From Bacillus sp. X1(2014) (GTDB lineage: Bacteria > Bacillota > Bacilli > Bacillales_B > DSM-18226): 64,000 bases of DNA. The stretch covers positions 434,001-498,000 of the forward strand of contig NZ_VEED01000002.1 of assembly GCF_007678255.1 (NCBI RefSeq), in the 5' to 3' direction. How positions within the stretch are numbered: the first letter of the stretch is position 1; every line of letters starts with the position of its first letter. The position numbers were made by a program, and so were the translations under genes. Of the stretch, positions 1 through 64,000 are shown one piece after another. Below the pieces are notes generated by a model that was not told the origin of the DNA, made no database searches, and saw only the letters and a list, made by a program, of their open reading frames with translations.

Positions 1-170
1 AAAATAGGTAAGGCAAAATAGAATAAACAGAAAAAGACGGCCATTGGCAAAATAAATGATTTCTTTTGCTTTAACAACGTTTGAAAATCATTCGTTTGGA
101 TCAGTGATGTGTAAGAAGCCTTTTGTACTTTCTGCGTGTGTAGTTTCTGTTCTTGAAATTGAACTCCCAT
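1..170 (-). CDS. DUF485 membrane protein, N-terminal part (runs off left edge)
   Basis: This is the first 56 codons of a minus-strand gene. The start ATG at 170 follows an AAGGGGGAG site 5 nt upstream. An ATG four bases upstream lies in another frame that stops after 28 codons. The visible protein has a polar N-terminus, then a region like the family core (F-x-x-L-L-K-Q-K-K-S-F) leading into a hydrophobic segment. That is the pattern of DUF485 (YwcB/YjcH-like) proteins, small two-helix membrane proteins usually encoded just before an ActP/YwcA acetate or solute:sodium symporter. By that rule the symporter would lie left of the window. Family assignment is by recall and rests on a partial protein. 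Confidence 0.7.
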   Translation of the reverse strand, partial: MGVQFQEQKLHTQKVQKASYTSLIQTNDFQTLLKQKKSFILPMAVFFCLFYFALPI

Positions 171-666
171 ACATGCTCCCCCTTTTATAACAAATGTAAA
201 TAAATAACTATAAACACTTGTTATACAATTAAATTCTCCGAATCGAAAACTTTCTCACAAAACCCTTAAAAGCAAATATTAACTGTCAATTTTTCTATCT
301 ATCACTCTCCTGTAGATTTAAAAACACAACATTTATTTAACAAACAAATAATAAACGACGTTTTAAAATCTGTTATACTATCACTTGATAAAAATACCAT
401 AGGATTGAACATTTGTAAATAAAATTCAGATATTTCTGAACAAAATTAGTTTTCTTCTATTTTTTTATAAAGGAAACTTCCATCAGCGAGGGTCTTACTG
501 CCCGTTAACTCAGTATTTAATCTATTAGGGCAAAGCGTGGCATGCCAATAAGCCCAAAGGAAACTACCTTTGGGCTGGCATTATAACGGCTTTGCATTCG
601 GGAAGAAACCTTAAAGTAGTTTCTCGAACTCTTATACATAATTAATTTGACAAAGGTGTTTTTTGT
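171..666. other. AT-rich intergenic region
   Basis: About 500 bases separate the DUF485 gene from the end of the NMO-like gene. I see no gene-like frame. The part next to the DUF485 gene should hold its promoter, but no convincing -35/-10 pair stands out. The only strong structure is the inverted repeat at 542-581. Confidence 0.5.
542..581 (-). terminator. Inverted repeat, possible terminator of the paa cluster
   Basis: AGCCCAAAGG (551-560) and CCTTTGGGCT (567-576) form a perfect 10-bp stem with a 6-nt loop, extended by ATGCC/GGCAT (542-546/577-581). It lies about 90 nt past the stop of the NMO-like gene. There is no good U-tract on either strand, so a terminator role is only likely; it could be another RNA structure. 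Confidence 0.4.
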
Positions 667-1626
667 TTATTTCAAAATAATTAGGTCCATTGCTACTCTA
701 TTAATTTGTCTGCTCGCTTCTTCCATCATGCTGTCCAACAGCTCTTTTACGCTAGGGATGCCAGAAATCAATCCTGCTACTTGTCCGCTATTAATGAATC
801 CGTTTTCTAAGTCTCCTGCTATCGCTCCAGTTACATGCTGTTTTTCAGACGTCATCTCATTATATTGTTCTAAAGTCATCCCTTGTTCTTCTATATTACG
901 TAATTTGTGTGCGTATGGGGTTTTTAACATTCTTCTTACACGCCCTACAGAACGCCCTACAATGACTGTATCGGTGTCACTTGCGTGAACCAAATTTTGT
1001 TTATACGTGTTATGAAAAGGAGCCTCTTTCGTAGCAATCAGCCGTGTACCGATCTGGACACCACTTGCCCCGAGCATCAACGCCGCCGCCAGGCCTTTTC
1101 CATCCCCAATTCCCCCAGCTGCAAGTACCGGAATGGTCACAGATTGAGCAATTTGCGGAATCAGTGTGAAGGTTGTCAGTTCAAGATTAGAGTTAATCCC
1201 AGCTGCTTCAAATCCTTCCGCTACTAAGATATCCGCTCCTGCTGCTTCTGCTTTTTGCGCATGCTTTACAGAAGCGACAACAGCAATTACTTTTACACCA
1301 TGATCGTGAAGAACCGGAATAATGGGCGCAGGATTCCCTGCAGATAATGATACAACTGGAATATGATGTTTTATAACCAACTCTACTAGTTCCTTTACAA
1401 AAGGTGTAACAGTAATGGCAATATTTAAAGCGAATGGCTTATTTGTTCTCTTTTTCGTTTCTAGAATAATGTTTTCTACTTGGTCCGGCGCCATGGTACC
1501 GCTTCCAATTGTCCCTAATCCTCCCGCTTCTGATACAGCCGCCGTAAGGGGCGCATTGCTGATGTTTCCCATGCCCCCTTGTATGATAGGGTATTTAATA
1601 TGCAATTGTTCAGTTATATATTTCAC
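667..1626 (-). CDS. Nitronate monooxygenase / FabK-like FMN protein
   Basis: 319 aa TIM-barrel flavoprotein of the nitronate monooxygenase/2-nitropropane dioxygenase family. The N-terminal I-I-Q-G-G-M motif (14-19), the A-A-G-G-I-G-D-G stretch and the G-V-Q-I-G-T phosphate-binding motif are those of FMN-binding members. The GTG at 1626 is chosen because AAGGGGAG lies 8 nt upstream; the longer open frame has no site. The segment where NMO and FabK proteins carry E-A-G-G-H with the catalytic His reads E-A-A-G-I here (I144), so it is probably not an ordinary nitronate oxidase. It is the last gene of the phenylacetate cluster, separated from paaX by a terminator, and its role there is unknown. 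Confidence 0.75.
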   Translation of the reverse strand: MKYITEQLHIKYPIIQGGMGNISNAPLTAAVSEAGGLGTIGSGTMAPDQVENIILETKKRTNKPFALNIAITVTPFVKELVELVIKHHIPVVSLSAGNPAPIIPVLHDHGVKVIAVVASVKHAQKAEAAGADILVAEGFEAAGINSNLELTTFTLIPQIAQSVTIPVLAAGGIGDGKGLAAALMLGASGVQIGTRLIATKEAPFHNTYKQNLVHASDTDTVIVGRSVGRVRRMLKTPYAHKLRNIEEQGMTLEQYNEMTSEKQHVTGAIAGDLENGFINSGQVAGLISGIPSVKELLDSMMEEASRQINRVAMDLIILK

Positions 1627-1705
1627 TTTTACCACTCCCCTTATAAATAATGTTATAATAGAATCAACATAAACACAATCATAATCATACAAAAGGGGAC
1701 ATAAT

Positions 1706-1738
1706 ATGCTTAATTTACAAAAAGGAAAACTCAAATAA
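1706..1738 (+). CDS. 10-codon ORF directly before a terminator
   Basis: An ATG at 1706 has a strong AAAGGGGAC site 5 nt upstream. It opens a frame of only ten codons (M-L-N-L-Q-K-G-K-L-K) that stops at TAA inside the left arm of the terminator at 1733-1780. The peptide start recalls TerD proteins, which begin with a similar L-Q-K-G motif, so it may be the stub of a lost gene. Equally it may be chance. No function is claimed. Confidence 0.2.
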   Translation: MLNLQKGKLK

Positions 1739-1780
1739 AAAACTCCTAAAGGAACGCTTCCCTCTAGGAGTTTTTTATTT
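1733..1780. terminator. Bidirectional intrinsic terminator
   Basis: A perfect 16-bp inverted repeat, AAATAAAAAACTCCTA (1733-1748) and its complement (1765-1780), surrounds a 16-nt loop. T-runs lie on both strands. The paaX stop codon (1764-1766) sits at the edge of the right arm, so the hairpin ends the paa transcript and could also stop rightward transcription. Confidence 0.85.
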
Positions 1781-2663
1781 GTTCGCTGATTAACAGATGG
1801 TCAGAAGCATCATACGATTGATCTTTGCGCCTTAAATCATTATCCTCCTGGAAGACCTCTTCAAAGAAACGGTTAGCCGGCTCAGCTAATAATTTATAAT
1901 ATTGACTAAACAACAACGCCGCATGGTTACCGCTCCAGCGCGCAGGTAAAAGCTCCTTCGGCAATCCTGGATCAGTGAATAAAAATTTCCGATACTCGTG
2001 AACAAGATTCGTTCTCTCGACAAAACATTCCGCATCCGTCATCTCGCCTCTTTGCATGATACTTTGATGCACAATGTATTTCCTGCTGTAATCCGAGATA
2101 AATTGCTCATACTTTTCTTCAATCTCAGATAAAGGCCAACTTCTCTCAACAAGCGATTGGCTTTCCTTCGGCCCCTTATATTCTGATAAAAAGAAATCAA
2201 CGTATGGCCTAATATCATATTTGTCGATTAAGAGCTCAACTTCCTTATCTAAGGCGTTGGGAGATATCCAGCAGCCGCTGGCAAAACTTCCAAAGCCACT
2301 CCATAGTAATTCTTTTCTAAGTTCATCACGAATTTGTCTTTTTTCTTCCGGAATGGTATACATAAGGATTCTCCACTTTCCATCCCATTCATGAGGATTC
2401 AGCTTGAAAATTCTCCCCGCGGCTTCTTCCATGCGGTTATCACCGCGAGAAGTTAGAAAATAATAACTTTTATTCCCCTTTTTCTCCGACTGAATCCACC
2501 CTAGTTTCAACATACGCGAAACAGCTACACGAACAGCCTGTTCATTATGTCCAAATTCTTTTAACAAGCGTATTAAACTTCCAATCCAAATTTTATTTCC
2601 ATAATGGCGTAAGTAATCGCCATAAATCGTAAAAATCATGGACTGCGTATTAGCAGTACTCAT
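1764..2663 (-). CDS. paaX: PaaX-family transcriptional repressor
   Basis: 299 aa, the usual PaaX length. PaaX represses phenylacetate catabolic genes and is released by phenylacetyl-CoA, the product of PaaK. An N-terminal winged helix (about residues 8-80, including N-E-Q-A-V-R-V-A-V-S-R-M-L) is followed by the PaaX core with W-R-I-L-M-Y-T-I-P and a C-terminal domain with F-x-x-R-T-N-L-V-H-E-Y-R-K-F. The site AAAGAGTGAG precedes the ATG. It is near the distal end of the operon it probably controls, so it may be autoregulated. Candidate targets are the repeats before paaK and paaA. Confidence 0.92.
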   Translation of the reverse strand: MSTANTQSMIFTIYGDYLRHYGNKIWIGSLIRLLKEFGHNEQAVRVAVSRMLKLGWIQSEKKGNKSYYFLTSRGDNRMEEAAGRIFKLNPHEWDGKWRILMYTIPEEKRQIRDELRKELLWSGFGSFASGCWISPNALDKEVELLIDKYDIRPYVDFFLSEYKGPKESQSLVERSWPLSEIEEKYEQFISDYSRKYIVHQSIMQRGEMTDAECFVERTNLVHEYRKFLFTDPGLPKELLPARWSGNHAALLFSQYYKLLAEPANRFFEEVFQEDNDLRRKDQSYDASDHLLISEQIKNS

Positions 2664-2762
2664 TTTATCTCACTCTTTCTGTTTGCACCGCCTGTATATG
2701 TTTTGTTTCAAAAAAGTGGAGCGCTCGAGAATCTATTATAATCCTATGCTGATTTGCAGCTA

Positions 2763-3539
2763 TTATTTTCCTGTGAAATTAGGCAGTCTCCGCTCGCTAA
2801 AAGCTCGTAAAGCCTCTAAACGGTCTTCGGTTGGAATCGTTATTTCATAGGCTTTCGACTCAATTGCCAATCCAGTTTGCAAATCTGCATTCATCCCTTG
2901 ATTAATCGCATATTTCGCCTGCTTTAAAGCAATAGGACCATTTTTCATCATTTCTGCTGCAAACTCTTCACAGGACTTCATAAGTTCATCACGCTTTACA
3001 ACTCTCGTCAGTATTCCCCATCCATAAGCATCTGAAGCAGAGATTTTTCGCGCTGTAAAAATCAGCTCTTTCGCTTTTGCTTCACCAATTAACCGAGGTA
3101 AACGCTGCGTACCGCCAGCTCCGGGAATAATAGCCCAGCTCGTCTCTGTAAGTCCCAGCTTCGCTTCCTCTACTGCAAGGGAAAAATCACAGGCCAACAT
3201 TAATTCAAAACCGCCGCCAAACGCATAACCATTTACCGCCGCAATCGTTGGCTGAGGAAGAGAAGCTACGCTGTTGAATACATCCCGAATTGCTTTTACG
3301 TTTCTTCTTACTTGCACATCGGTTAAAGTTTTACGCTCTTTTAAATCAGCACCTGCACTAAAGGCTTTCTCACCTGCTCCAGTGAAAATGACTACTCTCA
3401 CTTCTGGATCTAGCTCAATAGAATCTACCACTTCTTGTAACTGCTTTAATGTCTCATAATCAAAACAATTTAACACGTCAGGACGATTTATTGTTACATA
3501 CCCTATACTATCTTCTATATTATACAAAACATTAGACAT
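2763..3539 (-). CDS. Enoyl-CoA hydratase/isomerase family protein
   Basis: 258 aa crotonase-fold protein. The oxyanion-hole motif (S-A-G-A-D-L, near 61-66) and both catalytic glutamates of true hydratases are present: one in G-G-F-E-L-M-L-A-C-D, one in L-T-E-T-S-W-A-I-I-P-G. The P-G-A-G-G-T-Q-R-L-P-R signature resembles 3-methylglutaconyl-CoA hydratases, so substrate cannot be set from sequence. It lies between the thiolase and paaX and is the third crotonase of the cluster besides paaF and paaG. It could serve an oxepin-CoA hydrolysis or ring-opening step in place of the absent PaaZ hydratase domain, or act on beta-oxidation intermediates. Function is inferred from position. Confidence 0.85.
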   Translation of the reverse strand: MSNVLYNIEDSIGYVTINRPDVLNCFDYETLKQLQEVVDSIELDPEVRVVIFTGAGEKAFSAGADLKERKTLTDVQVRRNVKAIRDVFNSVASLPQPTIAAVNGYAFGGGFELMLACDFSLAVEEAKLGLTETSWAIIPGAGGTQRLPRLIGEAKAKELIFTARKISASDAYGWGILTRVVKRDELMKSCEEFAAEMMKNGPIALKQAKYAINQGMNADLQTGLAIESKAYEITIPTEDRLEALRAFSERRLPNFTGK

Positions 3540-3605
3540 TTTCTACACCTCTTTTTATTTGTAAAAAACCCTTACTTGGCATTTCGTCAAATAAGGGCCC
3601 TCACG

Positions 3606-4811
3606 TTATTCTGTTACACTCTCTACGATCGCCGCTATTCCTTGCCCAACGCCTACACACATCGTCGCAAGGCCGAATTTTGCATCGCGTTTCTTCATCT
3701 CGTATATAAGGGTTGTTAAGATACGAGCTCCGCTTGCCCCAAGCGGATGGCCAAACGCAATCGCCCCTCCGTTTACATTCACTTTATTTTTATCCAGCTC
3801 CAATTGACGGATACATTCCAAAGCTTGAGAAGCAAATGCCTCATTCAATTCAACTAAGCCGATATCTTCGACCGTTAAATTGGAACGTTGCAGCGCTTTT
3901 CTTGTAGCAAAAATCGGTCCTAATCCCATGATAGCCGGCTCTAATCCTGCTGTTGCTCCTACTACATACTTCACTAAAGGCTTCAATCCTAATTCCTTCG
4001 CCTTATCGGCACTCATGATTAATAACGCTGAAGCTCCATCATTGACACCTGAAGCATTACCCGCCGTAACCGTTCCTCCTTCAAACAGAGGCTTTAATTT
4101 CCCGAGTTTTTCTAACGTTGTATCCGGACGAGGATGCTCATCCGTATCGACGACAATTTCATTACCTTTTCGATCTTTATATACAACAGGGACAATTTCT
4201 TGTGCAAAACGATTTTCTTCCATCGCTTTTTTCGCCCGCTGCTGACTCTCAAAAGCAAACTGATCCTGATCACTGCGTGGAACATTAAAGCGCTGAGCTA
4301 CATTTTCAGCCGTTTTCGGCATTGTGTCTACACCATACATTTCTTCTAACTTTTTATTCGTGAAGCGCCAGCCAATCGTCGTATCTTGAAGCTCCATTCC
4401 ACCACGAGGGAATTCTTTATCAGGCTTTGCCATAACGAAAGGCGCACGTGTCATGCTTTCCGTACCGCCGGCAATGTATATGTCTCCTTCTCCAATCGCA
4501 ATCGCTCTCGCTGCATACATGACAGCATCTAATCCGGAACCGCACAAACGGTTTACTGTTGTACCCGCAACGCTAACGGGGAGACCCGCCAGTAAAGCCG
4601 ACATTCTCGCTACGTTACGATTGTCTTCCCCCGCCTGGTTTGCGTTTCCAAAAATCACTTCTTCAATTTCATCAGCCGGAAGAGACGGATTGCGTTCTAC
4701 AAGCGCCTTGATGACAACCGCACCTAAATCATCTGGACGTACACTTTTTAATGCCCCGTTATATCTGCCAATTGGTGTTCGAACAGCATCTACGATTACA
4801 ACTTCTCTCAT
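3606..4811 (-). CDS. paaJ: 3-oxoadipyl-CoA/acetyl-CoA thiolase
   Basis: 401 aa thiolase. It cleaves 3-oxoadipyl-CoA (and, in the phenylacetate route, also its dehydrosuberyl analogue) with CoA, giving acetyl-CoA and succinyl-CoA. The nucleophilic Cys90 lies in R-L-C-G-S-G, His355 in G-H-P-L-G-A-S-G and Cys385 in C-V-G-V-G-Q-G, the full catalytic set. The start overlaps the stop of the upstream 3-hydroxyacyl-CoA dehydrogenase by four bases (ATGA), so the two are probably translationally coupled. The gene name is given from context; the protein alone could be a general acetyl-CoA acetyltransferase. Confidence 0.88.
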
Positions 4812-5683
4812 TTTTTAACCGCCTCTTTTTCTTCGGTAGTATAATCATATACTCCCTTGCCTGATTTTCGACCTAAACGTCCTGCCTTAACATATTGCTC
4901 TAATAACGGAGCCGGACGATATTTTTCACCAAGCTTCTCATGCAAATACTTTAAATTATTTAAACGGGCATCTAACCCTACTAAGTCTACAAGTTCAAAT
5001 GGACCCATTGGGTAGTTCAATCCTAATTTAATGGCTTTATCAATCTCCTCAGGTGTACCCAGCCCTTCTTGAAGCATGTAAAAAGCTTCATTACCGACCA
5101 AAGCGCTAATGCGGCTTGTTACAAATCCAGGGAACTCATTAATCACAACCGTCTCTTTTCCCATCTTTTCCGCAACTTCTTTAATCACTTGTGCCGTTTC
5201 ATTACTTGTTTCCAGGCCGCGAATAATTTCAACAAGCGGCATTTTATGAACCGGATTAAAGAAGTGCATCGCAATTGTTTTTTCCGGACGGTTTCCGTAT
5301 GAAGCAATTTCCGTTGGACTCATCGTTGATGTGTTCGTCGCAAAGAAACAATGAGCTGGTGCATATTTTTCAATTGTTTCAAATACCGCTTTTTTGATTT
5401 CAGCTTTCTCAGGAACAGCCTCAATCACTAAATCCGCTTCACTGGCCGCTTCTTGTAAACTAGTAGCATAGTAAAGATTTTTCTTGGACAATTCTACTGT
5501 TTCAGCAGATATTTTTCCGCGGGATAATCCTTTTTCAAAGATGCTGTTCAATTCCTTTTTGGCATTTTCTAATGCCGCTTCTTGCACATCCACTAATGTA
5601 ACCGAGTATCCCCCGACAGCTCCTACATAGGCAATACCTCTTCCCATTACACCTGAACCTACTACAACAATGTTATTAATCAT
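4808..5683 (-). CDS. paaH: 3-hydroxyacyl-CoA dehydrogenase
   Basis: 291 aa NAD-dependent 3-hydroxyacyl-CoA dehydrogenase, expected to oxidise 3-hydroxyadipyl-CoA. The Rossmann motif G-S-G-V-M-G-R-G-I lies at the very N-terminus, followed by acidic D in T-L-V-D-V-Q. The catalytic His-Glu pair appears as H-F-F-N-P-V-H-K-M-P-L-V-E. The C-terminal helical domain carries N-Y-P-M-G-P-F-E-L-V-D. The ATG at 5683 is preferred over an in-frame start 27 nt upstream because AAGGAGG lies 6 nt before it. The stop overlaps the thiolase start by 4 nt. Confidence 0.9.
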   Translation of the reverse strand: MINNIVVVGSGVMGRGIAYVGAVGGYSVTLVDVQEAALENAKKELNSIFEKGLSRGKISAETVELSKKNLYYATSLQEAASEADLVIEAVPEKAEIKKAVFETIEKYAPAHCFFATNTSTMSPTEIASYGNRPEKTIAMHFFNPVHKMPLVEIIRGLETSNETAQVIKEVAEKMGKETVVINEFPGFVTSRISALVGNEAFYMLQEGLGTPEEIDKAIKLGLNYPMGPFELVDLVGLDARLNNLKYLHEKLGEKYRPAPLLEQYVKAGRLGRKSGKGVYDYTTEEKEAVKK

Positions 5684-5768
5684 GGTTGTCCTCCTTTTTT
5701 CAACACACACTTATGCAAATAAGTACGAATAAAACTCATTAGGAGCTCTATCCGTACTCATCATAGAA

Positions 5769-7286
5769 TTACACACCAAATGGATTTAATGGACGGCTGC
5801 CATAGTAAGAAATGATGCTTTTTGTTTCCGTATATAGATCAAGCGTCTCAATACATAGCTCACGGCCAAAACCGGATTGTTTATAACCGCCAAACGGTGT
5901 TCCAGGCATGGCTGAGAATGGGCAGTTCACCATTACGATACCAGCTTGAATTTGATTCGCTACACGAGTAGCACGTGCTCCGTCTTTCGTCCAAACAGCT
6001 GAACCTAGTCCAAATTCAGTATCATTAGCTAATTTGATTGCTTCTTTTTCATCTTTAAATTTCATGATCACGACAACTGGTCCAAAGATTTCTTCATTAA
6101 CTACTTTCATGTCATGATTAACATTGGCAATAACAGTTGGCTCGTACCAGAATCCATTTTCAAATCCTTCGACCTTCGCCCCTTTGCCGCCGGCTAAAAT
6201 TTCAGCACCGTCTTCAATGGCAGATTTCACATAACCATCCACTACATCCCATTGGCTTTGATCAATAATCGCACCAACATGTGTTTCTTTGTCAAACGGA
6301 TTCCCTAATTTCAATTTCTTTGTCTTTTCAACAAATTTACTTACAAATTCATCATAAATGTCTTCGTGTACGTATAAACGTGAGCGAGCTTCACAAGACT
6401 GACCTGTATTGTAGAAAATACCGTATAAAGAACCGTCTACCGCTGCATCGATATCAGCATCGTCAAATACGATATTAGGAGATTTACCGCCTAGCTCTAA
6501 CGTAACACGCTTTAATGTTTTAGACGCTCTTGCCATGATATCTTTACCGATTGGTGTAGAACCAGTGAAGGCTACTTTATCTACTTGTGTATGCTCCACT
6601 AAGTAGTTTCCAACTTCTGCACCTGAACCAGGAACGATGTTTACGACACCTTCAGGTACTCCTGCTTCATAACAAATTTCTCCAAGAATAATAGCTGTAA
6701 GCGGTGTTAAACTAGCCGGTTTTACAACAACTGAACATCCGACAGCGATGGCAGGAGCAATCTTCCACGCAGCCATCATTAATGGATAATTCCAAGGAAT
6801 GATTTGCGCACAAACTCCGACAGGTTCTTTTTCTGTATAGTTGTGGAATTGTCCAGGCACAGGGTTCACCGTACCGCCATGTCCTACGATGGCACCTGCA
6901 TAAAATTCGAAGTCTTCGATTGCCTGCATCACTTGACCTTGTGCTGCATTCAGGGATTTACCAGTATCTAAAATCTCTAACTCTACTAATTCATTAAATC
7001 TTGAACGCATGATTGAAGCGATTTTATTTAATACACGAGAACGTTTATTAACCGGTGATTTTTTCCATTTGCCAAAATCAAATGCATTGCGAGCTGCTTG
7101 AATGGCTTTTTCTGTATCTTCTTTTGTCGCTTTCGCTACTTGTGCGATGACTTCGCCAGTAGCAGGATTATATGTTTTAAACGTAACGCCGTTGCTGCTT
7201 TCTACTTTTTCGCCATTGATGATTAAATGGTAGAATTCACGTTTCATAGCAGGTTTTTCTGTTTTGATTTCTTGAACTGTTGTCAT
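5769..7286 (-). CDS. NAD(P)-dependent aldehyde dehydrogenase
   Basis: 505 aa, full-length ALDH. Catalytic Glu264 sits in L-E-L-G-G-K and Cys298 in N-T-G-Q-S-C-E-A; the P-W-N-Y-P and F-T-G-S-T-P-I-G cofactor motifs are intact. In context two roles fit: oxidation of phenylacetaldehyde to phenylacetate, or of the semialdehyde made after hydrolytic ring cleavage of oxepin-CoA, a job done by the ALDH half of PaaZ in Escherichia coli. No PaaZ fusion is encoded here, which favours the second role but does not prove it. It lies between paaG and paaH with short gaps, so it belongs to the operon. Confidence 0.85.
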   Translation of the reverse strand: MTTVQEIKTEKPAMKREFYHLIINGEKVESSNGVTFKTYNPATGEVIAQVAKATKEDTEKAIQAARNAFDFGKWKKSPVNKRSRVLNKIASIMRSRFNELVELEILDTGKSLNAAQGQVMQAIEDFEFYAGAIVGHGGTVNPVPGQFHNYTEKEPVGVCAQIIPWNYPLMMAAWKIAPAIAVGCSVVVKPASLTPLTAIILGEICYEAGVPEGVVNIVPGSGAEVGNYLVEHTQVDKVAFTGSTPIGKDIMARASKTLKRVTLELGGKSPNIVFDDADIDAAVDGSLYGIFYNTGQSCEARSRLYVHEDIYDEFVSKFVEKTKKLKLGNPFDKETHVGAIIDQSQWDVVDGYVKSAIEDGAEILAGGKGAKVEGFENGFWYEPTVIANVNHDMKVVNEEIFGPVVVIMKFKDEKEAIKLANDTEFGLGSAVWTKDGARATRVANQIQAGIVMVNCPFSAMPGTPFGGYKQSGFGRELCIETLDLYTETKSIISYYGSRPLNPFGV

Positions 7287-7301
7287 ATTATCCCACTCCT
7301 T

Positions 7302-8075
7302 TTATTTTCCTGTAAAAACTGGTTTGCGTTTTTCTAAAAATGCGTTAACGCCTTCACGAGAATCTTGTGTCAATCCTGCAATACGTTGACCTTCAGCTTC
7401 TTTCTCTAGATAAGAGTCAAAAGAAATGTTGTTAGCCAAGGTTAAATAATATTTGATTAAGCCGATTGCTTTCGTTGGCATTTGAGCAAGTTTCACAGCA
7501 AACTCTTTGACTTCTTGTTCCCATGTATCCATCGGAATCACTTTTGTCACTAGCCCGAGGTCAAAAGCCTTCTCAGCACTAACCTTTTCTCCCAAAATAG
7601 ACAGCTCTGCCGCTTTCGCGCTTCCGATTAATTTAGAAAGGAAGTAAATATTACCTGAATCTGGAATTAATCCGATATGGATGAAGGCATTAAGAAAGCT
7701 TGCTTTTTCTGAAGCTATTCTAAAATCACAAGCAAGTGCTAAACTAAATCCAGCTCCTGCTGCTACACCGTTTACGGCAGCAACAATAGGTTTCTCACAA
7801 TTCACAATTTGTTTCACCATTGGGCCGTAATGATCTCTGAGAACTTGGCCATGATCCATTTCCTCATTAACTTCCGCTAAGTCTTGTCCGGAGCAAAACG
7901 CCCGCCCCTCACCCGTTATGACAATACATCGCACCGTTTCATCTAAAGATGCTTCTCTTACCGCCTCTTTTATTTCACGATTCATTTGAGCGATAAAAGC
8001 ATTCAGCTTATCTGGTCTATTCAGTCGCAGCCAAGCTACGCCATCTTGCACGTTGTAGCGAATCGTTTCAAACAT
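7302..8075 (-). CDS. paaG: Epoxyphenylacetyl-CoA isomerase
   Basis: 257 aa crotonase-fold protein. PaaG turns the 1,2-epoxide of phenylacetyl-CoA into oxepin-CoA. F-C-S-G-Q-D-L and V-N-G-V-A-A-G-A-G match the PaaG subgroup. The first hydratase glutamate is replaced (G-A-G-F-S-L-A-L-A-C-D) and the second is Asp in G-L-I-P-D-S-G. That pattern of one acid is typical of isomerases like PaaG rather than hydratases. It is 15 nt downstream of paaF and 15 nt upstream of the aldehyde dehydrogenase. Confidence 0.88.
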   Translation of the reverse strand: MFETIRYNVQDGVAWLRLNRPDKLNAFIAQMNREIKEAVREASLDETVRCIVITGEGRAFCSGQDLAEVNEEMDHGQVLRDHYGPMVKQIVNCEKPIVAAVNGVAAGAGFSLALACDFRIASEKASFLNAFIHIGLIPDSGNIYFLSKLIGSAKAAELSILGEKVSAEKAFDLGLVTKVIPMDTWEQEVKEFAVKLAQMPTKAIGLIKYYLTLANNISFDSYLEKEAEGQRIAGLTQDSREGVNAFLEKRKPVFTGK

Positions 8076-8090
8076 ATCCCTTCCGCCTCC

Positions 8091-8867
8091 TTATCTTCCT
8101 TTGAAGTGCGGTTTTCTTCTTTCTATGAAAGCCTGCATTCCTTCTTTTTGATCTTGTGATGAGAACAATAAGTAAAAATTCTTTCGTTCATACTGCATTC
8201 CTTCGTATAAGGAATGGTCCACCGCTTTATTTACCGAATCTTTAATAAGACGTAATGATAAAGGAGGTTGTTTTGCTAACTTATTAGCAAACTTCATCGC
8301 TTCTTCCATCAATAATTCTTCAGCAACAATCCGATTAACGATTCCGTGCTCCTGCGCTTGTTCTACCGAAATTCTATCCCCAGTCAAAAGCCATTCCAGC
8401 GCTTTTGTTCTTCCAGCAAGCTTCGTTAAACGTTGTGTGCCTCCGGCTCCTGGCATTACACCAATATTGACTTCCGGGAATGAAAATTCAGTGCCGCTTG
8501 CTGCAATTAACATATCGCAGCAAAGCGCTAGCTCAAAACCTCCGCCCAACACAAATCCTTTCACCGCGCCTATTATCGGTTTTTTGATAAGACCTAAACG
8601 GTCCCAATCGGCAAACTGATTTAACAGCTCTAAACGGATGGAATCATCATTTGCCATTTCATCAATATCAGCACCTGCTGAAAAGGCACGTCCTTTTCCG
8701 GTAATTAATATTGTGACCACTTCATCCTGCTGATCAAATGATTCAATCGCTTCGACAATTTCTCTTACCATTCTGCGGTTTAATGCATTGTATTGCTTCG
8801 GGCGGTTTAGTTCAATTAATCCTACCCCGTCTATAATGGAAGTTTCGATAAATTGGAAACTAATCAT
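8091..8867 (-). CDS. paaF: Enoyl-CoA hydratase (2,3-dehydroadipyl-CoA hydratase type)
   Basis: 258 aa crotonase with both catalytic glutamates: G-G-G-F-E-L-A-L-C-C-D and S-F-P-E-V-N-I-G-V-M-P-G, plus F-S-A-G-A-D-I. PaaF hydrates 2,3-dehydroadipyl-CoA to 3-hydroxyadipyl-CoA, the substrate of PaaH. The start overlaps the stop of the EthD-family gene by 4 nt. The paaF label follows from its position beside paaG and its hydratase residues; the other hydratase at 2763-3539 could share or exchange roles with it. Confidence 0.82.
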   Translation of the reverse strand: MISFQFIETSIIDGVGLIELNRPKQYNALNRRMVREIVEAIESFDQQDEVVTILITGKGRAFSAGADIDEMANDDSIRLELLNQFADWDRLGLIKKPIIGAVKGFVLGGGFELALCCDMLIAASGTEFSFPEVNIGVMPGAGGTQRLTKLAGRTKALEWLLTGDRISVEQAQEHGIVNRIVAEELLMEEAMKFANKLAKQPPLSLRLIKDSVNKAVDHSLYEGMQYERKNFYLLFSSQDQKEGMQAFIERRKPHFKGR

Positions 8868-9169
8868 TTCACTTCTTCACCTATCATTAATGTTACAAGC
8901 TCTCCAGCAAAGCCCATTAAATCTTTTCCAGAAGCCTTACCCTCTGCAGAACGCATGCCTTGCTTAAGCGCTTCATAATCGTCGTAATACATTTCACACA
9001 TTAAGTAGTACTCTCCTTCTCCACCCATAGGAGAGCCGGTGATTTTGGTTACTTCCATTTTGCGAAGGCCGGGAATCTTCTCTGTAATTGGACCGTGAAC
9101 ATTAAAGTAATGCTCGTCAAATGCTTCTTTATTTTCAGGATGTTTATATAATGCAATCATTTTCACCAT
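8864..9169 (-). CDS. EthD family small protein
   Basis: 101 aa ferredoxin-like alpha/beta-barrel protein of the EthD family. Typical features are the start M-V-K-M-I-A-L-Y-K-H-P, the H-G-P-I-T-x-K-I-P-G-L-R-K motif, and Y-Y-L-M-C-E-M-Y-Y-D-D-Y-E-A-L-K. EthD-like proteins accompany oxygenase and ring-degradation genes, but their biochemical role is poorly defined. Here it lies between paaD and paaF, overlapping paaF by 4 nt. A supporting role in the epoxidation or isomerisation step is plausible; nothing in the sequence names the reaction. Confidence 0.85.
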   Translation of the reverse strand: MVKMIALYKHPENKEAFDEHYFNVHGPITEKIPGLRKMEVTKITGSPMGGEGEYYLMCEMYYDDYEALKQGMRSAEGKASGKDLMGFAGELVTLMIGEEVK

Positions 9170-9184
9170 AGTTGTATCCTCGCT

Positions 9185-9685
9185 TTACATTAAATTTGAA
9201 ATCGGCTTCATTGCCTCAAATGGGTTTTTGCAGCTTTTGCAATACAAAATACTTCTGCATGCGGTCGGTCCAAAAATATTTTCCAATGTTACATAAGTAG
9301 ATCCACAGTACGGACAGTCTACATGCCAAGTGCCGTCTTCCTCCATCTGTTTTGGAGGAGGGGCTATTCCGAACGCCTTTAGCCCCTGTTGTCCTTTTTG
9401 CGTGATACGGTCTGATGTCCATGGCGGGGATTGAACAAACTCCACCGAAACTTCTTCAACAGCCGGAAGCCCTTTCACCGCACAAACAATATTGTTTTTA
9501 ATAAACTCTAAAGCCGGACAGCCTAAAAAGGTCGGCAATATTTTAATCGATATATCACTGTTTTGGATGGAAACTTCTTCCACCATTCCTAAATCAATGA
9601 TACTTACTGTATCAATCTCGGGATCTTTTACATTTTCCAATATGCTTAACACGTCTTCCTGTGTTATATGCAAGGGTGCTATCAT
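9185..9685 (-). CDS. paaD: Phenylacetyl-CoA epoxidase subunit PaaD
   Basis: 166 aa. It opens with a DUF59/MIP18 domain (V-K-D-P-E-I-D-T-V-S-I-I-D-L-G-M) and ends in a zinc-ribbon-like tail with Cys pairs C-P-Y-C-G-S and C-K-S-C-K-N-P-F. Both parts are usual for PaaD, thought to help assemble the metal centre of the PaaABC(E) monooxygenase. It follows paaC by about 24 nt and is probably co-transcribed. The conserved T-F-L-G-C-P-A Cys of the DUF59 domain is present. Confidence 0.92.
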   Translation of the reverse strand: MIAPLHITQEDVLSILENVKDPEIDTVSIIDLGMVEEVSIQNSDISIKILPTFLGCPALEFIKNNIVCAVKGLPAVEEVSVEFVQSPPWTSDRITQKGQQGLKAFGIAPPPKQMEEDGTWHVDCPYCGSTYVTLENIFGPTACRSILYCKSCKNPFEAMKPISNLM

Positions 9686-9709
9686 TATTTACACCTCTTT
9701 TCTGATTGA

Positions 9710-10522
9710 TTACCAAGGCGCAACAGGATCGAGGTTGTATACTTCACCTAGTGTTGATAACGCATCCTCTAATTCTTTTGTGTGTTCTCCGTTGCGTCCA
9801 TTTTGGCTTTGAGGATTTACTTTTCTAGGAATTTCTAACTCTAGGGATTCAAATATACCAGAAAGGGCAATAGTCCATTTTTCTTTTAAAACGCTTTCTT
9901 CCTCAATCAAGCCAAATTGCTTCATTTGTTCAGCATGATGCCCTAATGAAAATACATCATCAAAGTCACTCATTACTTTGTCCATGGCCTGCATCATTCG
10001 CTCTTTCGCTTCTTCTGTTGTACTTAAAAGCTGGACAAACCAAGTTTTCCAATGAAGCAAGTGATAGTAAAGTTCCATATTTACTTTCACGGCTACTTCT
10101 GCCAGCGGGCCGTATGTGCTTTGTTTCAACGAGTCTATTTTCACTTTCTTCGCTTGTGTGTAGAAATAGTTTCTTACTACCGCGTAAGCCCAATCATATT
10201 GCGCATCTTCCATATAATGACCTGGGCCGTTTAAGCGTTCTACTAAAATACTATTCTTTCTTTCATGCGCAGGACGAGCATGAGCTAAATCGTCGGCTTT
10301 CCCTAATCCTAATTCTTCCAACAGGGTATAGAACATTGTCGCATGCCCCATGCTGTCCTGGCTGATGGAGGAAGAAGCCACATCCTCTTCAATATGCGGA
10401 GCTAATCCAAGCCATTCAGAACCTCGGTAAGCAAAAAAGAAATCATCATCTGCCAGCTGAAATAATAATTCAACCAATGCCTCTTTAAATTCTGGGCTTA
10501 AAGTTTTTGCTGCTTCACTCAT
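9710..10522 (-). CDS. paaC: Phenylacetyl-CoA epoxidase structural subunit PaaC
   Basis: 270 aa. PaaC is the ferritin-like partner of the catalytic subunit PaaA in the multicomponent epoxidase that adds one oxygen to the ring of phenylacetyl-CoA. Motifs include L-A-D-D-D-F-F-F-A-Y-R-G-S-E-W-L-G-L-A-P, S-I-S-Q-D-S-M-G-H-A and D-W-A-Y-A-V-V-R-N-Y-F-Y. The ATG at 10522 is chosen because AGGGGG lies 9 nt upstream and it overlaps the paaB stop by 4 nt. The frame is open for seven more codons upstream without a better site. Confidence 0.93.
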   Translation of the reverse strand: MSEAAKTLSPEFKEALVELLFQLADDDFFFAYRGSEWLGLAPHIEEDVASSSISQDSMGHATMFYTLLEELGLGKADDLAHARPAHERKNSILVERLNGPGHYMEDAQYDWAYAVVRNYFYTQAKKVKIDSLKQSTYGPLAEVAVKVNMELYYHLLHWKTWFVQLLSTTEEAKERMMQAMDKVMSDFDDVFSLGHHAEQMKQFGLIEEESVLKEKWTIALSGIFESLELEIPRKVNPQSQNGRNGEHTKELEDALSTLGEVYNLDPVAPW

Positions 10523-10872
10523 TTGTCTTTTCCCCCTGCCCATGACAATATTTCTTTTTCATCAAGCATCTTCTGTTCGTAATGACGCCATTTTTTCTTT
10601 AAATAACCGTAACCTTTGGTTGTACGGTAATCTTTATTATCTAAACGATTTAATATTTGCTTTTCTTCTGGCGCTAACGCTCGAATGTCGGATCTGTTAA
10701 CCACCCAGATATCAGCAACCGGTTCACGGCGCATAAAATTTTCTTGAGCCATAATCAAAGCCATTTCTGCGTTTGGAGCGAGCAAGCTGAATTGATGCTG
10801 GAACGCAGAGCTAGGTGTACGTTTACTAAACACTTCATACTCTTGATAAAATGTTTTCTGGTTATTTTCCAT
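10519..10872 (-). CDS. paaB: Phenylacetyl-CoA epoxidase subunit PaaB
   Basis: 117 aa. PaaB is a small subunit that bridges the PaaA-PaaC complex. Recognised by F-Y-Q-E-Y-E-V-F-S-K-R-T-P, A-P-N-A-E-M-A-L-I-M-A-Q-E-N-F-M-R-R and A-D-I-W-V-V. The start at 10872 matches the family N-terminus; an AGGGAG site is about 11 nt upstream, a little far. The longer open frame reaches back into the end of paaA, so an overlapping start is possible. Stop and paaC start overlap as ATGA. Confidence 0.92.
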   Translation of the reverse strand: MENNQKTFYQEYEVFSKRTPSSAFQHQFSLLAPNAEMALIMAQENFMRREPVADIWVVNRSDIRALAPEEKQILNRLDNKDYRTTKGYGYLKKKWRHYEQKMLDEKEILSWAGGKDK

Positions 10873-10897
10873 TTTTCCATCTACTCCCTTCTGCTTC

Positions 10898-11854
10898 TCA
10901 GCGAATCGCTGCACTTAATGCTTCCCGTACCCAAGCGTTACTTTCATAAGATTTCCGGCGAAGGTTCAGACGAACTTGAGATCGCGGACCTTGGTTTTTA
11001 CTGATTTTCTTTAACTCATCCCAATTAGGCTGTTCATATACCCATTGTTGCTTTTCCTCATCATAATGGAGCGTTGGATCCGGAATCGTTAATCCTAATG
11101 ATAAGATTCGCGGAATATATTTCGTAAAGAAGGCTTGACGCAGTTCTTCATTGTTTTTTGTACGAATCTTGTATTTAATGGTCACATCTTGTTTCGAGCT
11201 GCCCATCGTAGTGCTGCTGGCTGGTCCAAAGAAGATGAGCAAAGCCTCCCACCAACGGTTTAGTGCCTCTTGAATCAAGGCCTTTTGCTCTTCAGTTCCT
11301 TCCGCCAGAGCGATGATGATGGATTCTCCATGCTGTGCATGGAACACTTCTTCAGCACAAATGCGATGGAGTGCTCTTGCATATGGGCCGTAGGAAGCGC
11401 CCAGCATATCCGTTTGAGTGATAATCGCCGCTCCGTCTACCAGCCAGCCGATTAAGCCTGCATCCCCCCAAGTTGGCGCTGGCATATGAAACACGTTGTG
11501 GAACTTAAGCTTCCCTTCAAATAGGTCTTCCATTAAGTCGCCTCTTGATTTTCCGAAAGGCTTTAACAAGTCTTCTGCTACACGCAGTAATAATTGCCCG
11601 TGTCCCATCTCATCCTGTACTTTTGCCATAATACCGAGTTTCCGACGAAGAGAAGGTGCTTTCGGTACCCATTCTTTTTCAGGAAGCGCTCCCATTATTT
11701 CGCTCATTCCATGCATAGAAATTAATTTAATAAGTGCTGTTCTATATTCATCGGGCATCCAATCGTCTACTTCGATCTTCTCCCCCGCTTCAATGCGCTT
11801 CATAAATTGTTCTAACTTTTCCGCCTCAGTTAATGTTTCTGTGAGATTAGACAT
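10898..11854 (-). CDS. paaA: Phenylacetyl-CoA epoxidase catalytic subunit PaaA
   Basis: 318 aa di-iron oxygenase subunit. Iron ligand motifs are visible: Glu82 and His85 in D-E-M-G-H-G-Q and the later A-E-E-V-F-H-A-Q-H-G-E-S (about 167-178). W-x-P-K-A-P-S-L-R-R-K-L-G and the P-N-W-D-E-L-K stretch are typical for PaaA. It begins the epoxidase genes after a 94-bp gap from paaK that contains a sigma-A-like promoter (11895-11924). The cluster encodes no PaaE reductase, so electrons must come from a reductase elsewhere. Confidence 0.95.
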   Translation of the reverse strand: MSNLTETLTEAEKLEQFMKRIEAGEKIEVDDWMPDEYRTALIKLISMHGMSEIMGALPEKEWVPKAPSLRRKLGIMAKVQDEMGHGQLLLRVAEDLLKPFGKSRGDLMEDLFEGKLKFHNVFHMPAPTWGDAGLIGWLVDGAAIITQTDMLGASYGPYARALHRICAEEVFHAQHGESIIIALAEGTEEQKALIQEALNRWWEALLIFFGPASSTTMGSSKQDVTIKYKIRTKNNEELRQAFFTKYIPRILSLGLTIPDPTLHYDEEKQQWVYEQPNWDELKKISKNQGPRSQVRLNLRRKSYESNAWVREALSAAIR

Positions 11855-11894
11855 CGTCTATTCCCTCCCTTTCGTATAACACTTCTATAACGAT

Positions 11895-11924
11895 ATTATA
11901 AATTACTGTTATATTAAAAATCAA
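11895..11924 (-). promoter_or_regulatory. Candidate paaA promoter with operator-like repeats
   Basis: On the minus strand TTGATT (11919-11924) and TATAAT (11895-11900) are separated by 18 bp. The site is followed by direct repeats of GTTATA, and TATAAC lies upstream in inverted orientation. The arrangement suits a repressor such as PaaX, but no PaaX site is known to me for this group. Confidence 0.5.
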
Positions 11925-11948
11925 ACAATTTTTTAAAAATTTAATATT

Positions 11949-13274
11949 TTATACAGTAGCTGCAACTTTCCGTTCATCCACAATGCGGACTGCTTTGCCT
12001 TCAGATCTAGGAATACTTCTTGGAGCAAGAACTCTTACCTTCATGCTCACCAAACAGTTATTTTTCATCGAATGCTGTACTTTTTTCATAATAAATTGAA
12101 TATGCTCATGCTGCATGTTGTTATTTACTTGTTGGTAAAACTCTTCAGTAATTTCCACATGTAATTCCACCACATCCAACGTTCCTTCTCGACGCAGGCG
12201 AACCTGGTAATGCGGTGCGAGCTCCTCGATTTGGATTAAAAAATGTTCAATCTCAGACGGGAAGACATTTACTCCGCGTATAATGAGCATATCATCGATA
12301 CGGCCCTTCACACGTGACATTCGTGTGGTTGTTCTGCCACATTTGCATTTTTCCTTCGTAATAGAAGCGATATCTCCTGTACGATAACGTATAACCGGAA
12401 ATGCCTCTTTCGTTAAGCTAGTGAAAACCAATTCGCCTTCTTCACCATCAGCTACAGGTTCAAGTGTATCCGGATTGATAACTTCCACGATAAAATGATC
12501 CTCCGCAATATGTAATCCATTTTGCGCTTCATGACATTCCATCGCTATTCCCGGCCCCATTACTTCACTCAAACCATAGATATCACAGGCTTTAATCCCC
12601 AACTTTTCTTCTAAAACTTTACGCATTTCTTCCGACCATGGCTCTGCCCCAAAGATACCAAATTTTAAAGAGCTGTTTTTTGGATCTTTCCCCAAATCCT
12701 CCATTTCTTCAGCAACTTTCAAAATATAGGAAGGTGTTCCAGCAATGACAGTTGGCTTAAAGTCTTCAATGACAGTAATTTGACGATCTGTATTCCCTCC
12801 GGAGATCGGAACTGTTGCCATGCCAAGTCTTTCTGCCCCATAATGAATCCCTAATCCACCTGTAAATAATCCATATCCGTAAGCATTCTGAAATATTCCA
12901 TCTGGCTCTCCACCAGCTATTGCAATGGCACGGGCAACCATATCTGCCCAATTATCAATATCATTCTTCGTATAGCCCACTACCGTTGGCTTTCCGCTTG
13001 TACCAGAAGAAGCATGAATGCGAATGATGTCTTTCTTGTCAGCCGCAAATAAGTTGAAAGGGTAATTTTCACGCAAAGCTTCTTTTTTTGTAAATGGCAG
13101 TTTTCTAACGTCCTCTATAGTTTGGATATCCTCTACTGTTATATTAAGTTCATTAAACCTTTCTTGATAAAAAGGTACTTTAGCAGTTACTCTTTTTACC
13201 GTTTCCTTTAACCGCTCCAATTGCAGCGCTTTCATTTCCTCTTTTGAATACGTTTCAACGTCATGAATAATCAT
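11949..13274 (-). CDS. paaK: Phenylacetate-CoA ligase
   Basis: 441 aa adenylate-forming enzyme that makes phenylacetyl-CoA from phenylacetate, ATP and CoA, the first step and the source of the PaaX ligand. The P-loop H-A-S-S-G-T-S-G-K-P-T, D-I-Y-G-L-S-E, Y-R-T-G-D-I and G-R-I-D-D-M-L-I-I-R-G-V-N-V-F-P-S motifs match PaaK closely. The ATG at 13274 follows AAGGGGAT; an ATG nine codons upstream has its site too close. It is the first gene of the cluster, 94 bp before paaA. Confidence 0.95.
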   Translation of the reverse strand: MIIHDVETYSKEEMKALQLERLKETVKRVTAKVPFYQERFNELNITVEDIQTIEDVRKLPFTKKEALRENYPFNLFAADKKDIIRIHASSGTSGKPTVVGYTKNDIDNWADMVARAIAIAGGEPDGIFQNAYGYGLFTGGLGIHYGAERLGMATVPISGGNTDRQITVIEDFKPTVIAGTPSYILKVAEEMEDLGKDPKNSSLKFGIFGAEPWSEEMRKVLEEKLGIKACDIYGLSEVMGPGIAMECHEAQNGLHIAEDHFIVEVINPDTLEPVADGEEGELVFTSLTKEAFPVIRYRTGDIASITKEKCKCGRTTTRMSRVKGRIDDMLIIRGVNVFPSEIEHFLIQIEELAPHYQVRLRREGTLDVVELHVEITEEFYQQVNNNMQHEHIQFIMKKVQHSMKNNCLVSMKVRVLAPRSIPRSEGKAVRIVDERKVAATV

Positions 13275-13370
13275 TACTCCATCCCCTTTGATAGATTCCA
13301 TCCTTTTAAACGCTTACAAAAAACTTATTGATGTAAAACATGTAACTGATTTTTTGTTAATGATGTGATT

Positions 13371-13411
13371 TTTGTTACACTTTATATTTATAAGGTATCA
13401 CATGTAACAAA
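13371..13411 (-). promoter_or_regulatory. paaK promoter with overlapping inverted repeat
   Basis: A perfect inverted repeat, TTTGTTACA (13371-13379) and TGTAACAAA (13403-13411), brackets a minus-strand promoter: TTGTTA (13405-13410), 18 bp, TATAAA (13381-13386). One arm covers the -35, the other the likely start site, as expected for a repressor operator. GTTACATG recurs about 60 bp downstream. PaaX is the obvious candidate. Confidence 0.55.
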
Positions 13412-13605
13412 CGTTGTAAATATTTCAAATATTATAATAGTGAAAATAATAAAAAACTTTATAAATAAAAATGAATTTTCATCATTATTATTCCACTAAC
13501 CTCCCATTACATGAAAAGACACGTTCCTAAATAACACGCCTTATACGGATAAACAAGAAGCTAAATGTTTTTAATCAAACTAAATTGAGAGAACCATTAA
13601 ATCAT

Positions 13606-13637
13606 AAAAGACACAGCCTTATGCTGCGTCTTTTTTT
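13606..13637 (+). terminator. Intrinsic terminator-like hairpin
   Basis: AAAAGAC-A-CAGC and GCTG-C-GTCTTTT pair around CTTAT and are followed by a T-run on the plus strand. No intact gene lies upstream on that strand. A minus-strand frame across about 13600-13741 (with P-N-I-G-V-Q-T-D-T-G) looks protein-like and may be the relic of a lost gene. Confidence 0.5.
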
Positions 13638-13747
13638 GCATTTCCATATTTGATATTCCCCGGTTCCAATTTGATCTTGGCCTGTATCTGTTTGAACACC
13701 GATATTTGGAATTGTGAGGATTGGACTACGAAAGTGTTGTATAGATT

Positions 13748-13790
13748 AAGGGGTACCCAATGAATAAAATTTCACTTGGGTACCCCTTTT
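13748..13790. terminator. Perfect 13-bp inverted repeat, terminator-like
   Basis: AAGGGGTACCCAA (13748-13760) and its complement (13776-13788) are followed by T residues on the plus strand. It lies in the 755-bp gene-free stretch between paaK and acoR. What transcript it ends is unclear. Confidence 0.6.
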
Positions 13791-13919
13791 ATTAACCATC
13801 CAAAATTTTATAAAAAACTCATCCAAACATAAGTTAGAATGAGCTTCTATTTATTTCAATATTAATTGATTAATACTTGAATATCCATTGGTAGATTCGT
13901 TTTATACTGTTTCTACAAA

Positions 13920-13967
13920 AGAAAGAGGGTGCATCTAAAAATTATATTTTTGGGACACCCTCTTTCT
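13920..13967. terminator. Terminator downstream of acoR
   Basis: AGAAAGAGGGTG (13920-13931) pairs perfectly with CACCCTCTTTCT (13956-13967); the inner part can also pair through A/T-rich arms. It lies about 60 nt past the acoR stop and is the likely end of the acoR message. Confidence 0.7.
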
Positions 13968-14029
13968 TCTTGAAATGCACCCCGTTAGGACAATACAAAA
14001 ATCCGCCTTTATGGCATTCTTAGTTATCC

Positions 14030-15910
14030 TTACATTCCAAACTTTTGGAGCCTTTTATAAAAAGTACTCCTTGGTATTTCTAGTAATTTCGCGGCTGCGG
14101 TTACATTACCTTTTGTCTTTATTAATGCATCCACCATTAGGTCCTTTTGTATTTTTTCTCGGGCATTTAACTTCTTTTCAGCATCGTCTTTATTTACTTG
14201 AGAATTTGACAAAGAACTGGATGGATGTCTTATTATTAAAGAATCAAAGCTATTAACAAAAATATTCTGACTTGACTGTTCATCAAGAGACATAATGTAC
14301 AGCCGCTCTAAAACGTTTATTAATTCTCTTATGTTTCCTGCCCATTCATAGTCTTTCAATCTAGAAGATAGATCATCCATATTAGGGATGTTCCATCCAT
14401 TTCTTTTACAGAAATACCTGATAAGGTGAGGGATATCTTCTTTTCTTTTTCTAAGAGAAGGAACTTCAATTGGGAAAACGTTCAAACGGTAATAGAGGTC
14501 TTCCCGAAAAATTCCGTCCTCTACAAGTTTCGTAATATCACGGTGGGTTGCTGTAATAACACGAACATCCAATGGGATTTCCTTCGTACTCCCAATCGGG
14601 GAAACATTCTTTTCCTGAAGTACACGCAATAAGGCCACTTGCATGGAATGCGGAATTTCACCTATCTCATCAAGAAAGATCGTCCCCTTCTGAGCCTGTT
14701 CAAATTTCCCTTTATATCCTTGCCGCCTTGCTCCGGTAAAAGCCCCTTCGACATAGCCAAAAAGCTCACTTTCCATAAGTTCTTTCGGAATCGCTCCGCA
14801 GTTTAATGAAATAAATGGGCCATCCTTTCGGGGGCTGTTGTCATGAATTGCCCGAGCAATCAGCTCTTTTCCAGAACCGGTTTCACCTGAAATAAACACG
14901 GTGGTATCTGTTGGAGCTACAAGCTTAACCTTGGCTAACGTATTTTGAAAAACCTCACTCGTTCCACACTCTCCTTTAAAGATAAAGGGTTTTGAATGGC
15001 TTTGTACTTGAATTGATACGTTTTTACGATGTGTTAGCACTTCTGAAATAAAATAGCAGCTTCCGATGATCCTGTTGTTTTCCTTCGAATGAAAAGGCAT
15101 TTCAGCATCAATTTGGTATCCGTTATGTAATAGTTCGTACAGGTTCATTCCGATCGATTGAGGGAACCTTTCGCGAAGCGGTTTACTCGCGGATATGATC
15201 ATTTGTTTTTGATTACATACCAGAAAGAACTGGTTTTGATAGGTCTCTGCCAGATGGCTTGCTTGCTGGAAAAGTGTTATTTCTTCTAAATAGGCCCGCT
15301 TGCTGATTTCTTTTTCAATGGCATAAGAAATCGAAGTGACCATTCCAAGCATAAAGGGGTGAGAATAATTAACTGGGCATGAAACATCAATGACGCCCAT
15401 TAGATTTCCATTATCGTGAAAAATAGGTGTGGCGGAACAGCTCCATTGATGGGAAGCGACGGAATAATGCTCAGCCCCATTAATAGTTACCGCTTCTTTT
15501 GTCTGTAACGCTGTCCCTATTGCATTTGTACCGACCTCCGCCTCAGTCCAGCGCACCCCTTCAACAAAATTAATTTTTCTTGCATCGGATAAGGTTTGTT
15601 TGTTTCCTGTTAAAGATAGAACATATCCATCCGGATCGACCAAAAGTGCCATCATTCCAGAATCTTTTATTGCCTGATCCATCTTTTTTATATAGGGGGA
15701 GGCTATTTCGATCAGCAGAGAATTCTTTTCTTTTTTGGCATCCAGTTCTTCTTTTGATAATAAATCCAGGCCTTTATTTAAATAAGGGTTTACCTTTTCT
15801 TTTTTACAGCGGTGCCAGGATTCCGAAATTCGTTTGTTCAACCGTGCTGAATCAAGAATTCCTTCTTTAACAAATCGCTTCCAAGCATCAAAATAGAAAG
15901 TTGTATTCAT
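14030..15910 (-). CDS. acoR: Sigma-54-dependent activator of the acetoin operon
   Basis: 626 aa enhancer-binding protein. An N-terminal GAF-type sensory region (about 60-200, with E-V-G-T-N-A-I-G-T-A-L) is followed by a second, PAS-like segment. Next comes the AAA+ domain with G-E-T-G-S-G-K-E-L-I-A-R (Walker A), G-A-F-T-G-A (sigma-54 contact) and G-T-I-F-L-D-E-I-G-E (Walker B). A C-terminal Fis-type helix-turn-helix ends A-A-A-K-L-L-E-I-P-R-S-T-F-Y. It should open the -24/-12 promoter upstream of acoA when acetoin is present. The start at 15910 follows AGGAGG. It has its own promoter carrying a cre-like site. Confidence 0.92.
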   Translation of the reverse strand: MNTTFYFDAWKRFVKEGILDSARLNKRISESWHRCKKEKVNPYLNKGLDLLSKEELDAKKEKNSLLIEIASPYIKKMDQAIKDSGMMALLVDPDGYVLSLTGNKQTLSDARKINFVEGVRWTEAEVGTNAIGTALQTKEAVTINGAEHYSVASHQWSCSATPIFHDNGNLMGVIDVSCPVNYSHPFMLGMVTSISYAIEKEISKRAYLEEITLFQQASHLAETYQNQFFLVCNQKQMIISASKPLRERFPQSIGMNLYELLHNGYQIDAEMPFHSKENNRIIGSCYFISEVLTHRKNVSIQVQSHSKPFIFKGECGTSEVFQNTLAKVKLVAPTDTTVFISGETGSGKELIARAIHDNSPRKDGPFISLNCGAIPKELMESELFGYVEGAFTGARRQGYKGKFEQAQKGTIFLDEIGEIPHSMQVALLRVLQEKNVSPIGSTKEIPLDVRVITATHRDITKLVEDGIFREDLYYRLNVFPIEVPSLRKRKEDIPHLIRYFCKRNGWNIPNMDDLSSRLKDYEWAGNIRELINVLERLYIMSLDEQSSQNIFVNSFDSLIIRHPSSSLSNSQVNKDDAEKKLNAREKIQKDLMVDALIKTKGNVTAAAKLLEIPRSTFYKRLQKFGM

Positions 15911-16039
15911 AAACCCTCCTGTAACCATAGGAACTATTTTCTACAGTAATTTTTTATAGATTACTTTTGTAAATCTTGCGAAGAAAAAAGGAGTATTAGT
16001 AGAAATCCGTCAAACGTGGTGTTTAGAAGTACAGTTCTA

Positions 16040-16068
16040 ATTATACAAAACAGAGAATGCGCTTTCAA
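16040..16068 (-). promoter_or_regulatory. acoR promoter with cre-like site
   Basis: Minus strand TTGAAA (16063-16068), 17 bp, TATAAT (16040-16045): a near-consensus sigma-A promoter. A CcpA-like site, TGAAAGCGCATTCT (16054-16067), overlaps the -35. It differs from the cre consensus at two positions. Binding there would give carbon catabolite repression of acoR, as is known in Bacillus subtilis. Confidence 0.65.
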
Positions 16069-16093
16069 TCATACAATTGTCATTATATAGAAA

Positions 16094-16127
16094 ATTAAAA
16101 AAACTACGCGCAATAAACACGTAGTTT
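16094..16127 (-). terminator. Terminator of the aco operon
   Basis: AAACTACG and CGTAGTTT (16101-16108/16120-16127) pair around an 11-nt loop and are followed on the minus strand by a run of seven T (16094-16100). It lies just after the butanediol-dehydrogenase-like gene and separates the operon from acoR. Confidence 0.88.
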
Positions 16128-16144
16128 GATAACTTAATAGAATA

Positions 16145-17203
16145 TTAAAGTGAAGGATCTACAAGTATCTTAATTTGGTTCTTGTTTTTAGTTAATGCTT
16201 CAAATCCTTCAGAAACGATTTGATCAATAGATATTTTTTTAGTTACTAATTCTGCTGCCTGAATTTGCCCATTGGCGATAAGTTGAATAACTTGCGGAAA
16301 AATGTTGCGATAAGCTATGATACTAGTCATTTTTCTCTCAGTTAAAATAAAATTATTTACTGGAATTCTGGCTGGCTTTTCCCATATGCTGATATTCACC
16401 ACATTACCTTCTGATTTTGTCGACTCAATCGCTGTATTAATAGTGGCTTCGATTCCAGCTACTTCAAATGCTACATCAACCCCAAGTCCATTTGTATATT
16501 CTTTTATTGATTCAACCGGATTTACTTCGGTAGGATCAATGACGATGTGTGCTCCAGCTTGTTTAGCAATCTCACGGCGTTCTGCTGAAACCTCTACCGC
16601 AATAATTTGACTAGCTCCTGCCGCTTTAGCAGCTTGAATAACTAATAATCCAATGGGTCCTGTACCGATTACGGCGATTGAATCCCCAATCTTCATATCA
16701 CTTTGGCGAACCGCGTGAACGGCAACAGCTGTTGGTTCAACAAGCGCTGCTTGTTCCCATGACATATGGTCTGGGATTTTATGCACCATCTTTGATGGTA
16801 CAACGCTATATTCTGAAAAACCGCCCAAGCCTCCGGACAGACCAATAAAACCTAATTGTTCACAAACATTATAGTGACCTTTCTGGCAAGAAGAACATTT
16901 CCCGCAGCTGTAAATGGGTTCTACACATACTCGGTCACCTACTTTAATACCTATTACAGCTTCCCCAACTGCTGTCACTTCCCCGGCATATTCATGCCCC
17001 ATAACAATTGGAGCTTTATCCATAGAAATTGGATGGGGCTCTTCTACCGGGACAAAAATAGGGCCAGCCAAATATTCATGTAAATCCGAACCACAAATGC
17101 CACAATAGGATACTTTTATTTTCACCTGATCTTTTTCAACCGAAGACTCGGGAATGTTTTCGACTCTTATATCTTTTTGGTTATACCAAAGAGCAGCTTT
17201 CAT
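16145..17203 (-). CDS. Zinc-dependent 2,3-butanediol dehydrogenase-like enzyme
   Basis: 352 aa medium-chain dehydrogenase, very like BdhA over the first 80 residues. Catalytic zinc ligands are seen in C-G-I-C-G-S-D-L-H-E-Y and G-H-E-Y-A-G-E. Unlike BdhA of B. subtilis as I recall it, it keeps the four-Cys structural zinc loop (C-G-K-C-S-S-C-Q-K-G-H-Y-N-V-C). The NAD site is G-T-G-P-I-G. It probably interconverts 2,3-butanediol and acetoin, feeding the acetoin dehydrogenase encoded just upstream. The second ATG (17203) is chosen because AGGAG lies 8 nt before it. Substrate is inferred from the operon. Confidence 0.85.
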   Translation of the reverse strand: MKAALWYNQKDIRVENIPESSVEKDQVKIKVSYCGICGSDLHEYLAGPIFVPVEEPHPISMDKAPIVMGHEYAGEVTAVGEAVIGIKVGDRVCVEPIYSCGKCSSCQKGHYNVCEQLGFIGLSGGLGGFSEYSVVPSKMVHKIPDHMSWEQAALVEPTAVAVHAVRQSDMKIGDSIAVIGTGPIGLLVIQAAKAAGASQIIAVEVSAERREIAKQAGAHIVIDPTEVNPVESIKEYTNGLGVDVAFEVAGIEATINTAIESTKSEGNVVNISIWEKPARIPVNNFILTERKMTSIIAYRNIFPQVIQLIANGQIQAAELVTKKISIDQIVSEGFEALTKNKNQIKILVDPSL

Positions 17204-17220
17204 AATCATTTCTCCTTTTC

Positions 17221-18600
17221 TTAAACATGAACTGCATGTCCAACGGCACTAAGTAATGCCTCATGGATTGCCTCAGAAAGACTTGGATGGGCAGCAATAA
17301 ATTGTTCCAAACTATCCGTTGTCAACTCAGCATGAAGCATGACGGTACCTTGCCCTATCAGTTCGGTGGCGTGGGGACCGACAATCGAAACCCCAACAAT
17401 TTCCCCATACTCTGGTTCAACTAACACCTTTACCTTTCCAGATTGTTCATTGGAAATTAACGCCTTCCCGTTTGCGGAGAATGGAAACTCCCCAACTCTT
17501 ATATCACCATATTGGTCGATGGCCTGCTTTTCCGTTATACCTACACTGGCAATCTCAGGTGAGGTATAAATGCAGCGGGGCACAGCACGATAATTTACAT
17601 GTGTATCGACTCCGCATGCGTTTAAAGCAGCAACTGTTCCTTCATGGAATGCCACATGGGCCAATTGAATCCCGCCGATAACGTCTCCACAGGCATAGAT
17701 ATTTGGAATGTTTGTTTGCATTTGCTCATTTACTCCAATTCCTTGTCTTGAAAAATCAATGCCGATGTTCTCAAGACCCAAGCTATTTACCCTTGGCTTG
17801 CGGCCAATCGAAACGAGGACCAAATCAGGCTCAACCTCATGGAGACCTTTATCGTTTTCTATAAACGCCTTCTTCTGATCCTTGTTTAAATCTTTTAGTC
17901 TAGTCGAAGAAAAGATAGTAACACCGTCGTTTTCAAGCTCCTTATGTAAGATCGTAGCTACATCTTTATCTTCTCCTGGCAGCAGCTGATCCGCCATCTC
18001 CACAATGGTGACTTTTGTTCCCAATCTGCTATAAATACTAGCAAATTCACAGCCGATTACACCTCCGCCGATAATTAGCAATGAGGAAGGAATGGACTGT
18101 AGCGACATCGCCTGACCACTATGAATGATCCAATCGCCGTCAAACGGTGCAAATGGCAGCTGGATCGGTTCAGAGCCAGCAGAGATAATTATTTTGTCTG
18201 CAGTTATCTCTTCTTGGTTCCCATTATGCTCAATTCGTAAAACCCGGCTCGTTAGGAAAGACGCCGAACCCTTTATTACCTTCACTTTATTTTTCCTCAT
18301 TAGATATTGGATTCCTTGAACCAGTGTCGAAACAATCTTGTTTTTACGGCCCTGAACGGAATTCCAATCGATACCAATGCTGCCAGAAGGCAGACGAATT
18401 CCAAACTCACTCGCATGTTGAAGTGTATTGTACACTCCAGCACTTTCTAAGAGGGCTTTCGTAGGCATGCACCCTTCATTTAAACATGTGCCTCCAAGAG
18501 GTCCCTGGTCTATTATTGTCACTTCATGACCCTGCTGGGCTGCAGTAATTGCAGCCACATATCCAGCAGGACCACCACCTATAATTGCGATCAGAGTCAT
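17221..18600 (-). CDS. acoL: Dihydrolipoyl dehydrogenase (E3) of acetoin dehydrogenase
   Basis: 459 aa FAD disulfide oxidoreductase that reoxidises the dihydrolipoyl group of AcoC with NAD. FAD motif G-G-G-P-A-G-Y at the N-terminus, redox-active G-G-T-C-L-N-E-G-C-M-P-T-K (about 36-48), NAD motif G-G-G-V-I-G-C-E-F, and C-terminal A-A-H-P-S-L-S-E with the catalytic His-Glu are all intact. It follows acoC with a 16-nt gap. Confidence 0.93.
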   Translation of the reverse strand: MTLIAIIGGGPAGYVAAITAAQQGHEVTIIDQGPLGGTCLNEGCMPTKALLESAGVYNTLQHASEFGIRLPSGSIGIDWNSVQGRKNKIVSTLVQGIQYLMRKNKVKVIKGSASFLTSRVLRIEHNGNQEEITADKIIISAGSEPIQLPFAPFDGDWIIHSGQAMSLQSIPSSLLIIGGGVIGCEFASIYSRLGTKVTIVEMADQLLPGEDKDVATILHKELENDGVTIFSSTRLKDLNKDQKKAFIENDKGLHEVEPDLVLVSIGRKPRVNSLGLENIGIDFSRQGIGVNEQMQTNIPNIYACGDVIGGIQLAHVAFHEGTVAALNACGVDTHVNYRAVPRCIYTSPEIASVGITEKQAIDQYGDIRVGEFPFSANGKALISNEQSGKVKVLVEPEYGEIVGVSIVGPHATELIGQGTVMLHAELTTDSLEQFIAAHPSLSEAIHEALLSAVGHAVHV

Positions 18601-18616
18601 AAGAGTTCCCTTCTTT

Positions 18617-19849
18617 CTATAAAAGCATGGTTATCGGCTCTTCTAAATACTGCTTGATCGTTTGTAAAAATGCTGCAGCTGGAGCTCCATCAAGTACACG
18701 GTGGTCAAATGTCAAACTGAGCGGAAGAATGCTTCTTCTTTCTAAATTTTCACCAATATAGGTTGGGGTATCATAAACAGCACCGACACCAAGAATCCCT
18801 GTTTCAGGTGGATTTAAGACTGGTGTGAAATGCTCAACACCATAGGACCCGAGATTACTAATCGTAAACGTGGAACCTTGCATTTCCTCGTGAGTAAGCT
18901 GAGTTTGTCTTGCTTTTTGTGCCAGGGTTTTAATACTTCGAGACAAATCAATAAGTGAACAACTCTCAGCATTGCGGATGACTGGAACCACTAACCCTTT
19001 TTCAAGCGCAACTGCCATGCCAAGATGAACGTTCCTAAACAAATGAATTTTATCGTCCATATACGCACTATTCATCTCGCCGTGCTTCTGCAGTGAGAGC
19101 ACAACGGCACGAGCAATAAAGTCGGTCACCGTTATTTTTTGATCAAAACGATTTTGAACAGTTTTGGCTATTTGCTTTTGTAAAGCCATTAAATCCGTCA
19201 CATCGGCCTTCATGTTAATCGTTAGCTGTGCTGTTTTTTGCAGGCTGTCAAACATTCGTCCAGCAATCACTTTTCGGATTCCACTGAGGGGGATTTGCTG
19301 GGTCTCCTCTATTGGGTTCACCGGAGTTTCGACTGTTTCCTTTTTCTCCTCTGCCTGAGGCGAAGCTGAATTTTTTATGGTTGCCTCTACATCTTCCTTT
19401 GTTATTCTTCCTCCAGGCCCCGTTCCTTTGATATTTTCAATAGTAAGGTTGGCTGCCTCCGCGATTTTCCTTGCGACTGGGGAAATTTTCACGCGATTCC
19501 GAGCCGCTTTTACTGAAGTGATAGACTCTTGTTTTTCATTTACAGATGTGGCATTTTCCACTTCAGTTTTTTGGGCTTCTTCGACTGCCAACGCAGCAGC
19601 TACTTCTTCACCCGGAATTCCGATATAACAAATCACAGTCCCAGGAGGAACCCCTTCTCCTTCGGGAACAGCAATTTTCAATACTGTTCCTTCCGCAGGA
19701 GATTCCACATCAATTTCAATTTTTTCTGAACTGACGCTTGCAATCGATTCCCCCTTTTCGACAGGGTCTCCGACTCCTTTATTCCATATCGATACAGTGC
19801 CTTCTTTCATGGCCATTCCCAATTTCGGCATCACAACTTCTACCGCCAT
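18617..19849 (-). CDS. acoC: Acetoin dehydrogenase E2 (dihydrolipoamide acetyltransferase)
   Basis: 410 aa, three domains. An N-terminal lipoyl domain has the modified Lys in S-S-E-K-I-E-I-D. A peripheral subunit-binding domain follows (I-S-P-V-A-R-K-I-A to T-K-E-D-V-E, about 122-158), then a C-terminal catalytic domain with D-H-R-V-L-D-G-A. Linkers are rich in Glu, Thr and Pro. It takes the acetyl group released from acetoin by AcoAB and passes it to CoA. One lipoyl domain only, as usual for AcoC. Confidence 0.93.
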   Translation of the reverse strand: MAVEVVMPKLGMAMKEGTVSIWNKGVGDPVEKGESIASVSSEKIEIDVESPAEGTVLKIAVPEGEGVPPGTVICYIGIPGEEVAAALAVEEAQKTEVENATSVNEKQESITSVKAARNRVKISPVARKIAEAANLTIENIKGTGPGGRITKEDVEATIKNSASPQAEEKKETVETPVNPIEETQQIPLSGIRKVIAGRMFDSLQKTAQLTINMKADVTDLMALQKQIAKTVQNRFDQKITVTDFIARAVVLSLQKHGEMNSAYMDDKIHLFRNVHLGMAVALEKGLVVPVIRNAESCSLIDLSRSIKTLAQKARQTQLTHEEMQGSTFTISNLGSYGVEHFTPVLNPPETGILGVGAVYDTPTYIGENLERRSILPLSLTFDHRVLDGAPAAAFLQTIKQYLEEPITMLL

Positions 19850-19876
19850 GTTGATCTCTCCTTCCCGCTCTCTGAT

Positions 19877-20905
19877 TTATACTTCTAGAGGTACACCTAC
19901 TAGTTCTGCTGCCACTTTGACAACTGTTTCTACTTTAGGCAGATAAATATCTTCGAGGACCGGTGAGAAAGGTACAGGCGTGTGCGGTGCCGTAATTCGT
20001 TTAATTGGGGCATCAAGTGTATCAAACCCTTTATCGGCAACTAGTGCTGCAATATCCGTAGCAATACTGCATCTTGGATTGGCTTCATCAATAACGATTA
20101 AACGGTTGGTTTTTGCTACAGACGAAAGAATTGTTTCTTCATCCATCGGTGACAGGCTGCGTGGATCAACGACTTCCACTTCAATTCCCTTCTCTGAAAG
20201 TTGCTCAGCAGCTTCCAATGCAGTATGTACCATTTTGCCAACCGCTACAATGGTTACATCTGACCCTTCCCGCTTGATATCTGCTTTACCAATCGGAATC
20301 GTATAATAACCTTCTGGAACATCGCCTGTCATATTATAGAGTGTTTTATCCTCAAAAAAGATGACAGGATCGTTATCTTCGATCGCTGCGAGTAATAATC
20401 CTTTTGCTTCATAAGGTGTGGATGGGACAACCACTTTTACACCCGGAATCGCAGTAAACAGAGCATATAAACTTTGGGAGTGCTGGGCAGCCGCTCTAAA
20501 TCCGGCACCATGCATGGTTCGAATGGTAACTGGAACCTGGGCCTTGCCCCCAAACATATAGCGAAACTTTGCCCCTTGATTTAATACTTCATCTAAACAG
20601 CTTCCAATAAAGTCGTTAAACATTAATTCAGCAATTGGCCTTAAACCGGTTGAGGCCGCCGCCATCGCTGCTCCCATATAACCTGCTTCTGTAATTGGGG
20701 TATCCAAAATTCTTTCCCGACCAAACTCCTGAACAAGTCCTTTCGTGACCCCTAGAACTCCGCCCCATGCATCTTCGTCCTGCAAGTGATCCACTTCAGC
20801 CCCGCCGGCCACGTCCTCACCTAATAAAATGACATTTTCGTCCTTACGCATTGCAAGTTTCATAGCCTCATTTATCGCTGCTGACATACTCAATTTCCTT
20901 GCCAT
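19877..20905 (-). CDS. acoB: Acetoin dehydrogenase E1 beta subunit
   Basis: 342 aa transketolase-like beta subunit of the thiamine-diphosphate E1. G-E-D-V near the N-terminus, D-T-P-I-T-E-A-G-Y-M-G-A-A, and the C-terminal domain with V-D-P-R-S-L-S-P-M-D fit the AcoB/PdhB family. The site AAGGAGG lies 7 nt before the ATG. A 117-bp gap separates it from acoA; no promoter or terminator is clear in it. Confidence 0.92.
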   Translation of the reverse strand: MARKLSMSAAINEAMKLAMRKDENVILLGEDVAGGAEVDHLQDEDAWGGVLGVTKGLVQEFGRERILDTPITEAGYMGAAMAAASTGLRPIAELMFNDFIGSCLDEVLNQGAKFRYMFGGKAQVPVTIRTMHGAGFRAAAQHSQSLYALFTAIPGVKVVVPSTPYEAKGLLLAAIEDNDPVIFFEDKTLYNMTGDVPEGYYTIPIGKADIKREGSDVTIVAVGKMVHTALEAAEQLSEKGIEVEVVDPRSLSPMDEETILSSVAKTNRLIVIDEANPRCSIATDIAALVADKGFDTLDAPIKRITAPHTPVPFSPVLEDIYLPKVETVVKVAAELVGVPLEV

Positions 20906-21022
20906 AATCGAATTCCTCCTTTTAATTAGTCGATCAATAAAATGACTAAATTCTAAACTTATTAATCGGGGCTGCTCCTATAAGCCGTCCTTTTTGAATC
21001 ACCAATTTCAGGGTTCTCTATT

Positions 21023-22015
21023 TTAATAAGACACATAAACATCGGTTAACAACTCAGAAGAACTTGGGTACGGGCTCTCTTCACTGAACTTCACAGCTTG
21101 ATTTACCGCTTCTTTAACTGAGTTTTCTAATTTGGTTAATTCGTTTTCAGCTAACAGCCCCTGGCTTAGCAAGTGATTTCTAAAAAGTAGAATGGCATCT
21201 TTATCCGTTTTATGCTCGACCTTTTCTTGGTCCGTTTTGTATTTTTGGGCATCTCCTTCGAAATGGCCATAATTTCGATACGTCACACATTCAATTAGTG
21301 TTGGACCTTCCCCGCGGCGTGCCCTTGCAACAGCTTCTTCTGCTGCTTGGTAGACTGCGAGAACATCTTTTCCATCTACCTTAATACCTGGGATATTATA
21401 TCCAATCGCCCGATCAACAATGGATTTACAGCTTGACGCATAGGTAAATGGAGTAGCCTCTGCATAGCCGTTATTTTCGGCAACAAAAACGACTGGAAGA
21501 TTCCAAATAGCAGCAAGATTAATTCCTTCATGGAAGGTCCCGTGGTTTTGGGCGCCATCTCCAAAGAAACAAACGCTTACATCCTCAGTCTTCTTATACT
21601 TAGCTGTTAAAGCAGAACCGCATGCGAGAGGAAAGCCACCGCCTACAATTCCATTCGCACCCAGCATCCCTTTATCAAGGTCGGCAATATGCATAGATCC
21701 GCCCTTTCCTTTGCATAAACCAGTTACTTTCCCGTAAATTTCCGCCATCATCCCATTTAAATCACAGCCTTTGGCAATACAATGACCGTGTCCGCGATGG
21801 GTACTTGTTATACTATCTTTATCAGTTAAATGGGCACAAACGCCCACAGCAACGGCTTCTTCTCCTGCGTATAAATGAACAAATCCTGGCAAGATTCCCT
21901 GTGCAAATAACTCATGCACACTGTCCTCAAAGTTTCGGATTTCTAGCATTTTTTGATACATCCATTGTGCTTTTTCCTTTGTTAAAGCTACATCTTTACT
22001 ATCCATCGTTCTCAT
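21023..22015 (-). CDS. acoA: Acetoin dehydrogenase E1 alpha subunit
   Basis: 330 aa alpha subunit of the thiamine-diphosphate E1 that splits acetoin into acetaldehyde and an acetyl group for AcoC. The TPP motif runs from F-F-G-D-G-A-Q-N to V-V-F-V-A-E-N-N, and S-T-H-R-G-H-G-H-C-I-A-K-G precedes it. The frame is open 24 codons further up, but that would start above the sigma-54 promoter (22057-22073). The ATG at 22015 has GGGAGG upstream and lies about 30 nt after the expected transcription start. First gene of the operon. Confidence 0.93.
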   Translation of the reverse strand: MRTMDSKDVALTKEKAQWMYQKMLEIRNFEDSVHELFAQGILPGFVHLYAGEEAVAVGVCAHLTDKDSITSTHRGHGHCIAKGCDLNGMMAEIYGKVTGLCKGKGGSMHIADLDKGMLGANGIVGGGFPLACGSALTAKYKKTEDVSVCFFGDGAQNHGTFHEGINLAAIWNLPVVFVAENNGYAEATPFTYASSCKSIVDRAIGYNIPGIKVDGKDVLAVYQAAEEAVARARRGEGPTLIECVTYRNYGHFEGDAQKYKTDQEKVEHKTDKDAILLFRNHLLSQGLLAENELTKLENSVKEAVNQAVKFSEESPYPSSSELLTDVYVSY

Positions 22016-22056
22016 TTTTTCAGCCTCCCTGGAAAAATTCATTACAACTTTATTAA

Positions 22057-22073
22057 TGCAAGAACCGTGCCAA
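22057..22073 (-). promoter_or_regulatory. Sigma-54 (-24/-12) promoter of the aco operon
   Basis: Minus strand TTGGCACG (22066-22073), four bases, TTGCA (22057-22061). The invariant GG and GC are 10 bp apart. This matches the SigL/RpoN consensus essentially perfectly and sits directly before acoA, with the sigma-54 activator gene acoR in the same locus. Confidence 0.93.
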
Positions 22074-22120
22074 AAAACGGAAGTCATATTCTCAATGCCT
22101 TAACGAAAATTCAGGTACAA

Positions 22121-22164
22121 AAAAAGAGACAAAACGAAACAACTGTCTCGTTTTGTCTCTTTTT
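22121..22164. terminator. Long perfect hairpin upstream of the sigma-54 promoter
   Basis: A perfect 17-bp inverted repeat, AAAAAGAGACAAAACGA (22121-22137) and its complement (22148-22164), has a 10-nt loop and T-runs on both strands. It probably ends leftward transcripts from the small ORF region and insulates the aco promoter. Because it sits about 50-90 bp upstream of the -24 box, a second role as an activator site cannot be excluded. Confidence 0.75.
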
Positions 22165-22429
22165 GATTACTTTCCAGGTGGCTACTTAAATTAATTTTCC
22201 ATAAAGGCTTAGTAAATTTGCTTCTTAGCCTTTTTATCGCAAGAGGTTGGAGAAAATATATTCTTATCTAGTGATCTCATCTTATCGATTGTTGAATATG
22301 ACACTTGCTGCTGAATCTCTGCATCTGAATTTCTTTTCACTTTATTTAAATATCATAGTGGGCTAGTCATGAAAACCATCATTCTATGTATATTAAAAAA
22401 GGACCGTTCAACTAAATAGAGATTCTCTC

Positions 22430-22567
22430 TTATTGTTTTTTAATAGGCGAAACAACCGCATATAAATTTTCACTTGGATCCGAGACCTTGATCTCAACAA
22501 TTTTATATCCATTCCCTCCATTTTTGCAGTCGTTTTCCCTTGATGTTTTGAATTGAATGTTATTCAT
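22430..22567 (-). CDS. Small protein of unknown function, 45 aa
   Basis: An ATG at 22567 follows an AAGGAAG site and opens a 45-codon frame. The product is soluble and mixed in charge, with an N-terminal N-I-Q-F-K-T-S-R-E-N-D-C-K-N and an ending V-V-S-P-I-K-K-Q. No family is recognised. Further left, another short frame (about 22210-22350, ending K-K-A-K-K-Q-I-Y) lacks a good start and may be decayed. Coding status is uncertain. Confidence 0.4.
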   Translation of the reverse strand: MNNIQFKTSRENDCKNGGNGYKIVEIKVSDPSENLYAVVSPIKKQ

Positions 22568-22693
22568 TGTTCCTACTTCCTTCCTAGAAAAATTTCTCAC
22601 AGAAGTTACTATATGCTGTATGTTTTAAATATGTGCATGAATTTTTTTCAAAGTGCTTATGTTTTTCATTTATTTAAATTACATAATTCGCTT

Positions 22694-22720
22694 GAAAAGG
22701 GCTGCCATATCTGGCAGCCC
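22694..22720 (-). terminator. Terminator of relP
   Basis: GGGCTGCCA (22699-22707) and TGGCAGCCC (22712-22720) make a perfect 9-bp GC-rich stem with a 4-nt loop, followed by TTTT on the minus strand. It starts 3 nt after the relP stop. Confidence 0.9.
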
Positions 22721-22722
22721 GC

Positions 22723-23463
22723 TTAGTTTTCTTCATCTTTAAAGATTGACTTTATTAAAGTATGAGGGATATTCAGTGTTTCATCGAAAAAAATGGGAAC
22801 ATCTTCTCCATTTCCCCTTTTTTTGAGGGTAGCTACTTCATTATTTATCTTCTCCATTTTGAAATCCAACTCAGAAGCTGAAAGTGCTGCCTCTTTTAAA
22901 TCATTTTTTATCCGCTCTGGTATTTCCTTGTCATATTTATAGTATATTTTATGTTCCAGACTTGCCCAAAAATCCATGGCAATTGTTCGTATTTGCAGCT
23001 CCACGAACACCATTTCTACTTTGTCTGACATAAAAACAGGGATTTTAATAATTAGATGGAGACTCTGATAACCGTTCGGTTTTGGATTCTTTATATAATC
23101 CTTCCTTTTAACTAACTCTACATCCTTTTGATTTTCAATGATTTGACTTATTTTATAGACATCCGTGATAAAGGGACAAACAATCCGAATCCCTGCAATG
23201 TCTTTAATATTCTCTTTAATGGATTCCAAAGAAAAATTAAGGTTTTTCGCTTGCAACTTCTTTAGAATACTATCCGGTGATTTTAGCCTCGAATTTGTAT
23301 GTTCAATTGGGTTATATTCATGGATGTGAATAAATTCTTCTTTTAAAATATTTATTTTTGTATTCATTTCATCCAATCCAAATTTATACATTAATGAAAA
23401 CCGTTTTAATTCGTTTCTCATATTCCTTAGCTTAATCATATGCTGTTGGGCTAACTCTTCCAT
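22723..23463 (-). CDS. relP: Small alarmone synthetase RelP/YwaC
   Basis: 246 aa single-domain (p)ppGpp synthetase. It carries K-F-x-L-D near the N-terminus, H-N-P-I-E-H-T-like spacing (Y-N-P-I-E-H-T-N-S-R-L-K-S), D-I-A-G-I-R-I-V-C-P-F, R-K-D-Y-I-K-N-P-K-P-N-G-Y-Q-S-L-H-L and E-L-Q-I-R-T-I-A-M-D-F-W-A-S-L-E-H-K-I-Y-Y-K. These match B. subtilis YwaC closely. It is about 35 residues longer at the C-terminus than YwaC. There is no hydrolase domain, so its product must be removed by another enzyme. Monocistronic, with its own terminator. Confidence 0.92.
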   Translation of the reverse strand: MEELAQQHMIKLRNMRNELKRFSLMYKFGLDEMNTKINILKEEFIHIHEYNPIEHTNSRLKSPDSILKKLQAKNLNFSLESIKENIKDIAGIRIVCPFITDVYKISQIIENQKDVELVKRKDYIKNPKPNGYQSLHLIIKIPVFMSDKVEMVFVELQIRTIAMDFWASLEHKIYYKYDKEIPERIKNDLKEAALSASELDFKMEKINNEVATLKKRGNGEDVPIFFDETLNIPHTLIKSIFKDEEN

Positions 23464-23563
23464 TAATAAAATGTCTCCTTTAAACAGAACTAATCCATTA
23501 GTAAATAGTTTTACGGTTGCTATCTTATCTTAGACCCTTTGTTTTATTTTGCCCAAAACGATC

Positions 23564-24019
23564 CTAAATAATGGCTTTAAATGAATGCCGAATGACATCC
23601 CCTCGGCTAATGATCCCAACCAACACCCCGTTTCGTTCTACCGGCAGCTTTTTAATTTGTCTTTTACCTAAGAGGGCTGCAATATTTTCTATTTCTTCAT
23701 TCCATGAAACTTTGAGAACTTTTCTTTTAGCAATTTCAAGAACATTCTTATTTAGCAATCTTTGTACTCTTTCGTCGAATTCCTCATCATCCCCCTGGAT
23801 AGTGAAGCTATAGGAAAAAGTATCAAAAAATCGATCCTCATGCTTGCCAATATATCGCATGATATCACCATCACTCACATACCCAACAATTTCGTTTCTG
23901 TCATTGACCACAGGAAGTCCGCTGATACCATAAGTAATGAATTTCTCGATGACCGATCGCACTGATTCGTTTTCCTTAACTTTATAGACTTGTTGAATCA
24001 TAATCTCATATGCTTTCAT
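23564..24019 (-). CDS. CBS-domain pair protein
   Basis: 151 aa made of two CBS motifs. The first (about 5-62) has G-I-S-G-L-P-V-V-N-D-R-N-E-I-V-G-Y-V-S-D-G-D-I-M and the second (about 88-147) R-Q-I-K-K-L-P-V-E-R-N-G-V-L-V-G-I-I-S-R-G-D-V-I. Such stand-alone pairs usually bind adenine nucleotides or related ligands and act as sensors. A good AGGAG site precedes the ATG. No partner gene is evident; being next to relP may be chance. Confidence 0.88.
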   Translation of the reverse strand: MKAYEIMIQQVYKVKENESVRSVIEKFITYGISGLPVVNDRNEIVGYVSDGDIMRYIGKHEDRFFDTFSYSFTIQGDDEEFDERVQRLLNKNVLEIAKRKVLKVSWNEEIENIAALLGKRQIKKLPVERNGVLVGIISRGDVIRHSFKAII

Positions 24020-24241
24020 TATTTATTCTCCTATGCAAAGTTTAGTGAATTATTTCACATTAACCCGTAACTAGTTGGCCTTTCTTTAACGTGCGTTTAT
24101 TACCTTCATATCTTTAAATACCCTGCACAAACACCTGCTGAAAGAGTTTAGTTAGAACCGTACAACTAATACGGCACCTAACTATCAGAATAAACGGCCC
24201 CATGATGCTTTTTTCCATGCAAACCGTTTCCAAGAGATTCA

Positions 24242-24736
24242 TTATGTCGGGAAAATATTATGTTTTTTTGCCTCGTGTAAGCCATCTTTAATTTTTTCTA
24301 GCAAATTCACCAAGAGCTGTTGTTCTTCTTCGGTTGTCTTTGAGAAAATATTTGTCACATGGTTACTATATAAGGGCGATAATGTGTTTAAAACGCTACT
24401 TCCTTTTTCAGTTAAATAAATGGCTGTTTTTCTCCGGTCATCGAGAATATCCCTTCTAATAAAACCATCCTTTTCCAGACCATCCAATAAACCCGTCATC
24501 GTGGACCTGGTTACTCCTATTTCATCAGCTAACTCTGAAGGGTTAAGAGGACGTTCATGGTTTAGGACTGATAGGAGAACTTTTAATTTTCCATTAGACA
24601 ATCCGAAATACGATAACTTGGAAGTTACCTCATATTCCAACTCTCTTGCCACTCCCAATAGTTGAATTAATACTTCAAAGTGGCGATCCCCAATAAAAGG
24701 GTTCATTGTTAAATTTGGATTTATATTCTTGTCCAA
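24242..24736 (-). CDS. MarR-family transcriptional regulator
   Basis: 164 aa winged-helix regulator. The DNA-binding part includes L-N-P-S-E-L-A-D-E-I-G-V-T-R-S-T-M-T-G-L-L-D-G-L and the wing D-D-R-R-K-T-A-I-Y-L-T-E-K-G. Translation seems to begin at TTG 24736, with GGGGTG 5 nt upstream. Its promoter holds a perfect 15-bp-arm palindrome over the -10, pointing to autorepression. Target genes are unknown; the ABC operon next to it is upstream and reads toward it. Confidence 0.9.
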   Translation of the reverse strand: MDKNINPNLTMNPFIGDRHFEVLIQLLGVARELEYEVTSKLSYFGLSNGKLKVLLSVLNHERPLNPSELADEIGVTRSTMTGLLDGLEKDGFIRRDILDDRRKTAIYLTEKGSSVLNTLSPLYSNHVTNIFSKTTEEEQQLLVNLLEKIKDGLHEAKKHNIFPT

Positions 24737-24752
24737 TGTATCACCCCTTCAC

Positions 24753-24798
24753 AATAATAAGCCACCTAATTATAAGGTGGCTTATTATTATTTGTCAA
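24753..24798 (-). promoter_or_regulatory. marR-type promoter with palindromic operator
   Basis: TTGACA (24793-24798) and TATAAT (24769-24774), both consensus, are 18 bp apart on the minus strand. AATAATAAGCCACCT (24753-24767) and its perfect complement (24775-24789) flank a 7-bp centre that contains the -10. This is the layout of a self-repressing MarR gene. Confidence 0.85.
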
Positions 24799-24893
24799 CG
24801 CGTTACTATGGTAGCAACATGTAAAAGGTGTAAAATTTGCTCAGAAATTTTTCATTGGAGAAATAGTATACATCTATCGCTTTTTATTTTAGT

Positions 24894-25775
24894 TTAATCA
24901 AAATGGTAGATTTTCTGTAATTTTTTGCCGGCCATATTTACTAACCAGTACATCACGACAGAAAGAATAGCCAAAATGGTGATACTGGTCATCACTAGAT
25001 TCATTTGGAACACTTGACCTCCGTAAGTAATGAGGAAGCCTAAGCCCGCTTTGGAGGAAAGGAATTCACCCATAATTACACCTACAAGGGTTAGCCCGAC
25101 ATTCACTTTCATTGTCGCCACAAAATTGGGGATGCTGGCTGGAAGAACGACCATCTTCAGCATTTGCCAGCGCGTAGCACCGAATGACTCCATCAGCTTC
25201 ATTTTGCCTTTCGAGATCTCCTGGAAGCCGGAGTGGACCATAATGACGGTGACAATAATTGAGATAGCAATCGCCATTCCATAGATGGATAGCTGGTCCC
25301 CGAGCCAGATGTAGAAAATAGGACCAAGTGCCACTTTCGGTAAAGCATTTAGCACGACAATATAAGGCTCGACCACTTCGGAAAGAAAACGGGAACTCCA
25401 AAGCAGGATGGCAAGGAGCGTACCTATCACCATAGATACGATGAAACCTAAGATGGTTTCTTTCGTGGTAATCCATGTGTGATGCAAAATCTCGCCTTTG
25501 ATTAACAATTCTTTAAAAGAAGCAAAAATTTGGGAAGGTTTACTTGTCAACATCGTATCAATCCAACTCATGTTTGCCGCTAATTCCCAAACTCCTAAAA
25601 ACACGAAGAGCACTAGCCATTGTGCCAAGCGAATCGATAGGTTGCGATTCCGCTGCTTTCGTAAATAGGATGAATATTGAATGCTGGGCGATTTTTCGTT
25701 TGGTGTCCTCTGAATGAAAGGTTCCGCTGCGACATCGCTTGAGGCTGTCATTATTTTAGGGTTAGGTACGGACAT
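24894..25775 (-). CDS. ABC transporter permease (SsuC/TauC/ThiX type)
   Basis: 293 aa inner-membrane permease with about six hydrophobic segments, from W-L-V-L-F-V-F-L-G-V-W-E-L to the C-terminal I-L-A-I-L-S-V-V-M-Y-W-L. The EAA-type loop is in M-E-S-F-G-A-T-R-W-Q-M-L-K-M-V-V-L-P-A-S-I-P. The start at 25775 follows GGAAG and overlaps the ATPase stop by 14 nt. It forms a full importer with the next two genes. Substrate is not evident. Confidence 0.88.
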   Translation of the reverse strand: MSVPNPKIMTASSDVAAEPFIQRTPNEKSPSIQYSSYLRKQRNRNLSIRLAQWLVLFVFLGVWELAANMSWIDTMLTSKPSQIFASFKELLIKGEILHHTWITTKETILGFIVSMVIGTLLAILLWSSRFLSEVVEPYIVVLNALPKVALGPIFYIWLGDQLSIYGMAIAISIIVTVIMVHSGFQEISKGKMKLMESFGATRWQMLKMVVLPASIPNFVATMKVNVGLTLVGVIMGEFLSSKAGLGFLITYGGQVFQMNLVMTSITILAILSVVMYWLVNMAGKKLQKIYHFD

Positions 25776-26538
25776 TTTCTTCCAACTCCCTCCAAATGGT
25801 ATTAAAGTAAGTATGGTATTCTGGGGTCTCCCTCGTATGAAAAGGAGAAGGCCTTCCGTGTTCATTGGCAAATTCAATTCGATAGTCGGATTGAATGGTA
25901 CTTGGTCTTCGGGACATCACGATGACTCGATCGGCCATAGAGATAGCCTCTGAGATATCATGGGTGACTAAGATAGCTGTTTTCCCTTGCTCGCGCAGAA
26001 TGGAGGAAATTTCATCCGATAAATTCAAACGGGTTTGATAGTCTAACGCAGAAAATGGTTCGTCCAACAGCAGGATCTCCGGCATTACAACTAACGTTCG
26101 TATTAAGGCAACTCGTTGCCGCATTCCCCCAGAAAGCTGTTTCGGACTGTGATGGACAAATTCTCCTAAACCATAGCGGTGCAAGAGATCCAAGGCACGT
26201 TCCTTCGCTTCTTTTCGATCCATTCCGCGGATTTCAGCCCCAACTAGGACATTGTTCAATATATCTCTCCATTCAAATAGGTGATCATGCTGCAGCATAT
26301 ATCCGATTCGCTTGGATGGTTCCTTCACTTTTTCACCGAAAAGCCTGACCTCTCCTTCTGTCGGTATAATCATCCCCGAAATGAGAGAAAGCAGAGTACT
26401 TTTCCCACAGCCGCTCGGACCGACAATGCTGATGAACTCTCCCTCCTGGATTGAGAGATTGATATGTTGCAGAGCCTTTGTCTCCTCTTTTGGTGTAAAG
26501 TAATGCAAGGATACATCCTGCAATTCGATTTGCGTCAT
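25762..26538 (-). CDS. ABC transporter ATP-binding protein
   Basis: 258 aa nucleotide-binding subunit of the nitrate/sulfonate/taurine group. Walker [11 protein letters not shown]-loop L-Q-H-D-H-L-F-E-W-R, signature L-S-G-G-M-R-Q-R, Walker B I-L-L-L-D-E-P-F and the H-loop V-T-H-D-I-S-E are intact. The ATG at 26538 follows AGGAG at 9 nt; the frame is open 21 codons more but would overlap the binding-protein gene. Confidence 0.9.
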   Translation of the reverse strand: MTQIELQDVSLHYFTPKEETKALQHINLSIQEGEFISIVGPSGCGKSTLLSLISGMIIPTEGEVRLFGEKVKEPSKRIGYMLQHDHLFEWRDILNNVLVGAEIRGMDRKEAKERALDLLHRYGLGEFVHHSPKQLSGGMRQRVALIRTLVVMPEILLLDEPFSALDYQTRLNLSDEISSILREQGKTAILVTHDISEAISMADRVIVMSRRPSTIQSDYRIEFANEHGRPSPFHTRETPEYHTYFNTIWRELEENVRT

Positions 26539-26557
26539 TACTTTCAGCTCCTTCCCC

Positions 26558-27613
26558 TTAATTTCCTTCTTGTACGGCTTTCTCTGCAAAGGTTGTCTCA
26601 ACTATATCTCCATGCTTGACCTTTTGATCTGACGGCAGTACCCCGCTATCAACCAATGTGTCCTGGAGTTTATCCAATTGCGCCTGGTCCAAAACAGGGT
26701 TTTTAGCCCATGAATTTTGCTTGGCATATCGTTCCACTGATTTTTGGATTAACTCTTTAGATGTTCCTTCGAAATATGGCTCAAGTGCGGCAGCTGCTTC
26801 CTCAGCAGAATGTTCATTCAGCCATAGGGTAGCCTTATAAACGGCATTTGACCACTTTTGTAAAATTTCAGGATTCTTCTTCATAAATTCGTTTGTTGCT
26901 ACATACGATGTCTCCGGATAGGACCCGTATGCTTCCCCCATGGATGCGACTAGTTTGGCCTTGCCTGATTGCTCGAGCATAGAAGCGAGGGGCTCAAATA
27001 CTTGGATGTATTCCCCTTTACCGCTTTCGAAGGCACCGACCATGGCAGGGGAGGCAATATTGGTGATTAGTTTTGACTTTCCGACTTGATTCTTCTTAAG
27101 TACTTGAGACATCACCATCTCCGGCGAACTTCCCGGCCTCCAGCTCACCACGGCTTGGCCATTTAAATCGCTCCATTGAAACGGGCTCTTAGGGTTTCGT
27201 GCCAATAAGAAAGAGCCGTCCGTTGCCGTCAGCTGATAAAACACCTTTAAAGACTGTTTCCCGTGCTGATTAAAGATAAACACAGCCGACTCAGGACCAA
27301 CCAGCGAAATATCTGCCGTTCCGGACAGTAAGGCTGCCGCCCCTTTGTCCGAGCCTTGGGAAGTCGTCATATCCACTTCTAGACCCTCGTCACGGAAAAA
27401 TCCTTTCTCCATGGCAATATAATGTGGGGCATAAAAGATGGAACGGATGACTTCTGAAAAACGAACCTGTGTCAGTTTATCGCCATTTTGTTTTGGGACA
27501 GTACCCTCTTTTGAGCTTGTGGTTTGTGCGGAATTCCCACAGCCGGTTAACATCAACGAGAGTGCGGTAAAACAGGCCATCATGACTCCTGTGATTTTTT
27601 TCTTTTTGTTCAT
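26558..27613 (-). CDS. ABC transporter substrate-binding lipoprotein (NMT1/SsuA type)
   Basis: 351 aa. A lipoprotein signal peptide ends in the lipobox L-T-G-C near residue 25. The mature part is an NMT1/SsuA-like periplasmic-binding fold, with P-H-Y-I-A-M-E-K-G-F-F-R-D-E-G-L and later V-F-E-P-L-A. The family takes up thiamine precursors, sulfonates, nitrate, taurine and others; the ligand is not evident here. No thiamine riboswitch was found upstream. It sits between the Nif3-like gene and the ATPase. Confidence 0.88.
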   Translation of the reverse strand: MNKKKKITGVMMACFTALSLMLTGCGNSAQTTSSKEGTVPKQNGDKLTQVRFSEVIRSIFYAPHYIAMEKGFFRDEGLEVDMTTSQGSDKGAAALLSGTADISLVGPESAVFIFNQHGKQSLKVFYQLTATDGSFLLARNPKSPFQWSDLNGQAVVSWRPGSSPEMVMSQVLKKNQVGKSKLITNIASPAMVGAFESGKGEYIQVFEPLASMLEQSGKAKLVASMGEAYGSYPETSYVATNEFMKKNPEILQKWSNAVYKATLWLNEHSAEEAAAALEPYFEGTSKELIQKSVERYAKQNSWAKNPVLDQAQLDKLQDTLVDSGVLPSDQKVKHGDIVETTFAEKAVQEGN

Positions 27614-27627
27614 CGTTTAATTCCCCC

Positions 27628-28665
27628 TTAAATTTTGATTGATTTCTTAGAAACCAAATAATTTAATGCCATATCCTTTCCATAATTCTGAATCTCCTGA
27701 TGTCCTGCGCAGGCAAGCGGCATCGCGGTAACCCGCTCTCGCAGAACATAAATCTCGATTTCAGGCAGCAAATATTCCAGGGCATATGCTAGTGGAAGGC
27801 CATTTTCTAAGATTTCCACTGAGTGTGGATTTCCGATAATAAAGGTCAGCCCCAGGCGTCTCGCTTCCAAGACCAACGGATGATCTTCCCGTACTCGGCT
27901 GATGCTTGCGATAATCGTATCGGTTTCCGGATACAGGTCAAGAGCTTGGTGAAGATGTTCGACGGTAAACCCGGTATGCGGGAAAAAGTGAAGGATATGC
28001 TTGACAGGCGTGTCCTCCTTCCCATTCAGAATCCCAGCTGGATTGGCTAATGTCGCCTCTTCCAGAAAATCGGTGGAGCGGATTTCTTGTTCGGATTTTA
28101 ATAAAGTGGAATCAAACTGGCGTCCGATGTATCCATCAAGCCGCTTCAGAATATCTCCTGCTGTTTGGATTCCTTCTAAGGCAATTCCTTTGTGCAAGAC
28201 ATTCCCATGAATTCCTCCAAAGCTAGTATCAGTTTTGAGCTTCTGATGTCCATGTAAATAGGCTAATCCGGGATGCAGCCCATGAAAGGCTTCATGCAGT
28301 TCAATCACGGATAGATTGTAAAGGGGTAAGTACTGGGCGAAGGGAACTCCGCCAGAATTGGCCGCATCCGCAACCGGATGATGGACGACCAGTAGATCGA
28401 GCCCCATCCCGGACGCTAATTCAATTCCACATTCTGTCATGGTCATGGCCACTCCGATTTTTTTTACTGGAGCATTCATATCGCCATACACAAGTCCTGG
28501 GATTTCAACTACACTTTTTCCAGGGATATTGGACGTCTTCATCAATACAAATGGATTGCTTCCTTTGGCAATTTCATTCCAATCCATTACCATCCGCCCT
28601 TTGGTAATGACATTCAAGGCTTGCAACACATCATGGATAGTACACTCATTCTGCATATTTATCAT
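27628..28665 (-). CDS. Nif3-like dinuclear metal centre protein
   Basis: 345 aa member of the NIF3/DUF34 (GTP cyclohydrolase I type 2-like) family. The metal-binding L-L-V-V-H-H-P-V-A motif and a C-terminal G-N-P-H-S-V-E stretch are seen. The start at 28665 follows AGGAGGGAG. It heads the ABC importer operon, 14 nt before the binding protein. The biochemical role of the family is not settled; linkage to an importer suggests that this member acts on the imported compound or its metal complex. That is inference. Confidence 0.75.
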   Translation of the reverse strand: MINMQNECTIHDVLQALNVITKGRMVMDWNEIAKGSNPFVLMKTSNIPGKSVVEIPGLVYGDMNAPVKKIGVAMTMTECGIELASGMGLDLLVVHHPVADAANSGGVPFAQYLPLYNLSVIELHEAFHGLHPGLAYLHGHQKLKTDTSFGGIHGNVLHKGIALEGIQTAGDILKRLDGYIGRQFDSTLLKSEQEIRSTDFLEEATLANPAGILNGKEDTPVKHILHFFPHTGFTVEHLHQALDLYPETDTIIASISRVREDHPLVLEARRLGLTFIIGNPHSVEILENGLPLAYALEYLLPEIEIYVLRERVTAMPLACAGHQEIQNYGKDMALNYLVSKKSIKI

Positions 28666-28683
28666 TTTCTCCCTCCTATAACT

Positions 28684-28762
28684 TTTATAAAAAAATAAAA
28701 ACCGCTTACCATGAAAACACACCAAAGCAATAAGCTTTAGTTCGTTTCATGATAAGCGGTTT
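28684..28762 (-). terminator. Intrinsic terminator between the mpsC-like gene and the Nif3-ABC operon
   Basis: AAACCGCTTA-C-CATGAAA (28698-28715) pairs with the 18-nt arm at 28745-28762, with an inner AAAGC/GCTTT stem in the loop. A T-rich tract follows on the minus strand. It lies 45 nt after the MpsC-like stop and 30 nt before the Nif3 start. It may simply end the former message or act as an attenuator for the importer operon. Confidence 0.8.
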
Positions 28763-28807
28763 GAAAGCCTCTCCAAAATGGGCCCTAAACCTGCTCATCG
28801 TTCTGTT

Positions 28808-29161
28808 TTATTCGATTGGTTCCTTAAAGATAACGACCGTCAACGCCTGCTCGGTACGTGGATCATAGTCCTTAAAGATAACCTGAATCGGAAGACTTAG
28901 AGTTTCTTCGATCTTAGAAGCTAGTATTTCTTTGAAAGCATCGATGATCGAAGAATCGACGGCTCTTGTCAATAATCGCTGTGTTTCATCTAATACTTTC
29001 AAAGCGGGGATCCGTTTATGCTGGGCATAAATAAATACCTTGTCCCCCACCAATTCAATTCGCTGTGATTTGATCCCAATTCCAAACAGCTCTTGATTCA
29101 CCGTGTTGTAGATTTTAATAATTTCAAGTTTTAGTTGGTTAGCGGAGAGCTGCAGCTTCAT
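28808..29161 (-). CDS. MpsC/DUF2294 family protein
   Basis: 117 aa. It fits DUF2294, now linked to MpsC: N-terminal helix, K-x-Y-N-x-V-N-Q-E-L-F-G-I-G-like motif, then F-K-D-Y-D-P-R-T-E-Q-A near the C-terminus. MpsC proteins are named for the Na-translocating membrane-potential system of staphylococci, where their exact job is unclear. No mpsA or mpsB gene lies nearby. Family assignment is by pattern recall. Confidence 0.7.
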   Translation of the reverse strand: MKLQLSANQLKLEIIKIYNTVNQELFGIGIKSQRIELVGDKVFIYAQHKRIPALKVLDETQRLLTRAVDSSIIDAFKEILASKIEETLSLPIQVIFKDYDPRTEQALTVVIFKEPIE

Positions 29162-29321
29162 CCTTTCACCTCTATTTACGTTTGCTATGTATCATAGTAA
29201 GTTTGTACATATCCATAATATACATTGATTAAAAACTATTGTCAATATTCTTAATATTAAAATATTTATATACTTCTATTCTTTCTTTATTTCCAAATAA
29301 TAGGACATAGGGGTCGACATA

Positions 29322-29373
29322 GGGGTCAGTCCCCCGGTGAAGTAAAGCTTAAACGCATCAGGGGACTGACCCC
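29322..29373. repeat. GGGTCAGTCCCC inverted repeat, copy 1
   Basis: GGGGTCAGTCCCC (29322-29334) and GGGGACTGACCCC (29361-29373) flank a centre containing AAAGCTT. Two close relatives occur at 41551-41602 and 54926-54975. All are intergenic. Confidence 0.85.
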
Positions 29374-29474
29374 ATAATCCTTCTAAAGTTTTCTAATTTG
29401 ACCAACTCTTAATTAATAATATATCTTAAGACTTAGGAAATCTTAGGATAATAAATTTTGAATGAGGTGCAGCA

Positions 29475-29855
29475 GTGAAAGAATTACAGAAATTCGCAAA
29501 AGGATATCATGAAGAAATGAACTGGGAAATTAATAAAGATAATTATGAGAGAACTCGTGCTTCACTTTTAAATAACTATATGCTGTTAACAACAGAAGTC
29601 GCGGAAGTTGCTGAAGAACTTCGAAAAGCTTTTAATTTGACCAATAGTCACATTTCAAAAGGCAGTGATGAAAAAGAGGCATTTGATTTGGCTAAAGAAT
29701 CGATCAAAGAGGATTTAGGTAAAGAATTTGCTGATTGCTTAGCCTATATTATTAAAATGGCAAATTACTTTGAAATTGATTTAGAAGAAAGCTTTTATTC
29801 AAAAATGGCTGAAGTAAAGAACCGAAAAAATAAAGATGTCGGGTTAGTAAGGTAA
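29475..29855 (+). CDS. MazG-like nucleotide pyrophosphohydrolase
   Basis: 126 aa all-alpha protein of the MazG/dUTPase-like superfamily. The metal-binding signature is visible as T-E-V-A-E-V-A-E-E-L-R-K and, further on, K-E-F-A-D-C-L-A-Y. Such proteins hydrolyse non-canonical NTPs. Translation starts at GTG 29475, with GAGGTG 5 nt upstream. A single-gene unit on the plus strand in a mostly minus region, followed by a hairpin at 29901-29926. Confidence 0.85.
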   Translation: MKELQKFAKGYHEEMNWEINKDNYERTRASLLNNYMLLTTEVAEVAEELRKAFNLTNSHISKGSDEKEAFDLAKESIKEDLGKEFADCLAYIIKMANYFEIDLEESFYSKMAEVKNRKNKDVGLVR

Positions 29856-29900
29856 GGAATTAGCTTGATTACAAATGATCACCAATATTGAAACAAAAAA

Positions 29901-29926
29901 TAACCGAAAGAGACTTCTTTCGGTTA
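29901..29926 (+). terminator. Hairpin after the MazG-like gene
   Basis: TAACCGAAAGA (29901-29911) and its perfect complement (29916-29926) form an 11-bp stem with a 4-nt loop. The downstream T-tract is weak, so termination may be partial. Confidence 0.55.
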
Positions 29927-30031
29927 AATATAGGATAATCCTCAGTTCACTTAGAAGAAAGAATGCAATCATAAATTATCCTAAATATTTTAATGGTTTT
30001 GGCAGAGCGTATTTTCATCATTTGATGGGAA

Positions 30032-30577
30032 CTATAGAGACCCAAACACATGGCTTACTTCCAACTCCAACTCCCTTATCAGTGTAAATTCTTCTTTCCT
30101 AGGTGCTAATTCTTTTACAATACTGGCATAATACCAATGCTGATCTTTCATGCCATGGTTAAAACGCTCCCATACCATCTCGCCAATCGTTTTACGGTCT
30201 TCCTTAATGGATTGCAGATTATGTAATTTATCCGCAGTGATGACTTGTATTTCTTCTATAGATAGATTTTTTAACATATCAATGGTATGTTGTTTTCTAA
30301 CACGCCAAGGGAGGGTTTTATCAGGTTCCGAAGCAGCTCTGACTAAATTCGCAATATGCTCACCAAATTGCTCTGCTAATGTTTCATAATTTGTATCGGT
30401 ATCTTCAAGTGTATCATGAAGAATACCTGCAGCGATGACTGAATCCGAACATTTCTCCTTTTGTAAAAGAATCCCCACGGCAAAAGGATGAGAGATATAT
30501 GGGATATCTGTTGCTTTTCTCGTCTGATTTCGATGGGCTACTGCTGCAAAATTAATTGCTTTTTGAACGATATTCAT
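30032..30577 (-). CDS. HD-domain hydrolase, small alarmone hydrolase-like
   Basis: 181 aa HD phosphohydrolase related to the SpoT/MESH1 hydrolase domain. H-R-N-Q-T-R-K-A-T-D-I-P-Y-I-S-H-P near the N-terminus, G-I-L-H-D-T-L-E-D-T (metal-binding HD) and T-A-D-K-L-H-N-L are all present. This suggests cleavage of (p)ppGpp or a related nucleotide. GGGGG lies 8 nt before the ATG at 30577. It is about 7 kb from relP and not in the same operon; a functional pairing is possible but unproven. Confidence 0.8.
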   Translation of the reverse strand: MNIVQKAINFAAVAHRNQTRKATDIPYISHPFAVGILLQKEKCSDSVIAAGILHDTLEDTDTNYETLAEQFGEHIANLVRAASEPDKTLPWRVRKQHTIDMLKNLSIEEIQVITADKLHNLQSIKEDRKTIGEMVWERFNHGMKDQHWYYASIVKELAPRKEEFTLIRELELEVSHVFGSL

Positions 30578-30891
30578 CTTTATTTCCCCCAGTATAACGG
30601 ATTTCATGATTTTATAGTTTTATTTTATACTGATTCCGCATCAGTATATGCTGGTTAATTTAAGCTTTAGAAAATTATTTGGAACTGCAGCACCTCTTCC
30701 AATATCTGTAGTTATAATATTAGGCTGTCCCCTTACCGGTAAAAACCTCATCGTAACGTTGAAAGTGTTTGGTAATAGATGATTGCTATTCAGTTTCGTT
30801 CAGCTTACTAGGTTCAGCAACAAAAAAATAATCCCCCATCTTCCATGATTCGGAACAAACGAGGGATCATTAACTTATATTCTTTTTCTTT
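30578..30891. other. Intergenic region between HD protein and small ORF
   Basis: Apart from the terminator at 30822-30870 I see no gene or clear regulatory structure here. The bases next to 30577 should hold the promoter of the HD-domain gene. Confidence 0.4.
30822..30870 (-). terminator. Terminator of the 65-aa gene
   Basis: ATAATCCC (30828-30835) pairs with GGGATCAT (30863-30870) around a long loop. A run of seven T follows on the minus strand. It lies about 20 nt past the stop at 30892. Confidence 0.65.
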
Positions 30892-31089
30892 TTAAACATA
30901 AAATACCTCTCTTTCCTTTTCATTTAAACTCTCTCTCATTGCCTCTTCCCACCACCGATGGCCTTCTGAATTACGATTTTTCATAAGATTTAACCGTTCA
31001 TTCACATGCTTTGCCTTGATTAACGTTTCTTCCTCCTCCATCATTCCACAACAGATTTCATAGATATCATCAAAGTGAGCGAGTGACAT
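30892..31089 (-). CDS. Small conserved-looking protein, 65 aa, function unknown
   Basis: 65 aa, acidic and helical, with H-F-D-D-I-Y-E-I-C-C-G-M-M-E-E-E-E and W-W-E-E-A-M-R-E-S-L. The ATG at 31089 has AAGGTG upstream. The C-terminal half, ending E-K-E-R-E-V-F-Y-V, is rich in charges. No family is recognised. Good start signals and a dedicated terminator support it as a real gene. Confidence 0.65.
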   Translation of the reverse strand: MSLAHFDDIYEICCGMMEEEETLIKAKHVNERLNLMKNRNSEGHRWWEEAMRESLNEKEREVFYV

Positions 31090-31223
31090 TTCCAACACCT
31101 TCTTTCAAAGTTTTGAGAAACTATTGAATCTTTGCCCTCCTTCCTTACTTTGATTATATGATGAATATAGCTATAAATCATTTTAAAATTTGTCAATATT
31201 TTGAATTTATACACTCCATCTGG

Positions 31224-31261
31224 AAACAGCACCATTCCAATTAGTGTGGATGGTGCTGTTT
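31224..31261. terminator. Inverted repeat downstream of the OYE gene
   Basis: AAACAGCACCAT and ATGGTGCTGTTT (31224-31235/31250-31261) form a perfect 12-bp stem with a 14-nt loop. T residues follow on both strands but are short. Confidence 0.65.
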
Positions 31262-31350
31262 TAATTAGAAGACCATTTCCTCACGCAAAAATATCGGTAC
31301 AGGACTTCCTTATTCGAGGAGTGAAACTTTTCTATCAAAGCTATATGTAA

Positions 31351-32475
31351 TTAAATCAAGTATTTCTCAGATTCCTTCGTATAATGCACGACTTGATTAA
31401 GATGACCATTTTTAAGTTTTACTGCCCATTCTGGATCAGCTAGTATGGCACGGCCAATGGCTACATAGTCAAATTCGCCTGCTTTGATTTTTTCGTCTAC
31501 AATTTTGAGATTTTCTTCAATTGTTACATGATCATTGTCCTGATTGCTCAAAAAGGCACGGTTAATTCCAACAGAACCGACCGCAATCGTTGGTTTATTG
31601 GTAATTCGTTTCGTCCAGCCGGCTAAGGTTAATGAAGGATCTTCATCTTTAAATTCAGGTTCCCATATACGTCTTGTTGAGCAGTGGAAAATATCTACAC
31701 CAGCTTCAACTAATGGGGTGAGCAATTGTTCAAGCTCATTAGAGTTCTTAGCTAATTTAGCTTGATAATCGGTTCCTTTCCATTGTGAATAACGAAAGAC
31801 AATTGGAAAATCAGGCCCAACTTCTTTCCGGCAAGCCCGAACAATATCTGATGCGAATTTTGTTCGCTCTCCTAAATCACCGCCATAATCATCTGTACGC
31901 TTGTTCGTTAGTTCCCAAAAAAATTGATCAATTAAGTATCCGTGTGCTCCATGCAACTCAATTCCGTCAAAGCCGATGCGCTTCGCATTTGCAGCCGCTT
32001 CGGCGTATGCATCAATCATTTCAGCCACTTCTTCTTTCGTTAAAGCCTTTATTTTCTCATTTCTCTGGCCTCTTAAAGTTAATCCAGACGGACTAACAGT
32101 AGGTGCGTCAATATTTGGTTCACTGCCTGTTTTTCGGGCAGCACCTACATGCCATAATTGTGGAATAATTTTGCCGCCGGCTTGGTGGACTTCATTCACT
32201 ACATTTGCCCAGCCATTTAAAGCTTCCTCACCATAAAAACGGGGAATATCAGGGCTCATTACTGCAGCTGGGTGATTAATCGCTGTCCCTTCAGTTATGA
32301 TAAGCCCAATTCCATTCTCTGCACGTTTGCGGTAATATTGTGCAACATTTTTTCCCGGGATTCCTTCTGGCGAAAACATGCGTGTCATTGGGGCCATCAC
32401 TAACCGGCTAGCTAACATGTCATTTCCAAATGGTACAGATTGTAACAAAGTATGACCTGCGAACTTTTGATCCAA
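31351..32475 (-). CDS. Old Yellow Enzyme family NADH:flavin oxidoreductase
   Basis: 374 aa FMN-dependent TIM-barrel reductase. Early A-P-M-T-R-M-F-S (FMN contact), P-Q-L-W-H-V-G, and the substrate motif E-L-H-G-A-H-G-Y-L-I-D-Q-F-F are seen. It is expected to reduce activated C=C bonds or nitro compounds with NAD(P)H. There is no Fe-S domain, so it is the short OYE type. AAGGAAG lies 8 nt before TTG 32475; a GTG three codons upstream is nearly on the site and less likely. Confidence 0.85.
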   Translation of the reverse strand: MDQKFAGHTLLQSVPFGNDMLASRLVMAPMTRMFSPEGIPGKNVAQYYRKRAENGIGLIITEGTAINHPAAVMSPDIPRFYGEEALNGWANVVNEVHQAGGKIIPQLWHVGAARKTGSEPNIDAPTVSPSGLTLRGQRNEKIKALTKEEVAEMIDAYAEAAANAKRIGFDGIELHGAHGYLIDQFFWELTNKRTDDYGGDLGERTKFASDIVRACRKEVGPDFPIVFRYSQWKGTDYQAKLAKNSNELEQLLTPLVEAGVDIFHCSTRRIWEPEFKDEDPSLTLAGWTKRITNKPTIAVGSVGINRAFLSNQDNDHVTIEENLKIVDEKIKAGEFDYVAIGRAILADPEWAVKLKNGHLNQVVHYTKESEKYLI

Positions 32476-32671
32476 GGCGAGCACTTCCTTTTATTTATTC
32501 GTTTTATCCTGCACCCTTTATTCTATAATTCGTCTATAAAAATATAAACTGATAAGTCCTATGTTTATACTAATATTAAAAACTTAGGCGATTTAGCAGG
32601 TTATTTATAAAACGACAAACAAACTAGTCGCGGTACTTTTTATCACAGGAATTCCTACCACAAAACAAAAT

Positions 32672-32715
32672 AGAGTGCAAGGAATCCCACATTATTGGGT
32701 GTTACTAAGCACTCT
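32672..32715 (-). terminator. Hairpin copied with the helicase-gene remnant
   Basis: AGAGTGC (32672-32678) and GCACTCT (32709-32715) enclose a sequence close to that at 43472-43516. T-rich sequence follows on the minus strand. Confidence 0.6.
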
Positions 32716-32725
32716 GTATAAAATT

Positions 32726-32800
32726 CTAATATTTTTTTCTTACTTTCTCTTTCACAGATTCCTTCTTCAATAATTCCTTCACTTTCTGAAAATAGAGAAA
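32726..32800 (-). pseudogene. 3'-end remnant of a helicase/nuclease gene
   Basis: Minus-strand codons read Q-K-V-K-E-L-L-K-K-E-S-V-K-E-K-V and then diverge to a stop at 32726. The same sixteen residues end the gene fragment at 43533-44159 (there followed by I-N), and the hairpins downstream of both also match. So a second, almost wholly deleted copy of that gene lies here; the remainder of this 344-bp gap shows no coding signal. Confidence 0.75.
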
Positions 32801-32819
32801 TGTTAGTTCACCGCTCTGA

Positions 32820-34103
32820 TTACCCCGATGAAGCATGGGATTTCATTCGAATTTCGTAGGAGCTGAAGACTTTTCCATATAAATAGGCAAAACTGAATTG
32901 TAAACCAGAAGCTATGTAGAAAGGCAGGGCTAGTGAACCCAATCCAAAAAGATAGCCGGTAAAATACGGTCCAATCGAGATAGGCAGCCTGATTGAAAAG
33001 ATATTGATGCTTGATGCGAAACCACGGCGCATGTCACGAGTCAAACTCACACTCAACGCTTGCTGTGCCCCTTGTGTACCTCTGTTTAAAGCCGTTCGTA
33101 TGATATACAAGACAGAAACAAGTGCATAGGACGATAGTAAGGGCATCAAAATCAAAAGCAGGCTTGCAATGAGACGAACCAGCACAATGGACCTTATTGT
33201 CCCGTGTTTGTTGGATAATCTTGCTTGTAAGACCGAGGTAACACCTGTCGCAAAAAAAGTGACAGCCAATGTGCCTCCAATCTGTATACTGCTTACCCCG
33301 AATTTAGCCGAAAACCAATAAGACATCATGGGTCCCGTAAGTCCAATGGCAATCCCGTTAAGTATGTTAATGGCTGCGAGCTTTAAGACCGCAGAATTTT
33401 CTTCGCGCAGGATTCTCTTTTCTTGATTCCCTAACTCCTCTTTTATATATCCTGGTTGTTTATCAATTTTTCCTTCCTGAATGGTTAAAATGATTGCCGC
33501 TGTCACAAAGGATAAAACGAAGATAAAGAAGAATATAGGGCGATAGGAAGTGCCTTCTTTAAGATTATGATTCCATAAGGCCGTGATCCCCGCCAGCACT
33601 GCACCTGCCGCCATTCCGAAAAAGCTAAGAGCATTATTCAGACTATATACCTTTCCACGCTCTATTTTTGGGATAAAGGCCGCCAGCCAAGCCTGCTCCG
33701 CCGGGGCACATGGACTGGGAGAACCGGCGTCCGCTTTCCCAAAACCTGAAAGTGTGATTGCAATAAATAACAAAATAGTATTTGTAGATAATATCCCAAT
33801 CAACGCACATCCGGCTGTTAATAGTTCAGAAAAAAGGATAAAGGGTTTTCTCCCCAGTCGATCGCTATAAATACCTATGACTGGGGCTAGTCCTACACCA
33901 AGCAAACCTCCGGCAGCAAGCACACTTCCAATCGCCGCTGTACTCCAACCCAGTGCAGCGAGGTATAGAGACAAATCAACAACTAGCATGCCTTGTCCAA
34001 TACTTCGAATAGCATTGACCAGCATAAGTTTTTTGGCTGCCGGATGAATTTGTCCGGCTCCTTCATCATCGTTCTTACCAAACACAAACTTCAACTTTAT
34101 CAC
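32820..34103 (-). CDS. Major facilitator superfamily transporter
   Basis: 427 aa with about twelve hydrophobic segments. The loop after helix 2 carries G-I-Y-S-D-R-L-G-R-K-P, the MFS signature. No substrate can be assigned; the G-T-Q-G-A-Q-Q-A-L stretch in the second half is not diagnostic. The open frame begins at GTG 34103 with only a weak site upstream, so the true start may be a little further in. It stands alone, flanked by the helicase remnant and the YkvA-like gene in opposite orientation. Confidence 0.85.
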   Translation of the reverse strand: MIKLKFVFGKNDDEGAGQIHPAAKKLMLVNAIRSIGQGMLVVDLSLYLAALGWSTAAIGSVLAAGGLLGVGLAPVIGIYSDRLGRKPFILFSELLTAGCALIGILSTNTILLFIAITLSGFGKADAGSPSPCAPAEQAWLAAFIPKIERGKVYSLNNALSFFGMAAGAVLAGITALWNHNLKEGTSYRPIFFFIFVLSFVTAAIILTIQEGKIDKQPGYIKEELGNQEKRILREENSAVLKLAAINILNGIAIGLTGPMMSYWFSAKFGVSSIQIGGTLAVTFFATGVTSVLQARLSNKHGTIRSIVLVRLIASLLLILMPLLSSYALVSVLYIIRTALNRGTQGAQQALSVSLTRDMRRGFASSINIFSIRLPISIGPYFTGYLFGLGSLALPFYIASGLQFSFAYLYGKVFSSYEIRMKSHASSG

Positions 34104-34401
34104 TTCTTTTCTATTTTTCTTACATCATTTTAAATAATTACGAGGGGATATTGGTAAACCATTGGTTATTTACTCTACTTAAAAGAGTTCCAAATTCTCC
34201 TGTCATTTATTCACATCCATTTCGGTTTACCTATAAAGGAAACATCACAATGGATGCATTATGCCTTTAGAAAACAAAAACCCAAATAGCGGATACAGCA
34301 TAAGTTGTTTAAAATGGTGATGTTCGAAGCAAAATAATCCGAAAGGATCTGGCTGACCGATGAAAAACGAGGATAGTTTATTAGAGAGGGAAGGAAGCGA
34401 C

Positions 34402-34782
34402 ATGGTTAAGCATCCAAACAAATGGGAGGAATTCATACAAAATATTAAACAAAATATCTATATTGTGTATCTCGCATACCGTCATTCGAAAACACCATGG
34501 TATGCTAAAGCATTTTCATTATTGATTGTTGCCTATGCGTTAAGCCCCATAGACCTTATTCCAGATTTCATTCCCGTATTAGGTTATTTGGATGAAGTTT
34601 TTCTGCTTCCCTTGGGGATATTAGAAGTGTTCACCCTGATACCGAATCAAGTATTGCAAGAATGCAGGGTGATGGCCTCCCGAACGCCTAAAATGCTGCG
34701 GAAAAATTGGGCGGCAGCGATTGTTATTCTCCTCGTTTGGATCAGTTTCGCGACCACGGTTCTTTTTAAATGGGTCATATAA
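34402..34782 (+). CDS. DUF1232 (YkvA-like) membrane protein
   Basis: 126 aa. The DUF1232 hallmark A-Y-A-L-S-P-I-D-L-I-P-D-F-I-P-V-L-G-Y-L-D-E is intact, next to a hydrophobic segment, with a C-terminal membrane helix (I-V-I-L-L-V-W-I-S-F-A-T-T-V). Function of the family is unknown. ATG 34402 is preferred over one 14 codons upstream because GGAAGG precedes it. Confidence 0.85.
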   Translation: MVKHPNKWEEFIQNIKQNIYIVYLAYRHSKTPWYAKAFSLLIVAYALSPIDLIPDFIPVLGYLDEVFLLPLGILEVFTLIPNQVLQECRVMASRTPKMLRKNWAAAIVILLVWISFATTVLFKWVI

Positions 34783-34851
34783 AAAAGGCGCAAAGGTTAT
34801 GTATGCAGTCCCTTAGCACCAAATTTGCAATCACATATTTTTATTAGAGTT

Positions 34852-35994
34852 TTATGTTTTTTTTGATGCGGGTCTGTCTAGCTGAAATCTCCGATAAATG
34901 ATAGGTGATGACTGTATAATGGGGGTGCAATTAGCGTCCTGTACAGCTTTTTCAATCAGATAATGTTTTGGCGCCCATTGGCAGACTGGATCCATCGCAT
35001 AAGCGTCCCCAGTTAAAGCAAAAGCCTGGCAACGGCACCCACCTCCGTCTTGGTGTCTTAGTTCACACGAAAGGCAGGGTTCTGGCATCCATTCTTCACC
35101 GCGGAAATGGTTAAAAGACTCTGATTCATACCAAATATGACTTAGTGACGAGTCAAGAATATTTTCAAAGGAAAAACCCTCAATCATCCCGGCTGTCGGG
35201 CAAGGAAGGACTGCCCCATTTGGTGCTACCGTTAAGCCAATCGTCCCCCATCCCCCCATACAAGGCTTAGGTGCCTGAGCATAATAATCAGAAATAACCC
35301 AAATGATTTCGATTTTTTTCCCAATGCGCGCTTTTGCGGCGTCATAGATTTCACGGGCACGCTCAATCTGAACACGGCTTGGCAAAAGCTGCTCCCGATT
35401 GAGCAAAGCCCAGTTATAATACTGTGTATTCGCCAGTTCCAGACGTTCAGCACCCACCTCCTCGGCGAGTTTAATAATCTCATCCAAATGATCAATATTC
35501 ATTCGGTGCAACACGACATTTAATGATAAATACATTCCGGCGTTTTTTACCGCTTTGCAAGCTTCCCTTTTCTTGTCAAAAGCCTTAAAACCGCCGATGA
35601 TGTCCGAAAGCTTTGCATCGCCTGCCTGAAAGCTCACCTGCACATTTTCCAGTCCGGCATCACAGAGCCGGGCAGCCTTTTCAGTTGTTAATCCAATGCC
35701 GCTGGTTATGAGATTAGTATACATCTCTAATTTATTTGCATGGCGGATAAAAACTTCCAAATCGCCTCGCAAAAGTGGTTCTCCACCGGAAAAATGAACT
35801 TCTACAACTCCCAGATCAGCCGCCTCAGACAAAACACGGCACCACTCCCCGGTCGATATTTCCGTTGCCTTTGAAATCATTTCTAAAGGGTTCGAACAAT
35901 ATGGACAATGCAAAGGACAGCGATGAGTTAGCTCCGCGACCAAGGAATATGGGGGGGGAGCCCCCTTATTATTCTTTGTTATCGACTGAACCAT
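34852..35994 (-). CDS. pqqE: PqqE, radical SAM enzyme of PQQ biosynthesis
   Basis: 380 aa radical SAM protein that makes the first carbon-carbon crosslink between Glu and Tyr of the PqqA peptide, with PqqD as chaperone. The SAM cluster motif is C26-x3-C30-x2-C33 in H-R-C-P-L-H-C-P-Y-C. V-H-F-S-G-G-E-P-L follows. The C-terminal SPASM-type cysteines are seen in P-K-P-C-M-G-G-W-G, L-P-C-P-T-A and E-P-C-L-S-C-E-L-R. Length and order match PqqE of Gram-negative bacteria. Its start overlaps the end of pqqD by 26 nt. Confidence 0.93.
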   Translation of the reverse strand: MVQSITKNNKGAPPPYSLVAELTHRCPLHCPYCSNPLEMISKATEISTGEWCRVLSEAADLGVVEVHFSGGEPLLRGDLEVFIRHANKLEMYTNLITSGIGLTTEKAARLCDAGLENVQVSFQAGDAKLSDIIGGFKAFDKKREACKAVKNAGMYLSLNVVLHRMNIDHLDEIIKLAEEVGAERLELANTQYYNWALLNREQLLPSRVQIERAREIYDAAKARIGKKIEIIWVISDYYAQAPKPCMGGWGTIGLTVAPNGAVLPCPTAGMIEGFSFENILDSSLSHIWYESESFNHFRGEEWMPEPCLSCELRHQDGGGCRCQAFALTGDAYAMDPVCQWAPKHYLIEKAVQDANCTPIIQSSPIIYRRFQLDRPASKKT

Positions 35995-36313
35995 GTTTAT
36001 GGATCACCACCCAACCCTGATCCTCCATTTCCCGGAGAAACTCAGAAATATCTGCTTTCATCGTTTTCAAATCAGGCAAAGCACTTGTATCTGCAGTTTC
36101 TGTGTCTGCCTTTAGTGAAGCCCTTATTTTTTCAGTGATGGTGTTCACGGTTTGTCTTCCGTCACATAAAGTAAGAATAGATGCAGCCGTTTCGTTCAAG
36201 ACCACGACCTTTTCCGGTAACAAAAGAAGATTCTTTTCCCTTACTTTATCAAATTTTAATCGCGCCTTTGCTGCGAGTCTTGGAATACTGTCAGCTAAAA
36301 TTGACTCCACCAC
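35969..36313 (-). CDS. pqqD: PqqD, PqqA-binding peptide chaperone
   Basis: Up to 114 aa. The RRE-fold core is recognisable: I-P-R-L-A-A-K-A-R-L-K-F-D-K-V-R-E-K, L-L-L-L-P-E-K-V-V-V-L-N-E-T-A and I-L-T-L-C-D-G-R-Q-T-V. PqqD binds PqqA and presents it to PqqE. It is somewhat longer than usual owing to an acidic insert (about residues 70-85, A-D-T-E-T-A-D-T-S-A). The start is uncertain: two GTG codons in tandem lie close behind AAAGG. It overlaps pqqE by 26 nt. Confidence 0.88.
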   Translation of the reverse strand: MVESILADSIPRLAAKARLKFDKVREKNLLLLPEKVVVLNETAASILTLCDGRQTVNTITEKIRASLKADTETADTSALPDLKTMKADISEFLREMEDQGWVVIHKHGSVDNKE

Positions 36314-36357
36314 CTTTCATTTATTTTTCGGGTGAGTGATAAAATCATCGTTCACTC

Positions 36358-37107
36358 TTATAGGGGATATGCGTTTTCGATGGCATCAAGCTGTGCCCAC
36401 AACACATCACACTTGAAACGCAGTGCGGCAACAGCCCGCCTTTGATCTTTCGGAGTTTGGCAATAGGTTAACACAAGTTTAAGGGCTGTATCGGCATCAC
36501 GCGGCGCCTGTGAAAGGCGATTTTGAAAATATTCCAGTCCTGCACGGTCAATCCATGGATAAAGGCGCTCAATGACCTTCATTCTCTTTGACATTAAATC
36601 AGGAGAAAACAATTCGGTTAGGGAGGAAGCAACGGCTTCCATCCATGGTTTTGTCCCCGCAAAGTTTACATAGGCATCAACAGCAAATCGAACACCCGGA
36701 ACGACTCTGACCTCCTGCGCTACTTCTTCCCGGGATAACCCCACAGCTTCACCAAGCCGAAGCCATGCTTCAATTCCACCTTCTTCCCCTTGCGTTCCGT
36801 CATGGTCAATGATTCGCCCAATCCATTCACGTCGCATATCCCTTGACGGCAGCCTAGAAAGAATAGCTGCATCTTTAATCGGAACTGATTTTTGATAATA
36901 GTACCGGTTAGCCACCCAACCGCGGATCTGTTCTCTGCTTAATTTTCCTTTATGCATCGCTACATGAAATGGATGTTTGTCATGATAGAAGGAACTTCCA
37001 ACAGCTTTTAATTGCTCTGTGAATTCATCCCTCGTCCATAATTTTTCCTTTGTTTCATTTAACACCTTTTCTAGGTTAAGGAAATCACCTTGATCCAAAA
37101 TGTTCAC
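36358..37107 (-). CDS. pqqC: PqqC, pyrroloquinoline-quinone synthase
   Basis: 249 aa, family length. PqqC is the cofactor-free oxidase that closes the ring and oxidises the intermediate to PQQ. Conserved stretches are K-H-P-F-H-V-A-M-H-K-G, W-V-A-N-R-Y-Y-Y-Q-K-S-V-P-I-K-D-A, D-H-D-G and V-V-P-G-V-R-F-A-V-D-A-Y-V-N-F. Its start overlaps the pqqB stop by 4 nt (ATGA), indicating coupling. It is soluble and all-helical. Confidence 0.94.
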   Translation of the reverse strand: MNILDQGDFLNLEKVLNETKEKLWTRDEFTEQLKAVGSSFYHDKHPFHVAMHKGKLSREQIRGWVANRYYYQKSVPIKDAAILSRLPSRDMRREWIGRIIDHDGTQGEEGGIEAWLRLGEAVGLSREEVAQEVRVVPGVRFAVDAYVNFAGTKPWMEAVASSLTELFSPDLMSKRMKVIERLYPWIDRAGLEYFQNRLSQAPRDADTALKLVLTYCQTPKDQRRAVAALRFKCDVLWAQLDAIENAYPL

Positions 37108-38036
37108 ACCTCCACTTCCATACCGTCATAGGCAATCTCAAAACCTAGCCGTTCCAATGTATGCCTTTCCATTGAGTCCTTCTTAAGAATAGGGTTGCTG
37201 TTGTTTATGTGAATCAGAATTTTCCGTTTGGCTGAGTATTTGGCTAGCTTTTCAGCAATGCCCGATGGCCCGCTAATTGGTAAATGTCCCATATTTCTTG
37301 CATCGCGCTTGGTTGCACCCAACTCAACCAATTCAGTTTCTGACCAAAAAGTTCCGTCCACCATCAAGATATCCGCCTTCTGAAAGCAAGCTTCTATAGC
37401 CGGGGTGATCCTTTCTAAAGTAGGAAAGTAAGCAAGGCATCTGCCGGTACTCTCATTATAAAGAACCAGCCCGACCTCCCATAAATCTTCCGGGTCATTC
37501 TCCTCCTTGTTTGACTGGGTATAAAGCGGCGGTTTTTTAGAAACGGGGACCGTCTCGATGATGATGGTTCCTTCTCCTCCTACACCCGGAAGTCCTATCC
37601 GCTTGCGATGATCAGGGTGAAGAGACTGCCATTCCCATGAACAATAGTTTTTCAGTATGGGTAACACTGGAAAGAATGACTGCAAACACTTTCGTACTGT
37701 CTCGGTTCCATAGATGTTTAAACAAGAACCCTCCCGTAATGACAATAACCCAATCGTATGGTCGAACTCGGCATCGGTTAAAATAACACCAGCCAGCGGA
37801 GTCTCTCTTATACCTGGACCCGGATGCAGGGCAGTAAACGATTCAATCTGCCTGTGAACATCCGGTCCCGCATTAATGAGATACCAATCCTTTTCATTCG
37901 CACTTACAGCAAGCGATGATTGTAATAACGGCTGGTGCGAATCGTTTCCTTCGCGGACACTATGGCAATTTGGACATGCACAATTCCACTGCGGAAAGCC
38001 GCCACCAGCCGCTGCTCCTAAGACTCTAATTCGAAT
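37104..38036 (-). CDS. pqqB: PqqB, metallo-beta-lactamase-fold oxygenase
   Basis: 310 aa when read from its proper N-terminus. Coding extends well above the first ATG of the frame (37745): the codons before it give R-I-R-V-L-G-A-A-A-G-G-G-F-P, then W-N-C-A-C-P-N-C with the zinc cysteines, and T-D-A-E-F-D-H-T-I-G-L-L with metal ligands. No ATG, GTG or TTG lies at the family start. The codon aligned with Met1 is ATT at 38036, with AAAGGA about 10 nt upstream and an overlap with the preceding gene. PqqB is proposed to hydroxylate the crosslinked tyrosine. Confidence 0.9.
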   Translation of the reverse strand: MRIRVLGAAAGGGFPQWNCACPNCHSVREGNDSHQPLLQSSLAVSANEKDWYLINAGPDVHRQIESFTALHPGPGIRETPLAGVILTDAEFDHTIGLLSLREGSCLNIYGTETVRKCLQSFFPVLPILKNYCSWEWQSLHPDHRKRIGLPGVGGEGTIIIETVPVSKKPPLYTQSNKEENDPEDLWEVGLVLYNESTGRCLAYFPTLERITPAIEACFQKADILMVDGTFWSETELVELGATKRDARNMGHLPISGPSGIAEKLAKYSAKRKILIHINNSNPILKKDSMERHTLERLGFEIAYDGMEVEV

Positions 38037-38272
38037 TTGGCTTCAGTCCTTTCACTGGAGACTTGAATACCTTCTTTGCCAATATCCCTAGGTTTACCTA
38101 ATGCCCTTCCAACTTGCCACCCAATCGCTATATTCACTACAGCCATGAGGGGATACAGGAGATAGTCACCCACTGGTTCTGGGAGCAGGAGATCGACGGC
38201 CAACCATCCTCCGGCTGTTGCACACCCAATAATCGCGCCAATCATTGATTTTAGGTACCGCTTTATTTTCAT
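38018..38272 (-). CDS. Small membrane protein between pqqA and pqqB
   Basis: 84 aa with two hydrophobic segments (about 9-31 and 38-60) and a polar tail rich in Lys and Glu. The ATG at 38272 follows GGAGGTAGG. The gene ends inside the pqqB reading frame, overlapping it by 19 nt, so translation of pqqB is probably coupled to it. It is not a known PQQ gene and no family is recognised. Position suggests a role in handling PqqA or the product at the membrane, or in placing the pathway there. Confidence 0.75.
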   Translation of the reverse strand: MKIKRYLKSMIGAIIGCATAGGWLAVDLLLPEPVGDYLLYPLMAVVNIAIGWQVGRALGKPRDIGKEGIQVSSERTEAKFELES

Positions 38273-38331
38273 ATGCCCTACCTCCATTGATTTATAAAAC
38301 TATTAAATGCATGCGCAAGCAGGCTGTGCTG

Positions 38332-38403
38332 TTAGCCAATATAGGCATACATTGTCACCTCAGGAGATGTATTGATCACTTTATACTCAGGCTTCACCCA
38401 CAT
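38332..38403 (-). CDS. pqqA: PqqA, PQQ precursor peptide
   Basis: 23 aa peptide, too short for usual gene calling. It starts M-W-V-K-P-E-Y and carries the essential E-V-T-M-Y motif, the Glu and Tyr spaced by three residues that become PQQ. Length and the M-W-x-K-P opening resemble the PqqA of Klebsiella. AAAGGGGG lies 9 nt before the ATG. It is first in the cluster and followed by the membrane protein and pqqBCDE, which strongly supports the call. Confidence 0.93.
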   Translation of the reverse strand: MWVKPEYKVINTSPEVTMYAYIG

Positions 38404-38422
38404 ATTCGCTACCCCCTTTCAT

Positions 38423-38461
38423 GACACCCACATTGAAAATTCTCACCTGCGCGGGGGTGTC
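38423..38461 (-). promoter_or_regulatory. Leader hairpin before pqqA
   Basis: GACACCC (38423-38429) and GGGTGTC (38455-38461) can pair in the pqqA leader, ending just before the ribosome binding site. The 25-nt loop is AT-rich. The rest of the 400-bp gap upstream has no clear promoter. A control role for translation is possible but not shown. Confidence 0.35.
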
Positions 38462-38587
38462 GGATTTTCCCTTTCAAAATAATCTATGTAGATAGATATC
38501 TCAAAATAACCAGAATTTTGACCTGAAGATGTCCTAATGTGGTATTGGATTTGGCAATATATTGCAAAAAGGGACAAGAACAAAAAG

Positions 38588-38628
38588 AAACAACCTAAGT
38601 CCGGATGATGATTGAACTCAGGTTGTTT
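38588..38628. terminator. Hairpin upstream of the pqq operon
   Basis: AAACAACCTAAGT (38588-38600) pairs with ACTCAGGTTGTTT (38616-38628) with one mismatch. It probably ends the message of the secreted protein gene at 38806-39270. Confidence 0.6.
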
Positions 38629-38805
38629 ACGTTATGATTATCTACTTACTAATATAATGATTTATTAAATGATCTAACTCTCGTTGTTATAGATGCAACT
38701 CCAAGAAACGTATCAATCTTTTAGAAATCCAACTAATCAATAAAAAGATATATCCCGTACGGCTCAAGAATAACTTGGGATACTTTTAGTTTTTTCAACT
38801 TCACC

Positions 38806-39270
38806 TCAGTACTGGCTACTCTTTAAATGAAAATTAACTGTCCATTGTCCATTTTGATTCATTATTCCATGTGTGTGAAATGACAATTCAGAATTATCTG
38901 ATCTGTAATGTTGCAGCTGTGCTATGATCGTTCCTTTATACTCATTATCACTTATTTTCTGAAACGATTCTGATTCCTCACGAACTAACGTATTCCCAAT
39001 CCAAATATACGGGTTCCCAATCAAACTTTTAGTATCCGGACTAACTTGGATATTTGAATTTGTGGTTATCGTATAATGCAACTGAATGTCTTGGCCATGG
39101 TTTATTATCGAATAATCATTGATAGTTAACCTGATTCCGTTATACTCGGATGAACCTAAGCCATTACTTGACTGAGCATTGGTCAATGTTGGGTAGGCAA
39201 ATCCAAAGAGTAAGGAAATGCATAAGGCGGCACCAATGAATCGCACGGTATAAATCGGTAATTTCCTCAT
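38806..39270 (-). CDS. Secreted protein of unknown function
   Basis: 154 aa. An N-terminal signal peptide (about 1-32: K-L-P-I-Y then F-I-G-A-A-L-C-I-S-L-L-F-G-F-A) is followed by a beta-rich domain with Y-N-G-I-R-L-T-I-N-D-Y and H-Y-T-I-T-T-N. That resembles exported immunoglobulin-like domains, but no family is recognised. The ATG at 39270 has AAGGATGG upstream. It lies between the PQQ enzyme and pqqA with terminators on both sides, so it may be an accessory or simply a neighbour. Confidence 0.7.
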   Translation of the reverse strand: MRKLPIYTVRFIGAALCISLLFGFAYPTLTNAQSSNGLGSSEYNGIRLTINDYSIINHGQDIQLHYTITTNSNIQVSPDTKSLIGNPYIWIGNTLVREESESFQKISDNEYKGTIIAQLQHYRSDNSELSFHTHGIMNQNGQWTVNFHLKSSQY

Positions 39271-39333
39271 ATTAACACCATCCTTATTTTTCGTGAATAT
39301 CTGATGTTTCGTCAATGTATAATTATCCTTTTA

Positions 39334-39380
39334 AGAAACAATCTGAGTCCGAATTAGAGAATCAGACTCGGATTGTTTCT
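39334..39380 (-). terminator. Terminator after the PQQ dehydrogenase
   Basis: AGAAACAATC-T-GAGTC (39334-39349) pairs with GACTC-G-GATTGTTTCT (39365-39380). It begins 11 nt after the dehydrogenase stop, though the T-tract is short. Confidence 0.65.
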
Positions 39381-39390
39381 GGAGTAAAAA

Positions 39391-41322
39391 TCATTTCTTT
39401 TTGGATAGCCATTCCGCTAGTGCTTCAGCCTCTGCACCTTTGGCCATACCTGCTGGCATGCGGTCGCCACCATTAAGAATTTTATTCAATATGTCCTCTT
39501 TAGACATAGTTTTACCTATGTGTTGAAGATTTGGTGCTGTTGCGCCTTGAAGATTATCCCCGTGACAGGAAATACAACTTCTTTTGTAAACCTTTTCCGG
39601 ATCGATAACAACGTCTGCTTCCCCTTGTAATTTTGCATTTTTATTTATAGCTCCAGGTTTTAACTTACCTCCGAGACCATAAACAACAACCTTCGTACCA
39701 CCAGTAATGACTGCAACATATTCTTTGCCGTCAACCGTATATATGGAAGGTGCCATTTTGATTTGTTTTCCTCCACTTTGCATGCTCCATAATACTTTAC
39801 CTGTTTTAATATCAAGAGCATTTACCTTTCCATCCAATTCCCCGTAGAAAGCAAGACCGGCGGCCGTACTTGTGAATCCGCCATACATCGGCTCGTCCGT
39901 TTTATTTTGATATACTTTTTTCCCTGTATTCATATCAATTGCTGTAATGGTACCAGAAACCTCAACATCCTTTGGCAAAGGAAGGATCTTTGTTCCTGGG
40001 AAGGTATTATTATCTTTTGCAATCTCTTTTGCATCTTTAGCGGCTACCATTAAATTAGGACTATTAATACCTGGAATAAGCACATAGTTGGTGTCAGGGT
40101 CATATGTCTGTGGAGCATAGCTTTCTCCACCTGGTGTTCCTGGCCATTGGAGAACTGCTTTACTCTCATCGCTTGGTACGTCCGAATGCTGAATCTTTAC
40201 AAAAGGTACCCCATCATAAATGGTCTTCCCTGTTTTTGCGTCCCACGCATACCACTTTCCATTCTTACCGCCTTCAACCACAACCTTTTGCTTTTTCCCG
40301 TCAACCTTTGCACTGAGAATCATCGGTGTTGCGGCAGCGTCATAATCCCATATATCATGATCAACTTGAGTAGATGACCACTTAAACTTCCCTGTTTTAC
40401 TATCTAAAGCAGTGATAGAATCGGTATATGGATTTTTTCCTTTTCTATCTGCATCATAAAAGTCCGGAGCTGGATTCCCTACTGCAAAATACATCATATC
40501 AGTATCTGGATCAAACGACATCGGTGTCCATACGGAACCACCCCCCGTAAATTTACCTTTCGCCCAGCCCGTTCCTCTTTTAGGAACGGTCCAAAATGGC
40601 TCTTTCCATAGCGGTTCCAGGGTATCTGCTTTAAACGCCCAAACAAAACCTCGTGTACCATTATCACCGCCGCTGCTACCAACGTAAACGTTGCCATCAT
40701 AATACATCGGAGCTGAAGATTCATAGTATCTGTTTTCTAATTTGATAGTAGGTTCATGATCCCAAAAGTTAACCATTTTTAACAGTTTTCCGTTCTTCGC
40801 ATCCAGTTTGGCCAGCCGATTATCGATCATCAAGACAAATACATTCCCATTCGCCACTGCGACACCCCTACTTGCCACATTGGACTGCCATGGCAAACCA
40901 TTAATATGATCAAGTACGTCCTTGGGCGGTGTCCATGCCCAAAGCTTCTTTCCACTTGCGGCATCGATTGCAAACACATGATTTTTCGAACTAGTCACAT
41001 ACATGATCCCGTCGTGGACGACAGGGAAATCTTCTTGTAAATTTGGAATATCCTTATTCCAATCTAAGATATCCTGCTGCCATGCAATCCCCATTTTTGT
41101 TACATTCTCTTTTGTTATCTCTTTATAAGGCACATGTCGGGTATGTTGAAGGTCATACCCCCAATTTGGGAATCCTGTCACATCTTCCTGACTTGCCTGG
41201 TTGGATTCCTTGGTTTCCTCTTTTTTGTTATTAGCATTATTCTTCTTATTATTTGACTGACAGCCAACTATAACGATACTTGCTAACAAAACTAAACCTA
41301 ATGACTTTAAATATCGCATCAC
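39391..41322 (-). CDS. PQQ-dependent alcohol dehydrogenase lipoprotein with cytochrome c domain
   Basis: 643 aa. A lipoprotein signal ends at V-G-C (Cys21). An eight-bladed PQQ propeller (about 50-555) follows, with repeated W-motif-like segments such as A-I-D-A-A-S-G-K-K-L-W. The active site shows V-G-N-P-A-P (Asn283) and H-D-I-W-D-Y-D (Asp326 likely base, Asp328). The usual metal-ligand Glu appears as Asp220 in S-G-G-D-N-G. The vicinal Cys-Cys of methanol and ethanol dehydrogenases is absent. A C-terminal cytochrome c domain has C583-I-S-C-H587 and probable ligand Met622. It oxidises an alcohol or sugar outside the membrane and passes electrons through haem. GTG 41322 or ATG 41319 follows AGGAGGG. 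Confidence 0.92.
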   Translation of the reverse strand: MMRYLKSLGLVLLASIVIVGCQSNNKKNNANNKKEETKESNQASQEDVTGFPNWGYDLQHTRHVPYKEITKENVTKMGIAWQQDILDWNKDIPNLQEDFPVVHDGIMYVTSSKNHVFAIDAASGKKLWAWTPPKDVLDHINGLPWQSNVASRGVAVANGNVFVLMIDNRLAKLDAKNGKLLKMVNFWDHEPTIKLENRYYESSAPMYYDGNVYVGSSGGDNGTRGFVWAFKADTLEPLWKEPFWTVPKRGTGWAKGKFTGGGSVWTPMSFDPDTDMMYFAVGNPAPDFYDADRKGKNPYTDSITALDSKTGKFKWSSTQVDHDIWDYDAAATPMILSAKVDGKKQKVVVEGGKNGKWYAWDAKTGKTIYDGVPFVKIQHSDVPSDESKAVLQWPGTPGGESYAPQTYDPDTNYVLIPGINSPNLMVAAKDAKEIAKDNNTFPGTKILPLPKDVEVSGTITAIDMNTGKKVYQNKTDEPMYGGFTSTAAGLAFYGELDGKVNALDIKTGKVLWSMQSGGKQIKMAPSIYTVDGKEYVAVITGGTKVVVYGLGGKLKPGAINKNAKLQGEADVVIDPEKVYKRSCISCHGDNLQGATAPNLQHIGKTMSKEDILNKILNGGDRMPAGMAKGAEAEALAEWLSKKK

Positions 41323-41550
41323 GAAAATACCCTCCTGACATTATGAAATAAAACATCGATTTTTGATGATGAATTTTTCCACTTTCAGTCTTTAAACCTC
41401 CTTAAGATATTCAAATTTTTATAAGAACATTGGTATAATTACCTAAGGCACAAAAATTATGCAAATAGTCCTAATTCTTCCTTCTCTCTTTTAGTTTAAT
41501 TGTACTGTTGGACGACCCATTACTTATTTTAGGCATAAAAAAAGGCAAAA

Positions 41551-41602
41551 TGGGTCAGTCCCCCATTGATGTAAAGCTTCACCACGCTGGGGGACTGACC
41601 CA
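41551..41602. repeat. GGGTCAGTCCCC inverted repeat, copy 2
   Basis: TGGGTCAGTCCCCC (41551-41564) and its perfect complement (41589-41602) enclose a centre with AAAGCTT, as in copy 1. It lies in the 400-bp gap between the PQQ dehydrogenase and the methyltransferase. Confidence 0.85.
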
Positions 41603-41650
41603 AAATTCTATAAATGGATTTTAAACATATTTTAATCCAAGGAAAACAAA

Positions 41651-41691
41651 AACCCGAACAATGGACTTTTTAAATGTCCATTGTTCGGGTT
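41651..41691. terminator. Perfect 16-bp hairpin after the methyltransferase
   Basis: AACCCGAACAATGGAC (41651-41666) and its complement (41676-41691) have a 9-nt loop. It lies 34 nt past the methyltransferase stop. The minus-strand tail (TTTTTGTTTTCC) supports termination. Confidence 0.85.
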
Positions 41692-41724
41692 ATAGTTAAA
41701 ATAGCATGGGGATTGTAGCTGCTG

Positions 41725-42906
41725 CTATTCTGGTCGTTCATCCAAGGTGTGATACCAAACAAGCGGACCAAGGTGACCGAACTCCCCAACCGCCTCCTCC
41801 ATCAACCTGTGTGCCTCTTCATATGCGCAGGCAGGTAAAATATCCAATTCATGATACCCCATATTTCCATAGTTATAGACAAGCAAAAACCTATCTGTCT
41901 CCCAAAGCTCAAGTCGAAACACATGCCAATGGTTCCTCACTTTCAATTGAATCCCTGTGTAGAATGTTTTCTCTCCCAGCTGTTGATAAGCAAACTCCGC
42001 TGTCCCTCCTTTATAGGACCTACCTTCCTCAAATACAAGTGGGTAACCTTTCGTATATAGGTGTTCCATACCTTTCAAGGTTTCAAGACTGGTTTCCCTT
42101 TTTGTCGCCACAATCACAGGAGACAGCCTATCTACTCCTATTTCATGGTATTCGATGGTACCACTGTCATCCCATTGAATATGGAAACCCGCATCCTGAA
42201 GCACATTTGCCCACCTTCCGAGATCTGCAGAATTTTTCAATTGTTCGCAAGAGAGAAACAATCCATCCTCCGTTAACAAACGATGGACTATTTCTAAATA
42301 ACCACTGTCACCATAGGTCGGATTCTCCTTCATGTACTCTAGAAGTGACCAATAGTTTGAAATCATGATAGGCCCCATAATCTCATGAAAGGTCCGTGAT
42401 GATATGATTAAATCAAAAGAATTCAGGGAAAAGTGCTCAATTACCTCCATAAAATCCATTTGGTAAAAACTCACATTATTAAGCCCTTGCTTTATTGCCA
42501 ACTGCTGTGCACATTGAATTCCATTTCCACACTGTTCAATGCCAACGATCTCCGCATCTGGAAAAATCGAGGCGTACCAACAAGACAGCAACCCATTATC
42601 ACAGCCAATTTCCAAAATCCGCTTCGGCTTTAAATGAGTTTGCTGATTGATCCAGTTGAGCAAGGACTGATGGAAATTCATCGTCCATGATTCTACCGCC
42701 AAACTGAAGGCCAGTGTTCGGTTTTTCACTTCATAAAGATTCCCTTTTAGTTTGCGCTCCATAATGGGTTGGAGTTCCTTAGCCAAGAAGGAGTCAACAT
42801 GGGTTACATGCCTCCAAAAGTCTTCTTTGGTTAAGCAGTTTTTGATACCCAGTGACTTAAAATAGGCTGAGACGCTTTGTGACTTTAATTTAGTATTTAT
42901 TAACAT
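41725..42906 (-). CDS. Class I SAM-dependent methyltransferase
   Basis: 393 aa. A central Rossmann methyltransferase domain (about 85-250) has motif I I-L-E-I-G-C-D-N-G-L-L-S, acidic G-I-E-Q-C after strand 2, and F-D-L-I-I-S-S-R-T-F-H. An N-terminal helical region and a C-terminal beta-rich domain (about 280-390) extend it. The substrate is not evident and no close family is recognised. GGAG lies 8 nt before the ATG. It is a single-gene unit not linked to the pqq genes. Confidence 0.8.
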   Translation of the reverse strand: MLINTKLKSQSVSAYFKSLGIKNCLTKEDFWRHVTHVDSFLAKELQPIMERKLKGNLYEVKNRTLAFSLAVESWTMNFHQSLLNWINQQTHLKPKRILEIGCDNGLLSCWYASIFPDAEIVGIEQCGNGIQCAQQLAIKQGLNNVSFYQMDFMEVIEHFSLNSFDLIISSRTFHEIMGPIMISNYWSLLEYMKENPTYGDSGYLEIVHRLLTEDGLFLSCEQLKNSADLGRWANVLQDAGFHIQWDDSGTIEYHEIGVDRLSPVIVATKRETSLETLKGMEHLYTKGYPLVFEEGRSYKGGTAEFAYQQLGEKTFYTGIQLKVRNHWHVFRLELWETDRFLLVYNYGNMGYHELDILPACAYEEAHRLMEEAVGEFGHLGPLVWYHTLDERPE

Positions 42907-43532
42907 AGTATTATCTCCAGTTTAGGCGTATTTAGTTTGTTTCAAAAGGGTCAGCACCTATTAGTTGGTATTATTATCTAGTACTAATTATAGCATAAAA
43001 AAAGCTTTACTCCTTAGTGAAGTAAAGAAAATGGAAGAAATTCGGAATGCCCACCCCCCCTAAAAATATTCCTATAAATCTTAGAAATATACTTGACTAA
43101 TCGTAAGAAAGAGACCGCCGCAGCGATCTTCATCTTTAACCTATTGCCCCCTATAGTTAAGTAGAAATCTTCACAATCCTAAAATATACCTACTTATTCA
43201 TGAAAAGCGACCGGTTGTTGAATATCTTAATTAAAATATATTATTTATAGATTTTTATATTCCTGAAAATAGTTAATACAATGCTAAACGCCTACAAAAA
43301 CCTATAATTTGTAGGTGTTTGTTTATTGCAAAAGGTTCATCGCAAAAAATCGATTCTGCTCCAATACACAATGTAGAACGACCATTAACCCTTAGCACTT
43401 ATCTGCCAGCCGCAATTAGCTTTATTATCAAAAAATAGGGGATTGGCCCCAAAGTTTCCCATCAAAAAAAGAGAGTGCTAGGTAATCCCACATTAATGGC
43501 ACTTACCTTGCACTCTGTTAATAATCTAATAT
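42907..43532. other. Gene-free region with hairpins
   Basis: About 600 bases without a supported gene. A hairpin at 43286-43320 (AAACGCCTACAAA/TTTGTAGGTGTTT, one G-U pair) is terminator-like. The stretch around 43100-43180 (with ATTGCCCCCTATAGTTAAG) has the look of a decayed mobile or coding sequence, but nothing can be named. Confidence 0.4.
43472..43516 (-). terminator. Terminator of the helicase fragment
   Basis: AGAGTGC-T-AGGTAA and TTACCT-T-GCACTCT pair with one mismatch. A run of seven T follows on the minus strand. It starts 17 nt past the stop of the fragment and has a relative at 32672-32715. Confidence 0.8.
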
Positions 43533-44159
43533 TTAATTGATAACCTTCTCTTTTACAGACTCTTTCTTCAACAATTCCTTCACTTTCTGATCGATTCGCT
43601 CAATCTCCGCTGAAGAGTTCTTCCACCAGTTTCGACTCCAAATCCGTTCGATGGTCCAGCCTCTGCTTTCTAGGAACCGTTGACGGTAAACGTCTCTTTC
43701 CTTTGCATTTGCGGAGCTGTGATACATGGCTCCATCGCACTCGATACCCAATATATATCGGGAAGAATCATGCGGGTGAACAATGGCCATGTCAATTCGG
43801 TAACCTGACATCCCTACCTGAGTGGTAACCTCATAGCCGAGGTTTCGTAGTTGATGATACACTTGCTCTTCAAACGGAGAGTCGAAATGTAATTCTTTTT
43901 CCTGTACATGAGTATTTACATTTTCATTGACTTCTTGGACAACCGCATTGATCTGCTCCACTTGTGAGTTTGAAACAGCCCGTACATATTTTAGATAGGC
44001 CCTTAGTAATTTCGGACCTATTTGCGAAGTGTTTGCCACATTCAGTTCTTCTGGCTCAATACTTGAAACCACCGTGATTCCTTCTTTAGCCCGTGTAACC
44101 GCAACGTTCAGTCGGTTTTCTCCACCCTTTTGATTCAGCATCCCAAAGCGGTTATACAC
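43533..44159 (-). pseudogene. C-terminal fragment of a superfamily 1 helicase with DUF559-like nuclease
   Basis: 208 codons. It begins abruptly inside a helicase motif (N-R-F-G-M-L-N-Q-K-G-G-E-N-R-L-N-V-A-V-T-R-A-K), the end of an AAA/UPF1-type helicase domain. It continues with an MTES_1575/DUF559-like endonuclease (F-E-E-Q-V-Y-H-Q-L, Y-R-I-D-M-A-I, G-I-E-C-D-G-A-M-Y-H, R-Q-R-F-L-E). Intact relatives exceed 1000 residues, so most of the gene is missing. The break joins directly to a truncated DnaD-like gene, with an overlap of 8 nt between frames. Confidence 0.8.
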
Positions 44160-44526
44160 CTTGCCTTCCTCGTTTTTCGCATTCCTTGACCGCTTTTAAT
44201 TCGGAGATAATACAATCCATCATTGGTTTCCCAGCTTTATCAAAGTTATTTTCTCCCCAGTTTTTAATGGCAAGTTCTCTCGTTTCAGGATTGTAGCGAA
44301 TCAGCTGGTGATGCGTGATGAATCGTTCCATTAATGAATGAATACTTTCAATGGAATAGCCCATATCAAAGGCCATCTGCTTTTTCGTAATCTGATAGAT
44401 TCCAATTTGAGTACTACACTGATTCGTTAAAAGATATAAATAAAAGTATCTGTCCTCTGGTGTCATTTCCTCCGAAACCATTGGATCCATCCAAAAATCA
44501 ATACGCACTTTTCTAAACTTTGCCAT
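44152..44526 (-). pseudogene. Truncated DnaD-like replication protein
   Basis: 124 codons from the ATG at 44526 to 44152. It matches the N-terminal winged-helix region of DnaD-like and phage replisome-organiser proteins: M-A-K-F-R-K-V-R-I-D-F-W-x-D-P, M-T-P-E-D-R-Y-F-Y-L-Y-L-L-T-N and Q-I-G-I-Y-Q-I-T-K-K-Q-M-A. The C-terminal DnaD domain is gone, and the last residues (K-R-G-R-Q-G-V) run into the helicase fragment. This is best explained by a deletion or recombination that fused two partial genes. Confidence 0.75.
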
Positions 44527-44937
44527 CTTCAACCATGCCTTTCTTCTAATAAAATTCATTCATATATCATATAGAAAGAAATGAAGAAAAAGGTCATAGG
44601 ATTTTCACTAGAATGTGAATTTTAAATGACACCTTTTCATCACCATGTCCTTAGCGCGGGGTTTAGGTGTAAGCCCTTACTTCGGTACTTCTACAATATC
44701 GAGATTGCCAAGGTAAAGCTAACTGCCAAATTTCAAATTTGAGGGCATTTTGGAGCTTAAACCTCAAAAAACGCCTCCAAATTTGATTTTTGGAGGCGTT
44801 TTTTGCAATTTCATTAACTTTTGAGCTTATTTTCAAACGAAACTATTATATTAAATTCCATGTTTGTCCATTTCTTATTATGCTTTTTTAACATATTTTA
44901 AATTAAAATCAAAACCTGTGTTCAATTGGAGGCTCTT
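44527..44937. other. Intergenic region before the GerP-like gene
   Basis: No gene is supported. The only strong structure is the terminator at 44766-44804. The part after it should carry the promoter of the GerP-like gene. Confidence 0.4.
44766..44804. terminator. Bidirectional intrinsic terminator
   Basis: AAAAAACGCCTCCAAA (44766-44781) and its perfect complement (44789-44804) have a 7-nt loop and T-runs on both strands. No intact gene precedes it on the plus strand, so its own gene has probably been lost. Confidence 0.8.
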
Positions 44938-45177
44938 ATGTATAATCAAATTAATATTTTCAACCTGAACGTAAACGGGATGGCACAAAATGCAAGCATT
45001 AATATAGGAAAAACCTTACACAATAGCCATACTGCAAACTTAAAATTATTTGGTGCTAATTTTTCAATGGGAAATTTTTCACCTGCTAAATCCATAATTA
45101 TTACGGTGATTCAAGATTCCAATATAAGTGATCAAGGTCAAAATGAAAATCCATCTTCATCAGACAAAAGTCAATGA
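44938..45177 (+). CDS. GerPA/GerPF-like spore germination protein
   Basis: 79 aa. The pattern N-I-F-N-L-N-V-N-G, N-A-S-I-N-I-G-K-T-L-H-N-S-H-T-A-N, G-A-N-F-S-M-G-N-F-S-P resembles the small GerPA/GerPF family. Those proteins are thought to lie in the spore coat and help germinants pass. The start at 44938 follows GGAGG at 5 nt. No other gerP gene is adjacent, so this is a single-copy paralogue of unknown role. It is the clearest hint of sporulation in the window. Confidence 0.72.
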   Translation: MYNQINIFNLNVNGMAQNASINIGKTLHNSHTANLKLFGANFSMGNFSPAKSIIITVIQDSNISDQGQNENPSSSDKSQ

Positions 45178-45364
45178 TGGTTCTAGACCGAGACTTTGTA
45201 ATAACTCCTTTGCAAATTCCTTATCCTTTGGCGAACAGTGACTATCACTGTTTGCCTGGTGGACTTTCTTCAATGTTAATAGGGAAGAATGTAAAAGAAG
45301 CACAGTTCACAATTGAGCCCTGTGCATTTTTCATATCTTTTCGCCATTATTCTATTGAAAAGTA

Positions 45365-45520
45365 CTAGCAAATTCCAGGAAATCTCGTTTTTAAGCGTTT
45401 GGTGACAGGAACGCCTATCTCTTTTTCCAGAAGACGTTTCATCATAATAGCGACATGCTTGGCATTATTAAGGAAATCATGCTCCACGAGCGTTTGAATG
45501 TACTCACAGTAGGTGCTTTT
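45365..45520 (-). pseudogene. Unidentified C-terminal gene fragment
   Basis: A minus-strand frame of about 47 codons reads Y-C-E-Y-I-Q-T-L-V-E-H-D-F-L-N-N-A-K and ends with K-R-L-K-T-R-F-P-G-I-C at 45365. It has no start of its own and abuts the broken DnaB-like frame. It looks like the end of another gene joined by deletion. No family is recognised. Confidence 0.45.
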
Positions 45521-45700
45521 CAGTCATCTCTAAGGAAAAAACGAGTGGCAGAAATCCTGCCCAACCCGACATTTTTGCAAAATGAAGCATTACGTCGGTT
45601 TGACCCATCGATGGTCTGGCAGCGAAAATCGTCATTTTCCCACTCAATAAAAGGACCACTGGCCAAGTAGCATCCCAGTCCATGCAATTGAGTATTCCTT
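45504..45700 (-). pseudogene. Broken DnaB-like helicase fragment
   Basis: Minus-strand codons give L-L-L-S-G-K-M-T-I-F-A-A-R-P-S-M-G, then D-V-M-L-H-F-A-K, then F-L-P-L-V-F-S-L-E-M-T-E-K. This is the start of the RecA-like domain of DnaB helicases. In the Walker A motif the usual Lys of G-K-T is Gln, and a stop follows at 45504. It has no start codon or site, so it is a relic. Together with the truncated DnaD-like gene it suggests a lost prophage or plasmid replication module. Confidence 0.75.
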
Positions 45701-45725
45701 TTAATTTACATTGTTATAGATACAA

Positions 45726-45760
45726 TAGAACAGATGTGTTATAATATATATAGAACAGAT
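45726..45760 (+). promoter_or_regulatory. Promoter region of the YtrA-type regulator
   Basis: TATAAT at 45740-45745 is flanked by direct repeats of TAGAACAGAT (45726-45735 and 45751-45760). The repeats could be half-sites for the GntR-family protein encoded just downstream. The -35 is poor. Confidence 0.4.
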
Positions 45761-45774
45761 TGGAGGGAAAGTAC

Positions 45775-46167
45775 ATGATTATTCGAATTGAACCTGATTC
45801 CGATATTCCCATTTATCAACAAATCACCAATCAAATAATTGAAGGAATCGCTGGAGGATTGATTCAGCCAGGTAGCTCCCTGCCGTCTGTGAGGGCTTTT
45901 GCAGCAGACCTTGGGGTCAACATGCATACAGTCAATAAAAGCTATCATCAATTAGAGAAAAAGGGAATTATCCGCATAGCTCCTAAATCCGGTGCGATGA
46001 TCTCTTCCCCACAAGATTTCAATGAATCTTCAAGCGAGAGATTAAAGGATGAATTTAAACCACTTATCGCAGAATCTCTTGTTGTAGGAATGTCCAATGC
46101 GCAAATTCAGGAACTTGTCACTTCTATTATTGAAGATTTAAAGAAGAGCAATAAAAATCTCAAGTAA
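45775..46167 (+). CDS. GntR-family regulator, YtrA type
   Basis: 130 aa. An N-terminal GntR winged helix (P-I-Y-Q-Q-I-T-N-Q-I, L-P-S-V-R-A-F-A-A-D-L-G-V-N, T-V-N-K-S-Y-H-Q-L-E) is followed by a short helical tail, the YtrA layout. YtrA-type regulators normally repress their own operon of membrane or ABC genes. The ATG at 45775 follows GGAGGG; the frame is open five codons upstream to a TTG that overlaps the site. The membrane protein gene starts 17 nt downstream. Confidence 0.88.
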   Translation: MIIRIEPDSDIPIYQQITNQIIEGIAGGLIQPGSSLPSVRAFAADLGVNMHTVNKSYHQLEKKGIIRIAPKSGAMISSPQDFNESSSERLKDEFKPLIAESLVVGMSNAQIQELVTSIIEDLKKSNKNLK

Positions 46168-46184
46168 AAAGGAGGCGCATTTAT

Positions 46185-47276
46185 ATGACTTTGGCCATTT
46201 TTCTTATCATTGCAATTATTCTGGTTGGAATTCAAACCGCAGTTCCTTTTTTAGTTAAACGGACCGTTATATTTGGAGTCACAGTCCCCGAAAAATACCT
46301 AAAGAACGAAAAGCTTACATCATATAAAAAGGGATATGCACTACTAGTTTCATTTCTTTCATTTCTGGTTTTAGCCGGCTATCTTCTTTGGGCACTATTA
46401 AATAAACCTTCTGAAGAACAAACTGTGCTGGTTGGTACGCTTATCCAATTTGGTATCATTCTTTACAGTCTTTCCCTGTATTTTTTCTATCACGGAAAAA
46501 CGCTTCAATTAAAGAGGAAAAATAACTGGGGAGCGGGTCTAAAACAAGTAAAAGTCACTGATTTATCCGTCCGGAACCAGGATGAAATGCTTCCTTGGTA
46601 TGTATATTTACTACCAATCGTAATTACTGTCGGGTTCATCGGATACACTATTCTCCAATACGACCTTCTGCCGGAACAGATTCCAACTCACTGGGGAATT
46701 AACGGTGAAGCTGATGACTTTACAGAAAAAACGCCCATGTCTGCAATCTTAATGCCGCTAACATTTTTAATTATGCAGTTCATGTTTTTAGCCATTCATA
46801 GTGGGACGAAGAAATCCGGGATTAAATTAAGCGCTACTAATACCAGTGCTTCGCGCATGCGCCAGCTCACTTTACGGAAAAATTCAAGCTGGTTTATGTT
46901 TATCATTAGTTTCTTGCTGACGGTTATGTTTAGTTTCTTTCAATTAAAAACAATTCACCCTGATTTATTTGATGGAATGACCATTGCAGCAGCACCCATC
47001 ATTTTCCTTGTCATTACATTAGCCGGAACCATAGTCTTTGCTGTAAAAGTAGGACGATCAGATAAACTCGGCATGGATGAAGCTGAAGAGGGAATAACCG
47101 ATTTCGACGAAGATGCCAATTGGAAAGGCGGCCTCTTTTATTTCAATCGAAAGGATCCGTCCATCTTTGTTGAAAAAAGATTTGGCGTTGGCTGGACGCT
47201 CAATTTTGGCAACCCTCTCGGTTATCTTGTTGTCTTCGTACCGTTGGTAATCATCTTAGTGATTTCTTTTTTGTAG
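46185..47276 (+). CDS. DUF1648/DUF5808 membrane protein
   Basis: 363 aa with about eight hydrophobic segments. The central P-T-H-W-G-I-N-G-E-A-D-D motif marks DUF1648, and the C-terminal G-L-F-Y-F-N-R-K-D-P-S-I-F-V-E-K-R-F-G-V-G-W-like stretch marks DUF5808. Relatives include SdpI-like immunity and signalling proteins, but this role is not shown here. Pairing with a YtrA-type repressor suggests induction by cell-envelope stress or a peptide. Confidence 0.85.
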   Translation: MTLAIFLIIAIILVGIQTAVPFLVKRTVIFGVTVPEKYLKNEKLTSYKKGYALLVSFLSFLVLAGYLLWALLNKPSEEQTVLVGTLIQFGIILYSLSLYFFYHGKTLQLKRKNNWGAGLKQVKVTDLSVRNQDEMLPWYVYLLPIVITVGFIGYTILQYDLLPEQIPTHWGINGEADDFTEKTPMSAILMPLTFLIMQFMFLAIHSGTKKSGIKLSATNTSASRMRQLTLRKNSSWFMFIISFLLTVMFSFFQLKTIHPDLFDGMTIAAAPIIFLVITLAGTIVFAVKVGRSDKLGMDEAEEGITDFDEDANWKGGLFYFNRKDPSIFVEKRFGVGWTLNFGNPLGYLVVFVPLVIILVISFL

Positions 47277-47291
47277 GTACGGTCCATTCAG

Positions 47292-47346
47292 TGCCTGTCC
47301 CCCACTACTCTAGCGCAATAAAGTAGTGGAGGGCAGGCATTTTTTC
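47292..47346 (+). terminator. Terminator of the regulator/membrane protein operon
   Basis: TGCCTGTCCCCCACTACT (47292-47309) pairs with the arm at 47322-47339 with two mismatches, then T-run. It starts 16 nt after the stop. The arms recall the GTCCCC-type repeats seen elsewhere in the window. Confidence 0.85.
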
Positions 47347-47373
47347 ATTTCGCCACATAATTTTTCATTTGTT

Positions 47374-47451
47374 TTGACAAAATAACAAATATACTGTAAA
47401 TTAACATATGTACGAACAATAGGATTTAATTTTACTAGAATATTCGTGTTT
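47374..47451 (+). promoter_or_regulatory. guaC promoter with two PurBox-like sites
   Basis: TTGACA (47374-47379), 17 bp, TAAATT (47397-47402). Downstream, ATGTACGAACAAT (47408-47420) and, inverted, AATATTCGTGTTT (47439-47451) resemble the two divergent PurBoxes (AWWWCCGAACWWT) bound by PurR. They are 18 bp apart, close to the usual spacing. In B. subtilis guaC belongs to the PurR regulon. Confidence 0.65.
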
Positions 47452-47464
47452 GGGAGTGTAATTA

Positions 47465-48448
47465 ATGGATAATGTATTTGATTATGAAGATATTCAACTG
47501 ATTCCTGCTAAATCTATCGTTAACAGTCGTTCTGAGTGTGATACGAGTGTCACATTTGGTGGACATACATTTAAATTGCCAGTTGTACCTGCAAATATGC
47601 AGACGATTATAGATGAAAAGCTTGCGATTTTCTTCGCGGAAAATGGTTACTTCTATATTATGCACCGTTTCCAGCCTGAAAAGCGGATTTCCTTCATCAA
47701 AGACATGCAAGGACGTGGACTTATTGCATCTATTAGTGTGGGTGTTAAAGAGGGAGAATACGATTTCATTAACCAGTTGGCCGATGAAAAGCTAACACCT
47801 GAATTTATTACCATTGATATCGCCCATGGCCACTCCAACGCAGTGATTAATATGATTAAACATATTAAGAAACTTTTACCGAATAGCTTTGTCATTGCAG
47901 GAAATGTCGGAACTCCAGAAGCAGTAAGAGAATTAGAGCATGCCGGTGCAGATGCTACGAAAGTAGGAATTGGACCTGGGAAAGTATGTATTACGAAAAT
48001 TAAGACTGGATTTGGAACAGGCGGCTGGCAGTTAGCTGCACTAAGATGGTGTGCCAAAGCGGCAAGCAAACCAATTATCGCTGACGGCGGCATCCGTACA
48101 CATGGTGATATCGCGAAGTCCGTTCGATTTGGAGCATCCATGGTCATGATCGGTTCTTTATTTGCAGGTCATGAAGAATCTCCTGGGGAAACAATTGAAA
48201 AGGACGGAAAGTGTGTGAAAGAATACTTCGGCTCCGCTTCGGAATTCCAAAAAGGCGAACGAAAAAATGTTGAAGGTAAAAAAATGTACGTAGAACACAA
48301 GGGCCGTTTAATCGATACATTGATCGAAATGGAACAGGATCTTCAGTCTTCTATTTCCTATGCCGGAGGCAACAAGTTAAAAGACATCCGTACGGTTGAC
48401 TATGTCATCGTGAAGAATTCCATCTTTAATGGTGATAAAGTTTATTAA
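47465..48448 (+). CDS. guaC: GMP reductase
   Basis: 327 aa. It converts GMP to IMP and ammonia with NADPH, in purine salvage. IMPDH/GMPR TIM barrel with [17 protein letters not shown], the catalytic Cys loop [20 protein letters not shown] and M-I-G-S-L-F-A-G. There is no CBS insert, as expected for GMP reductase. GGGAGTG precedes the ATG. It is monocistronic, with PurBox-like sites before it and a terminator after. Confidence 0.95.
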
Positions 48449-48456
48449 AAAGTAAC

Positions 48457-48505
48457 TGCCAGTCCCCCACACTTTGTTACCAAATGAGAGGGACTGGCAT
48501 TTTTG
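48457..48505. terminator. Terminator between guaC and the racemase gene
   Basis: TGCCAGTCCC (48457-48466) and GGGACTGGCA (48490-48499) form a perfect 10-bp stem with T-rich sequence after it. It serves two converging genes. Confidence 0.85.
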
Positions 48506-48523
48506 TTATTTTTTAAACTAAAG

Positions 48524-49633
48524 CTATGAACGAAAAGTACGGCTATACAGGGTGTACTTTTCAATCTTTTCGCGATTTGGTTCATACCCGATACCCGGAA
48601 GCCTAGGAATGGTAATCATCCCATCTTCAACGGTTACCTCGGGGTCGATAATATCTTCCTTCCAGTAATGGGCTGAGGCGGCCGTATCACCTGGAAGTGT
48701 AAAATTCGACAAGCTTGTGATCGCAATATTATGTGCCCTGCCCACTCCAGACTCTAGCATTCCTCCACACCAGACGGGAATTCCATTTGCCTCGCATAGA
48801 TCATGGATTCGTTTGGACTCGGTTAAGCCTCCTACACGGCCGATCTTTATGTTAATAATTTTACAACTTCCCAGTTGAATCGCCTTTCTTACATCTTCGA
48901 CACTATGGATACTTTCATCCAGACAAATCGGAGTCTCAATTTGCGCTTGCAGCTGCGCGTGGTCGATGATATCATCAAAGCCTAATGGCTGCTCAATCAT
49001 GGTTAAATTGAATTGGTCCATAGCCTTAAGCGTATCGAGATCATCTAGTGTATAAGCGGTATTTGCGTCAGCCATCAATGGAATATCTGGATACCGTTTA
49101 CGTATCTCTGCTAAAATATTTAAATCCCATCCTGGTTGAATTTTCACCTTAATGCGCTTATATCCCTCTTGCAGACTACCTTCTATCAAACTCAATAGTT
49201 CTTCGACCGTATCCTGAATCCCAATACTGACACCAACTTCAATCTTTTCTAACTTTCCTCCAAGAGCGGAAGCAAGACTTACTCCCTGCTGTTTAGCATA
49301 TGCATCCCAGATCGCCCCTTCCAGAGCAGCCTTCGCCATGTAATTTCCTCGAATATGATGGAACCGTTCGGAAACCTCATCCGGATGAGAAATCGGCTCT
49401 TTCAGAAGAAGGGGAATCAAAAAATCTTCCATCATATGCCAATTGGTTTTGACGGTCTCTTCCTTATAGGTGGCATCTATCGCAGCAACGGATTCTGCCC
49501 ATCCCGTAATGCCATCCTTTGTTAGGACCTCCACTAAAATAAAATCTTTATCATATTCCGTTCCAACCGCTGTTGTAAAAGGGTGTAAAAGATCCATTTT
49601 CATATGTCGTAATACGATTCGTTGAATTTCCAT
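48524..49633 (-). CDS. N-acylamino acid racemase / OSBS-type enolase superfamily enzyme
   Basis: 369 aa. Muconate-lactonising-type enolase fold. Catalytic Lys162 and Lys164 (K-V-K), metal ligands Asp189 (A-D-A-N), Glu214 (I-E-Q-P) and Asp239 (L-D-E-S), and the second base Lys263 (N-I-K-I-G) are all in place. It is closest to the dual o-succinylbenzoate synthase/N-succinylamino acid racemase group. With a GNAT acyltransferase and an M20 deacylase in the operon, racemisation of N-succinyl or N-acyl D-amino acids is more likely than menaquinone synthesis. No other men gene is nearby. Confidence 0.88.
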
Positions 49634-49655
49634 TCTATCTATCCCTCACTCCGTT

Positions 49656-50477
49656 TTAAGTATGTTTCTTCGTTAATACATAGTGATGGAGGTAAGGAAG
49701 ATTACTCTTTCGTAATGCCGTAACCGTCCATCCTCTGCTTAAATAATAGCTAAAAACCTCGCGCGTTTTCAGTCGCCAATCCAATGCAGTTTCTAAATCA
49801 TTCGCTTTAATGGTTTGGAATTGATTCGGAACAGGTACATACAGGACATTCACATTCCATTCGTGATCAAGTAGCACTGCTTTTGGAATCGGGAAGCCCT
49901 GAGCATCCACTTCCACTTGAATCAAAAGGTGCACTTCTTCGACTTTAGCAGAATCTTCCGATGGCTTCGACGTTTCCCCAGTTATGTCCCATTCCACTAA
50001 AAAACGATCAGATGGTAAGCCTGCATTAAGAATATCAGGCATTTCACCGTAACAATTTTCAATATACTGCGTACAAACTCCACCTAATTTGCTCAAATTA
50101 AGATATCCATTAACCGTTTCTAGTGGATCATATGTCCACACGATTAATCGGTAGCCCTTTTGAAGAGCTTCTTCTCGCTGCCTTAATTTTAATTTTTCAC
50201 CGATGCCCATTTTTTGAAAATCTGGGTGAATTCCCATACTGTGTGAGCAAAGATAGATAGTTGTCCCATCAAATCCAGGAAAACTATATTGAAATCCAAT
50301 TAATCGTGCTCCAGAAAAAGCGCCAATTACCAGCCCGCCATTTTTTACAACGGCAATGCTATGATTCACTGGGACCGGATCTTCATCCGCCCAAATAAGA
50401 CTTTCTAAATCTCTCACGGCTGTCAATTCCTCTGCCGAATGTAACATACGTATCGTAATCGGTTCTAATATATTCAT
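49656..50477 (-). CDS. GNAT-family acyltransferase
   Basis: 273 aa. The N-terminal half is a GNAT domain with M-G-I-H-P-D-F-Q-K-M-G-I-G-E-K-L-K (acyl-CoA loop). The C-terminal half, with L-Q-T-I-K-like and L-S-R-G-W-T-V, resembles the large predicted GNAT group. In Geobacillus kaustophilus such a protein acts as succinyl-CoA:D-amino acid N-succinyltransferase beside the racemase; the same role is inferred here. The ATG at 50477 has AGGAGG 13 nt upstream, a long spacing. Confidence 0.8.
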   Translation of the reverse strand: MNILEPITIRMLHSAEELTAVRDLESLIWADEDPVPVNHSIAVVKNGGLVIGAFSGARLIGFQYSFPGFDGTTIYLCSHSMGIHPDFQKMGIGEKLKLRQREEALQKGYRLIVWTYDPLETVNGYLNLSKLGGVCTQYIENCYGEMPDILNAGLPSDRFLVEWDITGETSKPSEDSAKVEEVHLLIQVEVDAQGFPIPKAVLLDHEWNVNVLYVPVPNQFQTIKANDLETALDWRLKTREVFSYYLSRGWTVTALRKSNLPYLHHYVLTKKHT

Positions 50478-50505
50478 CTTAAGTAACGATCCTCCTGAAA
50501 ATTGT

Positions 50506-51261
50506 TTAGATGACACTTTTTAGAAAACTTTTTAAACGATCACTATTTGGATTGCTGAATAGTTGAAGTGGCGGTCCTTGTTCCTCGATGACACCGTCAC
50601 ACATATAAATCACTCGATCAGCTACTTCTCTAGCAAACTTCATCTCGTGTGTTACGATCAGCATCGTCATTCCTTCTTCAGCTAACCCCTTCATCACATT
50701 GAGAACCTCACTAACTAGTTCTGGGTCTAACGCAGAAGTCGGTTCATCAAAGAGCATAATTTTCGGATTCATCGCCATCGCCCTTGCAATTGCGACCCGT
50801 TGCTGCTGACCTCCGGAAAGCTTCCTAGGGTATACATCCTTTTTATCTTTAAGACCGACTCTTTCGAGGAGGATTAAAGCCTGTTCTATGGCTTCTGTTT
50901 TAGACTTCTTTAACGCCTGAATTGGCGCCTCTATAATATTTTGTAAGACGGTAAGGTGCGGGAATAGGTTAAATTGTTGAAATACCATTCCCACTTCTCG
51001 TCTAATTTGTTGAATACTTCGCGGTGAATAGTTTAATTCCATTCCATCAATCGTAATTCGACCAGAAGACAGGGTCTCAAGCCCGTTCAGACAGCGGAGG
51101 AGCGTACTTTTACCCGAGCCGCTTGACCCAATCAGAGCAACAACCTCGCCAGGATACACTTGTAAATTAATCCCTTTTAAAACTTCCAGCTGATGGAAAC
51201 TTTTATGAACTTTTTCAATTTCAATAATAGGATGAAGATGATCTTTCACATGATTTGACAC
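50506..51261 (-). CDS. Polar amino acid ABC transporter ATPase
   Basis: 251 aa GlnQ/ArtM-type nucleotide-binding subunit. Walker [25 protein letters not shown] (typical of the amino acid group), signature K-L-S-G-G-Q-Q-Q-R, Walker [14 protein letters not shown] and V-T-H-E-M are intact. Its end overlaps nothing; the GNAT gene follows after 28 nt. It works with the permease and binding protein just upstream. Confidence 0.92.
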
Positions 51262-51277
51262 ATTAGGTCCTCCTTGA

Positions 51278-51934
51278 CTATCGTTCGCTGATCGACAACT
51301 TAAATTCTACTTTTCTTAAGAAAAACGAGAATATCGTGGTCATCACTAAGTAAAGAACGGCAGCTGTAATATAGAATTCAATAAATGCATAATTCGTTGA
51401 TGCAAATCTTTGTGAAGTCATCATCAATTCTGATACGGTAACAAGCGACGCAAGCGATGAATCTTTTAATAATGTGATAGATTCATTGCCTATCGCAGGG
51501 ATGCTTACTCTTAGCGCCTGCGGGAGAATAATTCTTCTCATAATTGTGGGATAACTCAGTCCAAGTGACTGAGCTGCTTCCATCTGCCCTTTTGGGATGG
51601 ACAAGATCCCTCCTCTTAAAATTTCAGCAATATAGGCACCGGCATTTATTCCTAACGCCAGCACTGACGCGGTAAAGGGATCTAGTTCAATCCCGATTTG
51701 CGGAAGGCCGAAGTAAACAAGAAATAGTTGCACCAACAGCGGGGTCCCCCTCAGGACCCAAATATAAAAGTCGGCGAACAATGACAAAATCTTAAACTTT
51801 GAAATCTTCAGGATTACAATAATAATTCCCATCACTAACCCAAGGATTAAGGAAAGAATCGAGATTTCAAGGGTCAGGATCGATGCCTTGAGTAAAAATG
51901 GAATGTATTCAGTTACTAGAGAAAAATCTAACAT
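51278..51934 (-). CDS. Polar amino acid ABC transporter permease
   Basis: 218 aa HisM/GlnP-type permease with about five membrane segments. The EAA loop appears as [34 protein letters not shown] is typical of the amino acid group. One permease only, so it probably acts as a homodimer. Confidence 0.92.
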
Positions 51935-51946
51935 ATCTTTAGCTCC

Positions 51947-52738
51947 TTATCGGATGTCTTTTCCAAACCATTTTTTACTAATTTCTTCATATTTACCGTC
52001 TTTTTGCATTTCAGAGATCACCTTATTGATTTCTTTACGGAAATCATTGTCTTCTTTGCGGATGGTCATGCCCGCTAATTCAGTATTTAATAGTCCGCCA
52101 ATTGCTACTAAACTATAATTCTGATCGAGGATAATTTTGGCACCGACACCTTGGTCTGTTGAAACACCATCAAGACGTCCATTTACTAAATCTTCAAAAG
52201 CAAGAAAATCATTCTTATACAGTTTCACATCGGCCCCAAGCTTGGTGACCTCTTCTGCTGCTGTAGTTGAGATCGTTACCCCAATCTTTTTCCCTTTCAT
52301 GTCTTTTGGGTCTTTTATCGAAGAATCTTTTGGAACAAACAACTGATTACCAGTGGTAAAATATGGGTCGCTAAACGATACTTTCTTCTTTCTTTCCTCG
52401 GTAATCGCCATATCGGAAATGATAATATCAAACTTTTTGCCGGTTAATGCAGGGATCATACTATCCCAGGGGTTTGATACTAAAACCGCTTTCACACCAA
52501 GTCTTTTTGCCACTTCTTGAGCAATATCCACGTCAAATCCTTCTAACTCATTGCTTTTATTAATGTAGTTATATGGAGGGTACGCTCCCTCAAGGGCAAT
52601 CTTTATTTCTCCCTTATCCTTAATCGACTGAAGTGTATCCCCTTTTGCTGAACCACTAACATCCTTGCTCCCACCACACGCAGCCATGATCAGGACAAGA
52701 CACGCTATACACAAACCAACCATAAACTTTTTCATCAT
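51947..52738 (-). CDS. Amino acid-binding lipoprotein
   Basis: 263 aa. The lipobox is I-M-A-A-C-G-G near residue 21. Family 3 binding-protein fold with L-E-G-A-Y-P-P-Y-N-Y, L-E-G-F-D-V-D-I-A, D-I-I-I-S-D-M-A-I-T and R-K-K-K-V-S-F-S-D-P-Y. The ligand is probably an amino acid or N-acylamino acid; in context perhaps a D-amino acid. First of the three transporter genes. Confidence 0.9.
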   Translation of the reverse strand: MMKKFMVGLCIACLVLIMAACGGSKDVSGSAKGDTLQSIKDKGEIKIALEGAYPPYNYINKSNELEGFDVDIAQEVAKRLGVKAVLVSNPWDSMIPALTGKKFDIIISDMAITEERKKKVSFSDPYFTTGNQLFVPKDSSIKDPKDMKGKKIGVTISTTAAEEVTKLGADVKLYKNDFLAFEDLVNGRLDGVSTDQGVGAKIILDQNYSLVAIGGLLNTELAGMTIRKEDNDFRKEINKVISEMQKDGKYEEISKKWFGKDIR

Positions 52739-52747
52739 AATCCCCCA

Positions 52748-53899
52748 TCACCATTTATTTTTATGATTATTTGATGCAGCCTTATAAACTAGATTTGATA
52801 ATATTTTTGTTCCATAGAGGAGCGCTTCTTGATTAAATTCCATCTCCGGATGATGAAGACCAGGACGCAAGTCACAGCCAAGTCCAATCATGGTCGCCTT
52901 TATTTCAGGATTTTGAAGGGTATAGAAATGAAAATCTTCACCTCCTTGTGAAATACAGTTATCCACCACATTTTCTTCTCCCATGACAAAGGCCGCAGCC
53001 TCCTTTGCCATCTTAATCGCTTCTTTATTTAATCTTGCGGCTGGAACAAATTCTTCCACGGAGGCGCTTATTCTTGTCCCAGTAAGAGCACCTACTTTCT
53101 CTAGCAGATCTAATGTTCTGGACTGCAGCTCTTCCATCGCTTCATTTGTTGCTGCTCGTAAATCTAATATAAAATTTGCCGTTTCAGGAATGACATTGGA
53201 GGAATTTCCCCCAGCATGTAAGCCCGTCATTTTTATCGAAAAAGAATCAGGGCTTCTTAGTCGAATGTTTTGCAAGGCTTGGATTACGTAAGATGCGGCT
53301 TCGATCGAATTATTACCATCTTGGGGCCGCGATGCATGGGCTTGTTTCCCCTTAATGACTCCATAAATGGTGGCACAGGAACTATGCACGATGGCAGGAG
53401 CGGCTTTCCCCATCGGAACTTCCATCCAGGGTCGAAGATGTACACCAAATAAGTAGTGGACACCTTCCAATGCTCCATCTTGGATCATTTGTAGTGCACC
53501 TTCGCCTTTCTCCTCTGCTGGTTGGAAAATGAAACGAACCGGCTTTAATCGAGCTGGTTTACAAGCCGCAAAAGCCAAGGCAGTATGTAGTACCATCGTG
53601 CTGTGAGCATCGTGCCCACAGGAATGATTGGGTTGGACCTTTCCTTTCACTTCTTGTAATAGGGCATCCAAATCCGCGCGTAAAGCAATGATTTCGTCGC
53701 CTTCACCTGGTATATCGGCAATAATTCCATAATGACCAGCGAAGGTCTTAAATGATATCCCCGCTCTTGCTAACTCTTCCTGAATATATTGGGAAGTCTT
53801 TTGTTCTTGCCAGCTAGGTTCAGCCAATTGGTGCAGGTCAGCATAAGTCTTTAAAATGGTTTGCTCCTGCTCATTTATGTAATGAATAAGCTGCCTCAT
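52748..53899 (-). CDS. M20-family amidohydrolase (N-acyl-L-amino acid deacylase type)
   Basis: 383 aa M20D metallopeptidase-like hydrolase. Metal ligands are visible in S-C-G-H-D-A-H, A-E-E-K-G-E-G-A and G-V-H-L-R-P, and near the C-terminus G-G-E-D-F-H-F-Y and L-H-H-P-E-M-E-F. It would remove the succinyl or acyl group from N-acyl L-amino acids made by the racemase. The ATG at 53899 has AAAGGGG upstream. It follows the regulator gene and precedes the transporter genes. Confidence 0.88.
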   Translation of the reverse strand: MRQLIHYINEQEQTILKTYADLHQLAEPSWQEQKTSQYIQEELARAGISFKTFAGHYGIIADIPGEGDEIIALRADLDALLQEVKGKVQPNHSCGHDAHSTMVLHTALAFAACKPARLKPVRFIFQPAEEKGEGALQMIQDGALEGVHYLFGVHLRPWMEVPMGKAAPAIVHSSCATIYGVIKGKQAHASRPQDGNNSIEAASYVIQALQNIRLRSPDSFSIKMTGLHAGGNSSNVIPETANFILDLRAATNEAMEELQSRTLDLLEKVGALTGTRISASVEEFVPAARLNKEAIKMAKEAAAFVMGEENVVDNCISQGGEDFHFYTLQNPEIKATMIGLGCDLRPGLHHPEMEFNQEALLYGTKILSNLVYKAASNNHKNKW

Positions 53900-53925
53900 G
53901 AAATTTCCCCTTTCCTCACAAGTGT

Positions 53926-54777
53926 TCATTCAATAAAAACATGGTAATTCGTGTACAGCTCTTCTAATTTCTGCTGCCGAGCTTGAATCCGATGAGAATC
54001 TTTCACCTTCATCCCGGCAATGATGAAATCCAACAATATGATGGCTGGTGTGATGGAATGGGCGGCCGACTCTGAATCTTCCTCCGTGGTTAATGTAAGG
54101 TCAGCGATTCGACCAATCGGAGACAATAAACGATCTGTCACGCAAATTAATGGTATCCCCTGTTTTTTGGCACACTCTGCAATATGAAGGGTTTCCTTCG
54201 AATAGCGCGGAAACGAGATGATAAATAAAACAGAACGGTCACTTAAATCGCCCAACCGCTCGTAGATTTCTCCAGTTGATGGGCAGAGTGTGACTTGATC
54301 CCGAAGAGAATGGAGCTGGAATGAAAACCAGTGTGCCGGTGCATAGGATGCACCCATTCCCAAAATGAAGATTCGATCGGCATTGATTAATTCATTAACA
54401 ACCTTCCATAGTTCTGTTTCATTCAGTTGATGATTGGTTTGCCGCTGGGACAGAATTTCCTTTTCCAGAATCTCTGTAAAGAGAGACGTGTGCTCTTCCT
54501 CTTTCCTTTCTACTTGCGCATCTGAACTAAATGGATGCAAACTTTTGTTTACGATCTGCTGTTGAATGTAATTCTGCATTTCACTGAAACCATTAAATCC
54601 TAATGCGTAGGATAGACGAATGACGGTCGTTTCACTAACTTCTACCTTTCGTCCAATCATCATCGCTGTGCTAAAAGCGGATTCATCCAGTTTCTCTATC
54701 AAATGTTTGGCAACTTTCTTTTGCCCAGGTGACAAGGTATCATATTTTTCTTTAATAATCGTTTCAAAACTTTTCAT
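53926..54777 (-). CDS. MurR/RpiR-family transcriptional regulator
   Basis: 283 aa. An N-terminal RpiR-type helix-turn-helix (L-S-P-G-Q-K-K-V-A-K-H-L, V-S-E-T-T-V-I-R-L-S-Y-A-L-G-F) is joined to a C-terminal SIS domain with I-F-I-L-G-M-G-A-S and V-L-F-I-I-S-F-P-R-Y-S. SIS domains bind phospho-sugars or other small ligands. It is the first gene of the operon, so it probably controls it in response to an intermediate. GGAGGG lies 4-5 nt before the ATG. Confidence 0.9.
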   Translation of the reverse strand: MKSFETIIKEKYDTLSPGQKKVAKHLIEKLDESAFSTAMMIGRKVEVSETTVIRLSYALGFNGFSEMQNYIQQQIVNKSLHPFSSDAQVERKEEEHTSLFTEILEKEILSQRQTNHQLNETELWKVVNELINADRIFILGMGASYAPAHWFSFQLHSLRDQVTLCPSTGEIYERLGDLSDRSVLFIISFPRYSKETLHIAECAKKQGIPLICVTDRLLSPIGRIADLTLTTEEDSESAAHSITPAIILLDFIIAGMKVKDSHRIQARQQKLEELYTNYHVFIE

Positions 54778-54925
54778 ACGGCCCTCCATATTGTGCAGTT
54801 AATACTTCATTTTTTATAAATGTTGCAGTAACTGCTTTATTGTTTTTTATTATACTTCATTTCTTGAATATTTAGAAATATTTTTTTATTAAATATTGCT
54901 TTTTTTTAGCATGTTCGGAAAATCC

Positions 54926-54975
54926 GGGTCAGTCCCCCGTCAAGTTAAAGCATTAACATACTGAGGGACTGACCC
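54926..54975. repeat. GGGTCAGTCCCC inverted repeat, copy 3
   Basis: GGGTCAGTCCC (54926-54936) and GGGACTGACCC (54965-54975) enclose a centre with TTAAAGC. Third member of the family in the window, in the gap between the RpiR regulator and the coiled-coil gene. Confidence 0.85.
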
Positions 54976-54990
54976 CAAAGTTAATGGAAT

Positions 54991-55031
54991 ACAAAAAACC
55001 CCGATTCTTTATTATAAGTAGGATCGAGGTT
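54991..55031 (-). terminator. Terminator of the coiled-coil gene
   Basis: AACCCCGAT (54997-55005) pairs with ATCGAGGTT (55023-55031) with one mismatch. On the minus strand a run of T follows. It is about 50 nt past the stop at 55080. Confidence 0.75.
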
Positions 55032-55079
55032 CTAATATATTGAAAATAGGTTATTATGGAGGATTCTTTATGGAGAGTT

Positions 55080-55502
55080 TTAGCTATTTTTCAACTTGTG
55101 AATTTCCCTGGAGTGTTCGGAAATCATCCGGTCATAATATTCAAGGTCATATTTTGTGGCCATAGAATTTTTGATTTCTTTCACATCATCTATAACAATG
55201 TTTACTTTCGTTTCCATTGCATCCATTCTTTCGTTTGTTTCGGAAATCTTTACATTCGTGGCTGCTACTGTATTTATTAATTGATGTAATAAATCACCTT
55301 GTCTTTTTTGTTCAGTAGTTAATCTGTGGTCCATGTCAGTGATTCTTTGATCCATGCTAGTGATTCTTTGATCCATGTCAGTGATTCTTTGGTCCATGCC
55401 AGTTATTCTATGATCCATGTCAGTGATTCTTTGGTCTATCGTGTTTACCTTTTGGTCCAAGGTATCAAGTTTGTCCAATATCAACATGAGTGTTTTTTCC
55501 AT
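55080..55502 (-). CDS. Heptad-repeat coiled-coil protein
   Basis: 140 aa. Residues about 15-62 are built of seven-residue repeats close to M-D-Q-R-I-T-D, at least six in a row, encoded by nearly identical 21-bp direct repeats (about 55319-55445). The remainder is helical and charged. A long parallel coiled coil is expected; there is no signal peptide or membrane segment. The start at 55502 follows GGAGG. Similar small repeat proteins occur in Bacillus and are of unknown function. Repeat number may vary between strains. Confidence 0.8.
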   Translation of the reverse strand: MEKTLMLILDKLDTLDQKVNTIDQRITDMDHRITGMDQRITDMDQRITSMDQRITDMDHRLTTEQKRQGDLLHQLINTVAATNVKISETNERMDAMETKVNIVIDDVKEIKNSMATKYDLEYYDRMISEHSREIHKLKNS

Positions 55503-55623
55503 CCTTCTCACCTCCCTATTTTTATTGCTTTTATTATAGCAGGTTTATGTAGATATTTGTCGAGGGGTCTCAAATTGCTGTTCTACATGGAAAGGAAACA
55601 TATAGCGTGTAGATCAAAAAAAG

Positions 55624-55669
55624 GTGCCTGACACCATTCATAAGATTGGATGGTGTCAGGCACTCTTTT
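55624..55669. terminator. Perfect 14-bp hairpin after ssuA
   Basis: GTGCCTGACACCAT (55624-55637) and its complement (55650-55663) have a 12-nt loop and a T-run on both sides. It ends the leftward tauD-ssuA transcript and the coiled-coil region. Confidence 0.85.
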
Positions 55670-55695
55670 AATTTTTCCTATACTACTTTTTGATG

Positions 55696-56685
55696 CTATT
55701 TTTTAAAAGCTGCATCAAGGTACTCTTTATGAATCTGATCTTTATAATTAAATGCTTTCTGGATGTAGCCTGCATCGGCTAATGTGTCGATGGAATCTTG
55801 CTGTGCGTTAATAGACTCTTTTGTAAATAGGATATTAGGTTTTTCCGCTGTGATGATTTTCTTAATGAGATCAGCTGGAAGTTTAGTTGCACGTGAGTAT
55901 ATTTCAGATGCTTCATCTGGATTTTCAATTTGCCAATCGGCTGCTTTTTTGTACACTCTTAAATAGGCCTGAACAATTTCAGGATGTTCTTTTGCAAAGC
56001 CTGACCTGGCAATAATAGCGCCAGGAGCAAATATTTTTTTGTTTACATCTAAAGTTAATGCAATCCCTTTTTCAACATTATTTAGGTAATAAGGATTCCA
56101 CGCAGACCATGCGTCTAATTTTTTGGATTCAAAGGCCGCTTGTGCATCATCGGGTTGAAGATTGATGAGTTTCACATCATCTGTCGTTAAACCATTTGCT
56201 TTCAAAGCTTTAATTAGATACACATGTGCCGTTGTCCCAAGAGGAACACCCACTGTTCTGCCTTTTAATTCTTTAATCGTCTTTATATCCCCATTTTTTT
56301 GTACTAAAATCCGAACATTCGATTCACCTGTACCGGTTTGGGCAATCACTTCAAATGGCAGTTTTTTATCTAAACCTGCGATTAACGCACCATCTCCTAA
56401 AAACGATAAATCAACACGATTGGAAGCAAGTGATTCTAAAAGCGGGGGTCCGCTTGTGAATTCACTCCATTTTACATCGGCATTCAGTGCCTTAAACTCT
56501 TCTTCGAACCAGCCCTTTTCTCGAGCAATGACTAGAGGACCCATTTTTCCATTTAATGCAATATTCACTTTAACTGGAGCACCTTTGGCATCCGTTTTTT
56601 CTGTGGATGAATTGCATCCTGCTAATAAAAAGATCATGGAAATGACCAATAATAATCCTAATAAGTGCTTACGATATTTCTCCAT
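55696..56685 (-). CDS. ssuA: Sulfonate/taurine-binding lipoprotein
   Basis: 329 aa. The signal peptide ends at the lipobox L-L-A-G-C. SsuA/TauA fold, with L-N-G-K-M-G-P-L-V-I-A-R-E-K-G-W-F-E-E near the mature N-terminus and V-G-V-P-L-G-T-T-A-H-V-Y later. It would bind an aliphatic sulfonate outside the cell. The matching ATPase and permease are encoded divergently (58364-59980). GAGGAGG lies upstream of the ATG at 56685. Confidence 0.88.
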   Translation of the reverse strand: MEKYRKHLLGLLLVISMIFLLAGCNSSTEKTDAKGAPVKVNIALNGKMGPLVIAREKGWFEEEFKALNADVKWSEFTSGPPLLESLASNRVDLSFLGDGALIAGLDKKLPFEVIAQTGTGESNVRILVQKNGDIKTIKELKGRTVGVPLGTTAHVYLIKALKANGLTTDDVKLINLQPDDAQAAFESKKLDAWSAWNPYYLNNVEKGIALTLDVNKKIFAPGAIIARSGFAKEHPEIVQAYLRVYKKAADWQIENPDEASEIYSRATKLPADLIKKIITAEKPNILFTKESINAQQDSIDTLADAGYIQKAFNYKDQIHKEYLDAAFKK

Positions 56686-56742
56686 ATTTAAACCTCCTCG
56701 TATCACATGGCTTCACCCGCTGCATGTGTGTATCCTGATTAT

Positions 56743-56789
56743 GAAAAAAAGAGGTTCGCAATGAGCGTGATCTCCTTTTCGGAACCTCT
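56743..56789 (-). terminator. Hairpin between tauD and ssuA
   Basis: AGAGGTTC (56750-56757) and GAACCTCT (56782-56789) pair around a long loop, followed by a run of seven T on the minus strand. It probably reduces read-through from tauD into ssuA rather than blocking it. Confidence 0.65.
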
Positions 56790-56810
56790 ATTTATTCAAT
56801 GAGTTAGATT

Positions 56811-57704
56811 TTATTTCTTCACTAGTAATTGGCTAACTTCATTTTCTTGATTAACAGGTACGTCTTTTCCGACGGTTACACGCCGCACCACCCGATGACG
56901 ATCTCCGTAGTCTGCTACCGCATAATGCTGCGTGGCCAAGTTATCCCAAATAGCCACATCCCCTTCCGTCCATTTCCAGCGTACGGTATTTTCTAAACGA
57001 GTCACGTACGAATCAAAGATACTCAACAATCGTTCAGATTCACTTGTTGTAAAGCCTTCTAACCGTCCCGCAAATCCTCCTAATAACAAATGTTTTTTAC
57101 CGGTTTCGGCGTGAACATGTACCACTGGATGTCTCGTTTTAAAAACCGTTGATTCAAAAACATCACGATATTTTTTTGTTACCTCATTAACATCAATATC
57201 ACTTCGTTTATACTGCGCATAATCAAATTCATTGGAATGAATTCCCCATAACTTATCAGCTAATTTTTTTAAGCCATCCGGAAGGTCTTCATACGCTGTA
57301 TTGGTGTTTGCCCAAACTGTATCACCGCCAACTTCCGGAATCGTTACCCCTCTTAATACGGAGTATTTCGGAACTTCAGGAACAAACGTAACATCCGTAT
57401 GCCAATGATTCGCTTTTGCACCTACCGCAGAGTCCAATTCAAAAATATAGTTTGTATTATTTTTTACCGGTACGGTTGGATGTGCATATGGTTCGCCTAA
57501 TAATGATGCAAATGCTTCTTGGCTCGCATCCGTTAAATGATTTTGGCCCTTAAAAAACACTACCTTGTACTCGTTTAGTGCTTGTTTAATTTCATGTAAA
57601 ATACTTGGTTCTAAATCCCCGCTTAATTGAACACCTTGAATTTCTGCACCAATTCTTCCTGCTTGCGGCACCACTTTTAATTGTTTTGTTTGAAAAGCTG
57701 TCAT
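56811..57704 (-). CDS. tauD: TauD/TfdA-family 2-oxoglutarate-dependent dioxygenase
   Basis: 297 aa non-haem iron dioxygenase. The H-x-D of the iron site is in N-H-W-H-T-D-V-T-F, the distal His in H-R-V-V-R-R or in H-P-V-V-H-V-H, with the 2-oxoglutarate-binding Arg in the same C-terminal region. It is expected to release sulfite from taurine or alkylsulfonates (or act on related esters). No SsuD/SsuE flavin monooxygenase is encoded, so this is the sulfonate-cleaving enzyme of the locus. AGGAGG precedes the ATG at 57704. Confidence 0.86.
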   Translation of the reverse strand: MTAFQTKQLKVVPQAGRIGAEIQGVQLSGDLEPSILHEIKQALNEYKVVFFKGQNHLTDASQEAFASLLGEPYAHPTVPVKNNTNYIFELDSAVGAKANHWHTDVTFVPEVPKYSVLRGVTIPEVGGDTVWANTNTAYEDLPDGLKKLADKLWGIHSNEFDYAQYKRSDIDVNEVTKKYRDVFESTVFKTRHPVVHVHAETGKKHLLLGGFAGRLEGFTTSESERLLSIFDSYVTRLENTVRWKWTEGDVAIWDNLATQHYAVADYGDRHRVVRRVTVGKDVPVNQENEVSQLLVKK

Positions 57705-57827
57705 TTTCAAATTCCTCCTCATTATCATGTTTTAATTTTTTTCAACCACTACGTAAATCTCTCTCTTGATCCGCCTCCTAACTTTTTATTTCCCACTTAA
57801 CCTAGATAAATAGTTGGTTTAATAACC

Positions 57828-57885
57828 AAAAAACAAAAAGAGATCTAACAAAGTGAGCCTGGAGGCTTCTCTTTGTTAAATCTCT
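57828..57885 (-). promoter_or_regulatory. Leader terminator before tauD
   Basis: AGAGATCTAACAAAG (57839-57853) and CTTTGTTAAATCTCT (57871-57885) pair with one mismatch, with an inner AGCC/GGCT stem. T-rich sequence follows on the minus strand. It lies between the tauD promoter and gene, so transcription must pass an intrinsic terminator to reach tauD. Confidence 0.75.
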
Positions 57886-57902
57886 AGTCGTCTAGTGGAT
57901 TC
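57879..57902 (-). promoter_or_regulatory. Conserved leader motif, tauD side
   Basis: Read on the minus strand it begins GAATC, then CACTAGACGACTAG, then AGATT. It overlaps the 5' arm of the leader terminator. It matches the motif at 58080-58104, read on the plus strand, in all but a few positions. AATC and GATT can pair, which would disrupt the terminator stem. Confidence 0.6.
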
Positions 57903-57954
57903 TTATCACTATTTTTAATTGGTCTATATTGGAAAGTGGTTTGGTTATGAATGC

Positions 57955-57984
57955 ATCTTAACAGGGTTTGAAATAGTCTGTCAA
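57955..57984 (-). promoter_or_regulatory. tauD promoter
   Basis: TTGACA (57979-57984) and TAAGAT (57955-57960) are 18 bp apart on the minus strand, about 250 bp before tauD. The resulting leader holds the conserved motif and terminator. Confidence 0.6.
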
Positions 57985-58079
57985 TTATTTTTTAAGTAAT
58001 CCTATAAATTTAGTTGGATTTAAAGTATTGATTATTCATAATCGCCATGGTAAGTTATTATCAATTAATTCATTCGAAT

Positions 58080-58104
58080 GAATCGACTAGTCTACTGGAG
58101 ATTC
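58080..58104 (+). promoter_or_regulatory. Conserved leader motif, ssuB side
   Basis: Plus strand GAATCGACTAGTCTACTGG followed by AGATTC. GAATC and GATTC are complementary. The second half is the 5' arm of the terminator at 58099-58150. Close match to the divergent motif at 57879-57902. Confidence 0.6.
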
Positions 58105-58150
58105 GGTGAAAAGACACATTTGTCTTTTCGCTGAATCTCTTTTTTTATTT
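58099..58150 (+). promoter_or_regulatory. Leader terminator before ssuB
   Basis: AGATTCGGTGAAAAGAC (58099-58115) pairs along its length with the arm at 58122-58138 (two G-U pairs), with a 6-nt loop and a long T-run. It lies 210 bp upstream of ssuB, so ssuBC expression must involve read-through or antitermination unless a later promoter exists. Confidence 0.75.
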
Positions 58151-58187
58151 TTGGCTGTGTTAGAGGTTAATGTTGATTTTGGCACTC

Positions 58188-58318
58188 TGTTGATTGGAGT
58201 GGAAGGCACGAAGACTCCTGCGGGAGTACGGGGCAGGGGAGACCCCGCAGGAGCAAAGCGACGAGGAGGCTCCCCGGCACGCCCGCGGAAAGCGAAGTGC
58301 CTGGAACGGAAATCAACA
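58188..58318. repeat. GC-rich 131-bp repeat with terminal inverted ends
   Basis: It starts TGTTGATTGGA and ends in the matching AATCAACA. The inside is much richer in GC than the surroundings and contains self-complementary blocks (ACTCCTGCGGGAGT; GGGGAGACCCCGCAGGAG; GGAGGCTCCC). Sequences of this kind, with GGCACGAAGACTCCTGCGGG, recur in intergenic regions of many Bacillus genomes as I recall. Here it lies in the ssuB leader. It makes the open frame starting at 58106 spurious. Confidence 0.8.
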
Positions 58319-58363
58319 GACAAGTTTAACACAGCATTATTTTTAGAAAGGATGAAGAACATT

Positions 58364-59131
58364 ATGGTATCCACAGTGAAAATTAATCATGTAAGAAAAA
58401 CGTTTAACAGTGACAATGAAAGAATTAAAGTTTTAGAGGATTTCAATCTTTCCGTAAAATATGGTGAGTTTATGACCATTATTGGTCCCAGCGGTTGCGG
58501 AAAAAGTACATTATTAAAATTAATTGCCGGACTTGATTTAGATTTTGAAGGCGAAATTGCGATAGCTGATAAGGCAGTGAATGGACCCTCTAAGGATCGC
58601 GGTTTTATTTTTCAAGAGCATCGTTTGTTTCCCTGGTTAAACGTAGAAAACAATATTTCAGGTAACTTGTCATTAAAAGATCCAGAAATACGTTCAAAAG
58701 TCGACCATTTAATTTCACTTGTAAAACTTAAAGGATTTGAAAAAGCCTATCCGCGTCAATTATCAGGGGGGATGTCACAACGTGTAGCAATTGCTAGGGC
58801 CTTGCTGCGGAATCCTGAAGTGTTATTGCTAGATGAACCATTTGGTGCATTAGATGCATTTACTCGCAATCATCTCCAAGAAGCTTTACTTGAAATATGG
58901 GAGGAAAATCAGACGACTATGATGCTTGTCACCCACGATATTGATGAGGCGATCTTTTTGTCCTCTAAAGTCGTCGTCATGGATGCAAAGCCAGGGCGAA
59001 TAAAGGGGATTGTCCCTATTGATTTGCCTTATCCAAGAACAAGGATTAGTAAAGCATTTCAAGAATACCGAACCGTTATCTTGAAACTTCTTGATCACCA
59101 AGTTAACGAAATAGAAGATTGGAGCATTTAA
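58364..59131 (+). CDS. ssuB: Sulfonate ABC transporter ATPase
   Basis: 255 aa. Walker [11 protein letters not shown]-loop F-Q-E-H-R-L-F-P-W, signature L-S-G-G-M-S-Q-R, Walker [13 protein letters not shown] and V-T-H-D-I-D-E-A match SsuB/TauB. The ATG at 58364 fits the family N-terminus; another in-frame ATG four codons upstream is too close to the AAAGG site. It pairs with the permease 24 nt downstream and the divergent ssuA. Confidence 0.9.
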
Positions 59132-59155
59132 CTAAAAATAGAAAGGATGATGTAC

Positions 59156-59980
59156 ATGTCTACACAAACAATCGCTCAGAACAAAGCCATTTCAATTAAG
59201 AAGAAGAAGTCACCATTAACTAAAAGCTACTCTATATGGCGAGGATTTACTCTGCCTGTTGTCGTATTGTTTTTATGGCAATTGTTAAGTTCACTCGGTA
59301 TCTTGTCCGAACAATTATTTTCTTCACCATTGCTAATTGTCACCCGCTTCATTGAGCTAGTCCAGTCAGGAGAGATGGCTAAACATTTGCAAATTAGTTT
59401 ATTTCGAGCATTTCTCGGCTTTGCTATCGGCGGTTTTCTCGGATTATTAATAGGTGTCATTGTTGGCATGAACAAAAGGGCGGAGGAATATTTAAACCCT
59501 AGTATCCAAATGCTCCGAACTGTCCCACTGCTTGTGATTACACCGCTATTTATCATGTGGTTAGGGTTTGGTGAATTATCGAAAATATTACTCATTGCTT
59601 TAGGTGCTTTTTTCCCTTTATATTTACAAACCTTTTTAGGCATTCGAAATGTAGATAAAAAACTTTACGATGTTGCTCAAATATTAGAGTACAGCCGAAT
59701 AGAGCAAATCACTAAGTTAATGATTCCAGCTTCTTTACCTAATATTTTACTAGGTATACGCTTAGCTCTAAGCGCTGCCTGGATGTGCTTAGTTGTCGCA
59801 GAGTTATTGGGCGCAGATAGAGGTGTGGGCTTCATGATCCAAGATGCCCGTTCATTTATGCAGACAGACACTGTCTTTGTAGGCATTATCATCTTTGCCC
59901 TTGCTGGTAAAATATCCGACTCGATCGTCCGCTTTTTAGAAAATCGTTTACTTAAATGGCAAGATAGTTTTAAAGCTTAA
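59156..59980 (+). CDS. ssuC: Sulfonate ABC transporter permease
   Basis: 274 aa with about six membrane segments. The conserved loop reads A-Q-I-L-E-Y-S-R-I-E-Q-I-T-K-L-M-I-P-A-S-L-P and is followed by G-I-R-L-A-L-S-A-A-W-M, as in SsuC/TauC. The start at 59156 follows AAAGGATG. Last gene of the rightward unit, followed by a terminator. Confidence 0.9.
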   Translation: MSTQTIAQNKAISIKKKKSPLTKSYSIWRGFTLPVVVLFLWQLLSSLGILSEQLFSSPLLIVTRFIELVQSGEMAKHLQISLFRAFLGFAIGGFLGLLIGVIVGMNKRAEEYLNPSIQMLRTVPLLVITPLFIMWLGFGELSKILLIALGAFFPLYLQTFLGIRNVDKKLYDVAQILEYSRIEQITKLMIPASLPNILLGIRLALSAAWMCLVVAELLGADRGVGFMIQDARSFMQTDTVFVGIIIFALAGKISDSIVRFLENRLLKWQDSFKA

Positions 59981-60056
59981 CCCAATATTAAAGAATCCAC
60001 ATTCAAACCCTTAACTAAGAAAAGTCGGCTAAGCCTCCAAATTACTACAACATTTA

Positions 60057-60093
60057 AAGACTACTTCCTTATTATATGGGAAGTAGTCTTTTC
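60057..60093 (+). terminator. Terminator of ssuBC
   Basis: AAGACTACTTCC (60057-60068) and its perfect complement (60079-60090) have a 10-nt loop and TTTT. It lies about 75 nt past the ssuC stop. Confidence 0.85.
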
Positions 60094-60178
60094 TGTAGAA
60101 AAAACTATATTAACTGATATTGTTGGCCTTTTTTCTTTTTATAATCATGATACTTATAAGATAAAGATCAATTAATTA

Positions 60179-60217
60179 CGAAAAAACCGCATAAATGAAA
60201 AAATCACTGTGCGGTTT
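60179..60217 (-). terminator. Terminator of the DUF2236 gene
   Basis: AAACCGCA (60184-60191) and TGCGGTTT (60210-60217) pair; on the minus strand TTTTTT follows. It lies 20 nt past the stop at 60237. Confidence 0.85.
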
Positions 60218-60236
60218 GATATATATTCGATAGGTA

Positions 60237-61367
60237 TTAATTCGCCTTTTTCTCCTCAATTCCAGAAATCCCCCATACCTTTCGAAGTTCTGTAGGGATA
60301 AGAAACGGTGTATATTCATAATCAGTCACAGCAAGTGTCTGGCGTTCCAACAGCGCCAAACCCAGACGATTGATTATGCAGCCGAAGAATCCTGTATGAT
60401 CGGAATCAAGAAATAATCCCATTAGTTCCTTGTGTTTCATTAACTTTTTCCAACTCGATTGAGGAATTTCCATCCAATCAGAGATCTCGTCTCCCACCAT
60501 TTCTCGAATCAATGCGGGTATGACATTATCAAAAAACTCACCTGGTATAAGACCGGCATGATATTCAAGCAAAGCGCGAGTCATTTGTACCCCCTCGGGA
60601 GAAGGACCGTGATGCCACCTTTCAATCGACCTTTTAATTATTTCTGCCTCTTTCATGTTTTTCGGAAGAATACCCTTCCTGATACCCAACATTTCCCCGA
60701 CAATTCTCCAAAAATACAGATAATCTTCAGCCTGGCGATCTGTAACCTCCATACCCAAACGTCGAAGTCCATCGATAATGACACTAGAGAAAGTTAATAA
60801 AGTACCTAACAAATCCTCCTGGCATATAGGAACACCAAGTTCCCCTTCGTTCCATCGACCAGTTCCTCTAATCAAGTGGCGGATGGCCGAATGCATTAAT
60901 CGAACCTTTTGAACTGCTTTTATCCCTTTTCCCCCTGGTTCAAGACCGCCCGGCGCCATGACAAGCAGAACAAATTGTCCCGTTTCAGATATTCTGCGAT
61001 TAGCATCCTGCCCTAAGCGATAACTGAACGTGAGAGCCTTTACACCTTTATGTGCAGTATAGCAGTACACAAGTGAGCTTGTTCCTAATAGTAAGGTTAT
61101 GGCAATCCCATGCTCCTTAAAAAAATCTGTTGCGCTTCGAATCCGGTCCCACTCAATATCTATTGGACAATTAGCGGTTTCTTTCAACCAATATTCGATA
61201 TTATCAGGCAGTGCCTCAGTATATGTTTGCTTATTGTTAATTAGTTTTTTTAGCAATTCATTTACTGCTCCAACTTGACCGGTCCGGAAAATTTCTCCCA
61301 CAATCTTATCTAAAATTGGGTCTCCTTCCATCCGTAACTGATCCATAATCTCGTCTGTATATTGCAT
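60237..61367 (-). CDS. DUF2236 (MpaB/latex-clearing-protein-like) oxygenase family protein
   Basis: 376 aa. Fits DUF2236, which includes the haem-containing rubber oxygenase Lcp and the MpaB group. Typical parts are F-x-Y-R-L-x-x-D-A-N-R-R, V-R-L-M-H-S-A-I-R and G-V-P-I-C-Q-E-D-L-L-G-T, with W-R-I-V-G-E-M-L-G. Family members share a conserved His near such R-x-x-H motifs that ligates haem. There is no signal peptide, so it is probably cytoplasmic. Substrate unknown. The ATG at 61367 follows GGGGAG. Confidence 0.75.
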   Translation of the reverse strand: MQYTDEIMDQLRMEGDPILDKIVGEIFRTGQVGAVNELLKKLINNKQTYTEALPDNIEYWLKETANCPIDIEWDRIRSATDFFKEHGIAITLLLGTSSLVYCYTAHKGVKALTFSYRLGQDANRRISETGQFVLLVMAPGGLEPGGKGIKAVQKVRLMHSAIRHLIRGTGRWNEGELGVPICQEDLLGTLLTFSSVIIDGLRRLGMEVTDRQAEDYLYFWRIVGEMLGIRKGILPKNMKEAEIIKRSIERWHHGPSPEGVQMTRALLEYHAGLIPGEFFDNVIPALIREMVGDEISDWMEIPQSSWKKLMKHKELMGLFLDSDHTGFFGCIINRLGLALLERQTLAVTDYEYTPFLIPTELRKVWGISGIEEKKAN

Positions 61368-61454
61368 CAAATTCTCCCCTTACTCACATTTGTTGAAGAA
61401 ATATATAATTCCGTAATTCATCCTAAGATTTACTATTCAATAAAGGAGAAATAC

Positions 61455-62891
61455 TTAATTCAAAGGCAATTCAAACCAAAAGTGTGTATATCCTTCTTCA
61501 GGACTTTCTACACCGATTCTCCCATCGTGACGGAGAATGATTTCACGTGCAATGGATAATCCTAGACCACTCCCGCCCATTCGACTTGTTCTCGCGGTAT
61601 CGGAACGATAGAATCGATCAAATATCCGTTCTCTTTCTTCAGAAGGTATACCAGATCCACGATCAGCTACTTCCACACGAACCCAATTGCTTTTAGGAAA
61701 CACACGAACCCTGATCCAATTTCCACTTGCTCCATACTTAAGAGCATTTTCTAAAAAATTGCTGATCACTCGTTCTATCTTACCAGGAGTGATGCTTACC
61801 CAATACTCCTCATCCGGCACATCGATATCTAGCTCAACACCTGCCGTCTCTAATTTAGGAAAGACTGCCACTACTTCCCGTCGAACTAATTCCGTTAGAT
61901 TCAAACGAACTCGTTCCCATTCTTCTTGATGTGCGTCTAATGAGGCAAGTTCGAATAGATCGTCAATCAATCCTTTCAGTAGTAATCCTTTATTATGAAT
62001 AACGGAAAGCGATTGTTGCGGATTCTCTGTAATTCCATTTTCTAATGCTTCCGCATGGGCAAGAACTGCGGTAAGTGGTGTACGAAGGTCATGAGAAGCA
62101 GCTGCAACCATATACCGACGAGCTTTATCCAGCTCTTCAATCTTTCTATTCGCTACTTGAAGATTATCTGCCATTACGTTTATATCCCTACCAAGGGTAC
62201 CAATTTCATCCCCTCTATTAAAGAAATCGACCCGTGCGCTTAGATTTCCATGCGCAAATTGTTCTACAATGCTCGACAGCTTCAATATCGGATTAACCAA
62301 AATCCTGCCGTAAACGGAAAGAAGGATAAAACCAATCAGTATTATCGTTATAAGTAGACTTATCACCCAAAAAAGAGTGCCCGGCGGAGAGGTTATGTGA
62401 TCAACGTTAGGGATTGAACTGGAAGGGATTGTTATAATATATAACCCCCAAATCTGTCCATCTTTTTTAATTTCGACCACATAAGGTAACTTATCTACAT
62501 ACTTCACTTCCCAAAGTTGTTTTGAATAAAGGTATAGATAATTCACTGCTTCTTGCAAAGGAATCGACTCTTCTTTGTTTTTATTAAATCCCGGACCAGA
62601 ATCAGCGAGAACGGAGCCATTCATTTTAATTACTTGGATTCGTTCCCCAGGATAAAGTTTTTTGGGCATATAGATATCTTGAATACTAGTTTCATTGTTA
62701 TCGTGTATAGCCTTTTCAATTTTTTCTACTCTTTCCATAGATGAATTTTTCAAGTCAGAAAGGAGATTATATGCCATCGATGGACCACGATAATAAGAAT
62801 AAAGGATACTAAACAAAATGAAAAAGACGGATGCCAATGTAACCGCAGCGATATAAACGAAAACCATCTTAACTTTTAGTTTTTTAAGCAT
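61455..62891 (-). CDS. Sensor histidine kinase
   Basis: 478 aa. Membrane segments at about 8-32 and 170-195 flank an extracellular sensor region. They are followed by a HAMP linker (I-L-V-N-P-I-L-K-L-S), a HisKA domain with the phospho-acceptor in A-A-S-H-D-L-R-T-P-L-T, and a HATPase domain (N-F-L-E-N-A-L-K-Y-G, D-R-G-S-G-I-P, G-S-G-L-G-L-S-I-A). The partner is probably the OmpR-family regulator at 63546-64000, on the same strand but separated by an opposite-strand gene. AGGAG precedes the ATG. Confidence 0.92.
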   Translation of the reverse strand: MLKKLKVKMVFVYIAAVTLASVFFILFSILYSYYRGPSMAYNLLSDLKNSSMERVEKIEKAIHDNNETSIQDIYMPKKLYPGERIQVIKMNGSVLADSGPGFNKNKEESIPLQEAVNYLYLYSKQLWEVKYVDKLPYVVEIKKDGQIWGLYIITIPSSSIPNVDHITSPPGTLFWVISLLITIILIGFILLSVYGRILVNPILKLSSIVEQFAHGNLSARVDFFNRGDEIGTLGRDINVMADNLQVANRKIEELDKARRYMVAAASHDLRTPLTAVLAHAEALENGITENPQQSLSVIHNKGLLLKGLIDDLFELASLDAHQEEWERVRLNLTELVRREVVAVFPKLETAGVELDIDVPDEEYWVSITPGKIERVISNFLENALKYGASGNWIRVRVFPKSNWVRVEVADRGSGIPSEERERIFDRFYRSDTARTSRMGGSGLGLSIAREIILRHDGRIGVESPEEGYTHFWFELPLN

Positions 62892-63042
62892 ATAGATATC
62901 TCCTATTTTTGAAGATTAACGGTTTAATAAAAATATAGGTCAATATAAATGGATAATTGTTAACATTTTCCTAGTTTTCTTGTAAAATATATACATTGGC
63001 CAACAAACGATTAGTTCTTAAATATCATAATGGGGGTATCAT

Positions 63043-63399
63043 ATGGTTTCTTTAAACCGACTAGTTATTTGTCTCATCCTGCTATTAAGCATGATTGCAA
63101 GTCCAGCGTTTGCTGCGGATAATCCAAGTGAGATTAATCAAATCAAGGCTTTAATGTTCTCCTCACCGACTTTTAAGGAAGGCGAAAAGGCGTTAAGCGA
63201 ATCTGGTTACGAAATTGATCGATCCAAATGTGTTATTATCGATTTAGGAAACCGGAGTTATCAGGTTTACCTTACATATAAGGGATCAGAAAGTGAATAC
63301 GATATTGAGTTTCAAATGAACTTACCGGAAGGGAAAGTATCGCATCGAAAACCCGATGACGACCAGTGGTCTTGGCCATGGCTCCCTATTTTCTGGTAA
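63043..63399 (+). CDS. Small secreted protein of unknown function
   Basis: 118 aa. A clear signal peptide (L-V-I-C-L-I-L-L-L-S-M-I-A, cut near A-F-A-A-D) is followed by a short soluble domain with G-N-R-S-Y-Q-V-Y-L-T-Y-K-G and an aromatic C-terminus (W-S-W-P-W-L-P-I-F-W). GGGGG lies 6 nt before the ATG. It lies between the two genes of a two-component system on the other strand, so it could be their target or a sensor accessory. No family is recognised. Confidence 0.75.
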   Translation: MVSLNRLVICLILLLSMIASPAFAADNPSEINQIKALMFSSPTFKEGEKALSESGYEIDRSKCVIIDLGNRSYQVYLTYKGSESEYDIEFQMNLPEGKVSHRKPDDDQWSWPWLPIFW

Positions 63400-63409
63400 A
63401 ATAAACTTT

Positions 63410-63436
63410 AAGGTATGCCATGGGCATACCTTTTTT
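63410..63436. terminator. Terminator of the secreted-protein gene
   Basis: AAGGTATGCC (63410-63419) and GGCATACCTT (63423-63432) form a perfect 10-bp stem with a 3-nt loop, then T-run on the plus strand. It starts 11 nt after the stop. Confidence 0.9.
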
Positions 63437-63545
63437 ACTTTTTCCTTTCATAACATATACCATCATTACACCTCCTTTAGGTTAATAATAAGGAGACAAT
63501 CTTACATAAACCTAAATAGAAGCTTACAAGTTTAAGTGACCTCCT

Positions 63546-64000
63546 TTAGGCATCCTTTGCAAAGCGGTACCCAAGACCACGTACGGTTATAATATAACGA
63601 GGTTTGGACGGGTCTATTTCAATTTTCTCGCGAAGTCTGCGTATATGGACCATTACTGTATTATCATCGGTGGTATAGTAGCCATCACTCCAAACGTTGC
63701 TGAAAATTTGTTCCTTTGTAAATACTTGCCCTGGGCGAGATAGGAGGAACCGGAGTAATTCATACTCTTTAGCCGATAACGTTATTTCATGTTCTTCCCT
63801 TCGAACCACACATGCCCCAAGATCGATTTCTAAATCGGAGAACCTTAAAACATCCGTTTCATGATTGCTCTGGTTTCCTTTTAATTCACGATAACGTCTC
63901 AGATGCGCCTTCACTCTTGCGGTTAGCGCTAACCCTGAAAATGGCTTAGTTATGTAATCATCTGCCCCAAGTCCAAGCCCCAAAACTTGATCCACTTCTT
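63546..64000 (-). CDS. OmpR-family response regulator, C-terminal part (runs off right edge)
   Basis: 151 codons are visible. The frame continues through the window end (the codons before the first possible start read E-V-D-Q-V-L-G), so the gene is cut. The end of the receiver domain has G-L-G-A-D-D-Y-I-T-K-P-F with the conserved Lys. The C-terminal winged helix has L-S-A-K-E-Y-E-L-L-R-F-L-L, V-H-I-R-R-L-R-E-K-I and V-R-G-L-G-Y-R-F. It is the likely partner of the histidine kinase at 61455-62891. Confidence 0.93.
   Translation of the reverse strand, partial: EVDQVLGLGLGADDYITKPFSGLALTARVKAHLRRYRELKGNQSNHETDVLRFSDLEIDLGACVVRREEHEITLSAKEYELLRFLLSRPGQVFTKEQIFSNVWSDGYYTTDDNTVMVHIRRLREKIEIDPSKPRYIITVRGLGYRFAKDA

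Follow-up and report, generated by a model that had tools for sequence, protein, structure and literature searches.

A PQQ biosynthesis operon of Bacillaceae with a probable ATT start codon in pqqB

Gene content of the locus

Six genes, pqqA, a small membrane-protein gene, pqqB, pqqC, pqqD and pqqE, form a single minus-strand unit in the window, i.e. the whole 64,000-nucleotide stretch that was analysed. A preliminary description of this DNA had proposed just such a unit, and it is borne out by the coordinates and by the scores of PqqB to PqqE. The genes, their neighbours and two short features near the beginning of pqqB are as follows (scores in bits, then cut-offs):

32820-34103, minus strand: MFS transporter (Pfam MFS_1), candidate PQQ exporter
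34360-34782, plus strand: DUF1232 protein (PF06803), convergent with the operon; ORF match in 12 of 30 loci
34852-35994, minus strand: pqqE, predicted radical SAM/SPASM enzyme crosslinking PqqA (TIGR02109, 489.5; 381.35)
35969-36313, minus strand: pqqD, predicted peptide chaperone (TIGR03859, 61.6; 46)
36358-37107, minus strand: pqqC, predicted PQQ synthase (TIGR02111, 337.8; 240)
37104-38036, minus strand: pqqB, 310 aa, read from ATT (TIGR02108, 376.9; 245)
38018-38287, minus strand: small membrane protein of no known family, conserved, overlapping the start of pqqB
38034-38036, minus strand: ATT, proposed pqqB start codon, from sequence comparison across loci
38047-38053, minus strand: Shine-Dalgarno-like GAAAGGA, 10 nt 5' of the ATT, from per-base conservation over 30 loci
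38332-38403, minus strand: pqqA, precursor peptide with Glu15 and Tyr19, profile scores slightly under cut-offs
38806-39315, minus strand: secreted 169-aa protein of no known family, probable start at the Met at residue 16
39391-41322, minus strand: lipoprotein quinohemoprotein alcohol dehydrogenase (PQQ propeller, D326-x-D328, C-terminal haem c CxxCH)

Judged by NCBI curated cut-offs, PqqB, PqqC, PqqD and PqqE all score above threshold (for PqqB the translation of 37104-38039 was used), and PqqE has a CxxxCxxC motif starting at residue 26 as well as Pfam Radical_SAM and SPASM matches. PqqA is a near miss against both TIGR02107 (17.4 bits, cut-off 20) and the Pfam PqqA model (20.0 bits, cut-off 21.1), though it does keep the Glu-x3-Tyr core pointed out earlier, and a Glu-x3-Tyr peptide adjoins pqqB in all 30 distinct Bacillaceae loci (30-locus counts omit the duplicate contigs L051-L057 and L061). 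By coordinates, the membrane-protein gene and pqqB overlap by 19 nt, pqqB and pqqC by 4 nt, and pqqD and pqqE by 26 nt, while pqqC and pqqD are separated by 44 nt. The operon is very probably functional.

Distribution and descent of the operon

The same five families and the Glu-x3-Tyr precursor are found in the pqqABCDE operons of Proteobacteria such as Klebsiella and Methylorubrum (PMC2294125, in part), from which the present operon differs in the ATT start of pqqB, the membrane-protein gene between pqqA and pqqB, and the linked MFS gene. The host is a spore-forming soil bacterium. The preliminary description considered a full set in such an organism notable, PQQ synthesis being known mostly from Proteobacteria. 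The set itself is real, but its rarity is weakened by existing annotation and by papers. In NCBI records PqqB or PqqC is already named for several members of the Bacillaceae and Paenibacillaceae, among them Heyndrickxia, Neobacillus, Cohnella and Paenibacillus, so the PQQ set is not new; the Bacillaceae examples represent the same operon, with no difference in kind, although their PqqB start positions are annotated inconsistently. Furthermore, a 2026 Paenibacillus comparison reported pqqC, D, E and L (PMC12926252, in part), and a 2011 paper described a PQQ cassette in Mycobacterium smegmatis (PMC3023750, in part). What is new here is the ATT start of pqqB, the metal-site variant of the linked quinohemoprotein, and the co-occurrence of the MFS and membrane-protein genes with PqqC.

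One may also ask whether the cluster represents contamination, as the preliminary description had allowed for, or was recently acquired from a Proteobacterium. The PQQ genes are indeed patchy, since PqqC scored above its cut-off in 18 of 193 family genomes and a class-wide sample of 398 had PQQ genes only in G001 itself, and the GC content of the operon is 45.6% as against 40.2% for the window. Nevertheless, the order of the pqq genes and the MFS gene is conserved across many Bacillaceae genomes, megablast gave no plasmid match for the cluster, and in a tree of PqqB, PqqC and PqqE (FastTree; 84 of 90 input loci plus the window) the Bacillaceae form one clade, split from all other rows with a support of 1.000, which lies beside Cohnella and one Acidobacteria MAG and away from the sampled Proteobacteria. 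Because of this synteny, the single clade and the 18 family genomes with PqqC, contamination is very unlikely, and taken together with recent proteobacterial transfer it is an extremely improbable explanation. As to the check for transfer by trees that had been suggested, no recent transfer is seen in the tree, but there may have been an old transfer into the ancestor of these Bacillaceae.

The start codon of pqqB

When only ATG, GTG and TTG starts are allowed, pqqB is reduced to a 213-aa ORF that lacks the conserved N-terminus, beginning at the TTG at 37745, which is codon 98 and the first of these three codons in the pqqB frame of the window. A full pqqB (37104-38036, 310 aa) therefore needs an ATT start, so that the gene listed in the preliminary description is present, but its full-length frame has none of the usual start codons. 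The aligned start codon is ATT in 30/30 distinct Bacillaceae loci, and in 24 of them there is no ATG, GTG or TTG from the upstream in-frame stop to the conserved PqqB N-terminus. Four other columns in which PqqB is always Ile each mix ATT, ATC and ATA, and among 115 degenerate pqqB columns with an invariant residue only five, including the start column, keep a single codon. The PqqB of Neobacillus drentensis at NCBI, which is 99% identical, has 310 aa and begins MRIRVLG. Using the start codon known from E. coli infC (PMC5472188, in part) to place the site, we also found ATT at the infC start position in six of six relatives.

The ATT at 38036-38034 is very probably the real pqqB start, by these comparisons. 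The alternative is that translation begins elsewhere, through a frameshift from the overlapping membrane-protein gene, at a second ATT, or at another codon. The overlap seen in the window is compatible with the frameshift, whereas nine loci without an intervening membrane-protein gene (L037, L062-L069) still have the ATT. NCBI starts two PqqB proteins (P0242 and P0248, both beginning MRVLG) at the second ATT; however, that codon is GTC in L037 and ATC or ATA in L062-L069. As to other codons, the frame is open 5' of the ATT in six of the 30 loci (L062-L065, L068, L069), and in at least five of the six the upstream codons listed include ATG, TTG or both in frame; codon 5 of L064 is an in-frame GTG, and the NCBI start of Fredinandcohnia PqqB (P0251) lies further upstream. 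Against this, a TAA immediately precedes the ATT in L045 and L058, and the window frame offers no ATG, GTG or TTG before codon 98. A start elsewhere is thus improbable. The ATT start may explain why some predicted PqqB proteins, such as P0257 and P0281, lack the N-terminus.

Whether this start codon also has a regulatory role is a separate question. There is roughly an even chance that it is a frozen accident, as one ancestral change can yield a lineage-wide state. However, ATT was kept in all 30 loci though ATG is one base change away, synonymous sites elsewhere in pqqB changed widely, and ATT or ATC is also found at the aligned position in 16 of 55 non-Bacillaceae loci (61 minus six without the PqqB motif, two of which were read by another pattern), and in three of the 16 the 14 codons upstream contain no canonical start. 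A regulatory ATT is plausible, if slightly short of an even bet. In its non-canonical start pqqB resembles infC, the IF3 gene, which starts with ATT, and Streptomyces sigR, which starts with GTC (PMC5472188, in part), and by sequence it shares with genes under IF3 control a conserved AUU (all 30 Bacillaceae loci); unlike infC, it belongs to metabolism and is not known to be connected with IF3. Literature searches, with most subscription journals outside their scope, found nothing on an ATT start of pqqB among the titles and abstract openings listed. If the regulatory reading is true, a conserved AUU on a biosynthetic gene would extend the short list of start codons that act as control elements.

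The linked dehydrogenase and transporter, and a proposed scheme

The quinohemoprotein encoded just upstream of the operon has Pfam PQQ and Cytochrome_CBB3 matches, a lipobox (IVGC), a CxxCH motif and matches in the PDB, and is very probably a PQQ dehydrogenase. All 18 PqqC-bearing family genomes have a quinoprotein match at 1e-30; in nine of the 30 loci (L060, L062-L069) no quinoprotein of this family occurs within the locus DNA examined, and the Fictibacillus genome of L060 does have one. Its score against TIGR03075, the PQQ alcohol dehydrogenase subfamily, is 297.7 bits, under the cut-off of 480.05, so that it resembles the members in fold and motifs yet falls outside the subfamily model. 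The four best Foldseek matches are the quinohemoprotein alcohol dehydrogenases 1kb0, 1kv9, 1yiq and 8gy2; these share the PQQ propeller and C-terminal haem c with it but differ in two features, a Thr at the lanthanide position and a pair of vicinal Cys. Its haem domain matches models of Bacillus-type c551/c550, below cut-off.

The metal of this enzyme is less clear. An extra Asp two residues past the catalytic Asp (D326-x-D328) is a mark of lanthanide enzymes, and this D-x-D occurs throughout the 120 best-listed of 2442 homologues; of the 47 rows taken from the window and the loci, 45 carry it (a count that includes the duplicate contigs L051-L057 and L061). Two other such marks are absent: the Glu metal ligand is replaced by Asp220, as it is by Asp in 119 of the 120 best-listed homologues (a gap in one), and WQSNVASRG stands at the site of the vicinal Cys-Cys disulfide. 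Compared with PedH and XoxF (PDB 6zcv, 6zcw, 4mae, 6dam), the propeller fold is common and the D-x-D aligns with that of PedH, whereas here there is Asp for the Glu third ligand, no vicinal Cys-Cys, a lipobox and a fused haem c. The enzyme could just as well use Ca2+ or Mg2+, the D-x-D being then uninformative on lanthanides. Consistent with this are the lack of the disulfide, the Asp in place of Glu, and the D-x-D of membrane glucose dehydrogenase (PMC11996626, in part), because of which D-x-D is no proof of lanthanide use. Conversely, the extra Asp binds lanthanide in PedH and XoxF (PMC11845868, PMC5487730, both in part), and the four aligned quinohemoprotein dehydrogenases have Thr there. 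That a lanthanide is the natural metal is therefore a tentative reading, with somewhat less than an even chance. If the enzyme truly needs one, rare-earth biology extends to spore formers; the literature searches, limited as above, found nothing on a lanthanide enzyme of Bacillaceae, and a word search of the accessible parts of PMC11996626 and PMC11845868 gave no Bacillota, Firmicutes, Gram-positive or Bacillus.

The MFS gene was present in 18/18 PqqC-bearing and 0/175 other family genomes, and lies 3' of pqqE in 29 of the 30 loci. PQQ is made in the cytoplasm and used outside it. An older proposal made PqqB itself the PQQ carrier (PMC4263746, in part). That the MFS protein exports PQQ is possible, though we put it forward with some doubt; it is moderately probable that it is a neighbour with another role, e.g. 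metabolite or drug export. The latter agrees with its hits to MFS models for the efflux of multiple drugs, tetracycline and sugars, which are weak and stay below cut-off, and with the lack of a match in one Fictibacillus (L060) and two Cohnella genomes that have pqq genes, whereas its distribution and its position downstream of pqqE argue for export of PQQ. There was no PDB sequence match at 1e-3. Its occurrence in exactly those sampled family genomes that have PqqC makes it a concrete exporter candidate. Linkage alone could give rise to the co-occurrence pattern of the MFS gene and PqqC.

It is quite probable that the PQQ operon works, that it is native in some of the Bacillaceae, and that its product goes to the cell-surface PQQ dehydrogenase. 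Following the known pathway, PqqE with PqqD would crosslink Glu15 and Tyr19 of PqqA, a peptidase would release the crosslinked pair, PqqB would hydroxylate it, and PqqC would complete PQQ. After export, possibly via the linked MFS protein, the cofactor would be inserted into the lipoprotein quinohemoprotein, whose own haem c would relay electrons to the respiratory chain. The ATT start might hold down PqqB synthesis and make it responsive to initiation factor IF3. A bolder version, which we consider unlikely, is that in Bacillaceae the AUU start ties PqqB translation to IF3, throttling PQQ, and that the quinohemoprotein uses a lanthanide via a new Asp-Asn-Asp-Asp site; if true, spore-forming Gram-positives would have a respiratory module that depends on lanthanides and includes a PQQ exporter of its own.

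The small membrane protein, without a match in Pfam or NCBIfam, has the same distribution as PqqC over the 193 family genomes (18 carry it) and has an ORF match in 22 of the 30 loci, no such gene being seen between pqqA and pqqB in L037 and L062-L069; relatives of it adjoin the quinoprotein in two Cohnella loci. The secreted 169-aa protein, found in 17 of 193 family genomes (23 sequences aligned), has no Pfam family and a best PDB sequence match at E 0.69. Its structure model (mean pLDDT 76) has a helix followed by beta strands, with one Foldseek match at E <=0.001, 3fbq (TM 0.52 by query; function unstated). A hairpin 5' of pqqA (arms GACACCC/GGGTGTC) was dropped, as RNAalifold gave no consensus structure over 16 loci, and the region 5' of pqqA had no Rfam match at the gathering score. 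Sigma-70-like sites were not enriched (nine found, mean 12.2 in shuffles), and terminator-like sites numbered nine against a mean of 5.3 in shuffles.

Gene content, origin and distribution of the pqq cluster

The window holds a genuine, native pqq cluster that has all five core genes, and the gene set itself is not new, being already present in public annotation. The novel elements are an ATT conserved at the pqqB start position, a linked dehydrogenase whose metal site is unusual, and a transporter and a membrane protein that co-occur tightly with the cluster. The genes concerned are:

32820-34103, downstream of pqqE: MFS transporter
34852-38403, minus strand: pqqE, pqqD, pqqC, pqqB, a small membrane-protein gene and pqqA, in one unit
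38806-39315, upstream of the pqq unit: secreted 169-aa protein
39391-41322, upstream of the pqq unit: lipoprotein of 643 aa combining a PQQ propeller with a C-terminal haem c domain

The preliminary description of a complete cluster in a single minus-strand unit is upheld by profile searches, in which PqqB, PqqC, PqqD and PqqE all scored above the NCBI curated cut-offs. PqqA scored slightly under the cut-offs of both its profiles, and the Glu-x3-Tyr core attributed to it is present (Glu15-x3-Tyr19), as is such a peptide ahead of pqqB in all 30 distinct Bacillaceae loci compared. A hairpin candidate upstream of pqqA (GACACCC/GGGTGTC, 38423-38461) had no consensus structure over 16 loci.

Contamination, which the same description named as a refuting outcome, was not borne out by the distribution, gene order or phylogeny of the cluster. 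PqqC exceeded its cut-off in 18 of 193 family genomes, and in loci titled Neobacillus, Bacillus, Heyndrickxia, Mesobacillus, Fredinandcohnia and Salirhabdus pqqA-B-C-D-E lie in this order with the MFS gene after them. In a midpoint-rooted FastTree of PqqB, PqqC and PqqE (85 rows, 890 columns), all Bacillaceae rows including the window split from the remaining rows with support 1.000, in a clade adjoining Cohnella and one Acidobacteria MAG. The window PqqB is 99% identical to one that NCBI names Neobacillus drentensis, and the window most likely comes from a Neobacillus. No plasmid record matched by megablast, and GC content is 45.6% in the operon versus 40.2% in the window. Among 398 genomes sampled class-wide, only G001, the nearest to the window of those compared with 20% of sampled words in common, had PqqC over the cut-off, and the trait is therefore rare across the class as a whole.

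The start of pqqB

When only ATG, GTG or TTG starts are allowed, pqqB is reduced to a 213-aa fragment beginning at 37745, with the conserved stretch AAGGGFPQWNC lying in frame upstream of it. Between the preceding in-frame TGA and this stretch the window has no canonical start; an ATT at 38036-38034 stands 10 nt after GAAAGGA. The codon at this position is ATT in all 30 distinct pqqB genes, and in 24 of the 30 loci ATG, GTG and TTG are absent from the upstream stop to the conserved N-terminus; in two (L045 and L058) TAA immediately precedes the ATT. The frame is open upstream of the ATT in six loci (L062, L063, L064, L065, L068 and L069), five of which have an in-frame upstream ATG or TTG. Five columns are Ile in every row, the first always encoded by ATT and the other four each mixing ATT, ATC and ATA; a single codon is kept in only 5 of 115 degenerate columns with invariant residues, the first Ile column among them.

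Public annotation already uses the ATT start for some entries, but inconsistently, since starts differ among 11 PqqB proteins taken from the database: five have the N-terminus MRIRVLG that corresponds to the first ATT (P0241, P0243, P0245, P0249 and P0255), P0253 begins at the Leu-Gly following the second ATT, P0251 starts further upstream, and P0257 and P0281 lack the N-terminus. Because two further entries (P0242 and P0248) begin at the second ATT, we rate a start other than at the first ATT somewhat higher than we otherwise would, although it is still improbable. One may also consider that PqqB is produced by frameshifting from the overlapping membrane-protein gene; this is unlikely, since nine loci yielded no such gene at this position.

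Outside the Bacillaceae, the PqqB motif was present in 55 of 61 loci, with ATG or GTG at the aligned start in 39 and ATT or ATC in 16. The latter (within L071-L101) are titled Verrucomicrobia, Chthoniobacter(ales), Spartobacteria and, in one case, Bacteroidetes. TTG directly precedes the ATT or ATC in 12 of these 16, in L094 a GTG lies two codons before, and L088, L097 and L101 lack a canonical start up to 14 codons from the motif. A different search pattern found GTG (L074) and ATG (L112) near the pqqB start of two further loci. Because ATT or ATC also stands at these start positions, unusual pqqB starts may have originated or persisted in at least two lineages.

The infC gene of E. coli, as described in part of PMC5472188, likewise starts with ATT, under control of its own product, the initiation factor IF3. 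In six of six relatives infC reads ATT-AGC-AAA-GA(C/T)-ATG, preceded by TGGAGGTGG. It is reasonable to suppose that IF3 might control PqqB translation.

The linked dehydrogenase and companion genes

A quinoprotein of the window's family (at least 59% identity) lies inside 20 of the 30 loci; L037 has only a distant one (32% identity), and the stretches of DNA compared for nine loci (L060, L062-L069) contain none. In the predicted model (mean pLDDT 80.4), the best structural relatives of the window enzyme are quinohemoprotein alcohol dehydrogenases, then PedH. Its Asp328 occupies the site of the extra Asp of PedH and XoxF, which binds lanthanide according to passages of two papers (PMC11845868, PMC5487730), whereas four aligned quinohemoproteins have Thr there. 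Among 2442 homologues, the best 120 all have the motif D-x-D (catalytic Asp326 and Asp328). So do 45 of the 47 sequences taken from the window and the loci, with duplicate contigs counted; the exceptions are two Pseudomonas loci with D-x-T (L113 and L126). An alignment of 42 sequences shows no variation at Asp220, Asn283, Asp326 or Asp328. Several features argue against reading the enzyme as simply PedH-like: Asp replaces the Glu ligand (119 of the best 120 homologues, the other having a gap), a vicinal disulfide is absent, the score against TIGR03075 (PQQ-dependent alcohol dehydrogenases) is 297.7 bits versus a cut-off of 480.05, and D-x-D is also described, in part of PMC11996626, in membrane glucose dehydrogenase. 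It is about an even bet that the enzyme would use lanthanide. The Mesobacillus locus L037 carries beside pqq a 748-aa quinoprotein (10979-13222) with D-M-D, the Glu ligand and a vicinal CC, unlike the window enzyme.

At 1e-30, quinoprotein matches occur in 40 of the 193 family genomes, namely every one of the 18 whose PqqC exceeds the cut-off and 22 of the other 175. Open frames in these 22 are mostly 720-800 aa. These organisms may use PQQ made by others, or their quinoproteins may need no PQQ.

The MFS protein (E<=1e-80) and the small membrane protein (E<=1e-6) occur in exactly the same 18 family genomes as PqqC. The 169-aa protein (E<=1e-8) occurs in 17 of these, and a dehydrogenase with at least 60% identity in the same 17; G095, the remaining genome, encodes a different quinoprotein of 748 aa. 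The MFS gene is present in 29 of the 30 loci, being split in the Neobacillus pocheonensis draft (L046, 11667-12948), where the pieces reflect a sequencing error or a broken gene. The one locus lacking it is L060 of a Fictibacillus, whose genome gave no MFS match although a 64% quinoprotein is encoded there; such a negative proves nothing by itself, yet it argues against the MFS protein being an essential exporter. Two Cohnella genomes likewise gave no MFS match. In both Cohnella loci, relatives of the small membrane protein adjoin the quinoprotein, and this protein may therefore be connected with the dehydrogenase rather than with PQQ synthesis.

Other genes in the window

Pfam matches to a thiolase, an aldehyde dehydrogenase, an enoyl-CoA hydratase and an AMP-binding ligase at 3606-13301 resemble a phenylacetate pathway. 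At 14030-20905 a sigma-54 activator adjoins zinc alcohol dehydrogenase, E3-like, E2 and transketolase-like E1 genes, presumably an acetoin/butanediol operon. A 208-aa protein (43533-44159) has an MTES_1575 nuclease domain and matches the anti-phage models ProA (1903 positions) and Hhe (1797 positions) in their C-terminal part alone; it would be either a remnant or a short relative.
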